NCBI RefSeq assembly: GCF_011250645.1 | Contig: NZ_JAANNO010000023.1 | Location: forward strand, 1 to 34,287 | Reading direction: 5' to 3' | From: Motilibacter aurantiacus | GTDB taxonomy: Bacteria > Actinomycetota > Actinomycetes > Motilibacterales > Motilibacteraceae | Length of the DNA: 34,287 nt | Shown here: positions 1 to 34,287 of the stretch, one piece after another | Position numbering within the stretch: the first letter of the stretch is position 1 | Layout: each line of letters opens with the position of its first letter | Translations under genes and position numbers: made by a program | Notes under the pieces: generated by a model | The model's database searches: none | Told to the model about the DNA's origin: nothing | Seen by the model: the letters and a program-made list of their open reading frames with translations, nothing else

Positions 1-1
1 C

Positions 2-367
2 GCGAAGGCCGAGGTCGTCTACGCCTACCTGGAGGCCGACGCCACGTCGATCGAGGCGCTCGCCGCGGCCGGCGTCGACGGGATCGTCACCGCGGGCCAC
101 GGAGCCGGTGGGGTCTCGACCGCGCAGTCGATGGCGCGGACCGCCGCTATCCGCGACCACGGCGTCGTCTTCGTCTCCGCGACGCGCACGGGCGACGGGT
201 CGGTCTACGTCGCGGACGGTACGCCCAACGTCATCGGCGGGCTCGACCTGACGCCGCAGAAGGCGCGCGTCCTGCTCCAGCTCGCGCTCACGTTCACCTC
301 GGACCCGGAGCAGGCGCGAACCTGGTTCAACACGCTGGGGTCGCCGGAGTTCGACCTCTCCGACTGA
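2..367 (+). CDS. L-asparaginase, C-terminal part (partial gene)
   Basis: The open frame enters from the left edge of the window and stops at TGA 365-367, giving the last 121 residues. These match the C-terminal domain of the bacterial asparaginase/glutaminase family, which hydrolyses L-asparagine to aspartate and ammonia. The visible pattern is typical: a VVYAYLEAD strand, then GVDGIVTAGHGAGG, then a VVFVSATRTGDG strand and a closing helix (PQKARVLLQLALTF). The catalytic threonines lie in the N-terminal domain, outside the window, so activity, any signal peptide and the type I/type II assignment cannot be judged. A methionine at 131 is internal and is not the start. The gene converges on the next gene across a stem-loop region. 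Confidence 0.85.
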   Translation, partial: AKAEVVYAYLEADATSIEALAAAGVDGIVTAGHGAGGVSTAQSMARTAAIRDHGVVFVSATRTGDGSVYVADGTPNVIGGLDLTPQKARVLLQLALTFTSDPEQARTWFNTLGSPEFDLSD

Positions 368-374
368 GCCGGCT

Positions 375-439
375 GCCCGGACGGGACACCGCTTCCCGTC
401 GGGCAAGCGGCTGGGGCCGCCGCACGCGGCGGCGGCCCC
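375..439. terminator. Bidirectional stem-loop region between convergent genes
   Basis: Two GC-rich hairpins lie between the convergent stop codons at 367 and 447. The first pairs 375-386 with 394-404 and has one bulged base. The second is a perfect 11-bp stem, 413-423 with 429-439, and a 5-base loop. There is no T-run, which is common for actinobacterial terminators. The position between converging genes supports a shared terminator role. Confidence 0.55.
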
Positions 440-446
440 GGCCGGC

Positions 447-1382
447 TCACTGGCCGGCCAGGCCGGGGACCCGCCCGGCGAGGCAGCCGGCGAGCAGCTC
501 GCGCGCCTGCGCGGCGCGGCTTCTCCCCGAGTCACCGTCCGCGTCCACGGCGTCCTTGAGCTCGGCGAGGAGCGTCTCGGTGCAGACCGGCAGGAACGCT
601 GCGATCAGCCGGTCGTCGGGCAGGCGGGACTCGCCCTGGTACGCCTCCAGGAGCGCCGCCGCCGGCCCCGGCTCGCCGTGCACCACTGCCAGCGTGGCGT
701 ACATCTTGGCCACGTCGTAGTGGCGGCGGCCGAACAGATGGGCGAACTCCAGGTCGTACATAGCGACCTTGCCCTCCGGTAGCCCGAGGAAGTCGTCGAG
801 CTTGACGTCCCACACCTCGAAGCCGGGGTGCACGGCCTGCCGCCCCGACTCCAGCGCGCTGCGCAGCTCCTCCCGGTCCAGCTCGCCCAGCCCGGACGCC
901 TCGTCGATCCCGTCCACCCAGCGCTCCAGCTCGGCGAGCCGGTGCTGCTCGTCCTCGACGGGCTGTCCGGCGCCGTTGCGGTAGTCAGGCCGGCGCGCGA
1001 CGACGTCCGGGGAGAGCCGGTCGAGGTCGGCGAGCGCCCGGCCCACCGCGGCTGCCGCCTCCGACGTGAGGGCGTCGGGGTCGAGCAGCGGCTCGGCGTC
1101 CAGCGCCTCGCGCAGCATCCAGCTCCCGCCCGTCGCCACGGGAGCGCTCGCCCGCAGGGTCCAGGAAGGGTCGGCGGCCGCGAGCGTGGCCAGCACGAAG
1201 GAGTAGCCGACGTCGCGGCGGAGGTTCTGCTCGAGCCCCTCGTCGTTGATCGTCTTGAGGATCAGCTGGCGGCCGCCCTGCTCGACGAGGTAGACGTTGT
1301 GGTCGTAATCCTCCTTCAATACCTTGGTGACTGTGAGCCCCTGGGACGACGTGATCTCGTCGAGACTGGCGATCTGAGGCAT
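447..1382 (-). CDS. Phosphotransferase/kinase-like protein (APH-type fold)
   Basis: This 311-residue protein (counted from ATG 1382) has the layout of the aminoglycoside phosphotransferase/protein-kinase-like superfamily. Visible parts are a lysine in a beta-3-like strand (LILKTIN, K43), a helical middle region, a catalytic-loop-like WDVKLDDF segment (Asp 192, Asp 196/197) and a DFG-like metal site in MYDLEF (Asp 210). The canonical HGD is replaced by VWD, so the substrate is open; small-molecule kinase is more likely than drug resistance. The chosen start has a GGAG Shine-Dalgarno eight bases upstream. An in-frame ATG at 1415 would add 11 residues but has no ribosome site. The 5' end abuts a divergent HAD phosphatase-like gene, so the two may act on related phosphorylated compounds; that is inference. 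Confidence 0.7.
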   Translation of the reverse strand: MPQIASLDEITSSQGLTVTKVLKEDYDHNVYLVEQGGRQLILKTINDEGLEQNLRRDVGYSFVLATLAAADPSWTLRASAPVATGGSWMLREALDAEPLLDPDALTSEAAAAVGRALADLDRLSPDVVARRPDYRNGAGQPVEDEQHRLAELERWVDGIDEASGLGELDREELRSALESGRQAVHPGFEVWDVKLDDFLGLPEGKVAMYDLEFAHLFGRRHYDVAKMYATLAVVHGEPGPAAALLEAYQGESRLPDDRLIAAFLPVCTETLLAELKDAVDADGDSGRSRAAQARELLAGCLAGRVPGLAGQ

Positions 1383-2181
1383 GCAGCGGGCTCCGGAGCA
1401 GGTGTGGTCGGACATCTCGGGCGAGGTGGCCTATGCCCTCGCCTTCGACTGGCAGAACACCGTGGAGTACTTCGACGCCGATGCCGTCCTCATGTCCAGC
1501 GACGCCCGTGACGACGACGCGACCAAGGTCGACCAGCGCAAGAGGTTCCTCCGGGTCTTCGAGTCCGAGCGGCGCTTCGTGTGCTCGGTGTGGTCCGCCG
1601 CGGCGCCGCTGCTCGCGGACGGCCCGTTGATCGTGCTCTTCGACATCGATCAGACGCTCGGCAGCCGCAAGGGGCGCGAGGGCGAGAGCGCGACGCTCGT
1701 ACGCCCCTGCGCGGCCCCGCTGATGGGCGCGCTGCGCGACGCCGGCGCCGTCATGGGGATCATCACCACCCGCGGCATCACGGACCTGCACAGCAACCTC
1801 GCCGACACGCTCCACCTCGGAGGGGTGGCCGACTACCTCGACCCGCGGTTCCTCACCGGGGCCGAGATGGAGCGGTACGCCGAGATGGCCGCCTACACCA
1901 CGAGCGCCGAGGTGCCGCAGGAGCAGTTCTCGCGGTTCCGGGCGGTGCTCGCCCCGCCGTACGACGAGCTGCCCGCGTTCCGCGAGCTCCGGGACGCCAG
2001 GGGGCGGCCGCTGCCGGCGAAGGACCTGGACAAGCTGCTCCAGCTCGCCGCCATCCGCGAGGAGCACCCCGGGCAGCGGTTCCTCGTGGTGGACGACCGC
2101 GACTACGCGGGCCTGCTGGCCGGCGCGCAGGCCCGCGTGGTCGGGGTGCACCTGACAGAGGCCGCCCGCGCCCACTACTGA
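1381..2181 (+). CDS. HAD-superfamily hydrolase (phosphatase-like)
   Basis: This 266-residue protein shows all four HAD motifs: motif I FDIDQT (nucleophile Asp 88, Asp 90), motif II GIITTRG (Thr 129/130), a motif III lysine in LPAKDLDK (Lys 214/218), and motif IV VVDDRD (Asp 238/239). Members remove phosphate from small metabolites or proteins; the substrate here is unknown. The N-terminal 80 residues before motif I are unusually long and resemble no domain I recognise. The start is uncertain. ATG 1381 has a GAGG only one base upstream, while GTG 1402 follows the palindrome CTCCGGAG (1391-1398). With either start the gene begins inside or next to the 5' end of the opposite-strand kinase-like gene, so each promoter must lie inside the other gene. 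Confidence 0.75.
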   Translation: MQRAPEQVWSDISGEVAYALAFDWQNTVEYFDADAVLMSSDARDDDATKVDQRKRFLRVFESERRFVCSVWSAAAPLLADGPLIVLFDIDQTLGSRKGREGESATLVRPCAAPLMGALRDAGAVMGIITTRGITDLHSNLADTLHLGGVADYLDPRFLTGAEMERYAEMAAYTTSAEVPQEQFSRFRAVLAPPYDELPAFRELRDARGRPLPAKDLDKLLQLAAIREEHPGQRFLVVDDRDYAGLLAGAQARVVGVHLTEAARAHY

Positions 2182-2198
2182 CGCCGGCGCGCGCCCGT

Positions 2199-2714
2199 TC
2201 AGGTGCAGGCCACCGCGTCGGTGTAGACCCGGAACGAGCTGGCCTTGTCGTCGTCGCCGCCCAACGAGGACGGCGAGCCGCTCTCGGCGTTCATGCACCG
2301 GGTCGTGCCGCCGTAGGAGCTGTTGTAGAACCACCGCGCGTCGTAGGGGGAGTTGTTCACCCACGAGGAGAGCTCGTCGTTGAACGTGTAGAGGCCGAGG
2401 TCGCTGATGGCGGTGTTCGCGTTGTACCACCGGATCAGGCGCCCGCCCCAGGACGCGTTCTCGAACAGGCAGACGTAGTTGTTGGGGCAGTCGGAATACG
2501 CGGCAGGGCCGAGCGACGCCTCCATTCCGTTCGGGAAGACCGCCCATCCGCCGGAGACCCGCGCCCCGTGGGCCTCGGCCTCGGCGATCAGCAGTTGGTC
2601 GGTGATCTCACCGGGGGCCGCGGATGCGGTGGCCGGAAGGGCGAGGACCGTCGAGCAGGCGGTGATTGCGCCGGCAGTGGCGGCGACCGTGCGCCGCAGA
2701 TTCCTGGAAGTCAT
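2199..2714 (-). CDS. Secreted peptidase inhibitor, family I36-like
   Basis: This 171-residue protein has a clear Sec signal peptide: RNLRR, a hydrophobic stretch, and a likely cleavage after ATASA near residue 32. The mature C-terminal half, about residues 74-165, resembles the beta/gamma-crystallin-like fold of the I36 family (Streptomyces metalloproteinase inhibitor, SMPI-like). The signs are C76-PNNYVC82-LFEN, a GG-L-I-R-W strand, SDLGLYTFNDELSSWVNNS, and a late C140/C170 pair. Four cysteines in the mature protein could form two disulfides. It is probably exported and binds a secreted protease; the target is unknown. A conserved N-terminal segment between the signal and this domain (AEAEAHGARVSGGWAVFPNG) is common in actinobacterial members. 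No good Shine-Dalgarno precedes ATG 2714. Confidence 0.75.
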   Translation of the reverse strand: MTSRNLRRTVAATAGAITACSTVLALPATASAAPGEITDQLLIAEAEAHGARVSGGWAVFPNGMEASLGPAAYSDCPNNYVCLFENASWGGRLIRWYNANTAISDLGLYTFNDELSSWVNNSPYDARWFYNSSYGGTTRCMNAESGSPSSLGGDDDKASSFRVYTDAVACT

Positions 2715-2746
2715 GCCGAAAGGCTGCGACAGGAATGCCTGGAATT

Positions 2747-2765
2747 CTATGAGATGAATTCATAG
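2747..2765. promoter_or_regulatory. Inverted repeat upstream of the I36 inhibitor gene
   Basis: CTATGA (2747-2752) and TCATAG (2760-2765) form a perfect 6-bp inverted repeat with a 7-base spacer. It sits in the only AT-rich patch of this area, 33 bases upstream of the inhibitor start. The same patch carries GAATTC twice. It could be a promoter with an operator. I could not place a -10/-35 pair with normal spacing, so this is only a candidate regulatory site. Confidence 0.35.
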
Positions 2766-2834
2766 CGGATTGTTGTGTCGTTCCTGTAAGAAAATGCGGT
2801 CTCTCGGCACCAGTGCCCGGACCGCCGCCTCGGC

Positions 2835-2869
2835 GCCGCCCGGTGGTCGTCGGGTGGTCGTCGGGCGGC
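2835..2869. repeat. Short tandem repeat flanked by an 8-bp inverted repeat
   Basis: An 11-base unit (GGTGGTCGTCG) occurs twice head to tail at 2842-2852 and 2853-2863. It is flanked by perfect 8-base complementary arms at 2835-2842 and 2862-2869. It lies in the 255-base gap between the divergent inhibitor gene and the LuxR-type gene. It may be a terminator-like or regulatory hairpin, or simply low-complexity DNA. Confidence 0.35.
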
Positions 2870-2969
2870 CGGCCAGGCCCGCCGGCAGGAGGGCTGTAAT
2901 AACCCGCGCGCTGGCGGCACCGGCGCGGGGCAGGCTTGACTGGCGCCGACCGGGAGCGGGGAGGATCCA

Positions 2970-3299
2970 GTGCAGTCGGCGGGGCGATCACACGTGCACC
3001 TCAGCGAGCGCGAGGCGCAGGTCGTCGAGCTGCTGGCGCGCGGCTTCTCCAACGACCAGATCGGGCGCCGGGTCGGCCTGTCCGGGCACACCGTCGCCTA
3101 CCACGTGTCGGCTGTCACCCGTCGGCTCGCGCTCGCCAACCGGGCGGAGCTGGTCGCCCGCTGCTTCGTCGCAGGCATCCTCGAGCAGACGTCGTGGCCG
3201 GCACGGCTGCATGACGGCGGTGCCTGCCCCGCCTGCGACTGGGTTCCGGGCGTGCGCCGGGCCGGGAGCAGGCGGGACGGCCTGGCGCGGGTGAGTTGA
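2970..3299 (+). CDS. Small LuxR-family (GerE-type HTH) regulator
   Basis: This 109-residue protein is almost entirely a LuxR/GerE DNA-binding domain, residues 11-70: LSEREAQVVELLARG, then a recognition-helix region GLSGHTVAYHVSAVTRRL, then NRAELVARC. There is no receiver or ligand-binding domain, so it is a stand-alone DNA-binding protein. GTG 2970 is the start because GGGGAGGA lies five to six bases upstream. The 35-residue tail holds a CPAC motif (C86, C89) and many arginines, which is unusual; a thiol switch or metal site is possible but unproven. It may control the divergent secreted inhibitor or the neighbouring sigma factor, but position is the only evidence. Confidence 0.75.
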   Translation: MQSAGRSHVHLSEREAQVVELLARGFSNDQIGRRVGLSGHTVAYHVSAVTRRLALANRAELVARCFVAGILEQTSWPARLHDGGACPACDWVPGVRRAGSRRDGLARVS

Positions 3300-3301
3300 T
3301 G

Positions 3302-3847
3302 TCAGCGCGAGCCGCTCGCGGGGCGAGCGCCGGCCTGGACGCAGGGGACGTCGTCGGAAAGGCCCGTGCGCGACGGGACCACGATGAGGCCGCCCCCGTC
3401 GGCGACGCACAGGGCGAAGCTCTCGGGCACCGGGCGGTCGGGGAAGTCGACCGGATAGCTGCGGCGGCAGGCGTCCAGCGGCGGGAGGCCGGTGAACTCC
3501 TGCCGCGGCACCGCCCCTTCAGCCTGCGCGCGCGCCTCGGCGTAGCAGAGCACGGTCAGGCCCGGCTGTGCCGGGGACCGGTCGCGGATCGTGACCGCCC
3601 CGGCCGCCGCGACCGAGGCCACCACGACTCCCGCCAGCGGTAGCCAGCGGGACCGGGAAGGGCGCGGGCGTCGCGGGGGTGCGCCCGTGGCCCTTCCCTC
3701 CGTCGGGCCCTGCGCGGGCCCGGCCTCGGCGAGCACGCGGTCCAGCGTGCGACGGCCTGCGGGTGAGCCCGCCCAGCCGGTCGAGGGCGTGGGCCGCGCC
3801 GCCCGCAGCCGGGCGAGGTCGTCGGGCCTGGCGTCCGGGCGCGTCAT
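3302..3847 (-). CDS. Single-pass membrane protein coupled to the ECF sigma factor (possible anti-sigma)
   Basis: This 181-residue protein has a basic, proline-rich cytoplasmic half, one transmembrane helix (about residues 68-87, LPLAGVVVASVAAAGAVTI) and an outer domain of about 90 residues with four cysteines (C101, C127, C147, C169). Its ATG (3845-3847) overlaps the sigma factor stop in an ATGA, so the two are translationally coupled. By position and topology it is probably the cognate regulator of the sigma factor, holding it at the membrane. However, it lacks the HxxxCxxC motif of zinc-binding anti-sigma factors, and the cytoplasmic part shows no clear anti-sigma domain. The role is therefore inferred. 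Confidence 0.65.
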   Translation of the reverse strand: MTRPDARPDDLARLRAARPTPSTGWAGSPAGRRTLDRVLAEAGPAQGPTEGRATGAPPRRPRPSRSRWLPLAGVVVASVAAAGAVTIRDRSPAQPGLTVLCYAEARAQAEGAVPRQEFTGLPPLDACRRSYPVDFPDRPVPESFALCVADGGGLIVVPSRTGLSDDVPCVQAGARPASGSR

Positions 3848-4425
3848 GACGCCGCCGCACGTACGGAGGGCTCACCCGGGCGGTCGGCCCGGTCCAACTG
3901 GGCGCGCAGCCGCCGACGGGCCCGGTGCAGGCGGACCGCGAAGGTCACCTGGCTGCACCCGAGCGCCTCGGCGGCCTCGACGTTCGACAGCTCGCACCAG
4001 CCGACCAGGATGAGCGCCTCCCGGTCGTGGTCGGGCAGCCGGGAGAGCGCCTCGCGCAGCTCCAGGCTCTCGAAGTCCCCGTCCTCGAGCGCCGTGGACG
4101 CCCCGTCCAGGCCGTCGGCGATGCGTGCGGTGAGCCTGTCCCGCCGCTGGGTGGCCCGCCGCTGGCCCGCGAGCACGCGGCGGGCGACGCCGAGCAGGTA
4201 GGGCACGGCCGGCTCGGGCACCGCGGCGCGGTCCCGCCACGCGATGAGGAACACCTCGCTGACCACGTCCTCGGCGAGGTCCGCGTCGCCGCAGCGGTAC
4301 ATGACGTAGCTCCTGACCGCGTCCCCGTTCGCGAGGAAGAGCGCCTCGAGCCAGGCTGCGTCCTGGGCCCCCGCGGGCCGGCGCCGCGAGGCGCGCCCGC
4401 GCCAGCCTGCTGCGCCGGTTGCCAC
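3844..4425 (-). CDS. ECF-family RNA polymerase sigma factor
   Basis: This 193-residue protein has sigma region 2 at about 25-95 (AEDVVSEVFLIAWRDR is the typical region 2.2-2.3 core) and region 4 at about 125-178 (LSRLPDHDREALILVGW, then EAAEALGCSQVTFAVRLHRARRRL). Regions 1 and 3 are absent, as in extracytoplasmic-function sigmas. It would direct RNA polymerase to a small stress or envelope regulon. The start is GTG 4425, preceded directly by an 8-bp inverted repeat rather than a Shine-Dalgarno. A weak promoter candidate reads on this strand (TTGACG at 4562-4567, 17 bases, CATGGT at 4539-4544). The membrane-protein gene downstream overlaps by four bases. Confidence 0.9.
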   Translation of the reverse strand: MATGAAGWRGRASRRRPAGAQDAAWLEALFLANGDAVRSYVMYRCGDADLAEDVVSEVFLIAWRDRAAVPEPAVPYLLGVARRVLAGQRRATQRRDRLTARIADGLDGASTALEDGDFESLELREALSRLPDHDREALILVGWCELSNVEAAEALGCSQVTFAVRLHRARRRLRAQLDRADRPGEPSVRAAAS

Positions 4426-4447
4426 GGCCGTAGTCTTGCCTACGGCC
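4426..4447. promoter_or_regulatory. Perfect 8-bp inverted repeat abutting the sigma factor start
   Basis: GGCCGTAG (4426-4433) and CTACGGCC (4440-4447) are perfect complements with a 6-base loop, and they end on the base before the GTG start of the sigma gene. In RNA this hairpin would cover the initiation region, so it could limit translation; as DNA it could be an operator. No Shine-Dalgarno is visible between it and the start. Confidence 0.45.
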
Positions 4448-4692
4448 GGCGGGATCGCCGCCGAACGCCTGTCCCAAGGGTCGGCCTGCCGGGCCGGCTC
4501 CTCGCGTCGAAGCGGCGCGCCCGCCTGCCCCGCTGCAGACCATGGCAGGGCACCAGGGCTGCGTCAATCCTGCGGCCGCTGCAGGAACTGCTAGCCGCGG
4601 CTGTGGACGGCCGTCGCCGCGGCTCGGCCGGCGCGGTTACCTTTCTCCGCGTGCCGCACCGCCTCCGTCCCTGCCCGTCGCGGGCCTGACCG

Positions 4693-7600
4693 GTGCTGCA
4701 CGTCCACCGCTCCGAGCGGGCCGACGAGCTGGCGTACGCCCTGGCGGGGCTGTTGCGCGAGCCCGCGGCCGGGGCCGACCCGTTCACCCCGGAGGTCGTG
4801 GCGGTGCCCGCCCGCGGTGTCGAGCGCTGGCTGACCCAGTCGCTGTCCCGCGAGCTCGGCACCGCGGCCGGCCGGGCGGACGGGGTGTGCGCCAACCTGC
4901 GGTTCCCCTCGCCCGGGGGGCTGGTCGACGAGGCCCTGTCGGCGGCCGCGGGCATCGACCCGCGGGAGGACGTGTGGCTGCCCGACCGGCTGGTCTGGCC
5001 GCTGCTCGAAGTGATCGACGGCTGCGCGGGCGAGGCCTGGTGCGACGTGCTCGGCCGGCACCTGGGGGCTGCCGGCCCCGCGGGCGACCGGCACCGGCGC
5101 GGCCGTCGCTACGCGGTGGCCCGCCACCTCGCCGGCCTGTTCGCGTCCTATGCCGCCGCCCGCCCCCGGATGGTGCAGGACTGGGCCGGAGGCCTCGACA
5201 CCGACGGCAGCGGCACGCCGCTCCCGGCGGACCTGGCCTGGGAGGCGGAGCTGTGGCGGCGGCTGCGCGCCCACGTCGGGGTGCCCGGCCCGGCCGAGCG
5301 CCTTCCCTCGGCCTGCGAGCTGCTGCGGGCCGAGCCGGGGACGCTGCCCTGGCCGGCCCGGCTGTCCGTCTTCGGCCCGACGCGGCTGAGCGCCTCCGCG
5401 CTTGCCGTGCTCGCGGCGGTCGCCGAGCACCGCGACGTCCACCTGTGGCTGCCGCACCCCTCGCCCGCACTCTGGCGCAGCGTCGGGCCGCTCGTCCCGG
5501 TCGCCGACCGGCGGCGCGCCGCCGACCCCACGGCGCACCTGGCACGCAACCCGCTGCTCGCCTCGCTCGGGCGCGACGCCCGCGAGCTCCAGCTGGCGCT
5601 GGCCGCCGCGCCCGGCGCGGTCCTGCACTCCGACCACCCCGCGCCGGCCGCGCCGGGCACGCTGCTCGGCCGGCTGCAGGCCGCCCTGCGCGACGACGCC
5701 GCGCTCCCGCCCGCAGCCGGTCGCGTCGCGTTGCCCGCGAACGACCGCAGCGTGCAGGTGCACGCGTGCCACGGCCCCGCGCGCCAGGTGGAGGTGCTGC
5801 GGGAGGTGCTGCTCGGCCTGCTCGCGGCCGACCCCAGGCTCGAACCGCGCGACATCCTCGTCATGTGCCCGGACGTCGAGGCGTACGCGCCGCTCGTGTC
5901 CGCGGCCTTCGGGCTGGGCGAGGCCACGGGCGCCACAGCCGGCGCTGCCGACGGTTCCGCGGCCCCCGGGCTCGACCACCCGGCGCACGGCCTGCGGGTG
6001 CGCCTCGCCGACCGCTCGTTGCGCCAGACCAACCCGTTGCTCGCGGTGCTGGCGGCGGTGCTGGAGCTCGCCGACTCCCGGTTGCCGGCCTCGCGCGTGC
6101 TCGACCTGGCGGCCCTGCCCCCTGTGCGCCGCCGCTTCGCGCTCGACGACGACGACCTCGAGCGGCTGCAGGACTGGGTGGCGCGCTCGGGGGTGCGCTG
6201 GGGGCTCGACGCGGACTCGCGCCGGCCCTTCGCGCTGGGGGGCTTCGGCCAGAACACCTGGCGCGCGGGGCTCGACCGGGTCCTGCTGGGCGCGGCGATG
6301 GCCGAGGAGGGCGCAGCGAGCGCGGTGGGGACGGCGACGCCGACCCCGAGGTCGTCGTGGCTCGGGCTGGCGCTGCCGCTGGATGACGTCGACAGCTCCG
6401 ACATCGACCTCGCCGGGCGGCTGGCCGAGCTGGTCGACCGGCTCGCCGTCGTGCTCGGCTCGCTCACCGGCGAGCAGCCGCTGGCGGCGTGGCTCGACGC
6501 GCTGCGAGCTGCGCTCGACGCGCTCGCCGACGTCCGTGATGCGGACAGCTGGCAGCTGGCCCAGGCGCGGGCCGAGCTGGCCGAGGTGGGGACGGCGGGG
6601 ACTGCGGCCCGCGGCGAGGTGCGCCTCACCCTGCCTGAGGTGCGCGCCCTGCTCGCGCGGCGGCTGCGCGGGCGGCCCACCCGGGCGAACTTCCGCACCG
6701 GGACGCTGACCGTCTGCACGCTCGTGCCGATGCGCTCGGTGCCGCACCGGGTCGTGGCCCTGCTCGGGCTCGACGACGGGGTCTTCCCGCGCAACGCCAC
6801 CCCGGACGGCGACGACATCCTGCTGCGCGACCCGTGGGTGGGCGAGCGCGACCCGCGCAGCGAGGACCGCCAGCTGCTGCTGGACGCCGTGCTCGCGGCC
6901 ACCGAGCACCTGGTGGTGGCCTACTCCGGCGCCGACGAGCGGACCAACAGCCCCCGGCCGCCGGCCGTCCCGCTGGGGGAGCTGCTCGACGCGGTCGACG
7001 CCCTGGCCGTCGCGCCCGACGGCGGCCCTGCTCGCGGCCACGTCCTCGTCCGTCACCCCCTCCAGCCGTTCGACCCCCGCAACTTCACCCCCGCCGGCCT
7101 CGGGGCGCCCGGGCCGTTCAGCTTCGACCGGACCGCGCTCGGCGGAGCGCTCGCGGCCGCGGGCGGGCGCGTGCCACCACGGCCGTTCCTGCCGCAGCCG
7201 CTGCCCGACCGTCCGGCGGAGCCCGTCCTCGCCCTCGACGCGCTGGTACGCCTCCTCGAGCACCCGGTGCGCGCCTTCCTCCAGCAGCGGCTGCAGGTCG
7301 GCGTGCCCGGCAGCGACGACGAGCCGTCCGACGTGCTGGCGGTCGAGCTCGAGCCGCTGGAGCGGTGGGCCGTGGGGGAGCGGCTGCTGCGCGACCGGCT
7401 GGCCGGGGCGAGCCCGGAGCGGTGCCGGCAGGCGGAGTGGCGGCGCGGCACGCTCCCGCCCGGGCCACTGGGCGGCCGCGCCCTCGAGGCGGTGCTCGGC
7501 TCGGTCGAGCCGCTGGTGCGCGCCGCCGAGGCCGCCCGTGCCGGGGCGCCCGCGCAGACGGTCGACCTCGTGGCCGCCGTGCCCGCCTCGAGCGGGGCGA

Positions 7601-8181
7601 GGCCCGGCGCCACGGCCACCAGGGTGGAGGGGACCGTCGGCGACGTCCACGGCGACACCGTCGTCAGCGTCACGTACTCCCGGCTCGCCGCCAAGCACCG
7701 GCTGCGTGCGTGGGCGAGCCTGGTCGCGCTCACGGTCGCGCACCCCGGCACGCGGTGGCGGGCGGTCACCATCGGCAGGGGCTACGGCGACCGGCCGCGC
7801 TGCTCGACCCTCGGGCCGCTGCGGCCGGAGGACGCGTCCATCGTGCTGGGGCAGCTCGTGTCCCTGCACGCCGCCGGGATGCGCGAGCCGCTGCCGATGG
7901 CGGTGAAGACGTCCGCGGCCTATGCCGACGTCCGGGAGCGCGGCGAGGACACCGACCTCGCTCTCGGGCGCGCCCGCGAGGAGTGGCTGGGCAACGACAC
8001 CGTGCCGGGAGAGGCGGAGGACGCGGCGCACCGGATGGTGTGGGGAGCGTGGACCGGGCTCGACGTGCTGCAGCAGGCCGGGCTGGCCGACGGAGCAGCC
8101 GCCGAGCCCACCCGCTTCGGCGCACTGGCCCGCCGGCTGTGGGCGCCGCTGCTCGCCGCCGAGCAGGTGGAGTTGTTGTGA
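4693..8181 (+). CDS. recC: Exodeoxyribonuclease V gamma subunit RecC
   Basis: This 1162-residue protein is RecC, the non-catalytic subunit that grips DNA ahead of the RecB and RecD motors and, in studied homologues, reads Chi sites. Family features are the N-terminal VHRSERADELAYALAGLL, a helicase-like ACHGPARQVEVLREVLL segment near residue 358, and the signature SVPHRVVALLGLDDGVFPR near 680-700. The helicase motifs are degenerate as expected: there is no Walker A. Length is close to E. coli RecC. GTG 4693 starts right after the first conserved upstream stop and lacks a strong ribosome site. Its TGA overlaps the recB start as GTGA, so the complex is made from one operon in the order C-B-D, as in mycobacteria. 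Confidence 0.93.
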   Translation: MLHVHRSERADELAYALAGLLREPAAGADPFTPEVVAVPARGVERWLTQSLSRELGTAAGRADGVCANLRFPSPGGLVDEALSAAAGIDPREDVWLPDRLVWPLLEVIDGCAGEAWCDVLGRHLGAAGPAGDRHRRGRRYAVARHLAGLFASYAAARPRMVQDWAGGLDTDGSGTPLPADLAWEAELWRRLRAHVGVPGPAERLPSACELLRAEPGTLPWPARLSVFGPTRLSASALAVLAAVAEHRDVHLWLPHPSPALWRSVGPLVPVADRRRAADPTAHLARNPLLASLGRDARELQLALAAAPGAVLHSDHPAPAAPGTLLGRLQAALRDDAALPPAAGRVALPANDRSVQVHACHGPARQVEVLREVLLGLLAADPRLEPRDILVMCPDVEAYAPLVSAAFGLGEATGATAGAADGSAAPGLDHPAHGLRVRLADRSLRQTNPLLAVLAAVLELADSRLPASRVLDLAALPPVRRRFALDDDDLERLQDWVARSGVRWGLDADSRRPFALGGFGQNTWRAGLDRVLLGAAMAEEGAASAVGTATPTPRSSWLGLALPLDDVDSSDIDLAGRLAELVDRLAVVLGSLTGEQPLAAWLDALRAALDALADVRDADSWQLAQARAELAEVGTAGTAARGEVRLTLPEVRALLARRLRGRPTRANFRTGTLTVCTLVPMRSVPHRVVALLGLDDGVFPRNATPDGDDILLRDPWVGERDPRSEDRQLLLDAVLAATEHLVVAYSGADERTNSPRPPAVPLGELLDAVDALAVAPDGGPARGHVLVRHPLQPFDPRNFTPAGLGAPGPFSFDRTALGGALAAAGGRVPPRPFLPQPLPDRPAEPVLALDALVRLLEHPVRAFLQQRLQVGVPGSDDEPSDVLAVELEPLERWAVGERLLRDRLAGASPERCRQAEWRRGTLPPGPLGGRALEAVLGSVEPLVRAAEAARAGAPAQTVDLVAAVPASSGARPGATATRVEGTVGDVHGDTVVSVTYSRLAAKHRLRAWASLVALTVAHPGTRWRAVTIGRGYGDRPRCSTLGPLRPEDASIVLGQLVSLHAAGMREPLPMAVKTSAAYADVRERGEDTDLALGRAREEWLGNDTVPGEAEDAAHRMVWGAWTGLDVLQQAGLADGAAAEPTRFGALARRLWAPLLAAEQVELL

Positions 8182-11100
8182 ACATCGCTTCTCCTGATGC
8201 TCCGTTCGCTGATGCGAGCTTCGGTATCGACGACCCGCCCCCCTTCGACGTCTGCGGCCCGCTGCCCACGGGGACGACGGTGCTCGAGGCCAGCGCGGGC
8301 ACCGGCAAGACGTTCACCCTGGCGGCGCTCGCCACCCGCTACCTCGCGGAGGGGCGAGCCCGGCTCGACGAGCTCATGCTGGTCACGTTCAGCCGGGCGG
8401 CGACCCAGGAGCTGCGCGAGCGGGTCCGTGAGCGGCTGACCGCCGCCGAGCGCGCTCTGGCCGACCCGGTCGCAGCGCGCGCGAGCGGCGACACCGTCCT
8501 GGCGCATCTCGCGGCCGCCGACGACGACGAGGTGGCGGTTCGCCGACGACGCCTCACGGTGGCGCTCGCCGGGTTCGACGCCGCGACCATCGCGACGACG
8601 CACCAGTTCTGCCAGCAGGTGCTGACCAGCCTGGGCGTGGCCGGCGACACCGATCCCGACGCGGTGCTCGTCGACAGCGTCGACGACCTGGTGGTCGAGG
8701 CGGTCGACGACCTCTACCTGCGCAAGTACGCCGCGCCGGGGGCGGGCCGCCCCGCCTTCCCACGCCGCACCGCGCTCGAGGTCGGCCGGGCGGCCGTGGA
8801 CGACGACGCAGCCGCGCTCGAGCCGGCAGACGCCCCGCCCGGCAGCGAGGCCGCCGAGCGGTACGGGCTGGCCCGGGCCGTGCGCCGCGAGGTGGAGCTG
8901 CGCAAGCGCCGGCAGCGTCTCCTCGGCTACGACGACCTGCTCACGCGGCTCGCCGCCGCACTGGAGCACGACGCGGAGTCCGGCGCAGCGGCCGTGCGGC
9001 TGCGGGCGCGCTACCGGGTCGTCATGGTGGACGAGTTCCAGGACACGGACCCGGTGCAGTGGCGGATCCTGCGCCTCGCCTTCCACGGGCACGCGACGCT
9101 GGTGCTCATCGGCGACCCGAAGCAGGCGGTCTACGCCTTCCGCGGCGCGGACGTCGTGACGTACCTCGACGCCGTCAGGGACGCCAGCCGGCGTGCGACG
9201 CTGGCGCTCAACTGGCGCAGCGACGAGCCGCTGCTGCAGGCCCTCGACACGCTGCTCGGCGGAGCAGCGCTGGGAGATGCAGGAATCCGCGTTCGCCCCG
9301 TCCGGTCGGCGCACCCGGGCACCCGACTGGTGTCGGCCCCGCAGGCGTCCCCGCTGCGGCTGCGTGTGGTGGGGCGACGGGGGCTGCCCCGGGTCCGCAG
9401 CGGATTCGTCCAGACCGCTGCCGCGCGCGACCTGGTGGCCGCGGACCTGGCCGCCGACGTCGTACGCCTGCTGTCGGCCCCTGCCCGGCTGCGCGACGCC
9501 GGGCAGGACCGCGACGTGCAGCCCGCGGACATCGCGGTGCTCGTGCGGACCAACAGCCAGGGGGCGCTGGTCCGGGACGCGCTGCGCGCGGCCGGGGTGC
9601 CCGCCGTCCTCGCCGGCGGGCCGAGCGTCTTCACCACCTCCGCGGCCCGCGACTGGCTCACCCTGCTCGAGGCTCTCGAGCAGCCGCACCGCGTCTGGCG
9701 GGCGCACGCCGCCGCCCTGACCAGCCTGCTGGGCTGGTCCCCCGAGCAGCTGGACGCCCGCGGTGAGCGTGCTGCCGACGAGCTCGGCCCGCTGCTGCGC
9801 GAGTGGGCCGCGGTCCTCGCGGAGCGCGGGGTGGCCGCCCTCGCCGAGACCGTCTACGCCACGCAGCGCGTTCCCGAGCGGCTGCTCGCCGCCGTGCACG
9901 GCGAGCGCGAGCTCACCGACCTGCGCCACGTCGCCCAGGCGCTGCACGCGGCCGCGCAACGCGACCGGCTCGGGCTGCCCGCCCTCGTGGAGGAGCTGCG
10001 CCGGCGCATCACGGACGCGGCCGGGGACACGGACGAGGAGCGGACCCGCCGGCTGGAGTCGGACGCCGCGGCGGTACAGGTCGTCACGATCCACCGCAGC
10101 AAGGGGCTCGAGTTCCCGGTCGTCTACCTCCCGTTCGGCTGGGACCGGTGGGTCCCCTCGGTGCCGGACCCGCTCCGGCTGCACGACGAGAGCGGCGGCC
10201 GGGTGCTCGACGTGGGCGGGCGCACCGGGCCGGGGTGGGGCCGTCGGCGGGCACGGCACGCCGAGGAGGAGTCGGGTGAGGACCTCCGGCTGCTGTACGT
10301 CGCCCTGACCCGCGCCCGCTCGCAGGCCGTCCTCTGGTGGGCGCCGTCCTCGAACACCCCCTCGGCCGCCCTGCACCGGCTCCTCTTCGGTGGGCACGCC
10401 CCCGGCGACCAGCCACCGGACCCGGTACCGGTGCCCGGCGACGACGACGCCGTGGCCCGGCTGCGCGAGCGGCTCCGGCCGGCCGCAGCGCACCTCTCCC
10501 TCGAGGCGGTGCCGCCCGAGCCGGAGGCCACGTCGTGGCGCCCGGCACGACCGAACGCGGCTGCGCTGGAGGCGGCGTCGTTCGACCGTCCTGTGGACAC
10601 CGCCTGGCGGCGCACGTCCTACAGCGCGTTGACCGCGGCCGCGCACGGCGTCCCGGCCGAGCCACCGCTGTCGCGGGTCGGCAGCGAGGCCGAGGAGCCG
10701 GAGAAGGACGACGAGCCGCCGGTGCCGCCGGTCGACTCGGCCCCGCCGGCCCCGGCGGACGCGACCGCGCTCGAGGCGAGGCTGCGCGCGATGCCCTCAC
10801 CGATGGCGGGGCTGCCGAGCGGCACGGCGTTCGGCACGCTCGTGCACGCCGTCCTGGAGCGGTTCGACGGCGCGGCGCCGGACCTCGAGGCCGAGCTGCG
10901 TCGGCTGGCCGGGGAGCAGCTCGCCGCCCGGCCTGTCCGCGGCCTCGACGCCGCCGCCCTCGCCGCGGCGCTGGCCCCGGTCGTGCGGACGCCGCTGGGG
11001 CCGCTGGCCGACGGGCTGCGCCTGGCCGACGTGCGCCCCGACGACCGGCTGCCGGAGCTGGACTTCGAGCTGCCGCTCGCCGGGGGCGAGCGCCCGACCG

Positions 11101-11639
11101 CCGACGTCTCGCTGGGCGACGTCGCGGCCCTTCTGCGCAGGCGGCTGCCGGCCGACGACCTGCTGGCGGCGTACCCGGCGATGCTCGACGCGCCCGAGCT
11201 GCGCGGCCAGCCGCTGCGCGGGTTCCTCACCGGCAGCATCGACTCGGTCCTGCGCGTGCACGGCCCGGACGGCCCGCGCTACCTGGTCGTCGACTACAAG
11301 ACCAACTGGCTCGGCGGCCTCGGCCCGGAGGCGCCCGCGTTGAGCGCCTGGGACTACCGGCCGGACGCGATGGCCGCGGCGATGTGCGCCGCCCACTACC
11401 CGCTGCAGGCGCTGCTCTACTCCGTCGCGCTCCACCGCTTCCTGCGCTGGCGGCAGCCGGCGTACTCGCCGGGGCGGCACCTGGGGGGGACGCTCTACCT
11501 GTTCCTCCGCGGCATGTGCGGCCCCGGGACCCCGACCGTCGACGGGACCGTGTGCGGCGCGCTCGGCTGGCGGCCTCCTGCCGAGCTCGTCGCCGAGCTG
11601 TCCGATCTCCTCGACACCGGAAGCATCGATCGCCGATGA
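8178..11639 (+). CDS. recB: Exodeoxyribonuclease V beta subunit RecB (helicase-nuclease)
   Basis: This 1153-residue protein is a UvrD-type 3'-5' helicase joined to a C-terminal nuclease. Motifs in order: Walker A SAGTGKT near residue 40, THQFC, Walker B VDEFQDTD near 283, LNWRSD, IHRSKGLEFPV near 640, YVALTRAR, then the nuclease triad region with GSIDSVL near 1018 and VVDYKTNW near 1036 (catalytic Asp and Lys present). It therefore looks fully active. The frame is open far upstream, but the start is GTG 8178, which overlaps the recC stop by four bases and leaves a normal-length N-terminus. The 1B region between the Walker motifs is shorter than in E. coli. With RecC and RecD it resects double-strand breaks for RecA loading. 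Confidence 0.93.
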   Translation: MNIASPDAPFADASFGIDDPPPFDVCGPLPTGTTVLEASAGTGKTFTLAALATRYLAEGRARLDELMLVTFSRAATQELRERVRERLTAAERALADPVAARASGDTVLAHLAAADDDEVAVRRRRLTVALAGFDAATIATTHQFCQQVLTSLGVAGDTDPDAVLVDSVDDLVVEAVDDLYLRKYAAPGAGRPAFPRRTALEVGRAAVDDDAAALEPADAPPGSEAAERYGLARAVRREVELRKRRQRLLGYDDLLTRLAAALEHDAESGAAAVRLRARYRVVMVDEFQDTDPVQWRILRLAFHGHATLVLIGDPKQAVYAFRGADVVTYLDAVRDASRRATLALNWRSDEPLLQALDTLLGGAALGDAGIRVRPVRSAHPGTRLVSAPQASPLRLRVVGRRGLPRVRSGFVQTAAARDLVAADLAADVVRLLSAPARLRDAGQDRDVQPADIAVLVRTNSQGALVRDALRAAGVPAVLAGGPSVFTTSAARDWLTLLEALEQPHRVWRAHAAALTSLLGWSPEQLDARGERAADELGPLLREWAAVLAERGVAALAETVYATQRVPERLLAAVHGERELTDLRHVAQALHAAAQRDRLGLPALVEELRRRITDAAGDTDEERTRRLESDAAAVQVVTIHRSKGLEFPVVYLPFGWDRWVPSVPDPLRLHDESGGRVLDVGGRTGPGWGRRRARHAEEESGEDLRLLYVALTRARSQAVLWWAPSSNTPSAALHRLLFGGHAPGDQPPDPVPVPGDDDAVARLRERLRPAAAHLSLEAVPPEPEATSWRPARPNAAALEAASFDRPVDTAWRRTSYSALTAAAHGVPAEPPLSRVGSEAEEPEKDDEPPVPPVDSAPPAPADATALEARLRAMPSPMAGLPSGTAFGTLVHAVLERFDGAAPDLEAELRRLAGEQLAARPVRGLDAAALAAALAPVVRTPLGPLADGLRLADVRPDDRLPELDFELPLAGGERPTADVSLGDVAALLRRRLPADDLLAAYPAMLDAPELRGQPLRGFLTGSIDSVLRVHGPDGPRYLVVDYKTNWLGGLGPEAPALSAWDYRPDAMAAAMCAAHYPLQALLYSVALHRFLRWRQPAYSPGRHLGGTLYLFLRGMCGPGTPTVDGTVCGALGWRPPAELVAELSDLLDTGSIDRR

Positions 11640-13516
11640 GCATTGCTGCCGGCAGCGCTGTGCCCGACGACACCCTCGACACCGCCGCCGTCGAGCCGTA
11701 CGACGCGCGGCTCGCCCTGCGCGCCGACGGGGTGCTGCGTACCTTCAACGTCGCCGGAGTCCTGCATGCGGCCGACGTGCACGTCGCCACGACGCTCGGC
11801 CGGCTCGGCGGCGAGGAACGGCCGGACGTGCTGCTCGCCGCCGCGCTCGCGGTGCGGGCCGTGCGCCACGGCTCCGTCTGCGTGGACCTCGCGACGGTCC
11901 GCCACACCGCGGTCGTCGACGGCGTGGGGCGGGAGGCGGTCGAGGCCCTGCCGTGGCCCGAGCCCGCGACGTGGCTCCCCCGGGTGGCGGACGGCCCGCT
12001 CGTCGCGGGGGACGGCAGCCCGGCTGGGGAGGCCGAGGACGCCCGCCCGCTGCGGCTCGACGGCGGGCTGCTCTACCTCGACCGCTACTGGCGGCAGGAG
12101 CAGCTCGTACGCCACGAGCTGCGGGCGCGGGAGGAGCTGCCGCCGCCGGAGGTGGACCCCGACCGGTTGGCCGCCGCCGTGGGCCGGCTCTTCCCGGCCG
12201 AGCCGGACGGGCGCGGGCTCCAGCACGTCGCCGGCTCGACGGCTGCGCGGCGCTGGGTGACCGTGATCGCCGGTGGGCCGGGCACCGGCAAGACCACCAC
12301 GGTGGCGCGCGTCCTCGCGCTGCTGCAGGACCTGCACCGGCGGCCCGGGACGGACGGGCTCGCGCTGCGCGTCGCGCTGGCGGCCCCGACGGGCAAGGCG
12401 GCCGCGCGGCTCGAGGAGGCGGTGCGGGCGGTCGGGGAGACCTTCACGGGAGCCGACCGGTCGGCGGTCGCGGGCCTCTCCGCGTCCACCCTGCACCGGC
12501 TGCTCGGCCGGCGGCGCGACTCGCGCACCCGGTTCCGGCACGACCGGGCGAACCGGCTGCCCTTCGACGTCGTCGTGGTCGACGAGACGTCCATGGTGTC
12601 GCTGACGATGATGGCCCGGCTGCTCGAGGCGCTGCGCCCGGACGCCCGTCTCGTGCTGGTCGGCGACCCCGACCAGCTGGCCTCCGTGGAGGCCGGCGCC
12701 GTGCTCGGGGACCTGGTCCACCGCTCTGCCGCCGACGGCACCGGCCCGGACAACGTCGTCGTGCTGCGGCACACGTACCGGTTCGGCGGCGGGATCGCGG
12801 AGCTCGCGCGCGCGGTGCAGGCCGGCGACGCCGAGACGGCGCTCGGGCTGCTGCGCGCGGGCTCGGAGCAGCTGACCTTCAGCGAGCAGGCCGCCGACGT
12901 GCCGCCGTCGGCGGGCGCCGCGGACCGGCTGCGCCGCGACGTCCTGTCCGCGGGCCGCGCGACGGTCGAGGCCGCCCGGCGGGGGGAGGTGGCTGCGGCG
13001 CTGCACGCCCTCGACGCGCACCGGCTGCTCTGTGCGCACCGGGAGGGGCCGTACGGCGTCGACCACTGGAGCGGCGTCGTCGAGCGGTGGCTGGTCGAGG
13101 CCGTTGCCGGCTACGCGGCCGAGGGTGAGTGGTACGTCGGCCGGCCGCTGCTCGTCACCGCGAACGACTACGAGACCGCGCTCTACAACGGCGACACCGG
13201 GGTCGTGGTCCGCGCTGACGGGGACGTCCCCCGCGCGGCCTTCGCCCGCGGCGGCGGGCCCGTGCTCGTCCCGCCGAGCCGGCTGGCCGCAGTCCAGACC
13301 GTCCACGCCATGACCGTGCACAAGAGCCAGGGCAGCCAGTTCGACGCCGTGTCCCTGATCCTGCCGCCGCCGGACTCGCCGCTGCTGACCCGCGAGCTGG
13401 TCTACACCGCCGTGACCCGGGCCCGCAGCCGGGTCCACGTCCTCGGCAGCGCGGACGCCGTGCGCGCGGCGCTCGCCCGGCCGGTGGCCCGGGCCAGCGG
13501 CCTGCGCCGCGGGTGA
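11636..13516 (+). CDS. recD: Exodeoxyribonuclease V alpha subunit RecD (5'-3' helicase)
   Basis: This 626-residue protein is an SF1B helicase. An N-terminal domain of about 200 residues contacts RecC. The motor follows: Walker A GGPGTGKTTT near residue 212, PTGKAAARLEEA, STLHRLLG, Walker B VVVDETSM near 311, VGDPDQLASVEAG near 342, HTYRFGGGI, VHKSQGSQFD near 561 and YTAVTRAR near 589. All helicase motifs are intact. ATG 11636 overlaps the recB stop in an ATGA; the frame continues upstream but only as antisense-like sequence. Length is close to E. coli RecD (about 608), so this is the RecBCD partner and not the longer RecD2 type. Confidence 0.93.
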   Translation: MSIAAGSAVPDDTLDTAAVEPYDARLALRADGVLRTFNVAGVLHAADVHVATTLGRLGGEERPDVLLAAALAVRAVRHGSVCVDLATVRHTAVVDGVGREAVEALPWPEPATWLPRVADGPLVAGDGSPAGEAEDARPLRLDGGLLYLDRYWRQEQLVRHELRAREELPPPEVDPDRLAAAVGRLFPAEPDGRGLQHVAGSTAARRWVTVIAGGPGTGKTTTVARVLALLQDLHRRPGTDGLALRVALAAPTGKAAARLEEAVRAVGETFTGADRSAVAGLSASTLHRLLGRRRDSRTRFRHDRANRLPFDVVVVDETSMVSLTMMARLLEALRPDARLVLVGDPDQLASVEAGAVLGDLVHRSAADGTGPDNVVVLRHTYRFGGGIAELARAVQAGDAETALGLLRAGSEQLTFSEQAADVPPSAGAADRLRRDVLSAGRATVEAARRGEVAAALHALDAHRLLCAHREGPYGVDHWSGVVERWLVEAVAGYAAEGEWYVGRPLLVTANDYETALYNGDTGVVVRADGDVPRAAFARGGGPVLVPPSRLAAVQTVHAMTVHKSQGSQFDAVSLILPPPDSPLLTRELVYTAVTRARSRVHVLGSADAVRAALARPVARASGLRRG

Positions 13517-13531
13517 GGGCGGCCGCGCGAG

Positions 13532-13561
13532 CCGTCCGGTGGCCCGCCGTTCCCCGGACGG
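13532..13561 (+). terminator. Stem-loop after recD
   Basis: CCGTCCGG (13532-13539) and CCGGACGG (13554-13561) form a perfect 8-bp stem with a 14-base loop, 16 bases past the recD stop. There is no T-run. It is a likely end or attenuation point of the recCBD message. Confidence 0.4.
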
Positions 13562-13606
13562 GGGACAGTCCGCGGCTTACACCTTCCCCAGCCTTGCTAT
13601 TACTCC

Positions 13607-13612
13607 TAGTAT
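13607..13612 (+). promoter_or_regulatory. -10 box of a probable leaderless promoter
   Basis: TAGTAT at 13607-13612 fits the actinobacterial TANNNT -10 consensus and lies seven bases before GTG 13620, the distance from a -10 to the first transcribed base. It sits in a short AT-rich island. No good -35 is visible. This placement favours GTG 13620 over the in-frame ATG at 13539. Confidence 0.5.
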
Positions 13613-13619
13613 TCGCGCC

Positions 13620-14252
13620 GTGACCGACTTACGGCCGTCGCTGCAGGAGCGGCGTGAGGGGCTGAAGGCGCAGGCCGCGGCCCTCGTCCGGGCGGAGGAG
13701 CGGCTGGCCGCGCTCTGTGCCGAGCCGCTGACGGAGACCTCCTCCGGTGCGCAGCTGGCCCGGCTCGGCGCCCTCGAGGACGAGCGGGACCGGGTGGCCG
13801 ACCTGCGCGACCGGATCGCGGACGAGTGGGACGCTCTCGCGCTGCTGCGCGACGCGGCTGCCGAGCACCGCGACGTGGTCGCGCTGCAGCGTGAGCGCCG
13901 CACTCCGGAGCAGGACGCCGTCGACGGGTTGGCCGCGACCCTGCGACACCTCGCCTCCGTCGAGCGCGACTGGGCGGCGGCCGACCGGCTGGAGGCGCGC
14001 CGCGACCGCGAGCGCGCGGCCCGGGACCGGGCTGCCGCGCGGGCCGCCCGGGAGGCGGCGGCGGCTCTGCGGCGGGTGGCCCTGGCCGCAGCCGGCGCCG
14101 GTGGCTGCGAGGGCCCCGTGCCGGACGTCTTCCTCGACGTACGCGGCGGCGCCGTCGCGCTGCCCCGCCGCAGGGAGGCCGACGCGCCGGTGCTCAGCGC
14201 CCCGGCAGCGGCCGTCCCGCAGCCGGACGCGGCCGACCCGCTGGACCGGTAG
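13620..14252 (+). CDS. Coiled-coil hypothetical protein
   Basis: This protein of 210 residues is of unknown function. From about residue 5 to 150 it is almost unbroken charged helix, rich in Glu, Arg, Ala and Leu with heptad-like spacing (ERREGLKAQAAALVRAEERLAAL; DERDRVADLRDRIADEWDAL), so a long coiled coil is likely. The last 60 residues are Ala/Pro-rich with one hydrophobic strand (DVFLDVRGG). There is no signal or membrane segment. I chose GTG 13620 because a TAGTAT -10 box sits seven bases before it and the ATG at 13539 has no ribosome site. It follows recD in the same direction, but a stem-loop and its own promoter argue against a role in RecBCD. Confidence 0.6.
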   Translation: MTDLRPSLQERREGLKAQAAALVRAEERLAALCAEPLTETSSGAQLARLGALEDERDRVADLRDRIADEWDALALLRDAAAEHRDVVALQRERRTPEQDAVDGLAATLRHLASVERDWAAADRLEARRDRERAARDRAAARAAREAAAALRRVALAAAGAGGCEGPVPDVFLDVRGGAVALPRRREADAPVLSAPAAAVPQPDAADPLDR

Positions 14253-14253
14253 C

Positions 14254-14470
14254 TTCACTCGCGCCCCTCCGCCTACCGGGTCCGCGCGCCCCGGTCCCGT
14301 TCGCGTGAATGCGCCATCGAGCCGGTAGGTCCGCCGCGATGCCGCCTTCACGCGAGGAGCCGTTGTGCGAGTGCGGCATTGCTGCAGCCGGTGTCGAGGC
14401 GCGGCGGGTCGGTGGTCGGCGTCCGGCGGGTCGCGCTCGTCGGGTCGGTGGTCGGTGGTCGGCGGGTCGG
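14254..14470. repeat. Repeat-rich intergenic region with interlocking inverted repeats
   Basis: This gap lies between two convergent genes. CCTACCGG (14272-14279) pairs with CCGGTAGG (14322-14329), and CGCGTGAA (14302-14309) pairs with TTCACGCG (14347-14354). The order A-B-A'-B' is interlocking, as in a pseudoknot. Further on, a 14-base unit (GGGTCGGTGGTCGG) occurs at 14406-14419 and again at 14442-14455. No gene is visible here. It may be a terminator region, a REP-like element or a structured RNA. Confidence 0.45.
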
Positions 14471-14481
14471 CGCGTGCTGCG

Positions 14482-15660
14482 TCAGCGCACTGCGCGGGCG
14501 GGGCGCGGCCCGGTCGAACGCAGGCTGCCGAGGCGTCCCAGCAGGTCGAACCAGAAGCGCGCGCCGGGCACCAGCGCGAGCCAGCTGAGCAGGAACCCGA
14601 GCCCGAGCCGTACGCCGAACCACACGTCGGCGCCCCCGTTGCCCGTCGCGCTGGCCAGCCCGCGGGCCTCCGCCCACGTGCACGCGGTCGCGTCCTCGCC
14701 GGCCTGGGCGCGCAGGGCCCGCGCGGTCGCCGTGCAGTCGGCGACGCTGCCCCAGCCGACCGGCAGGCCGGAGCCGCGCAGGCTGCCGATCTCGCGGCGC
14801 ACCTGCGCGAGGCACTCGTCGGCCTCACCCCCGCAGTCGGACGCGGCCAGCGCTTGCGTGACGACGGCCTCGCGCAGCGCCTGGTCGGTGTAGAGAGCGC
14901 GCGCCACCGACACGGTGTTGACGTTGCACAGCACCACGACGAAGAACCCGACGGCGAGCGAGATCCAGCGGACCCGGCGCTTGTACCAGCCGGACACCCG
15001 GTCCATGTGGTCGTCGTACCAGTTCTCGACGTTCTCCCGGAAGGCCGCGACGTCGCCCTCGGTGTTCTTCAGCAGCGTCTGCATCGACTGCTTGAACATG
15101 GTGCCCTCGGGCAGCGCGCCGACGGCCCGCTCGAGCGCGTCGAACGTCGTACGCCCCTGCTGGTCGGGGATGAGCAGGTCCACCACCGCCTGGGCGAACG
15201 ACCGGGACGGGGCGTACGACGGCAGCTTGCGCAGCTCGCCCCACCGCCTCGGGGCGGCCTGCGCGAGCTGACCCTTCTGCCCCTGGTTGCGCAGCAGCGG
15301 TGACCCGAGCAGGGCGACCGAGACCTGGCGGAGCGCGGCGTCCTCGTCCGACGTCACCGCGGGCGCGGGCTCGGCGAGCGCCTCGGTGTTGTCCAGCGCC
15401 TCCGGGCTGCCGGGCGGCGGCGCGCAGGGCAGGGCGTGCTCGATGCCCTCGCGGAAGCCGCGGAACGCGTCGGCCGGCGCGGGCGCGGCGGGCGCCGCGG
15501 CCGCCCTGCCGTCGACCAGCGTCCGGATCCCGAGCAGCAGGAAGCGCGCCCGCAGCCCGAGGAACCGCGCGATCCCCTCGGTCACGATCGTCGTGACTGC
15601 GGCGGCGACCGCGTAGACGAAGACCAGGCCGACGGCGACGTCGAGCAGCAGGGAGTCCAC
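14482..15660 (-). CDS. Three-helix membrane protein of unknown function
   Basis: This 392-residue protein has hydrophobic segments at about 5-30 (AVGLVFVYAVAAAVTTIVTE), 232-250 (WISLAVGFFVVVLCNVNTV) and 346-365 (VWFGVRLGLGFLLSWLALVP). A large cytoplasmic region between the first two ends in the distinctive VENWYDDHMDRVSGWYKRR just before helix 2. An outer loop between helices 2 and 3 carries four cysteines (C276, C283, C309, C327). I recall similar unnamed proteins with the DRVSGWYKRR and RFWFDLLGRL signatures in many bacteria, but no function. GTG 15660 is the start: GGAGG lies four bases upstream and helix 1 follows at once. The frame upstream of it lacks protein-like features. Confidence 0.7.
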   Translation of the reverse strand: MDSLLLDVAVGLVFVYAVAAAVTTIVTEGIARFLGLRARFLLLGIRTLVDGRAAAAPAAPAPADAFRGFREGIEHALPCAPPPGSPEALDNTEALAEPAPAVTSDEDAALRQVSVALLGSPLLRNQGQKGQLAQAAPRRWGELRKLPSYAPSRSFAQAVVDLLIPDQQGRTTFDALERAVGALPEGTMFKQSMQTLLKNTEGDVAAFRENVENWYDDHMDRVSGWYKRRVRWISLAVGFFVVVLCNVNTVSVARALYTDQALREAVVTQALAASDCGGEADECLAQVRREIGSLRGSGLPVGWGSVADCTATARALRAQAGEDATACTWAEARGLASATGNGGADVWFGVRLGLGFLLSWLALVPGARFWFDLLGRLGSLRSTGPRPARAVR

Positions 15661-15782
15661 GCCGCCTCCGTGGTCGCGGGACGAGTACGGTGCGGACCTG
15701 GCGTCCGCGCCGGGCACAGCGTCCACCCGACGCACCCGGGACGTCCACCACTTGCCGGGTGCGCCCGCGGCGTCCCGTCCGG

Positions 15783-16577
15783 TCAGCCGGCGGCGGCCAG
15801 CCCGGCCCGCGTGCGCAGCTCCGCGTACACCTCGGCGATCTCGCCCTCCGGCGGCGCCCCGACCGGCGACCGCTGCAGCTCGGGATCGATGAAGGAGCGG
15901 TCGAGCTCGGTCTCGAGGGCGTCCTCCAGCTCGCCGAACCCGGTCCCGTCGAGGATCGCCGCGTAGTGGACGAACACCCAGCGCCGACCCTCGCCGCGCT
16001 CGCTGTCGGCGAGGTGCAGGCACCGCCGGTAGTTCGACGCCCAGACGGCGAGCGCGCCCTCGAGCCCGAGCCCGAGGTCGCCCTGGTCGGTCATGGTGAG
16101 GATGCTGCGCGCCGTCGCGCTCGGGTCGCGGAAGACGCAGACGCGCACGGAGTCGGCCAGCGCGGGGTCCCAGGCCTGCAGGGTCCAGGAGAAGCGCGGG
16201 TCCTTGCGCGCGGTCGGCCCGTCGGTCGGCGGCAGCCGCAGGTCGTCCGCGAGCGCCTCGGGACGCGCGACCGGGACGGCGGCCGGCAGCGCGGCGAGCC
16301 AGCGCTCTCCCTCCCGCAGCGGCCGTGCCGCGAGCGGCCGCCCGTCCGCGGCACGCAGGACGTCGGTCGTGTAGGGGGCGAGCAACTGCTCGTTGAGCCG
16401 GTTGATCCGACCGGACTCGAAGTAGCCCTTGGGGTTCGAGGGGTCGGCGCGCAGCAGGGTGCGGCCGAGGTGGTAGCCGGACCCGGCGAGCAGCCCGCTG
16501 AGCAGGCTCGTGCCGCTGCGCCCGCAGCCGAGGACGACGCAGGAACGGGGGGTGGACGGTGCGGACATGGGGCGCAC
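15783..16577 (-). CDS. Sulfotransferase-family protein
   Basis: This 264-residue protein has the two PAPS-binding elements of the sulfotransferase family: the N-terminal loop CGRSGTSLLSGLL (18-30) for the 5'-phosphosulfate and RDPSATARSI (150-159) for the 3'-phosphate. KDPRFSW (125-131) lies between them. It would transfer sulfate from PAPS to an alcohol or amine of a small molecule or glycan; the acceptor is not predictable. It is cytoplasmic, with no signal peptide. GTG 16577 and ATG 16568 are both possible starts; AGGAGG upstream is nearer to a usable distance for the GTG. It lies 54 bases downstream of the M28 peptidase gene's promoter-distal neighbour and may be transcribed separately. 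Confidence 0.7.
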   Translation of the reverse strand: MRPMSAPSTPRSCVVLGCGRSGTSLLSGLLAGSGYHLGRTLLRADPSNPKGYFESGRINRLNEQLLAPYTTDVLRAADGRPLAARPLREGERWLAALPAAVPVARPEALADDLRLPPTDGPTARKDPRFSWTLQAWDPALADSVRVCVFRDPSATARSILTMTDQGDLGLGLEGALAVWASNYRRCLHLADSERGEGRRWVFVHYAAILDGTGFGELEDALETELDRSFIDPELQRSPVGAPPEGEIAEVYAELRTRAGLAAAG

Positions 16578-16631
16578 CCTATGAGGTGGCTCCTCCTGCG
16601 TCCGCGCATCGGGACGGCCGTCTCACGAGGC

Positions 16632-18119
16632 CTACGGGAACGGGAACACGGCCGGGCTGCGCAGCCCCTTACGGCCGATCGCCCGGACCCCGAAGACCAC
16701 GTTGTCCTTGGACAGGTCGATCGTCGCCCGGTTCACCAGGCCGACCTCGATCGCGTGGGTCCACAGCGGCTCGTCGGTCGGCCGCCAGACCACCTCGTAG
16801 CCCTCGGTCAGCCCGCTGCCGTCCAGGGCCCAGGTGAGCACCGTGTCGTTGGTCAGGGTGGAGGTGATGACGCGGACGTTCGCCGGCATCCCCGGTGCCT
16901 GCGACAGCGACCAGAGCGACGCGAGGTTCACCCGCGCGACCCGCGCGATGTAGTCCCAGTCGCAGAACTCCGGCAGGTCCCCGTACACGACGCCGTTCTC
17001 CGTGCGCAGGTCCTGGTGCTGGTGGGCGAAGTCCTCGTTGGGCTCGGTGAAGCGCACGGCCGGGTAGCCCTGCTCCAGGAAGGCGGTGTGGTCACCGCCG
17101 CGCAAATAGCGGTCGAGCCGGTAGATCAGCCGGACGGACATCCCGGTGCTCTTGTTCTGAGCCACCTCGGCGATGAACCGGCCCAGCTCGCGGGCGGGCG
17201 AGTCGTTCTCGCCACCGATGGAGCGCCGCGTCGACGCCCGGGAGGCGCTCTCGTTCGGCGGGATGCCCTGCACGAAGCAGCGGACGGTGTAGCGCTCGCG
17301 CTTGCCGTCGTCGCCGGTGCTCGAGCCGATGATGTCGTTGTTCAGCATCGCCTGGACGTCGACGTTCGCGGCCCGCAGCCGGCTCGCCATGTAGCGCCCG
17401 CCGTAGAGGTTCTGCTCCTCGCCGGCGACGGCGACGAACAGGATGGTCGCGTCGGGGTCCTTGGTGGCGAGAACGCGGGCCATCTCCATCACGGCGGCCA
17501 CACCGGACGCGTCGTCGTTCGCCCCGGGGGAGTCGCTCGTCGCGTCCAGCACGTCGGTGACGCGCGAGTCGTAGTGGCCGGAGACGACGTAGACGCGCTC
17601 CGGCTGACGCGAGCCGCGCAGGGTGGCGATGACGTTGCTGATGACCGTGGGCGTGGGGATGCGCGACGCCGGCTGCTGCAGGTAGGACTGCGTCTCGACC
17701 GTCATCCGGCCGCCGGACGCGGCGGCGTAGCTGCTGAGCTCGGCGAAGATCCAGTCGCGCGCGGCGCCGATCCCGCGTACCGGGTCGTCCTGCGCGGACA
17801 GCGTGTGCCGGGTGCCGAACGACACCAGCTTGCGCACGATCGCCTCGATGCGAGCGGGGTCGATCTCGGCGAGCAGGTCGCGCAGGTCGTTGTCCGGCTT
17901 CTGCGGCCGGATCCTCTTGCCGGGCCCGTCGGGCCAGTCGACCGTCGCGCTCCACGGCAGCTCGGGGTCGGGCTCGTCGGCGTGGGCGGCCTGCCCGGGG
18001 AGCTGGGTGCCGACCAGCCCGGCAGCGACCGCCGCGGAGCGGGTGAGGAAAGCACGTCGAGACGCCGCTCCCGGGGCGTCGTCCGGCTGCATCTCGTCGT
18101 CCGTCCGCGAATCGGGCAC
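16632..18119 (-). CDS. Tat-exported M28-family zinc aminopeptidase-like protein with C-terminal Fn3-like domain
   Basis: This 495-residue protein begins with a twin-arginine signal (SRRAFLTRSAAVAAGLVG, cleavage near AHA at 46). The peptidase domain carries the five M28 zinc ligands: H182 in SGHYDS, D202/203 in GANDDASG, E234/235 in AGEEQ, D262 in NNDIIG and H366/368 in AHQHQD. It should be an active extracellular di-zinc exopeptidase that trims peptides. Residues 412-495 resemble a fibronectin type III repeat (PANVRVITS, TVLTWALDG, GYEVVWRP), a common surface-binding tail. GTG 18119 is the start because GGAGGA lies six bases upstream; it puts the twin arginines at residues 21-22. The open frame continues 27 codons further without protein-like content. 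Confidence 0.85.
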   Translation of the reverse strand: MPDSRTDDEMQPDDAPGAASRRAFLTRSAAVAAGLVGTQLPGQAAHADEPDPELPWSATVDWPDGPGKRIRPQKPDNDLRDLLAEIDPARIEAIVRKLVSFGTRHTLSAQDDPVRGIGAARDWIFAELSSYAAASGGRMTVETQSYLQQPASRIPTPTVISNVIATLRGSRQPERVYVVSGHYDSRVTDVLDATSDSPGANDDASGVAAVMEMARVLATKDPDATILFVAVAGEEQNLYGGRYMASRLRAANVDVQAMLNNDIIGSSTGDDGKRERYTVRCFVQGIPPNESASRASTRRSIGGENDSPARELGRFIAEVAQNKSTGMSVRLIYRLDRYLRGGDHTAFLEQGYPAVRFTEPNEDFAHQHQDLRTENGVVYGDLPEFCDWDYIARVARVNLASLWSLSQAPGMPANVRVITSTLTNDTVLTWALDGSGLTEGYEVVWRPTDEPLWTHAIEVGLVNRATIDLSKDNVVFGVRAIGRKGLRSPAVFPFP

Positions 18120-18194
18120 AGCGGTCCTCCGCACCTGGCGTGCTGGTGCTCCTCGGGCCGGGAGCGCCCCACCTGACCACAAACGCATTTTTCC

Positions 18195-18244
18195 GGTCAA
18201 TAGCTGACCCGGCAGGGAATGTGAATTCTCGGTTTCGGGTCAAT
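18195..18244. promoter_or_regulatory. Repeated GGTCA sites upstream of the M28 peptidase gene
   Basis: GGTCA (18195-18199) and TGACC (18205-18209) form an inverted repeat with a 5-base gap, and GGTCAAT recurs at 18238-18244. On the minus strand this gives TTGACC twice. They lie in an AT-richer stretch between the hydrolase stop and the peptidase start. The two TTGACC copies could be -35 elements, but I see no convincing -10, so an operator role is equally possible. Confidence 0.35.
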
Positions 18245-19595
18245 CGCCGGCCCGCTGCACGGCGTAGCGTTCTTGGCGGGCCACCGTCCCCGGGACGAAG
18301 AAGCCGGAAGCCGCCTTCCCCCACGCGCGCACCGAGGGGTCCTCGTGCGGCAGCCGCTCGGCCGCCCGGGCGTACCCGTCCAGTGCGTGCTTGCCGCCCG
18401 TGGTGCTCGGCACGCTGTCGAAGCGCACGGTGGTGAGGTCGCGCCCGGCGCGGTTGGGGCGCCCGTCGAGCGCGGGGACGAGGTCGCCCCGGTCCTCCAG
18501 GGCCAGCACGGGGACCCCGTGCCCGGACGGCAGCCGGCCCAGCGGTGACCCGGCCGTCACGACGGCCGCGACGCGGAAGCGACGGCGTACGGCGGGGTCG
18601 GCGGCGAGCCCGGCCGCGACGATCCCGCCCTGGCTGTGCCCGACGAGCAGGACGGGGGCGTCGGGCGGGACGCCTGCGGCCTCGAGAGCGGCGACCACGC
18701 CGTGGGCGTACGCCGTGGGCCGCCCGCTGACGGCGTGGACGTTGGTCGCCAGGTCGCGCACCCGAGGGCCCGGGCGCAGCGCCCAGGACTCCGTGCCGGG
18801 CAGCTCCACGACGTAGCGGACCGTCCCGTCCGGCGCCGTGAGCCGGCGAACGCCGATCTCCCCGGGCGCGGCGCCCGCGGAGCGGCGCTGCCGGCGGCCG
18901 ACGCCGCGCAGCAGGTCGCCGACCCCACGCGGAGCGACGACGTCGCCGGGCTGGGCACTCCCGCCCGCCGTCAGGGCCGGCCGACCGGCGGGGAGCAGGC
19001 CGCGCGGGCTGCGCAGCGCGCCGTCGAACGTCACGGCTCGGGGCCCGGCCCGGCTCCCACGTGGCAGCGGGGCCCAGAGCCCGAGCCCGGCCGCGACCCC
19101 GGGGAGGCCGGCGGCGAGCGGCTCCACGAGAGCGGGGTCGGCCAGCCGCTCCAGCCCGCCCGCCCCGCCGAGCGCGAGGGCCGGCGCCGCGACCGGGGCC
19201 ACGACCGGGAGCGCCGCGCCGACCGCCACCCCGACGCCGTTCAGCGCGGCGTCACGTCCCAGCGCCAGCGCCTCGTCCGCCGCTCTGTAGGCGGCGACCG
19301 CAGCCTGGAGCGCCCGGGCGAGCCCTTCGGTCGCGAAGGCCGCCCCACCCAGCCCGTCCGGCCCGGCGGCCGACAGAAGCGCGCCCTCCGCCTCGAGCGC
19401 GCTTCCCGGGGACAGCGCGAACGAGGCCGCGAGCGCCGGGTCGACGGCGGCCCGGGCCGCGTCGGCCAGCGCCTCGCGCAGCGTCACCGCACCGGCCCGC
19501 AGCATCCCGGCAAGCGCGTGCAGGTCGTCGTAGTGCGCCGACACGCCCCCGGCCCCGCCCGAGACCGCGAAACCCGTGGGGCCCGTTGCGCTCAC
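18240..19595 (-). CDS. Alpha/beta hydrolase with N-terminal helical domain, coupled to a WXG-like protein
   Basis: This 451-residue protein has two parts. Residues 15-115 are helical, alanine-rich and WXG/LXG-like (HYDDLHALAGMLRAGAVTLREAL); they are followed by a hydrophobic stretch at 121-146. Residues 250-451 are an alpha/beta hydrolase: YVVELPGTESW, nucleophile elbow LVGHSQGG with Ser 321, an acid in ALEDRGDLVPAL (Asp 368 or 371) and His 403 in GGKHALDGY. The triad is complete, so lipase/esterase activity is likely. The start is GTG 19595, sharing GTGA with the stop of the upstream small protein, so the two are translated together. I recall similar pairs in other actinobacteria without known function. 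The domain order and partner recall type VII secreted lipases, but no ESX genes are in this window. Confidence 0.7.
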   Translation of the reverse strand: MSATGPTGFAVSGGAGGVSAHYDDLHALAGMLRAGAVTLREALADAARAAVDPALAASFALSPGSALEAEGALLSAAGPDGLGGAAFATEGLARALQAAVAAYRAADEALALGRDAALNGVGVAVGAALPVVAPVAAPALALGGAGGLERLADPALVEPLAAGLPGVAAGLGLWAPLPRGSRAGPRAVTFDGALRSPRGLLPAGRPALTAGGSAQPGDVVAPRGVGDLLRGVGRRQRRSAGAAPGEIGVRRLTAPDGTVRYVVELPGTESWALRPGPRVRDLATNVHAVSGRPTAYAHGVVAALEAAGVPPDAPVLLVGHSQGGIVAAGLAADPAVRRRFRVAAVVTAGSPLGRLPSGHGVPVLALEDRGDLVPALDGRPNRAGRDLTTVRFDSVPSTTGGKHALDGYARAAERLPHEDPSVRAWGKAASGFFVPGTVARQERYAVQRAGD

Positions 19596-19936
19596 CGCAG
19601 CCTGCCGGTGACCGCGTCGGCGGCGTCCTGCACCGCCCCGGCCGCGGCGCGCACGCCGCCGAGGACCACGGCCGCGATGTCCTCCTCGCGCCGGCGCACC
19701 TGGCGGGCGTGCCGGGCCAGTGCGGCGGCCGCGTCGTCCAGCCGGTCGGCTGCGCCGACGAGCGCGCGGGCGTGCTCCTCGGCCCGCTGGCGGAAGCGCG
19801 CCGCCGCCGAGGACGCCCACCGCACGCCCGGCACGGCTGCCACCAGCCGGGCGTGCTCACGGCGTACCTCGTCGGCCGCGCGGCCCACCCGCCGCGCGAG
19901 GTCGTCGAGCGGCTCACCGAGGGACATCGGGCGCAC
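19592..19936 (-). CDS. WXG100-like small helical protein
   Basis: This 114-residue protein (111 from ATG 19927) is predicted all-helical with a turn near PGVRW-ASSAAARFRQ (Trp 40, then Ala-Ser), followed by a long helix. That is the helix-turn-helix layout of WXG100/ESAT-6-like proteins, although the motif is W-A-S and not a strict W-x-G. There is no signal peptide. It precedes the alpha/beta hydrolase gene and overlaps its GTG by four bases, so it is probably a chaperone or secretion partner of that enzyme. The start is GTG 19936 or ATG 19927; neither has a clear ribosome site. A possible -10, TAGCGT on the minus strand near 19970, would give a short leader. Confidence 0.6.
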   Translation of the reverse strand: MRPMSLGEPLDDLARRVGRAADEVRREHARLVAAVPGVRWASSAAARFRQRAEEHARALVGAADRLDDAAAALARHARQVRRREEDIAAVVLGGVRAAAGAVQDAADAVTGRLR

Positions 19937-20140
19937 CGGGCGTGCAGCGGGACGTTCGCATGCCCGGTGACGCTAGGCATTCGGCGCATGCGGCGTGGAC
20001 GGTCGCCGGCGGTCGGTGGACGGGCGGGGCCCGGGTGGCCGTCCTGTGGACAGGCGGCACTGGTGCTCCCACCGGGCGAGGCGCGCGGCGCCCACTGCCG
20101 TCAACGACAGCAGGCGCCGCACGTCCGCGGCGGGCAAGCC

Positions 20141-20662
20141 CTACGTCGCCGACTCCTCGAGCTTCGCGTACGCCAGCTGCAGCACGTCCGCGGCCGTGAC
20201 CGCCGTGAGCACCGCCGCCGCCATGCGCGTGGCGCGCGGGGCAGCGACGAGGCCGAAGGCGAAGCCGGTCGCCGCCCACTGCCCGATGCAGAACGGGCAG
20301 GTGACCAGCTCCCCGATCGCCTTGCGCGGGCCGGAGCCGCGGACCTCCTCGGCCAGCTCGGCCTCGCCGCTCGTGCCGACGAACCTCGTGAACGGTGCGC
20401 GCAGCGGGCTGGTGACCGGGTCCTTCGCGATCAGCCGGGAGAGCTTGTGCGTGGCGACCGACACCAGCGCGAGGTCCGCCGCGGAGACGCGCTCGGGCAG
20501 CTGCTTGCCGGTGGCGCGCAGGGCGAGCGCGCCCGCCCCGACCGCGGCGGCGTACGTCCCCATCAGCGCGACGAACGAGCCGAGCGGCCGCTCCTCGCCG
20601 CCGGTGTAGGCCGCCTTCTCGGCGTGGATGGTGCGGACGGGCGCGGGCTGCTCGCCCGTCAC
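20141..20662 (-). CDS. DUF1360-like membrane-associated protein (second copy)
   Basis: This 173-residue protein of unknown function is the tandem paralogue of the gene just upstream. The shared core is RPLGSF/Y, ISAADLALVSVATHKLSRLIAKDPVTSPLRAPFTRF, then GELVTCPFCIGQW (CPFC at 122-125) and a hydrophobic C-terminal third. Two or three membrane helices are likely (about 32-50 and 130-165), with the CPFC pair at a membrane edge. I assign it to the DUF1360 type (B. subtilis YjcA-like) from memory. The start is GTG 20662, overlapping the upstream stop as GTGA; the longer frame to 20800 is antisense-like sequence. No enzymatic motif is visible; the Cys pair could bind metal or be redox-active. Confidence 0.65.
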   Translation of the reverse strand: MTGEQPAPVRTIHAEKAAYTGGEERPLGSFVALMGTYAAAVGAGALALRATGKQLPERVSAADLALVSVATHKLSRLIAKDPVTSPLRAPFTRFVGTSGEAELAEEVRGSGPRKAIGELVTCPFCIGQWAATGFAFGLVAAPRATRMAAAVLTAVTAADVLQLAYAKLEESAT

Positions 20663-21183
20663 TTCTCCGCCGCCTGCTCGGCCTGCGCGTAGAGCAGCTG
20701 CAGGAAGTCGGACCCCGCGACCGCCGCGAACACCGACGCGACCGCGCGGGTCTGGCGCGGCGCCAGGAAGAGCCCGGTCGTGAACGACGTGGCGATCCAC
20801 TGGCTGAGGCAGAACGGGCAGGTGAGCAGCTCGCCGAGGGCGCGCAACGGTCCCTCGACGCGCATCTCCTCCTTGAGCTCGCTCGGCCCCGAGACGCCGG
20901 CGAACTTCACGAAGGGAGCGCGGATAGGCGAGGTGATCGTGCCCTTGGTGATGACACGGGAAGCCTTGAAGGTCGCCGCCGCCACCAGTGCGATGTCGGC
21001 AGCAGAGATCCGCGTATTCCGCTTCCGGGAAGCCGCGAACGTCAGAGCGCCCAGCCCGATGGTCGAGTAGGCGGTGATCAGGGTGGCGTAGGAGCCGAGC
21101 GGGCGGTCCTCGCCCTGTGCATAGGCGTGCTTGTGCTCGCGCGCCTTCTCGGTCAGCGAGCTCACGAACGGCGGTTCAGCCAC
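20659..21183 (-). CDS. DUF1360-like membrane-associated protein (first copy)
   Basis: This protein of 174 residues closely parallels its downstream neighbour in length, order of segments and spacing: HAYAQGEDRPLGSY, ISAADIALVAAATFKASRVITKGTITSPIRAPFVKF, GELLTCPFCLSQW (CPFC 122-125) and LQLLYAQAEQA at the end. The pair arose by tandem duplication and has since diverged in much of the sequence outside these blocks. GTG 21183 is the start; it overlaps the SDR gene's stop by eight bases, which strongly implies coupled translation. Function is unknown. The conserved THKLSR/TFKASR and RAPF blocks may line an active or binding site at the membrane. The frame upstream of 21183 has no protein-like content. 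Confidence 0.65.
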   Translation of the reverse strand: MAEPPFVSSLTEKAREHKHAYAQGEDRPLGSYATLITAYSTIGLGALTFAASRKRNTRISAADIALVAAATFKASRVITKGTITSPIRAPFVKFAGVSGPSELKEEMRVEGPLRALGELLTCPFCLSQWIATSFTTGLFLAPRQTRAVASVFAAVAGSDFLQLLYAQAEQAAEK

Positions 21184-22255
21184 GGAAGAGGCCCCATCTC
21201 GGCGAGGTTCGGGAAGGACCGGGCAGCAGGGCCGCTGCCCGGGCGGCGACACCCGACACGAGGGTGGCCGACGTGATTGCGAGGGTCGTGCCGACTCCGA
21301 CGACCGCGCGCGGCAGGACCGGCGGGACCCACTCGACGGTCCGCGGCTTGGCCTGGCCGTCGAAGACGCCGTGCGCGCCGTGGTCGCCGGGGAGCGGGGC
21401 GTACAGGTTGTCCGGGCGGCCCTGCTCCTCCGGCTCGTCGACCTGCTGGGACTCGAGCCCGGACCGGCCGAGGTAGCGGTCGAGCAGCCCGGGCGCGACC
21501 TTGTCGCCGAGGATGGTCAGCGCGGTGATGGGCGCGACCCAGTACTCCCGGCGGCTGCCCTCGGCGGCCTTGAGGACGGCCTGCGCGGCGACCTCGGGCT
21601 GGTAGATCGGCGGCACCGGCATGGCCTTGCGCGGCATGTAGGACTTGTTCATCCGGAACTGCGGGGTGTTGATCGCGGGCAGCTGGACCATGGTCAGCGT
21701 GACGCCGCTCTTGTCGTGCAGCAGCTCGGCGCGCAGCGAGTCGCTCAGCCCCTGGATGGCGTGCTTGGCCCCGCAGTACGCGGACTGGCCGGGGATCCCG
21801 CGGTAGGCCAGCGACGAGCCGACCTGCACGATCCGCCCCCGGTCGCGCGGCTTCATCCGCCGCAGGGCGGCCCGGGTGCCGTACGCGGTGCCGAGGTAGG
21901 TGACGTCGGTGACCCGGGTGAACTCCTCGTCGGTCATCGACTCGAAGCGGCCGAAGACGGTGACCATCGCGTTGTTGACCCAGACGTCGATCTCGCCCAG
22001 CTCGTCCTCGACCCGCTGCGCGGCCGCCTCGACGGCGTCGGCGTCGGCGACGTCGCACTGCACGGCGAGGGCGCGGACGCCCCGGTCCTGCAGCTCCTGC
22101 TCGGTCGCCCGCAGCGCGTCCTCACCGCGGGCCAGGACCGCGACGTCGTAGCCGGAGTCGGCGAACGCCCGCGCCGTCGCGCGGCCGACGCCCCCTGTGC
22201 CACCGGTGACGACCACCACCCTGCCGCGGCCGCGGCCCTTCCCGTGCTCTGCCAT
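21176..22255 (-). CDS. SDR-family oxidoreductase with C-terminal membrane segment
   Basis: This 359-residue protein is a classical short-chain dehydrogenase/reductase. It has the cofactor loop TGGTGGVG (17-24), NNAM (94-97) in place of NNAG, Ser 148, and Tyr 160-x-x-x-Lys 164 in SAYCGAKHA. Substrate is unknown. Unlike the usual 250-residue enzymes it has an extra 110 residues: a linker rich in Glu, Gln and Pro, then a hydrophobic segment (PRAVVGVGTTLAITSATLVSG) that may anchor it to the membrane. Long SDRs of this type are common in actinobacteria. ATG 22255 begins just before the cofactor strand. It heads an operon with the two DUF1360-like genes and diverges from the FAD oxidoreductase, so the four may act on the same lipid or terpenoid. 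Confidence 0.85.
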   Translation of the reverse strand: MAEHGKGRGRGRVVVVTGGTGGVGRATARAFADSGYDVAVLARGEDALRATEQELQDRGVRALAVQCDVADADAVEAAAQRVEDELGEIDVWVNNAMVTVFGRFESMTDEEFTRVTDVTYLGTAYGTRAALRRMKPRDRGRIVQVGSSLAYRGIPGQSAYCGAKHAIQGLSDSLRAELLHDKSGVTLTMVQLPAINTPQFRMNKSYMPRKAMPVPPIYQPEVAAQAVLKAAEGSRREYWVAPITALTILGDKVAPGLLDRYLGRSGLESQQVDEPEEQGRPDNLYAPLPGDHGAHGVFDGQAKPRTVEWVPPVLPRAVVGVGTTLAITSATLVSGVAARAAALLPGPSRTSPRWGLFRG

Positions 22256-22343
22256 GCTCCGTGGGGTACCCCTGGGCCCGGGAGGGCAAGCCAAGCGGAG
22301 CCGACAGGAGCTCTCGGGGGCCGAGCACCAGGAAGGACGACGC

Positions 22344-23936
22344 ATGCCGGAGACCGTCGACGCCATCGTCATCGGGGCGGGGCACAACGGCCTGGTCGCC
22401 GCGAACACGCTCGCCGACGCCGGCTGGGACGTGCTGGTGCTCGAGGCCCAGCCGACGCCCGGCGGGGCCGTGCGCAGCGGCGAGGTCGCTGCCGAGGGGT
22501 TCACCACCGACCTGTTCAGCTCGTTCTACCCGCTGACCGCCGCGTCGCCGATCATCAAGGCGATGGCGCTGGAGGACTACGGGCTCGTCTGGCGGCACGC
22601 GCCGCACGTGCTGGCGCACCCGTTGCGCGACGGGCGGGCGGCCGTGCTGTCCCGGGACCTGGACGAGACGGCGGCCTCGCTCGAGGAGTTCGCGCCGGGC
22701 GACGGCGACGCCTGGCGCCGGCTGTTCGAGCAGTGGCTGGACATCAAGGAGCCGCTGCTCAAGGCGCTGTTCACGCCGTTCCCGCCGGTGCGCGGCGGGC
22801 TCGGCATCGTGCGCTCGCTGGGCCTGCCGGAGACGCTGCGCTTCGCGCGCTTCGCGGTGACGCCCGTACGCCGCTACTCCGAGGAGCGCTTCTCCGGTGA
22901 GGGCGCGGGCCTGCTGCTCGCGGGCAACGCGCTGCACAGTGACCTGTTCCCGGAGGGGCCGGCCAGCGCGCTGTTCGGCTGGCTGCTCTGCATGCTCGGC
23001 CAGGACGTCGGCTTCCCGCTTCCCGAGGGCGGGTCGGGCCGGCTCGTCGACGCCATGGTCGAGCGGCTGAACGCGCGGGCCGGGCAGCTGCAGGTGTCGA
23101 GCCGGGTGGAGTCGGTGCTGATCCGCGGCGGCCGCGCGGTCGGCGTGCGGACCGCCGGCGGGCAGGAGGTGCTCGCCCGGCGGGCCGTCCTGGCCGACGT
23201 GTCCGCCCCGATCCTCTACAAGGAGCTCGTGGGCTACGACCACCTGCCCGCCCGGATGCGTGAGGACCTCGACCGGTTCGAGTGGGACGACGCGACGGTG
23301 AAGGTGAACTGGGCGCTGTCCGGGCCGGTCCCGTGGACGGCCCGCGGCTGCGCCGGCGCCGGGACGGTGCACGTCGGGGTCGACTTCGACCAGCTCACCG
23401 ACTACGCGAGCGACCTCAAGACCGGCCGCGTGCCGACCCACCCGTTCATCCTCTTCGGGCAGACCACGACCGCGGACCCCACCCGGTCGCCGGCGGGCAC
23501 CGAGTCCGCGTGGGCGTACACCCACCTCTCGCGCCGCGGCCCGCTCGACACCGAGACGGTGGACGCGCACGTGGCCCGGATGGAGCTGACGCTGGAGGAG
23601 TACGCCCCCGGCTTCCGCGACCTGGTCGTCGGCCGGCACGTGCAGCGCCCGTCCGACCTGCACGACTCCGACGCCAGCCTGGACGCCGGGGCCATCAACG
23701 GCGGGACCTCCGGCCTGCATCAGATGCTCTTCTTCCGGCCGACTCCGGGGCTCGGCCGCCCGGAGACGGTCATCTCGGGGCTCTACCTCGCCTCCAGCTC
23801 GGCCCACCCCTCCGGCGGCGTCCACGGCGCGCCGGGCTGGAACGCGGCGCGCGCGGCGCTGTCGGCCAACCGGGGTACGGGACGGCTGGCCGCCAAGGGC
23901 GTCGTGGCGGCCACGCGCTACCTCGCCCGGGGGTAG
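22344..23936 (+). CDS. FAD-dependent phytoene-desaturase-like oxidoreductase
   Basis: This 530-residue protein starts with a Rossmann motif, IVIGAGHNGLVAANTLADAGW (GAGHNG at 11-16), then the acidic strand end LVLEA and the GGAVRSGE FAD-contact loop. It belongs to the phytoene desaturase/CrtI-like NAD(P)/FAD oxidoreductase family. The C-terminus, SSSAHPSGGVHGAPGWNAARAAL, is the family's second FAD-binding signature. CrtB or other carotenoid genes are not next to it, so the substrate is open (isoprenoid, or a saturase/oxygenase reaction). AGGAAGGA lies eight bases before ATG 22344, which decides the start. The 88-base gap to the divergent SDR gene contains a perfect 10-bp palindrome (GGGGTACCCC, 22263-22272), a possible shared operator. 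Confidence 0.85.
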   Translation: MPETVDAIVIGAGHNGLVAANTLADAGWDVLVLEAQPTPGGAVRSGEVAAEGFTTDLFSSFYPLTAASPIIKAMALEDYGLVWRHAPHVLAHPLRDGRAAVLSRDLDETAASLEEFAPGDGDAWRRLFEQWLDIKEPLLKALFTPFPPVRGGLGIVRSLGLPETLRFARFAVTPVRRYSEERFSGEGAGLLLAGNALHSDLFPEGPASALFGWLLCMLGQDVGFPLPEGGSGRLVDAMVERLNARAGQLQVSSRVESVLIRGGRAVGVRTAGGQEVLARRAVLADVSAPILYKELVGYDHLPARMREDLDRFEWDDATVKVNWALSGPVPWTARGCAGAGTVHVGVDFDQLTDYASDLKTGRVPTHPFILFGQTTTADPTRSPAGTESAWAYTHLSRRGPLDTETVDAHVARMELTLEEYAPGFRDLVVGRHVQRPSDLHDSDASLDAGAINGGTSGLHQMLFFRPTPGLGRPETVISGLYLASSSAHPSGGVHGAPGWNAARAALSANRGTGRLAAKGVVAATRYLARG

Positions 23937-24010
23937 CAGCCGGCCGATAACCGGGTGCCTTTCCCCGGCCCCGCCTGGAAGGCTGGCGCTCCTCGACGGA
24001 GGGAGCGGTC

Positions 24011-24655
24011 ATGGTCGGCACCGGCGCGGTCGTGGGGGTCGCCCTCGTGGCGCTCGGCTTGGTCCTGACGCCCGGGCCGAACATGGTCTACCTGGTCTCG
24101 CGCTCGGTGCTGCAGGGCCGGCGGGCCGGGATGGTCTCGCTCGCGGGTGTCGCGGCCGGCTTCTGCGTGTACGTGGTGGCCGCCGCCGCGGGGCTGGCCG
24201 CCGTGTTCGCGGCCGTGCCGGCGGCGTACACCGTGCTCCGGGTCGCGGGGGCGGGCTACCTGCTGTGGCTGGCCTGGAAGGCGCTGCGCCCGGGCGGGGT
24301 GTCGGTGTTCGACCCGGCCCCGCTGCCGCCCGACCCGCCGCGGCGGCTCTTCGCGATGGGCCTGCTGACCAACCTGCTCAACCCCAAGATCGCGGTTCTG
24401 TACGTCTCGCTGCTCCCGCAGTTCGTGGACCCGGAGGCCGGCGCCGTGTGGGCGCAGAGCCTCGTCCTCGGCGCCGTGCAGGTGTCGGTCGCGCTGTCGG
24501 TCGACGTGCTCATCGTGCTGTCGGCGGCAACGCTCGCGGCGGCGCTACGGGCCCGCCCGGGCTGGCTGCGCGCCCAGCGCTACCTCATGGGCGGGGTGCT
24601 CACCGCCCTCGCGGCCCGCATGCTCGCCGACCGGACGCGCCCGGCGGCCGCCTGA
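24011..24655 (+). CDS. LysE/RhtB-family amino acid exporter
   Basis: This 214-residue integral membrane protein has five to six hydrophobic helices. Family marks are the N-terminal LVLTPGPNMVYLVSRSVLQGRRAGM (the TPGPN core) and the mid-protein GLLTNLLNPKIAVLYVSLLPQFVDP. LysE/RhtB proteins export amino acids such as lysine, homoserine or threonine by proton antiport; the substrate cannot be read from sequence. GGAGGGAG lies five bases before ATG 24011. It is separated from the FAD oxidoreductase by 74 bases and may share its transcript. It converges on the SRPBCC gene; CCTGAC (24651-24656) and GTCAGG (24671-24676) could form a weak terminator stem between them. Confidence 0.88.
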   Translation: MVGTGAVVGVALVALGLVLTPGPNMVYLVSRSVLQGRRAGMVSLAGVAAGFCVYVVAAAAGLAAVFAAVPAAYTVLRVAGAGYLLWLAWKALRPGGVSVFDPAPLPPDPPRRLFAMGLLTNLLNPKIAVLYVSLLPQFVDPEAGAVWAQSLVLGAVQVSVALSVDVLIVLSAATLAAALRARPGWLRAQRYLMGGVLTALAARMLADRTRPAAA

Positions 24656-24671
24656 CGGCCGGCAGCTGAGG

Positions 24672-25109
24672 TCAGGGGCGCCGGTTCTCGGCCAGCCGCG
24701 CCAGGCGCCGCAGGGACTCCTTGTTGCGCGGGGCGATGCTCGCCCAGCGCAGCGGGGCCGGAACGAAGCGGCCGGGCCCCTCGCTGGCGTCCTCGCTCAT
24801 GGTGACCCGCGTCCCGTCGCCCTCGGGCGCGAGCTCGAGCACCACGTCCGCCTCACCGAGCGGCCAGCCCCGCGCGCGCAGGTGCAGCAGGCGAAGAGGC
24901 TCGCACCGGCGGCTGTGCGTCGTGTCGTCGATGGTCAGCGGCCAGGCGCCGACGCTGTGGTGGATGCGGGCGCCCTCCTCGGGCCAGCCGCGGTCGACGT
25001 CGCGGATCGCCGAGGTGCCGACGACCCAGTTCGCGTACGCCCAGCCGTCGACCAGGACGGCCCAAACGGCTTCGGGTGACGCCGGGGTGAAGCGCTCGAC
25101 CGTGACCAT
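24672..25109 (-). CDS. SRPBCC-family (START-like) protein
   Basis: This 145-residue protein shows the opening pattern of the SRPBCC ligand-binding fold (polyketide cyclase/dehydrase-like): VERFTPASPEAVWAVLVDGWAYANWVVGTSAIRDVD, then alternating strands ending in the long helix after RFVPAPLRW. Members bind lipids or aromatic compounds, or act as cyclases; nothing here predicts the ligand. It begins 18 bases after the uracil permease stop on the same strand, so it is probably the last gene of that operon. That may be only transcriptional convenience, as no link to pyrimidine metabolism is evident. Confidence 0.75.
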   Translation of the reverse strand: MVTVERFTPASPEAVWAVLVDGWAYANWVVGTSAIRDVDRGWPEEGARIHHSVGAWPLTIDDTTHSRRCEPLRLLHLRARGWPLGEADVVLELAPEGDGTRVTMSEDASEGPGRFVPAPLRWASIAPRNKESLRRLARLAENRRP

Positions 25110-25127
25110 GTCGCGACGCCTACCCCG

Positions 25128-26477
25128 TCAGCGCGGGCCGGAAGCGGGCGGCGTGGGGGGAAGGACGGACGGCGGGCGGGTGGTGGGGGCCGTCTCCGCC
25201 GCGGTCTCGCCGCCGCCGGCGTACCCCGCGGTGCCGGTGCGCCGGCCGAGGAAGCCCAGCACGTGGAAGGCGACGACGGCGCCGAGGGAGCCGAGGGCGA
25301 TGCCGCCGAGCGTGACGTCCCCGGCCGTCCAGGTGTAGTCGGCGATGCCGATGACCAGCGCGACCGCGGCGGTCATGAGGTTGGCGGGGTCCTTGAAGTC
25401 GACGCGGGCCTCGACCCAGATGCGGGCGCCGAGGATGCCGATGAGGCCGTAGAGGACGGTCGTCGCGCCGCCGAGCACCCCGGCCGGGATCGTCGCGATC
25501 AGCGCGCCGAACTTCGGCGAGAGGCTGAGCAGGATCGCGATGACGCCGGCGACCCAGTACGCCGCGGTCGAGTAGACGCGCGTCGCCGCCATGACGCCGA
25601 TGTTCTCCGCGTACGTCGTGGTGGCCGACCCGCCGCCGGCACCCGCGAGGGCGGTGGCCGCGCCGTCGGCGACCAGCGCGCGCCCGACGACGTCGTCCAT
25701 GGGCCGCCCGGTCATGGCCGCGACCGCCTTCACGTGGCCGACGTTCTCGGCGACGAGCACGAGGACGACGGGGAGGAAGAGGCCGACGACCGAGAAGGAG
25801 AAGTGCGGGGCGGTGAGCTCGGGCAGGCCGACCCAGTCCGCGGCCCTGACGGGGTCGTAGTCGAGCTCGCCGCGCACGGCGGCCACCGCGTACCCGACGA
25901 GGACGCCGAGGAAGATCGACAGCCGCCCGGGCAGGCCGCGAAGGAGGACGCCGAGCAGCAGCACGGCCAGCAGGGTGACGAACGCGGTGACCGGCGCCGC
26001 CTCGAAGCTGTTCTTGGCCGTGGGCGCGAGGTTGAGCCCGATGAGGGCCACGATCGAGCCGGTGACGACGGGCGGCATGACGAGGTCGACCCAGCGCGAG
26101 CCGACGACCTGCACGATCGCCCCGACCACGGCGAGGCCCACCCCGGCGAGCACGATGCCGCCGAGCGCCTCGGGGATGCCGCCCTCGGCCTTGGAGGCCG
26201 TGACCGGGGCGATGAAGGCGAAGCTCGACCCGAGGTAGCTCGGCAGCCGGTTGCCCGTGATGACGAGGAAGAGCAGCGTGCCCAGGCCGGAGAAGAGCAG
26301 CGTGGTCGCGGGCGGGAAGCCGGTCAGCAGCGGCACGAGGAACGTCGCGCCGAACATCGCGACGACGTGCTGGGCGCCGATGCCGGTGGTGCGCAGCCAG
26401 TCCAGGCGCTCGTCCGGTGCTACGACGTCTCCTGCCGCGACGTGCTTGCCGTCGCCGTGCACGGTCCAGAGCGCCAT
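25128..26477 (-). CDS. Uracil permease (NCS2 family)
   Basis: This 449-residue protein is a 12-14 helix transporter of the nucleobase-cation symporter-2 family (UraA/PyrP-like). Seen are IGAQHVVAMFGATFLVPLLTG near residue 34, GNRLPSYLGSSFAFIAP in the first half, LVAENVGHVKAV in the central signature, and GGSATTTYAENIGVMAATRVYS, a hallmark of uracil permeases. It brings uracil into the cell by proton symport. AAGGAG lies eight bases before ATG 26477, which decides the start against GTG 26486. It follows upp by 52 bases on the same strand, so import and salvage to UMP are co-expressed. The last 40 residues form a Pro/Thr-rich tail. Confidence 0.93.
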   Translation of the reverse strand: MALWTVHGDGKHVAAGDVVAPDERLDWLRTTGIGAQHVVAMFGATFLVPLLTGFPPATTLLFSGLGTLLFLVITGNRLPSYLGSSFAFIAPVTASKAEGGIPEALGGIVLAGVGLAVVGAIVQVVGSRWVDLVMPPVVTGSIVALIGLNLAPTAKNSFEAAPVTAFVTLLAVLLLGVLLRGLPGRLSIFLGVLVGYAVAAVRGELDYDPVRAADWVGLPELTAPHFSFSVVGLFLPVVLVLVAENVGHVKAVAAMTGRPMDDVVGRALVADGAATALAGAGGGSATTTYAENIGVMAATRVYSTAAYWVAGVIAILLSLSPKFGALIATIPAGVLGGATTVLYGLIGILGARIWVEARVDFKDPANLMTAAVALVIGIADYTWTAGDVTLGGIALGSLGAVVAFHVLGFLGRRTGTAGYAGGGETAAETAPTTRPPSVLPPTPPASGPR

Positions 26478-26529
26478 GGGGCCCACTCCTTGCTCGTCGC
26501 TGTGATCTGGTGCGGGCCGGGCGCAGCCG

Positions 26530-27168
26530 TCAGGCGATGCCGTAGAGCCGGTCGCCCGCGTCGCCGAGGCCGGGCACGATGTAGCCCTTGTCGTTGAGCC
26601 GCTCGTCCAGCGCCGCGGTCACGACCGTCACCGGCGTGTCGAGGCCGGCCAGCTCGCTCTCCAGGTGCTCGACGCCCTCGGGGGCGGCCAGCAGGCAGAT
26701 GCAGACGACGGAGCCGGCGCCGCGCTCGGCCAGGAGGCGTACGGCCGCGGCCAGCGTCCCGCCCGTCGCGAGCATGGGGTCGAGCACGAAGCACTGGCGG
26801 CCGGCCAGGTCCTCGGGCAGCCGGGTCGCGTACGTCGAGGCCAGCAGCGTGCCCTCGTCGCGCACCATGCCGAGGAACCCGACCTCGGCGGTGGGCAGCA
26901 GCCGCATCATCCCGTCGAGCATCCCGAGCCCGGCGCGCAGGATCGGCACGACGAGGGGCTTGGGCGACGACATCGTGACGCCGGTCGTGGCCGTGACGGG
27001 GGTGACGATCTCGAGCGGCTGGACGCCGACCTCGCGCGTCGCCTCGTAGGCGAGGAGGGTGACGAGCTCGTCGGTGAGCAGCCGGAAGGTCGGCGAGGTG
27101 GTCTCGCGGTCGCGCAGCACGGTGAGCTTGTGCGCTACCAGCGGGTGGTCGACGACGTGCGTGCGCAT
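26530..27168 (-). CDS. upp: Uracil phosphoribosyltransferase
   Basis: This 212-residue protein is Upp, which makes UMP from uracil and PRPP. Seen are the N-terminal [16 protein letters not shown], a [14 protein letters not shown] strand, [14 protein letters not shown] and the PRPP-binding loop [13 protein letters not shown] (128-140), and the uracil-binding C-terminus [11 protein letters not shown]. Length matches the family (about 208). There is no Shine-Dalgarno. A TAGCCT -10 box sits six bases upstream of ATG 27168, so translation from a leaderless message is likely. The gene heads an operon with the uracil permease and an SRPBCC gene. Confidence 0.96.
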
Positions 27169-27174
27169 GGGCGG

Positions 27175-27205
27175 AGGCTAGCGACCGCCGGGCGGTGCCC
27201 GACAA
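27175..27205 (-). promoter_or_regulatory. Promoter of upp (probable leaderless start)
   Basis: On the minus strand TTGTCG (27200-27205) is followed after 19 bases by TAGCCT (27175-27180), which fits TANNNT. The -10 ends six bases before the upp ATG, so the transcript should begin at or next to the start codon. The 19-base spacing is at the long end, so the -35 is less certain than the -10. Confidence 0.45.
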
Positions 27206-27345
27206 GGAGGGCGCCCGCCGCGGCCCGGCCCGGCCCGGGCTCCGCGCCCTGCGGCGAAGTGGTGTCCGGTGTCACAATGCCCGAATGAGTGGCAGATGCC
27301 GCTTCCCGAAGGACCGCTGTCGTTTCCCGAGCGCCGGAGGCTTCG

Positions 27346-27852
27346 ATGTCGGACGTTGACGCGGGGCCCGGCCTCGGCCTGGACGCGGGCACCGATTTCG
27401 CCGTGGCCGCCCACCGCGACGAGGGCGTCTGGCAGGTCGCGCCGCTGCCTGCACGGGCGGCGGAGGACCTCTGCGCGCTGCTCGCCACCCTGCGCCAGCG
27501 GCCGCCGGAGGCCGGCCCGCTCGCGTTCGTCGCCGTCGACGACGACTTCTTCGTCGCGGCCCGCGTCGTGCAGGGCAAGACGCGGCTGCTCATCTCCGAC
27601 GCGACCGCCGCGGTCGAGTGGCCGATCGCCCGTGAAGTGCTCGACACCCTGGGGGTGCCGGTCCCGGAGGACGACGAGGCCCGGCCCGCCGGCGACCTCG
27701 GGCTCTTCGCGGACCTGGGGCTGCCCGCCGGTGAGGTGCGCGACCTGTGCGAGGACTTCGACCTCTACCCGGACGAGGTGTGCCGGGAGATGGCCGACCG
27801 GCTCGGGTTCGGGCCCCAGTTCGAACGGTCGCTCAGGCCCATGGTCCTCTGA
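27346..27852 (+). CDS. tRNA adenosine deaminase-associated protein (first copy)
   Basis: This 168-residue protein belongs, by my recollection, to the actinobacterial family found next to tadA (TIGR03941-type). Seen are DFAVAAHRDEGVWQVAPLP, then VAVDDDFFVAARVVQGKTRLLISDATAA, an acidic linker, and DVRDLCEDFDLYPDEVCREMADRLGFG. The fold is unknown; it is acidic and cytoplasmic. Its job in wobble A-to-I editing has not been shown to my knowledge. GGAGG five bases before ATG 27346 sets the start. A second protein with the same layout follows 82 bases downstream, and tadA overlaps that gene, so all three are probably one operon. Confidence 0.8.
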   Translation: MSDVDAGPGLGLDAGTDFAVAAHRDEGVWQVAPLPARAAEDLCALLATLRQRPPEAGPLAFVAVDDDFFVAARVVQGKTRLLISDATAAVEWPIAREVLDTLGVPVPEDDEARPAGDLGLFADLGLPAGEVRDLCEDFDLYPDEVCREMADRLGFGPQFERSLRPMVL

Positions 27853-27934
27853 GCCACGCCCAGCTCAGCGGGTTTCCCGCCTCGCGAGCGGGACACGTGT
27901 CGGTACGTCCAGCTCTTCTCGGGAGGGAACAGCC

Positions 27935-28381
27935 TTGCCGTACTTCACCGCGTTGCTCTCGCGCAATGGCGGCGGTCAGTGGCGTGCACGCGACGTCGAC
28001 GTCGAGGGGCACGAGGACGTCGAGAGCCTGACGGAGGCGGTGCGGACCGCGTCCGGCGGTGACGCGCAGGCGCTGCTGCTGCTCGAGCACGAGGACGAGT
28101 GGTTCGCCCTCGCGCGCGTCGACGACGGGGAGGACACCCGCGTGTTCGTGTCCGACCCCGCGGCGGCGGCCGCGTCGCCCTACGGGCCGGCCCTCGGCCT
28201 GGACCCCGAGGTCGACGAGGACGACGACCCGTCGGGGGACGCCGACGTCGTGGCCGACGCGGGCATCCCTGCCGAGGAGCTGCTGCGGCTGGCCGGCGAG
28301 GACGGCGTGGGGGTGTCCGAGGCCGTTGCCGCCGTCGCTGAGGCGGCGGGCTTCGGCGAGGTCCTCGACGCGATGCGTTGA
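27935..28381 (+). CDS. tRNA adenosine deaminase-associated protein (second copy)
   Basis: This 148-residue acidic protein has the same arrangement as its upstream neighbour: a first strand pair (PYFTALLSRNGGGQWRARDVD), LLLLEHEDEWFALARVDDGEDTRVFVSDPAAA, an Asp-rich linker, and DADVVADAGIPAEELLRLAGEDG followed by a helical end. The two look like diverged tandem paralogues. The start is a rare TTG at 27935, supported by GGGAGGG eight bases upstream. Its stop shares TTGA with the TTG start of tadA, so translation of tadA is tied to this gene. That coupling suggests a stoichiometric partner of TadA; this is inference. Confidence 0.8.
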   Translation: MPYFTALLSRNGGGQWRARDVDVEGHEDVESLTEAVRTASGGDAQALLLLEHEDEWFALARVDDGEDTRVFVSDPAAAAASPYGPALGLDPEVDEDDDPSGDADVVADAGIPAEELLRLAGEDGVGVSEAVAAVAEAAGFGEVLDAMR

Positions 28382-28899
28382 GCACGCCGGCGGGACGGGC
28401 GGCGTACGAGGCCTGGATGCGCCGCGCGCTCGACGAGGCGGCGCTCGCACCCCTGACGGGGGACGTGCCGGTCGGGGCGGTCGTGGTCTCGCCGGCCGGG
28501 GACGTCATCGGTGCGGGGCGCAACGCCCGCGAGGCCGACGGCGACCCCACCGCGCACGCCGAGGTGCTCGCCATCCGCGCCGCAGCCCAGGTGGTGGGTG
28601 AGTGGCGCCTGTCCGGCTGCACGCTCGTCGTCACCCTCGAGCCCTGCACGATGTGCGCGGGCGCGATCGTGCTGTCGCGGGTGCCCCGGCTGGTCTTCGG
28701 CGCCTACGACGAGAAGGCGGGCGCTGTCGGCTCGCTCTGGGACGTCGTACGCGACCGCCGGCTGAACTCGCGGCCCGAGGTCGTGGGCGGCGTCCTCGAG
28801 GCCGAGTGCGGCGAGCTGCTGCGCGCCTTCTTCCAGGCCCAGCGGGCGACCGGGCTGCCCCCTGCGGGGATGTCCGAGGTGCCGCCCGAGGTGGGCTGA
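28378..28899 (+). CDS. tadA: tRNA-specific adenosine deaminase TadA
   Basis: This 173-residue protein is a zinc deaminase of the cytidine-deaminase fold that converts A34 to inosine in tRNA-Arg(ACG). The zinc site is complete: H60-A-E62 (HAE) and C90/C93 in LEPCTMCAGA, with Glu 62 as proton shuttle. VFGAYDEKAGAVGSLWDVVRD is a typical TadA segment. The length fits the family. The start is TTG 28378, overlapping the stop of the preceding gene by four bases, with no separate ribosome site. The tRNA-Ser(CGA) gene follows 35 bases after the stop. Confidence 0.93.
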   Translation: MSTPAGRAAYEAWMRRALDEAALAPLTGDVPVGAVVVSPAGDVIGAGRNAREADGDPTAHAEVLAIRAAAQVVGEWRLSGCTLVVTLEPCTMCAGAIVLSRVPRLVFGAYDEKAGAVGSLWDVVRDRRLNSRPEVVGGVLEAECGELLRAFFQAQRATGLPPAGMSEVPPEVG

Positions 28900-28921
28900 G
28901 CGCGCGCCGTCGGACAGCCGC

Positions 28922-28927
28922 TATGCT
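28922..28927 (+). promoter_or_regulatory. Possible -10 box of the tRNA-Ser gene
   Basis: TATGCT at 28922-28927 fits TANNNT and lies seven bases before the first base of the mature tRNA. No -35 is visible at 16-18 bases. The tRNA may also be read through from tadA. Confidence 0.3.
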
Positions 28928-28934
28928 TCTTCGC

Positions 28935-29024
28935 GGTGGCGTGTCCGAGCGGCCTAAGGAGCACGCCTCGAAAGCGTGTGAGGGGGCAACTCCTCCGTGG
29001 GTTCAAATCCCACCGCCACCGCCA
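28935..29024 (+). tRNA. tRNA-Ser(CGA)
   Basis: A complete serine tRNA with a long variable arm. Acceptor GGTGGCG (28935-28941) pairs with CGCCACC (29014-29020). The anticodon stem CACGC/GCGTG encloses loop CTCGAAA, so the anticodon is CGA (28969-28971), which reads UCG. The T-arm is GTGGG-TTCAAAT-CCCAC. The discriminator is G (29021) and CCA (29022-29024) is encoded. It follows tadA and precedes a strong terminator-like hairpin. I found no repeated 3' end downstream that would mark an integration event. Confidence 0.95.
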
Positions 29025-29070
29025 TGGGCTGCCGTCCTCGGGTCGAGCAGCCGCCGACGGACGTCGGTAC

Positions 29071-29121
29071 GGCCCGGGTCACGTGTCCTGAGGACGCGGG
29101 ATCCGGGCCTTTCTGTTTCTG
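29071..29121 (+). terminator. Rho-independent-like terminator after tRNA-Ser
   Basis: GGCCCGG (29071-29077) pairs with CCGGGCC (29103-29109). An inner hairpin, GTCC-TGA-GGAC, extends with a neighbouring CG pair inside the loop. A T-rich tail (TTTCTGTTTCTG) begins at 29110. This is the best classical terminator in the window and ends the tadA-tRNA unit. Confidence 0.7.
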
Positions 29122-29181
29122 CGTACGGCGGGTCGCGGCCGGCCGGGCCTGTCCATCGAGGGGGCCGTCCGGCGCTGCCGT

Positions 29182-29197
29182 TCGAACGTACGTTCGA
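29182..29197. promoter_or_regulatory. Perfect 16-bp palindrome upstream of a small gene
   Basis: TCGAACGTACGTTCGA at 29182-29197 is a perfect 16-bp palindrome, 31 bases before ATG 29229. Such symmetry is typical of operators bound by dimeric TetR- or MarR-type regulators. No regulator gene is adjacent, so its protein would be encoded elsewhere. Confidence 0.55.
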
Positions 29198-29228
29198 GAC
29201 GTGCGATCCTCGACGGGTGGCCGGCGGC

Positions 29229-29501
29229 ATGGGGTGGAAGCGTGGCCCGACCCTGGCCACGCGGACCGAGGAGGCTCGCGCCGCCTCAGCCCACGGTGGC
29301 GCCGTGGCGGTGCGCCCGGTCCACTGCTGGGTCCACGACCCGCCGGGGCATCCGGGCGTCTGGCCCGGCCTGCTCATCGCCCGACAGCGCCGGTCTGCCG
29401 GGGGCCGGTGGCGCGGACGGGTCGTCTTCATCGTCAACACACACGACGAGCCCGTGCTCGTCGAGGCCTGGCTCGACTTCGTGTGTCTGCGGCCACTGTG
29501 A
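29229..29501 (+). CDS. Small conserved actinobacterial protein of unknown function
   Basis: This 90-residue protein has a short basic N-terminus and a compact beta-rich core: VRPVHCWVHDPPGHPGVWPG, LLIARQRRSAGGRWRGRVVFIVN, VLVEAWLDFVCLRPL. I recall many actinobacterial proteins of this type, with W-V-x-G-P near the start and EEWLPAAHLRP at the end, all unnamed. There is no signal peptide or membrane segment. ATG 29229 is chosen; an in-frame GTG at 29217 is also possible, and neither has a clear Shine-Dalgarno. A perfect 16-bp palindrome lies upstream and may control it. Confidence 0.6.
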   Translation: MGWKRGPTLATRTEEARAASAHGGAVAVRPVHCWVHDPPGHPGVWPGLLIARQRRSAGGRWRGRVVFIVNTHDEPVLVEAWLDFVCLRPL

Positions 29502-29596
29502 GCCGTCGGGGCTTGTCGCGTCGTGGCGGTTTCACGGACATGCCGAAGAGCGCACGGCCGTTGTACCGCGTGAAGTACCCGGACGCGCCTCGCCGG

Positions 29597-30106
29597 TTAG
29601 CAAGAACCGCGAGCGAAACCAGGTGCCGTCGAGGCCTGCCACACGTACTCCTCGTGCCCCACCCGGTCGAGCGAGAGCAGAGCCGTGAAATCTCCCAGCG
29701 ACCTGCTCGAGCACAGGAGCGAGACCCCGCCAGCAGGGGCCGTCGGACCGGCAGTCAACGGCGGCCCGCCACCCCTGTCGTCGAGGGGCTCTAGCTGCTC
29801 GATCTCCCACCCAGCATCTTTCGCCACCTTCACGAAGTGAGGTAGCAGCTCCGCGGCCGCTGCTGCTGAGGTGAAGGTGCGAGACGCGACCGGGATGTCA
29901 GGGTCGTCGGGATCGCAGCCGCCGCCCCGCTCCACAGCGCTTACGCCGTCCGGCAGGTCCTCGAGCACCGGCAGCTCATCCAGCCGCTCGAACTCGTCGG
30001 CAGCGTCCCCTTCGCACCCGGTGGCGTTCGATCCGCAGGCACTGAGAACACCTGCGACGGCGACAGCAGCAACAGCGACACCCAGGTGACGGAATAGAAC
30101 GGGCAC
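29597..30106 (-). CDS. Putative lipoprotein
   Basis: This 169-residue protein has an N-terminal hydrophobic signal (GVAVAAVAVAGV) ending in the lipobox LSAC, with lipidated Cys 24 followed by GSN. The mature part is acidic, with Cys residues (CEGD, GGGCDPDDPD, LLCSS, C-terminal C) that could pair. A block like SAAAAAELLPHFVKVAKDAGWEIEQLEP resembles surface proteins with an alternating helix-strand layout, but I cannot name the family. GTG 30106 is the start; a TAGTGT -10 box sits seven bases upstream, so a leaderless message is plausible. It is presumably anchored on the outer face of the membrane. Confidence 0.65.
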   Translation of the reverse strand: MPVLFRHLGVAVAAVAVAGVLSACGSNATGCEGDAADEFERLDELPVLEDLPDGVSAVERGGGCDPDDPDIPVASRTFTSAAAAAELLPHFVKVAKDAGWEIEQLEPLDDRGGGPPLTAGPTAPAGGVSLLCSSRSLGDFTALLSLDRVGHEEYVWQASTAPGFARGSC

Positions 30107-30113
30107 GCAAACG

Positions 30114-30138
30114 ACACTAGTCCGCGGTCATGCCGCGG
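30114..30138 (-). promoter_or_regulatory. -10 box and inverted repeat upstream of the lipoprotein gene
   Basis: On the minus strand TAGTGT (30114-30119) ends seven bases before GTG 30106, fitting a leaderless promoter. Just upstream, CCGCGG occurs at 30122-30127 and 30133-30138 with a 5-base spacer; each copy is itself a palindrome, so together they form a symmetric site that could bind a regulator over the spacer of the promoter. No -35 is recognisable. Confidence 0.4.
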
Positions 30139-30224
30139 GGAGGGCGACGCCAGTCGGCCTCGACGTTGCGCCGATCGCGACGACTCTGATGGGCAGGTCG
30201 TCGATCCTCACTCGCTGGCCACGC

Positions 30225-30386
30225 CTACCCGGTGAAGGCGGCGACGACGAGGGTCAGTCCTGCGATCTCAAGCACAGCGACTAGAGCCAACCGCACCGAA
30301 TGCCGCTTCAGCAGTCCTCTGTCCCGATACGCGAGCACCCCGAGGCACACCGCGAACAAGCCGTAGACGAGGCTCGACCAGCCCAC
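30225..30386 (-). CDS. Small membrane protein (two helices)
   Basis: This 53-residue protein (from GTG 30386) consists of two hydrophobic helices, GWSSLVYGLFAVCLGVLAY and RLALVAVLEIAGLTLVVAAF, joined by a basic turn (RDRGLLKRHS). AAGGGGG lies five bases before GTG 30386. The frame stays open to a TTG at 30467, which would give 80 residues, but the extra part does not look like protein. An ATG with a strong AAGGAG at 30447 opens in another frame. So an ancestral start may have been separated from this frame by an indel, or the sequence upstream may have been altered by the neighbouring insertion element. Function is unknown. Confidence 0.5.
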   Translation of the reverse strand: MGWSSLVYGLFAVCLGVLAYRDRGLLKRHSVRLALVAVLEIAGLTLVVAAFTG

Positions 30387-30482
30387 CGCGGCCCCCTTGT
30401 ATCCAGATTGTCGCGAGATGAATCTTGCCCCGGCTGTCTCCCGCTCATGGCTCCTTTCTGTTGTCAAGGTGGCGGCGAGAGG

Positions 30483-31732
30483 TCAAGCTGTCAGTGCTGC
30501 GGTGGGGCTCGGGGTCGGGGTGATCTTGGACAGCTGGCGGCGGGCCGCTGCGGGGCCTGGGCCCGGCATGGCAACGGGCGTAGGGTCGGTTGTGGCGGGT
30601 CCGGGAAGTGACTTCTCCGAAGCGCCGGTATCGGGGTTGTAGCCGGCCGCGCTGGAGCCAGTAGACGCCCCCGCTTGTCCTCTCGGGCCCGTCACCTCGT
30701 CCTTGCCGTGTTCGCGTTTCTGGTCGTTCACGAGCTGGCGATAGACCACGTCGGAGAGCCGGCGCTTGAGCGCGCGCATCGCCTCCATCGCGCTCTTGCC
30801 TTCGGCGCGTTTGCGGTCGAAGTAGCGGCGGCCTTCGGTGTCGTGACGCAGCTGGACGACCGCCATGATGTGCAGCACCCGGTTGATCCGCCGGTTCCCG
30901 GCCCGGGACAGCCGGTGCCGGCGCTGGTCCCCAGACGAGGCGTCGATGGGCGCGGTCCGTTCCAGGACGCGAAGTGCCCTTTGGTCGGGAACCGGGACAC
31001 GTCGCCGATGTCGCCGAGCAGCCGCGCCGTGCCGGACGGGCCGATGCCGTTCAGGTCCAGCAGGCTCGACCCGGTCGCCTTCACCAGCTCGGTCAGCTGG
31101 CGCTTCGCGGTCTTGACCCGGGCGTCGATCGCGTCGAGTTCGGCGAGCAGCTCGACCGCGAGCTCGACCCGCGTCGCAGCGACCACATCGGCGGGCTGCA
31201 CCTCGCTGAGCAGCGCCTTTGCCTGCATAGCGGACAGGAACTTCTTGGCGCCGCCGGGCACCAGCTCGGTGAGGAGGCGGTGCAACCGGCTCACCGTCAA
31301 CGTCCGAGCGGCTCCGAGCTCGTCGCGCCGGTCCGCGAGCAGGCGCAGCGCGACGGTCTCGTCGTCGACCCGGACCCGCGCCAGCCGTGGAGTGCGTAGC
31401 GCTACGACGGCGACCGAGTGCGCGTCGGTCTCGTCGGTCTTGCGGCCCTGCCCGGTGGAGAAGACCCGCGCCCGCGCCGACAGCTTGGCCGGCACGTCGA
31501 CCACGGGCCCGCCGTCGGCCACCAGTCGCTGGGCGAGGTGGCGGCCGACGCCCTGGCAGCCCTCGACCGCCCACAGCCGGTCAGGCCACGCCCGCCCCGC
31601 GGCGAGCAGGTCGCGTTAGCCGTCCCGGTCGGTGCCGAACCTGCCGACGAAAGGCACCGTCTCGTGCTCATCCAGCACTTCGATGGTGGCGGACCGCTTA
31701 TGCGGGTCCATCCCAATGACAACTCGTCCCAC
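30483..31732 (-). pseudogene. IS110-family transposase, inactivated by a stop codon and a frameshift
   Basis: Two frames together restore an IS110-type DEDD transposase. From GTG 31732 (GAGAGGA upstream) it reads VIGMDPHKRSATIEVLD (first Asp), then an in-frame TAA (31616-31618) where a Tyr codon is usual, then WAVEGC (Glu) and RKTDETDAHSV (last two Asp). The C-terminal domain starts LNGIGPSGTARLLGDIGD. After ASWNG near 30955 one base is missing; the next frame continues APIDASSGDQRRHRLSRAGNRRINRV, which has the SSG where IS110 enzymes carry their catalytic serine, and ends in a Pro/Thr-rich tail at 30483. Two independent lesions make it a dead copy. IS110 elements lack normal terminal inverted repeats, so I could not fix the ends of the element. 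Confidence 0.85.
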
Positions 31733-32513
31733 CGCTGATTCCTCTCGCCGAACCGGACTTGAGGTTGCCGACGAGGAGGGCAGCGCTACTTCGAGCGGGA
31801 CAGACCTTTCTTGAGCCTCACCTCGTCACGGTGACCGGCGGGACGCACGCCATGTGAGAGCCACGCCAACACGTCGCGGGCAGCCGCAGTGAGAGCGACC
31901 CCGCCGGACACCTCGACCCAGCCTGGCCGGGCTCGAGCCGTACGTCGACCATAAGTAGCCGCGGTGCGCGCGTAGTTGCGCGTTAACAACCCAGGACGGG
32001 ACCGCGGGCGGAACCGCCGGCCACCGCCTCGCCTGAAGGGGCTGCGGGCGACCTGTGCACAGTGGGCAGAGCGCTCCAGCTCCAGGCGCATGCCGCGGAG
32101 TGCGGTAGCGGAGGGGACTGCCCGGGTTCCCTCGTCTCCTGACCTCTGAGGATCTTCTCCTTGCTGGAAGGGCCGGCGTCGCGCCCACCCCGTTCCCGCC
32201 GGAGTTCCGTGGTGACGTCGTCGCGGTCGCTCCCAGCAGCGAGGCGTCAACGGCGCAGGTCATCCACGCTTCGGGCGTTGAGGGGACCGTCCAGTCCTTG
32301 GTCCGCGTGACCGGCCCTGGATGCCGGCCTCGGGTTTGAGTCGCGATGGGCTCTTGGCATGACAGCGAGTGCGGTCGTCTCGTCCGCGGTCGTCGTGAAG
32401 TAGACCTCGAGCGAGCGGCGTCCGCACGTGCGTGCAGATTCCGGATGCACGTTTGGGCGCGCCGGCGGCGTGGCTGATGAGGGCCTCCCGCGGGCGGCTG
32501 GGTGGGCCCCGCC
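31733..32513. other. Region without a convincing gene (IS110 left end and remnants)
   Basis: About 780 bases lie between the transposase start and the alpha/beta hydrolase stop. On the minus strand the first 150-200 bases upstream of the transposase are where IS110-group elements encode their bridge RNA; a small hairpin (GTCAC-C-GTGAC near 31826-31836) is there, but I could not fold a full bridge RNA. An open frame on the minus strand (31786-32250) has a plausible short stretch (VEVSGGVALTAAARDVLAWL), but the rest is arginine/proline-rich and unlike real protein. The part from about 32100 to 32513 shows nothing recognisable. Confidence 0.45.
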
Positions 32514-33428
32514 TCACGAGCGCTGGCGGACGGCAGTGGGCAGGGCGTCGGCGTCCTGGAAGAAGGGCAGAAGGGCAGCGGCGACCTGGCCCGGGGCCTC
32601 CAGGGCGGCGTAGTGCCCCACGCCCTGCAGTTGGACGGAGCGGACGGTGGAGCCGACGGCTGCGGACAAGGTGGACTCCGTGAAGGCGCCACCGCCGGCC
32701 CCTACGGCCAGGACGGGTGCGGTGAGCGGGCGCGTCGCGGCCAGGGCGATGATGTCCGCACCTTCACCCAGCATCGAGCGGTAGAGGCCACTGGCACCCC
32801 GGAACCCTCCAGGTCGGGAGTAGGTCCGGGCGAACTCGGCCACGTCATCGGCACTGACCGACCCCGGCACGGCCGTCATGGCAGGGAAGGCGAAGTCACC
32901 GAGGAACTCACGCTCCCGCCCGGCGAGCAGCATCTCCGGGATGCCCGGCGCGGCCAGGACCCCGATGTGCCACGCACCTGCGCGGGTGACGTCGGCGAGC
33001 GCCTCCAGGCCGAACCCGGCCAGGCCCATCTCGATCGCGGTGAGGCTCAGGACGTCCGCGGGGTGGCAGCTGGCGAACCGGAAGACCGCCCCACCGCTGA
33101 GGTCCTGCCCCACGACGTGGACTGGGCCGAGGCCGAGATGCTCGACCAGGGCGTGCAGGTCCCCTGCGGAGGTGGTGCTGTCGTAGTCGCCGGGGCCGTT
33201 GTCGGAGTCGCCGAACCCTCTCAGGTCGACGGCGATGACGCGGTGGTGCTGCGCCAGCAGCGGGATGAGCTTGTGGAAGGCCCACCACGTCTCGGGGAAG
33301 CCGTGCACCAGCAGGACGGGAGAACCGGTGGCCCCGGCTTGGACGTGATGCAGCCTCGTCCCGTTGACCTCGGCGTGGTGGTGGCTGACCTCGGGGATGG
33401 TGGCCGGGGTGACGGCGGACGTGGACAT
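32514..33428 (-). CDS. Alpha/beta hydrolase, epoxide hydrolase/dehalogenase-like
   Basis: This 304-residue protein has the fold marks of the Asp-nucleophile alpha/beta hydrolases: oxyanion HGFPETW (42-48), VDLRGFGDSD, and the elbow VGQDLSGG (106-113), where Asp 109 is the nucleophile in place of Ser, followed by His 272 in GVGHYAALEAP. Epoxide hydrolases and haloalkane or fluoroacetate dehalogenases share this layout (usually GHDWG; here GQDLSG). It should act on a small xenobiotic or epoxide in the cytoplasm. GGGAG lies five bases before ATG 33428. It diverges from a MarR regulator with two shared palindromic operators, which suggests induction by its substrate or a related compound. Confidence 0.85.
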   Translation of the reverse strand: MSTSAVTPATIPEVSHHHAEVNGTRLHHVQAGATGSPVLLVHGFPETWWAFHKLIPLLAQHHRVIAVDLRGFGDSDNGPGDYDSTTSAGDLHALVEHLGLGPVHVVGQDLSGGAVFRFASCHPADVLSLTAIEMGLAGFGLEALADVTRAGAWHIGVLAAPGIPEMLLAGREREFLGDFAFPAMTAVPGSVSADDVAEFARTYSRPGGFRGASGLYRSMLGEGADIIALAATRPLTAPVLAVGAGGGAFTESTLSAAVGSTVRSVQLQGVGHYAALEAPGQVAAALLPFFQDADALPTAVRQRS

Positions 33429-33442
33429 GGCTTCTCCCTATG

Positions 33443-33483
33443 GACAAGTAGCTTGTCGGATCAGGTTAGACAAGATGCTTGTC
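33443..33483. promoter_or_regulatory. Twin MarR-type operators
   Basis: GACAAG-TAG-CTTGTC (33443-33457) and GACAAG-ATG-CTTGTC (33469-33483) are two copies of the same perfect inverted repeat with a 3-base centre. Their centres are 26 bp apart, about two and a half helical turns. They fill the gap between the divergent hydrolase and MarR genes. The second overlaps the MarR -35; the first lies over the likely start region of the hydrolase transcript. They are almost certainly the sites of the adjacent MarR protein. Confidence 0.85.
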
Positions 33484-33506
33484 GATGTCCAGGGGGTGGC
33501 TAGGCT
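33479..33506 (+). promoter_or_regulatory. Promoter of the MarR gene
   Basis: TTGTCG (33479-33484), 16 bases, then TAGGCT (33501-33506, TANNNT). The -10 ends six bases before GTG 33513, so the message is probably leaderless. The -35 lies inside the second palindrome, which implies autorepression. Confidence 0.55.
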
Positions 33507-33512
33507 GGACCG

Positions 33513-34025
33513 GTGTCACGCTCCGGTGCCGACCTGGCCCTCCTCCTGCTAGGGGGGTTCCGCTCTCTGGTGGAGTCCGCTCAGGAGGAGCTCAGCCGGC
33601 GCGGGTACGACGACGTGCGACCGGTCCACGACTTCGCGATCCGAGCCATCGCCGCGGGCGCGGACAGCGCCTCGGAGCTGAGCCGGCGTACGTCCGTGAC
33701 CAAGCAGGCCGCGGCGCAGACGATCAGCGTGCTGCAGGAGCGGGGCTACGTGGTGCGGGAGGCGGATCCCACCGATGCCCGGCGCAAGCGGCTGCGGGTC
33801 ACCGAGCGGGGCTTCGCCCTCCTCAAGGAGGGGGAAGCGATCTTCGACGAGCTGCGCGAGCAGTGGGCACGGCGGATCGGGAGCGAATCGCTGCGGCAGC
33901 TGGAGGCCCAGCTGAGCGAGCTCGTCGGCCCGGCCGCTGTGCGCGTCGATGCACCCGGCTGGGTCGCAACCCAGGACCTCGGCCCGGGAGCGGACATGCC
34001 GCAGATTCCCCACCCCGGTGAGTGA
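33513..34025 (+). CDS. MarR-family transcriptional regulator
   Basis: This 170-residue protein has the MarR winged-helix layout: dimerisation helices at both ends and a DNA-binding core at about 40-105, with SASELSRRTSVTKQAAAQTISVLQERGYVVREADPTDARRKRLRVTERG (recognition helix TKQAAAQTISVL, then the beta-wing with the conserved D-x-R). It probably binds the two 15-bp palindromes upstream and represses both itself and the divergent hydrolase until a small-molecule ligand releases it. GTG 33513 has no ribosome site; a TAGGCT -10 box six bases upstream suggests a leaderless message. The C-terminal tail after about 145 is longer than usual and proline-rich. Confidence 0.92.
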   Translation: MSRSGADLALLLLGGFRSLVESAQEELSRRGYDDVRPVHDFAIRAIAAGADSASELSRRTSVTKQAAAQTISVLQERGYVVREADPTDARRKRLRVTERGFALLKEGEAIFDELREQWARRIGSESLRQLEAQLSELVGPAAVRVDAPGWVATQDLGPGADMPQIPHPGE

Positions 34026-34065
34026 CCGACCGTCTCGCTCCACCGCTGACCGGCCCGCGCATCGC

Positions 34066-34224
34066 TCAGCACTCGCCCGTGCCGACGCACGGCTTGTCAG
34101 CGGCGCGCGTGCACTCCTCGTCCGGCATGTCCAGCCACGCCGTGGCATGGGGAGCATCGTCCTTGCTCGAGTGCAGGGCCTGGCCTGTCACCACCAGGGC
34201 CACCGCGAGCATCACCGACCTCAC
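34066..34224 (-). CDS. Predicted small secreted cysteine-containing peptide
   Basis: A 52-residue open frame from GTG 34224 (GGGGGC upstream) to TGA 34066. The N-terminus reads VRSVMLAVALVVTGQALHS, a short signal-like hydrophobic run with one arginine. The rest is short and hydrophilic with three cysteines at 38, 46 and 52 (EECTRAADKPCVGTGEC), the last being the C-terminal residue. Codon choice is GC-rich at third positions, as in the neighbours. It converges on the MarR gene and has no clear partner; more of the operon may lie past the right edge. It could be a secreted peptide or a chance frame. Confidence 0.4.
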   Translation of the reverse strand: MRSVMLAVALVVTGQALHSSKDDAPHATAWLDMPDEECTRAADKPCVGTGEC

Positions 34225-34287
34225 GCCCCCACAAGTAGCCGCGAATGTGCAGCACGCTGCGGGCCGAGCAATGCCGCGGCCACGATG

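What the first reader, a model, noticed from the sequence alone, without database searches (positions are those of the whole stretch)
18240..19936. WXG-like protein translationally fused to an alpha/beta hydrolase with a helical N-terminus
The small helical protein and the hydrolase share a GTGA overlap. The hydrolase has its own WXG/LXG-like N-terminal helices and a complete Ser-Asp-His triad. Together this looks like a secreted lipase with its partner, analogous in plan to type VII secretion effectors. Such pairs exist in actinobacteria but I know of no characterised function. No ESX genes or immunity gene are present here.
Basis: partly seen in the sequence, partly recalled or inferred. Interest (0 to 1): 0.6.

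Follow-up and report, generated by a model that had tools for sequence, protein, structure and literature searches.

The report
Predicted type VII lipase and partner
Two overlapping genes in this actinobacterium encode a small hairpin protein and a lipase-like enzyme that look like a matched pair built to leave the cell together through a type VII secretion machine, and relatives of the pair, often with their own chaperone gene, turn up in many actinobacteria outside the mycobacteria.

Summary
Window 19592-19936(-) and 18240-19595(-) overlap by GTGA; they are neighbours, not fused. The small protein is modelled as a WXG100-like hairpin (pLDDT 94.7) but carries W-A-S and scores just under Pfam's WXG100 cut-off. 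The hydrolase has an N-terminal helical hairpin that superposes on EsxA, then an alpha/beta-hydrolase domain nearest class-3 lipases, with triad S321-D371-H403.

Relatives add what the window cannot show. In 89 of 127 hydrolases the second helix carries YxxxD/E, while the small partner carries a W in its turn: the two halves of the composite type VII signal. A WXG100-like gene lies within two genes upstream in 101 of 125, an EspG-like chaperone gene in 64 of 125 (stricter profile). A lipoprotein gene (possible immunity) follows 42 of 105 intact enzymes. In Nocardioides, 11 of 12 catalytically broken copies with known coordinates lie within 25 kb of EccC. The window's genome (genus Motilibacter, inferred) has an ESX locus on another contig; no EspG-like relative was found there.

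Best reading: a type VII substrate pair with lipase/esterase cargo. Pairing, secretion, activity and target are unproven.

The parts
19592..19936 (-). WXG100-like small helical protein (114 aa; GTG start at 19936, or ATG at 19927)
   Evidence: PF06013 25.5 bits, TIGR03930 27.3 bits, both under cut-off; hairpin model pLDDT 94.7; first Foldseek rows EsxA/EsxB
19811..19819 (-). W40-A-S motif in the turn of the hairpin (W-x-S in place of W-x-G)
   Evidence: W at this column in 38 of 38 aligned partners, a set picked by profile; turn 38-42 in the model
19592..19595 (-). GTGA overlap: stop of the small gene, start of the hydrolase gene
   Evidence: sequence; same 4-bp overlap in L034 and L035
18240..19595 (-). 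alpha/beta-hydrolase with N-terminal helical export-like domain (451 aa, stop included)
   Evidence: weak Pfam PGAP1 19.7 bits, Abhydrolase_1 15.4 bits, both under cut-off; model pLDDT 88.8
19173..19547 (-). N-terminal helical domain, residues 17-141
   Evidence: helices 18-50, 53-61, 63-77, 82-141; residues 17-108 on EsxA 2vrz_B, Z 9.5, rmsd 1.9, 85 of 85 aligned
19275..19289 (-). Y103-x-x-x-D107, candidate type VII secretion signal
   Evidence: YxxxD/E at this column in 89 of 127; Y, L, F, I or V followed by D/E at +4 in 113 of 127 (tally)
18243..18983 (-). catalytic alpha/beta-hydrolase domain, residues 205-451
   Evidence: model; phospholipase A1, feruloyl esterases and class-3 lipases at Z 9.7-10.9 over residues about 222-420
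18633..18635 (-). nucleophile Ser321 (GHSQG)
   Evidence: Ser in 86% of 127
18483..18485 (-). acid Asp371
   Evidence: Asp in 99% of 127
18387..18389 (-). base His403
   Evidence: His in 85% of 127; triad complete in 107 of 127

Best explanation
The two genes encode a type VII secretion substrate and its dedicated partner. The small WXG100-like protein and the N-terminal helical hairpin of the hydrolase would pair as a four-helix bundle in the cytoplasm (inferred). The partner brings the W of the WxG/WxS turn and the hydrolase brings YxxxD/E on its second helix, so that together they form the composite signal read by the EccC machine (motifs shown; function inferred from PE/PPE and EsxA/EsxB). 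The pair is exported folded, carrying a lipase/esterase-type catalytic domain to the envelope or outside, where it would hydrolyse lipid or ester substrates (inferred from fold and triad). In about half of the relatives an EspG-like chaperone is encoded beside the partner gene and would guide the pair; no such gene was found in this genus, so here the pair would be taken up without it. Where a lipoprotein gene follows, it is most simply an immunity or activity-limiting partner.
For: Overlapping genes. Small protein: WXG100-like by profile and model. Hydrolase N-terminus: EsxA-like hairpin, Z 9.5 over 85 of 85 residues. YxxxD/E: 89 of 127 at one column, each Y there followed by D/E at +4; 90 of 127 with the motif anywhere in residues 61-160 against a shuffle mean of 24.3 and maximum of 36 in 200. 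Complementary halves: W in 38 of 38 aligned partners; of 106 partners 43 hold a YxxxD/E, but only within their first 24 residues or so, none at the far end of helix 2; the window's partner has no Tyr. Neighbourhood: WXG100-like within two genes upstream in 101 of 125, EspG-like in 64 of 125 by the stricter and 74 of 125 by the wider profile. EspG relation: PF14011 matched at E 0.01 by 6 of 28, best 1.2e-8; EspG3 is the best PDB hit of the profile, E 0.0011, over its first quarter; hhalign to Mycobacteriaceae EspG 91.5%, E 8.6e-7, against 0.1% for an unrelated profile. ESX linkage: 17 of 77 hydrolase places within 25 kb of a listed EccC gene, 16 in genus label g41 (Nocardioides) and 1 in another family. 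All 57 genomes with a strong hydrolase hit have an EccC/EssC-type ATPase (E under 1e-50), against 155 of 239 others. ESX locus in the window's genome: two WXG100, EccB, EccC, EccD, EccE, subtilase. Co-divergence.
Against: No member was shown to be secreted, and the pair was not shown to bind. 28 of 57 hydrolase genomes have no EccB match, so a canonical ESX is not always there. The hydrolase of this genome is not near its ESX locus. 38 of 127 relatives lack the Tyr, among them L034 from the window's own family. The model match to EsxA (Z 9.5) is in the range where helical hairpins can match without kinship, and eukaryotic ESCRT-III chains match the small protein about as well as EsxB does (Z 10.6 and 10.7). 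Foldseek found no match under E 0.001 for either model. The EspG likeness covers mainly the N-terminal part, and a profile of Mycobacteriaceae EspG finds only 8 of 125 of these genes. Co-occurrence and linkage counts follow lineages. Curated WXG100 cut-offs are missed.
Confidence: 0.74

Rival explanations
1. The pair is a cytoplasmic enzyme with a helical activator or assembly factor and has nothing to do with secretion; the hairpins are generic coiled-coil pairing.
For: The hydrolase sits away from ESX in this genome; 28 of 57 hydrolase genomes lack an EccB match; hairpin fold matches are weakly specific (notes).
Against: W in the turn and YxxxD/E on the second helix are conserved where type VII substrates carry them; EspG-like genes lie upstream; 17 of 77 copies lie by ESX cores; downstream lipoproteins point outside the membrane.
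Confidence: 0.14
2. It is an antibacterial type VII lipase toxin of the TslA kind, with the downstream lipoprotein (in relatives) as immunity protein. This is a sub-case of the best explanation.
For: A small, mostly lipobox-bearing protein follows directly in 42 of 105 hydrolases with the full triad and 0 of 20 without (Fisher 1.6e-4); extra copies near by in Lentzea loci; precedent TslA/TilA (PMC10730906, passages) and predicted Tox-ABhydrolase-3 toxins listed with WXG-type T7SS (PMC3482391, passages).
Against: Triad loss is two changes on the tree, one of them a single D-to-E row, and the pairs test is not significant. 63 of 105 intact hydrolases have no such gene directly downstream, the window's among them. 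A search of five genomes (G000-G003, G005) found none, but without a positive control. By a simple pattern 11 of 44 lack a lipobox. The catalytic domain does not vary between cassettes as in polymorphic toxins (inference).
Confidence: 0.35
3. It is an envelope-maintenance or nutrient esterase exported by type VII, like the LipY and PE/PPE hydrolases of mycobacteria, and not a weapon. Also a sub-case of the best explanation.
For: Type VII-exported PE/PPE hydrolases and LipY are proposed to act in envelope upkeep or lipid uptake (PMC7028111, passages); no immunity-like gene follows in the window; broken copies are kept beside ESX in Nocardioides, which suits a housekeeping or scaffold role.
Against: The lipoprotein partner in many relatives suits protection better; there is no substrate evidence.
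Confidence: 0.45

Closest known systems
PE/PPE heterodimers with EspG, and LipY / PF08237 hydrolases (mycobacterial ESX substrates)
   Same: Two helical partners; W on one and YxxxD/E on the other; EspG-type chaperone (EspG-like genes in about half of the relatives); alpha/beta-hydrolase cargo in LipY and PF08237 proteins (PMC7028111, passages).
   Different: No PE, PPE or PF08237 match in the window's hydrolase. Here the W partner is one small hairpin, and the cargo enzyme carries YxxxD/E; which part, if any, an EspG-like protein would bind was not tested. Many hosts lie outside the mycolic-acid bacteria to which EspG/PE/PPE clusters were assigned in PMC4791881 (passages).
TslA-TilA-TlaA of Staphylococcus aureus (T7SSb lipase toxin)
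   Same: Phospholipase domain, small helical partners, lipoprotein gene next to the catalytic end (in 42 of 105 intact relatives here; PMC10730906, passages).
   Different: TslA has the reverse order, lipase first and helical domain last. TilA is a DUF576 protein; the lipoproteins here match no Pfam family but the general lipid-attachment one, in 1 of 26. Other phylum and T7SS type.
LXG toxins with Lap partners and EsaE chaperone (T7SSb)
   Same: Helical N-terminal export domain, small helix-turn-helix partners, EspG-fold chaperone in some (PMC10765036, PMC11217815, passages).
   Different: No LXG Pfam match; one enzyme family rather than exchangeable toxin domains.
Tox-ABhydrolase-3 (predicted polymorphic toxin domain)
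   Same: GHSxG alpha/beta-hydrolase nearest lipases, listed with WXG-type T7SS and actinobacteria (PMC3482391, passages).
   Different: Listed there with Imm66/Imm69. Whether the window's domain belongs to that family was not tested.
EsxA/EsxB (WXG100)
   Same: Hairpin fold, W in the turn, about 100 residues.
   Different: W-x-S in the window's protein; curated cut-offs not reached; encoded with one enzyme.

Membership tests
WXG100 (PF06013, TIGR03930) | score over the curated cut-off | tested here: not met
   25.5 of 27.3 bits and 27.3 of 44.85 bits; so called WXG100-like, not filed as a member
WXG100 (PF06013, TIGR03930) | about 100 aa, two-helix hairpin with the motif in the turn | tested here: met
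   114 aa; H7-37, turn with W40, H43-113, pLDDT 94.7; the first 33 Foldseek rows are EsxA/EsxB-type proteins, probability 1.00, E 0.02-0.4
WXG100 (PF06013, TIGR03930) | W-x-G | tested here: not met
   W-A-S in the window; among 106 profile-picked partners W-x-G in 73, W-x-[GS] in 106
Type VII (ESX) substrate pair | YxxxD/E on one partner | tested here: met
   Y103xxxD107; 89 of 127 relatives at that column; the longer consensus of PMC10765036 is met only in part, as residue 114 is Arg
Type VII (ESX) substrate pair | helical export domain | tested here: inconclusive
   EsxA match Z 9.5, 1.9 A over 85 of 85, but helical hairpins match easily
Type VII (ESX) substrate pair | ESX machine in the genome | tested here: met
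   EccB, EccC, EccD, EccE, two WXG100, subtilase on contig C1
Type VII (ESX) substrate pair | physical pairing of the two proteins | not testable with these tools
   no complex prediction; co-divergence only
Type VII (ESX) substrate pair | ESX-dependent export | not testable with these tools
   needs bench work
EspG (PF14011), for the gene between the two in relatives | profile match over the cut-off | tested here: inconclusive
   6 of 28 match at E 0.01 or better, best 1.2e-8; the one score seen, 20.7, is under the cut-off of 27; hhalign 91.5% over 106 N-terminal columns; Mycobacteriaceae profile finds 8 of 125
EspG (PF14011) | EspG-like gene present in the window's genome | tested here: not met
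   no match in G000-G004 with profile A4, while G019 rang at 5.3e-44; in G000 120 of 161 candidates were scored
PE / PPE / PF08237 | Pfam match of the hydrolase | tested here: not met
   none listed at E up to 1; 1 of 43 relatives hits PF08237 at 0.0083
LXG toxins | LXG Pfam match of the hydrolase N-terminus | tested here: not met
   none listed at E up to 1
TslA | lipase domain first, helical domain last | tested here: not met
   helical domain first
Tox-ABhydrolase-3 | match to that domain's profile | not tested
   named from PMC3482391, passages
Alpha/beta-hydrolase, lipase-like | fold and Ser-Asp-His triad | tested here: met
   model; class-3 lipases and kin Z 9.7-10.9; triad present, complete in 107 of 127
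Alpha/beta-hydrolase, lipase-like | lipase or esterase activity | not testable with these tools
   needs enzyme assay

The most novel reading that the evidence does not exclude
A previously undescribed, widespread actinobacterial operon type, WXG100-like partner / EspG-like chaperone / YxxxD/E-tagged lipase / lipoprotein, is the non-mycobacterial counterpart of the PE-PPE-EspG export route. One branch became a catalytically dead, ESX-linked component of the secretion machine in Nocardioides, and another went without the chaperone (Motilibacter, this window).
Probability: 0.35. Interest if true: 0.8.

Novelty: new variant of a known kind. Interest (0 to 1): 0.6.

Why it matters
To my knowledge (recalled, not searched for as such) little is known of what the ESX-4-like machines of ordinary actinobacteria export. 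This family gives a concrete candidate cargo with both halves of the export signal, in named culturable species such as Nocardioides alkalitolerans. It also suggests that EspG-type chaperones are not confined to mycolic-acid bacteria, and it offers a natural comparison (chaperone present or absent, triad intact or broken, lipoprotein present or absent) for asking what each part does.

Tried and rejected
Rejected: 'fused' proteins (the frames differ and the genes overlap by four bases). Rejected: a type VII system absent from the genome. Rejected as proof: co-occurrence of the hydrolase with EccB (29 of 57 against 84 of 239, Fisher 0.034) and with EccC/EssC-type ATPases (57 of 57 against 155 of 239, Fisher 5e-10), and the lipoprotein/triad association (Fisher 1.6e-4), because all follow clades; on the tree the triad changes twice, once in a 19-row Nocardioides clade and once in a single D-to-E row, and the pairs test reached no significance. 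Rejected: placing the pair in LXG, PE, PPE or WXG100 by curated score. Withdrawn on checking: a guess that the L039 hydrolase was the one Pfam WXG100 match; L039 was not in that set and matches no Pfam family at 0.001.

Led nowhere: first scan of genome contigs with the single protein; Foldseek gave no hit under E 0.001 for either model, and the lipase and EsxA matches of the hydrolase come from VIA-align 2 on Foldseek's list; single-sequence PDB searches; the A5 profile against the PDB hits coiled coils and chemoreceptors at E as good as or better than EsxA. Paper searches whose listings (titles, starts of abstracts) showed no description of this cassette: (0 papers); open-access library only. 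No paper was read whole; I saw passages of six.

Rows dropped and limits of counts. Profile A1 matched 130 of 296 genomes at E 0.001; I kept the 77 places in 57 genomes at E 6e-19 or better, since the weaker rows mostly cover only the nucleophile region. 19 of those 77 places were not fetched. Of fetched stretches, L041, L047, L091, L106 and L108 gave no hydrolase with my simple gene caller, nor did L124, L151 and L192 of the 80 named loci. Hydrolases of 380 aa or less and identical sequences were removed (142 to 127). From the 57 genes A6 took 43 rows; A4 took 28 of 29 middle genes; A12 took 17 of those 28; A7 took 40 of the 80 named refs plus the window; A10 took 26 of 58 lipoprotein hits. 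The named set is only partly independent of the first (for example L182 is G079, L119 is G001), and the WXG and EspG counting profiles were built from the first set; with the stricter A12 profile the named rows alone give 45 of 75. The ATPase list, the EccB list and the ESX distances were copied by hand, whose match tables are cut.
Full report
WHAT IS IN THE WINDOW. On the minus strand, a 114-codon gene (19936 to 19592) ends in GTGA, and the GTG of that tetranucleotide opens a 451-codon gene (19595 to 18240). They are neighbours in two frames, probably translationally coupled, but not fused. Next on the same strand come a Peptidase_M28 gene (16632-18119) downstream and two DUF1360 genes upstream. 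None of 28 window proteins scanned with Pfam is an ESX core protein. The window is the whole contig C23 of a 4.59 Mb, 98.8% complete genome. Contig C240 of the same-genus genome G001 has the length of, and a hydrolase match like that of, Motilibacter deserti NZ_JAANNP010000156.1, so the window's genus is inferred to be Motilibacter.

THE SMALL PROTEIN. It matches WXG100 models weakly but over most of its length (PF06013, 25.5 bits, residues 10-84, cut-off 27.3; TIGR03930, 27.3 bits, cut-off 44.85; also EspA_EspE, 24.4 bits, cut-off 27). A model made with 30 relatives has pLDDT 94.7: helix 7-37, a turn carrying W40-A-S, helix 43-113. The first 33 Foldseek rows against the PDB are EsxA, EsxB and other WXG100 proteins at probability 1.00, though with E 0.02-0.4. 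VIA-align gives B. anthracis EsxB Z 10.7 and PE25 Z 9.7 (1.4 A over 79), but ESCRT-III chains score Z 10.6, so for hairpins these values alone prove little.

THE HYDROLASE. Pfam sees only the nucleophile region (PGAP1 19.7 bits, Abhydrolase_1 15.4 bits, both under cut-off) and nothing in the first 280 residues. The model made with 40 relatives (pLDDT 88.8, pTM 0.87) shows an N-terminal helical part (18-50, 53-61, 63-77, 82-141), a lower-confidence linker, and an alpha/beta-hydrolase. VIA-align puts residues about 222-420 on plant phospholipase A1, fungal class-3 lipases and feruloyl esterases (Z 9.7-10.9), and residues 17-108 on S. aureus EsxA (Z 9.5, 1.9 A, 85 of 85 residues). Foldseek alone found nothing under E 0.001. 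Ser321, Asp371 and His403 are conserved in 86%, 99% and 85% of 127 relatives.

RELATIVES. Profile A1 matches 130 of 296 class genomes at E 0.001, of which I kept 57 genomes (77 places) at E 6e-19 or better. A scan of named genomes gave 80 loci in Actinokineospora, Lentzea, Blastococcus, Nocardioides, Plantactinospora, Segniliparus, Flexivirga and others. I called genes with a simple script and classified neighbours. On 85 hydrolase genes of the named set, 82 not at a contig edge, a WXG100-like gene is among the first two genes upstream in 69 and an EspG-like gene (wider profile) in 54; the commonest order, 46, is WXG100-like, EspG-like, hydrolase. In the merged, deduplicated set of 127 (125 with a readable neighbour) a WXG100-like gene is there in 101, an EspG-like gene in 74 by the wider profile A4 and in 64 by the stricter A12. 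The 38 aligned partners all keep the W, though they were picked by a profile that includes it.

EspG. One middle gene matched PF14011 almost end to end (20.7 bits, under the cut-off of 27); 6 of 28 match it at E 0.01 or better, best 1.2e-8. The profile's best PDB hits are EspG3 structures (E 0.0011 and 0.0028, over profile positions 15-89). Profile against profile with EspG genes from Mycobacteriaceae genomes gives 91.5% and E 8.6e-7 over 106 N-terminal columns, while an unrelated profile gives 0.1%. Against this, a profile of those Mycobacteriaceae genes finds only 8 of 125. I therefore say EspG-like. Some shorter middle genes counted by A4 (for example L039, L090, L109) may be something else. 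In the window's family no EspG-like gene was found (G000-G004, with G019 as a positive; not all candidates were scored).

EXPORT SIGNAL. In the alignment of 127 hydrolases the column of Tyr103 holds Tyr in 89, and every one of those 89 has Asp or Glu four residues on. Shuffling residues 61-160 gives the motif in a mean of 24.3 sequences (maximum 36 in 200 shuffles) against 90 observed. Counting Leu, Phe, Ile and Val too, 113 of 127 have D/E at +4 (tally), close to the broader form described for WXG100 proteins (PMC10765036, passages), of which the window's protein misses the last hydrophobic place. Of 106 partners 43 carry a YxxxD/E, always starting in their first 20 residues and never at the far end of helix 2; the window's partner has no Tyr. 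So W sits on one partner and YxxxD/E on the other, as in PE/PPE pairs, where the two motifs lie close together and are thought to form a composite signal (PMC7028111, passages). Against this, 38 of 127 lack the Tyr, including L034 from the window's own family and many Nocardioides copies with an intact triad.

LINK TO ESX. The window's genome has an ESX locus on contig C1: two WXG100 genes (64 and 70 bits), EccB, EccC, EccD, EccE, a subtilase and a T7SS_signal protein. The hydrolase is not beside it. In genus label g41 (Nocardioides, from matching contig lengths of N. alkalitolerans and N. pinisoli), 16 copies lie within 25 kb of EccC, and one more does in another family (G180); 26 further places in genomes with a listed EccC do not. 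All 57 hydrolase genomes have an EccC/EssC-type ATPase (E under 1e-50), against 155 of 239 others, but only 29 of 57 have EccB. These are lineage-structured counts, not independent trials. Which machine would serve the genomes without EccB I did not resolve.

BROKEN COPIES AND A LIPOPROTEIN. Twenty of 127 lack the full triad. Nineteen of these form one Nocardioides clade (support 100): eighteen lack both Ser and His, one lacks His only. Twelve of the nineteen have genome coordinates, and 11 of these 12 lie within 25 kb of EccC, the other (L102) being on another contig. All 20 keep the Tyr, and 16 of 20 have an EspG-like and 16 of 20 a WXG100-like gene upstream. But at least five copies near EccC are intact or were not scored, so nearness is not limited to broken ones. 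A family of small proteins, mostly with a lipobox (not in 11 of 44 by a simple pattern), follows directly in 42 of 105 intact hydrolases and 0 of 20 others (Fisher 1.6e-4); because the loss is essentially one event this is suggestive only. It matches no Pfam family except a general lipid-attachment site in 1 of 26. A search in G000-G003 and G005 found none, but had no positive control. The parallel is S. aureus TslA, a phospholipase exported by T7SS and neutralised by the lipoprotein TilA (PMC10730906, passages).

PAIRING. In 101 gene pairs, divergence of the small protein correlates with that of the hydrolase's N-terminal domain at r 0.87; with the catalytic domain held constant the partial r is 0.50, against 0.26 the other way round (0.47 and 0.21 for distant pairs; permutation maximum of the former 0.16 in 500). 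This fits an interface in the N-terminal domain but is no proof: different rates and saturation could contribute.

HOW IT MOST LIKELY WORKS. Shown: the genes, motifs, predicted folds, conserved order and the ESX locus. Inferred: pairing, recognition by EccC, export, catalysis on lipids or esters. I hold export as a type VII pair likely (0.74). Between an envelope or nutrient enzyme and an antibacterial lipase I cannot decide, and lean slightly to the former for this genus, because no lipoprotein gene follows in the window.

NOVELTY. The plan is that of a known kind, a type VII substrate pair with enzymatic cargo. The combination, an EspG-like chaperone gene with a WXG100-like partner and a YxxxD/E-tagged lipase outside the mycolic-acid bacteria, did not appear in the listings nor in the passages seen. 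Earlier work assigned EspG, PE and PPE to ESX clusters of mycolic-acid bacteria (PMC4791881, passages) and predicted alpha/beta-hydrolase toxins with WXG-type T7SS in actinobacteria (PMC3482391, passages), which is the nearest precedent. I rate it a new variant of a known kind.

Noticed in passing
L031, L079, L081, L084, L092, L093, L095, L096, L098, L099, L101, L102 and named loci L140, L170, L176, L180, L181, L184, L191: A 19-row clade of hydrolase paralogues in Nocardioides has lost His and (in 18) Ser of the triad but keeps Asp371 and YxxxD/E; 11 of the 12 with coordinates lie within 25 kb of EccC. Possible pseudoenzyme part of the secretion machine.
   Followed up: partly
L147:7371-7799 and 41 other places directly downstream of hydrolases: A small, mostly lipobox-bearing protein family without a Pfam name of its own, often ending in YGPRP or YGPHP, follows many intact hydrolases; further copies near by in Lentzea loci (L129, L132, L136, L145, L146, L156).
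   Followed up: partly
G059:C1:6274778-6275134 and G292:C1:307657-308010: Open frames of 172 and 164 aa in two genomes of family f19 match only the hydrolase's N-terminal domain (profile positions 7-130 and 8-130), as if the export domain also exists alone.
   Followed up: no
G000:C10:65902-67791 (in L030): A second, divergent EccC/EssC-like ATPase (347.6 bits, open frame 1544 aa) in the window's genome, away from the ESX locus.
   Followed up: no
L039:9027-10409: A third N. alkalitolerans hydrolase carries its own W-x-G (DWWGS) in the N-terminal part and has no WXG100-like gene upstream, so both signal halves might lie on one chain; no Pfam match at 0.001.
   Followed up: partly
window 20141-21165: Two overlapping DUF1360 genes next to the pair; similar-sized genes stand at the same place in the family relatives L034 and L035.
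   Followed up: no
window 14482-15660: A 392-aa protein on the minus strand without a convincing Pfam match.
   Followed up: no
window 4693-13516 and 30728-31522: A RecC, RecB and RecD gene set on the plus strand and an IS110-type transposase gene on the minus strand.
   Followed up: no
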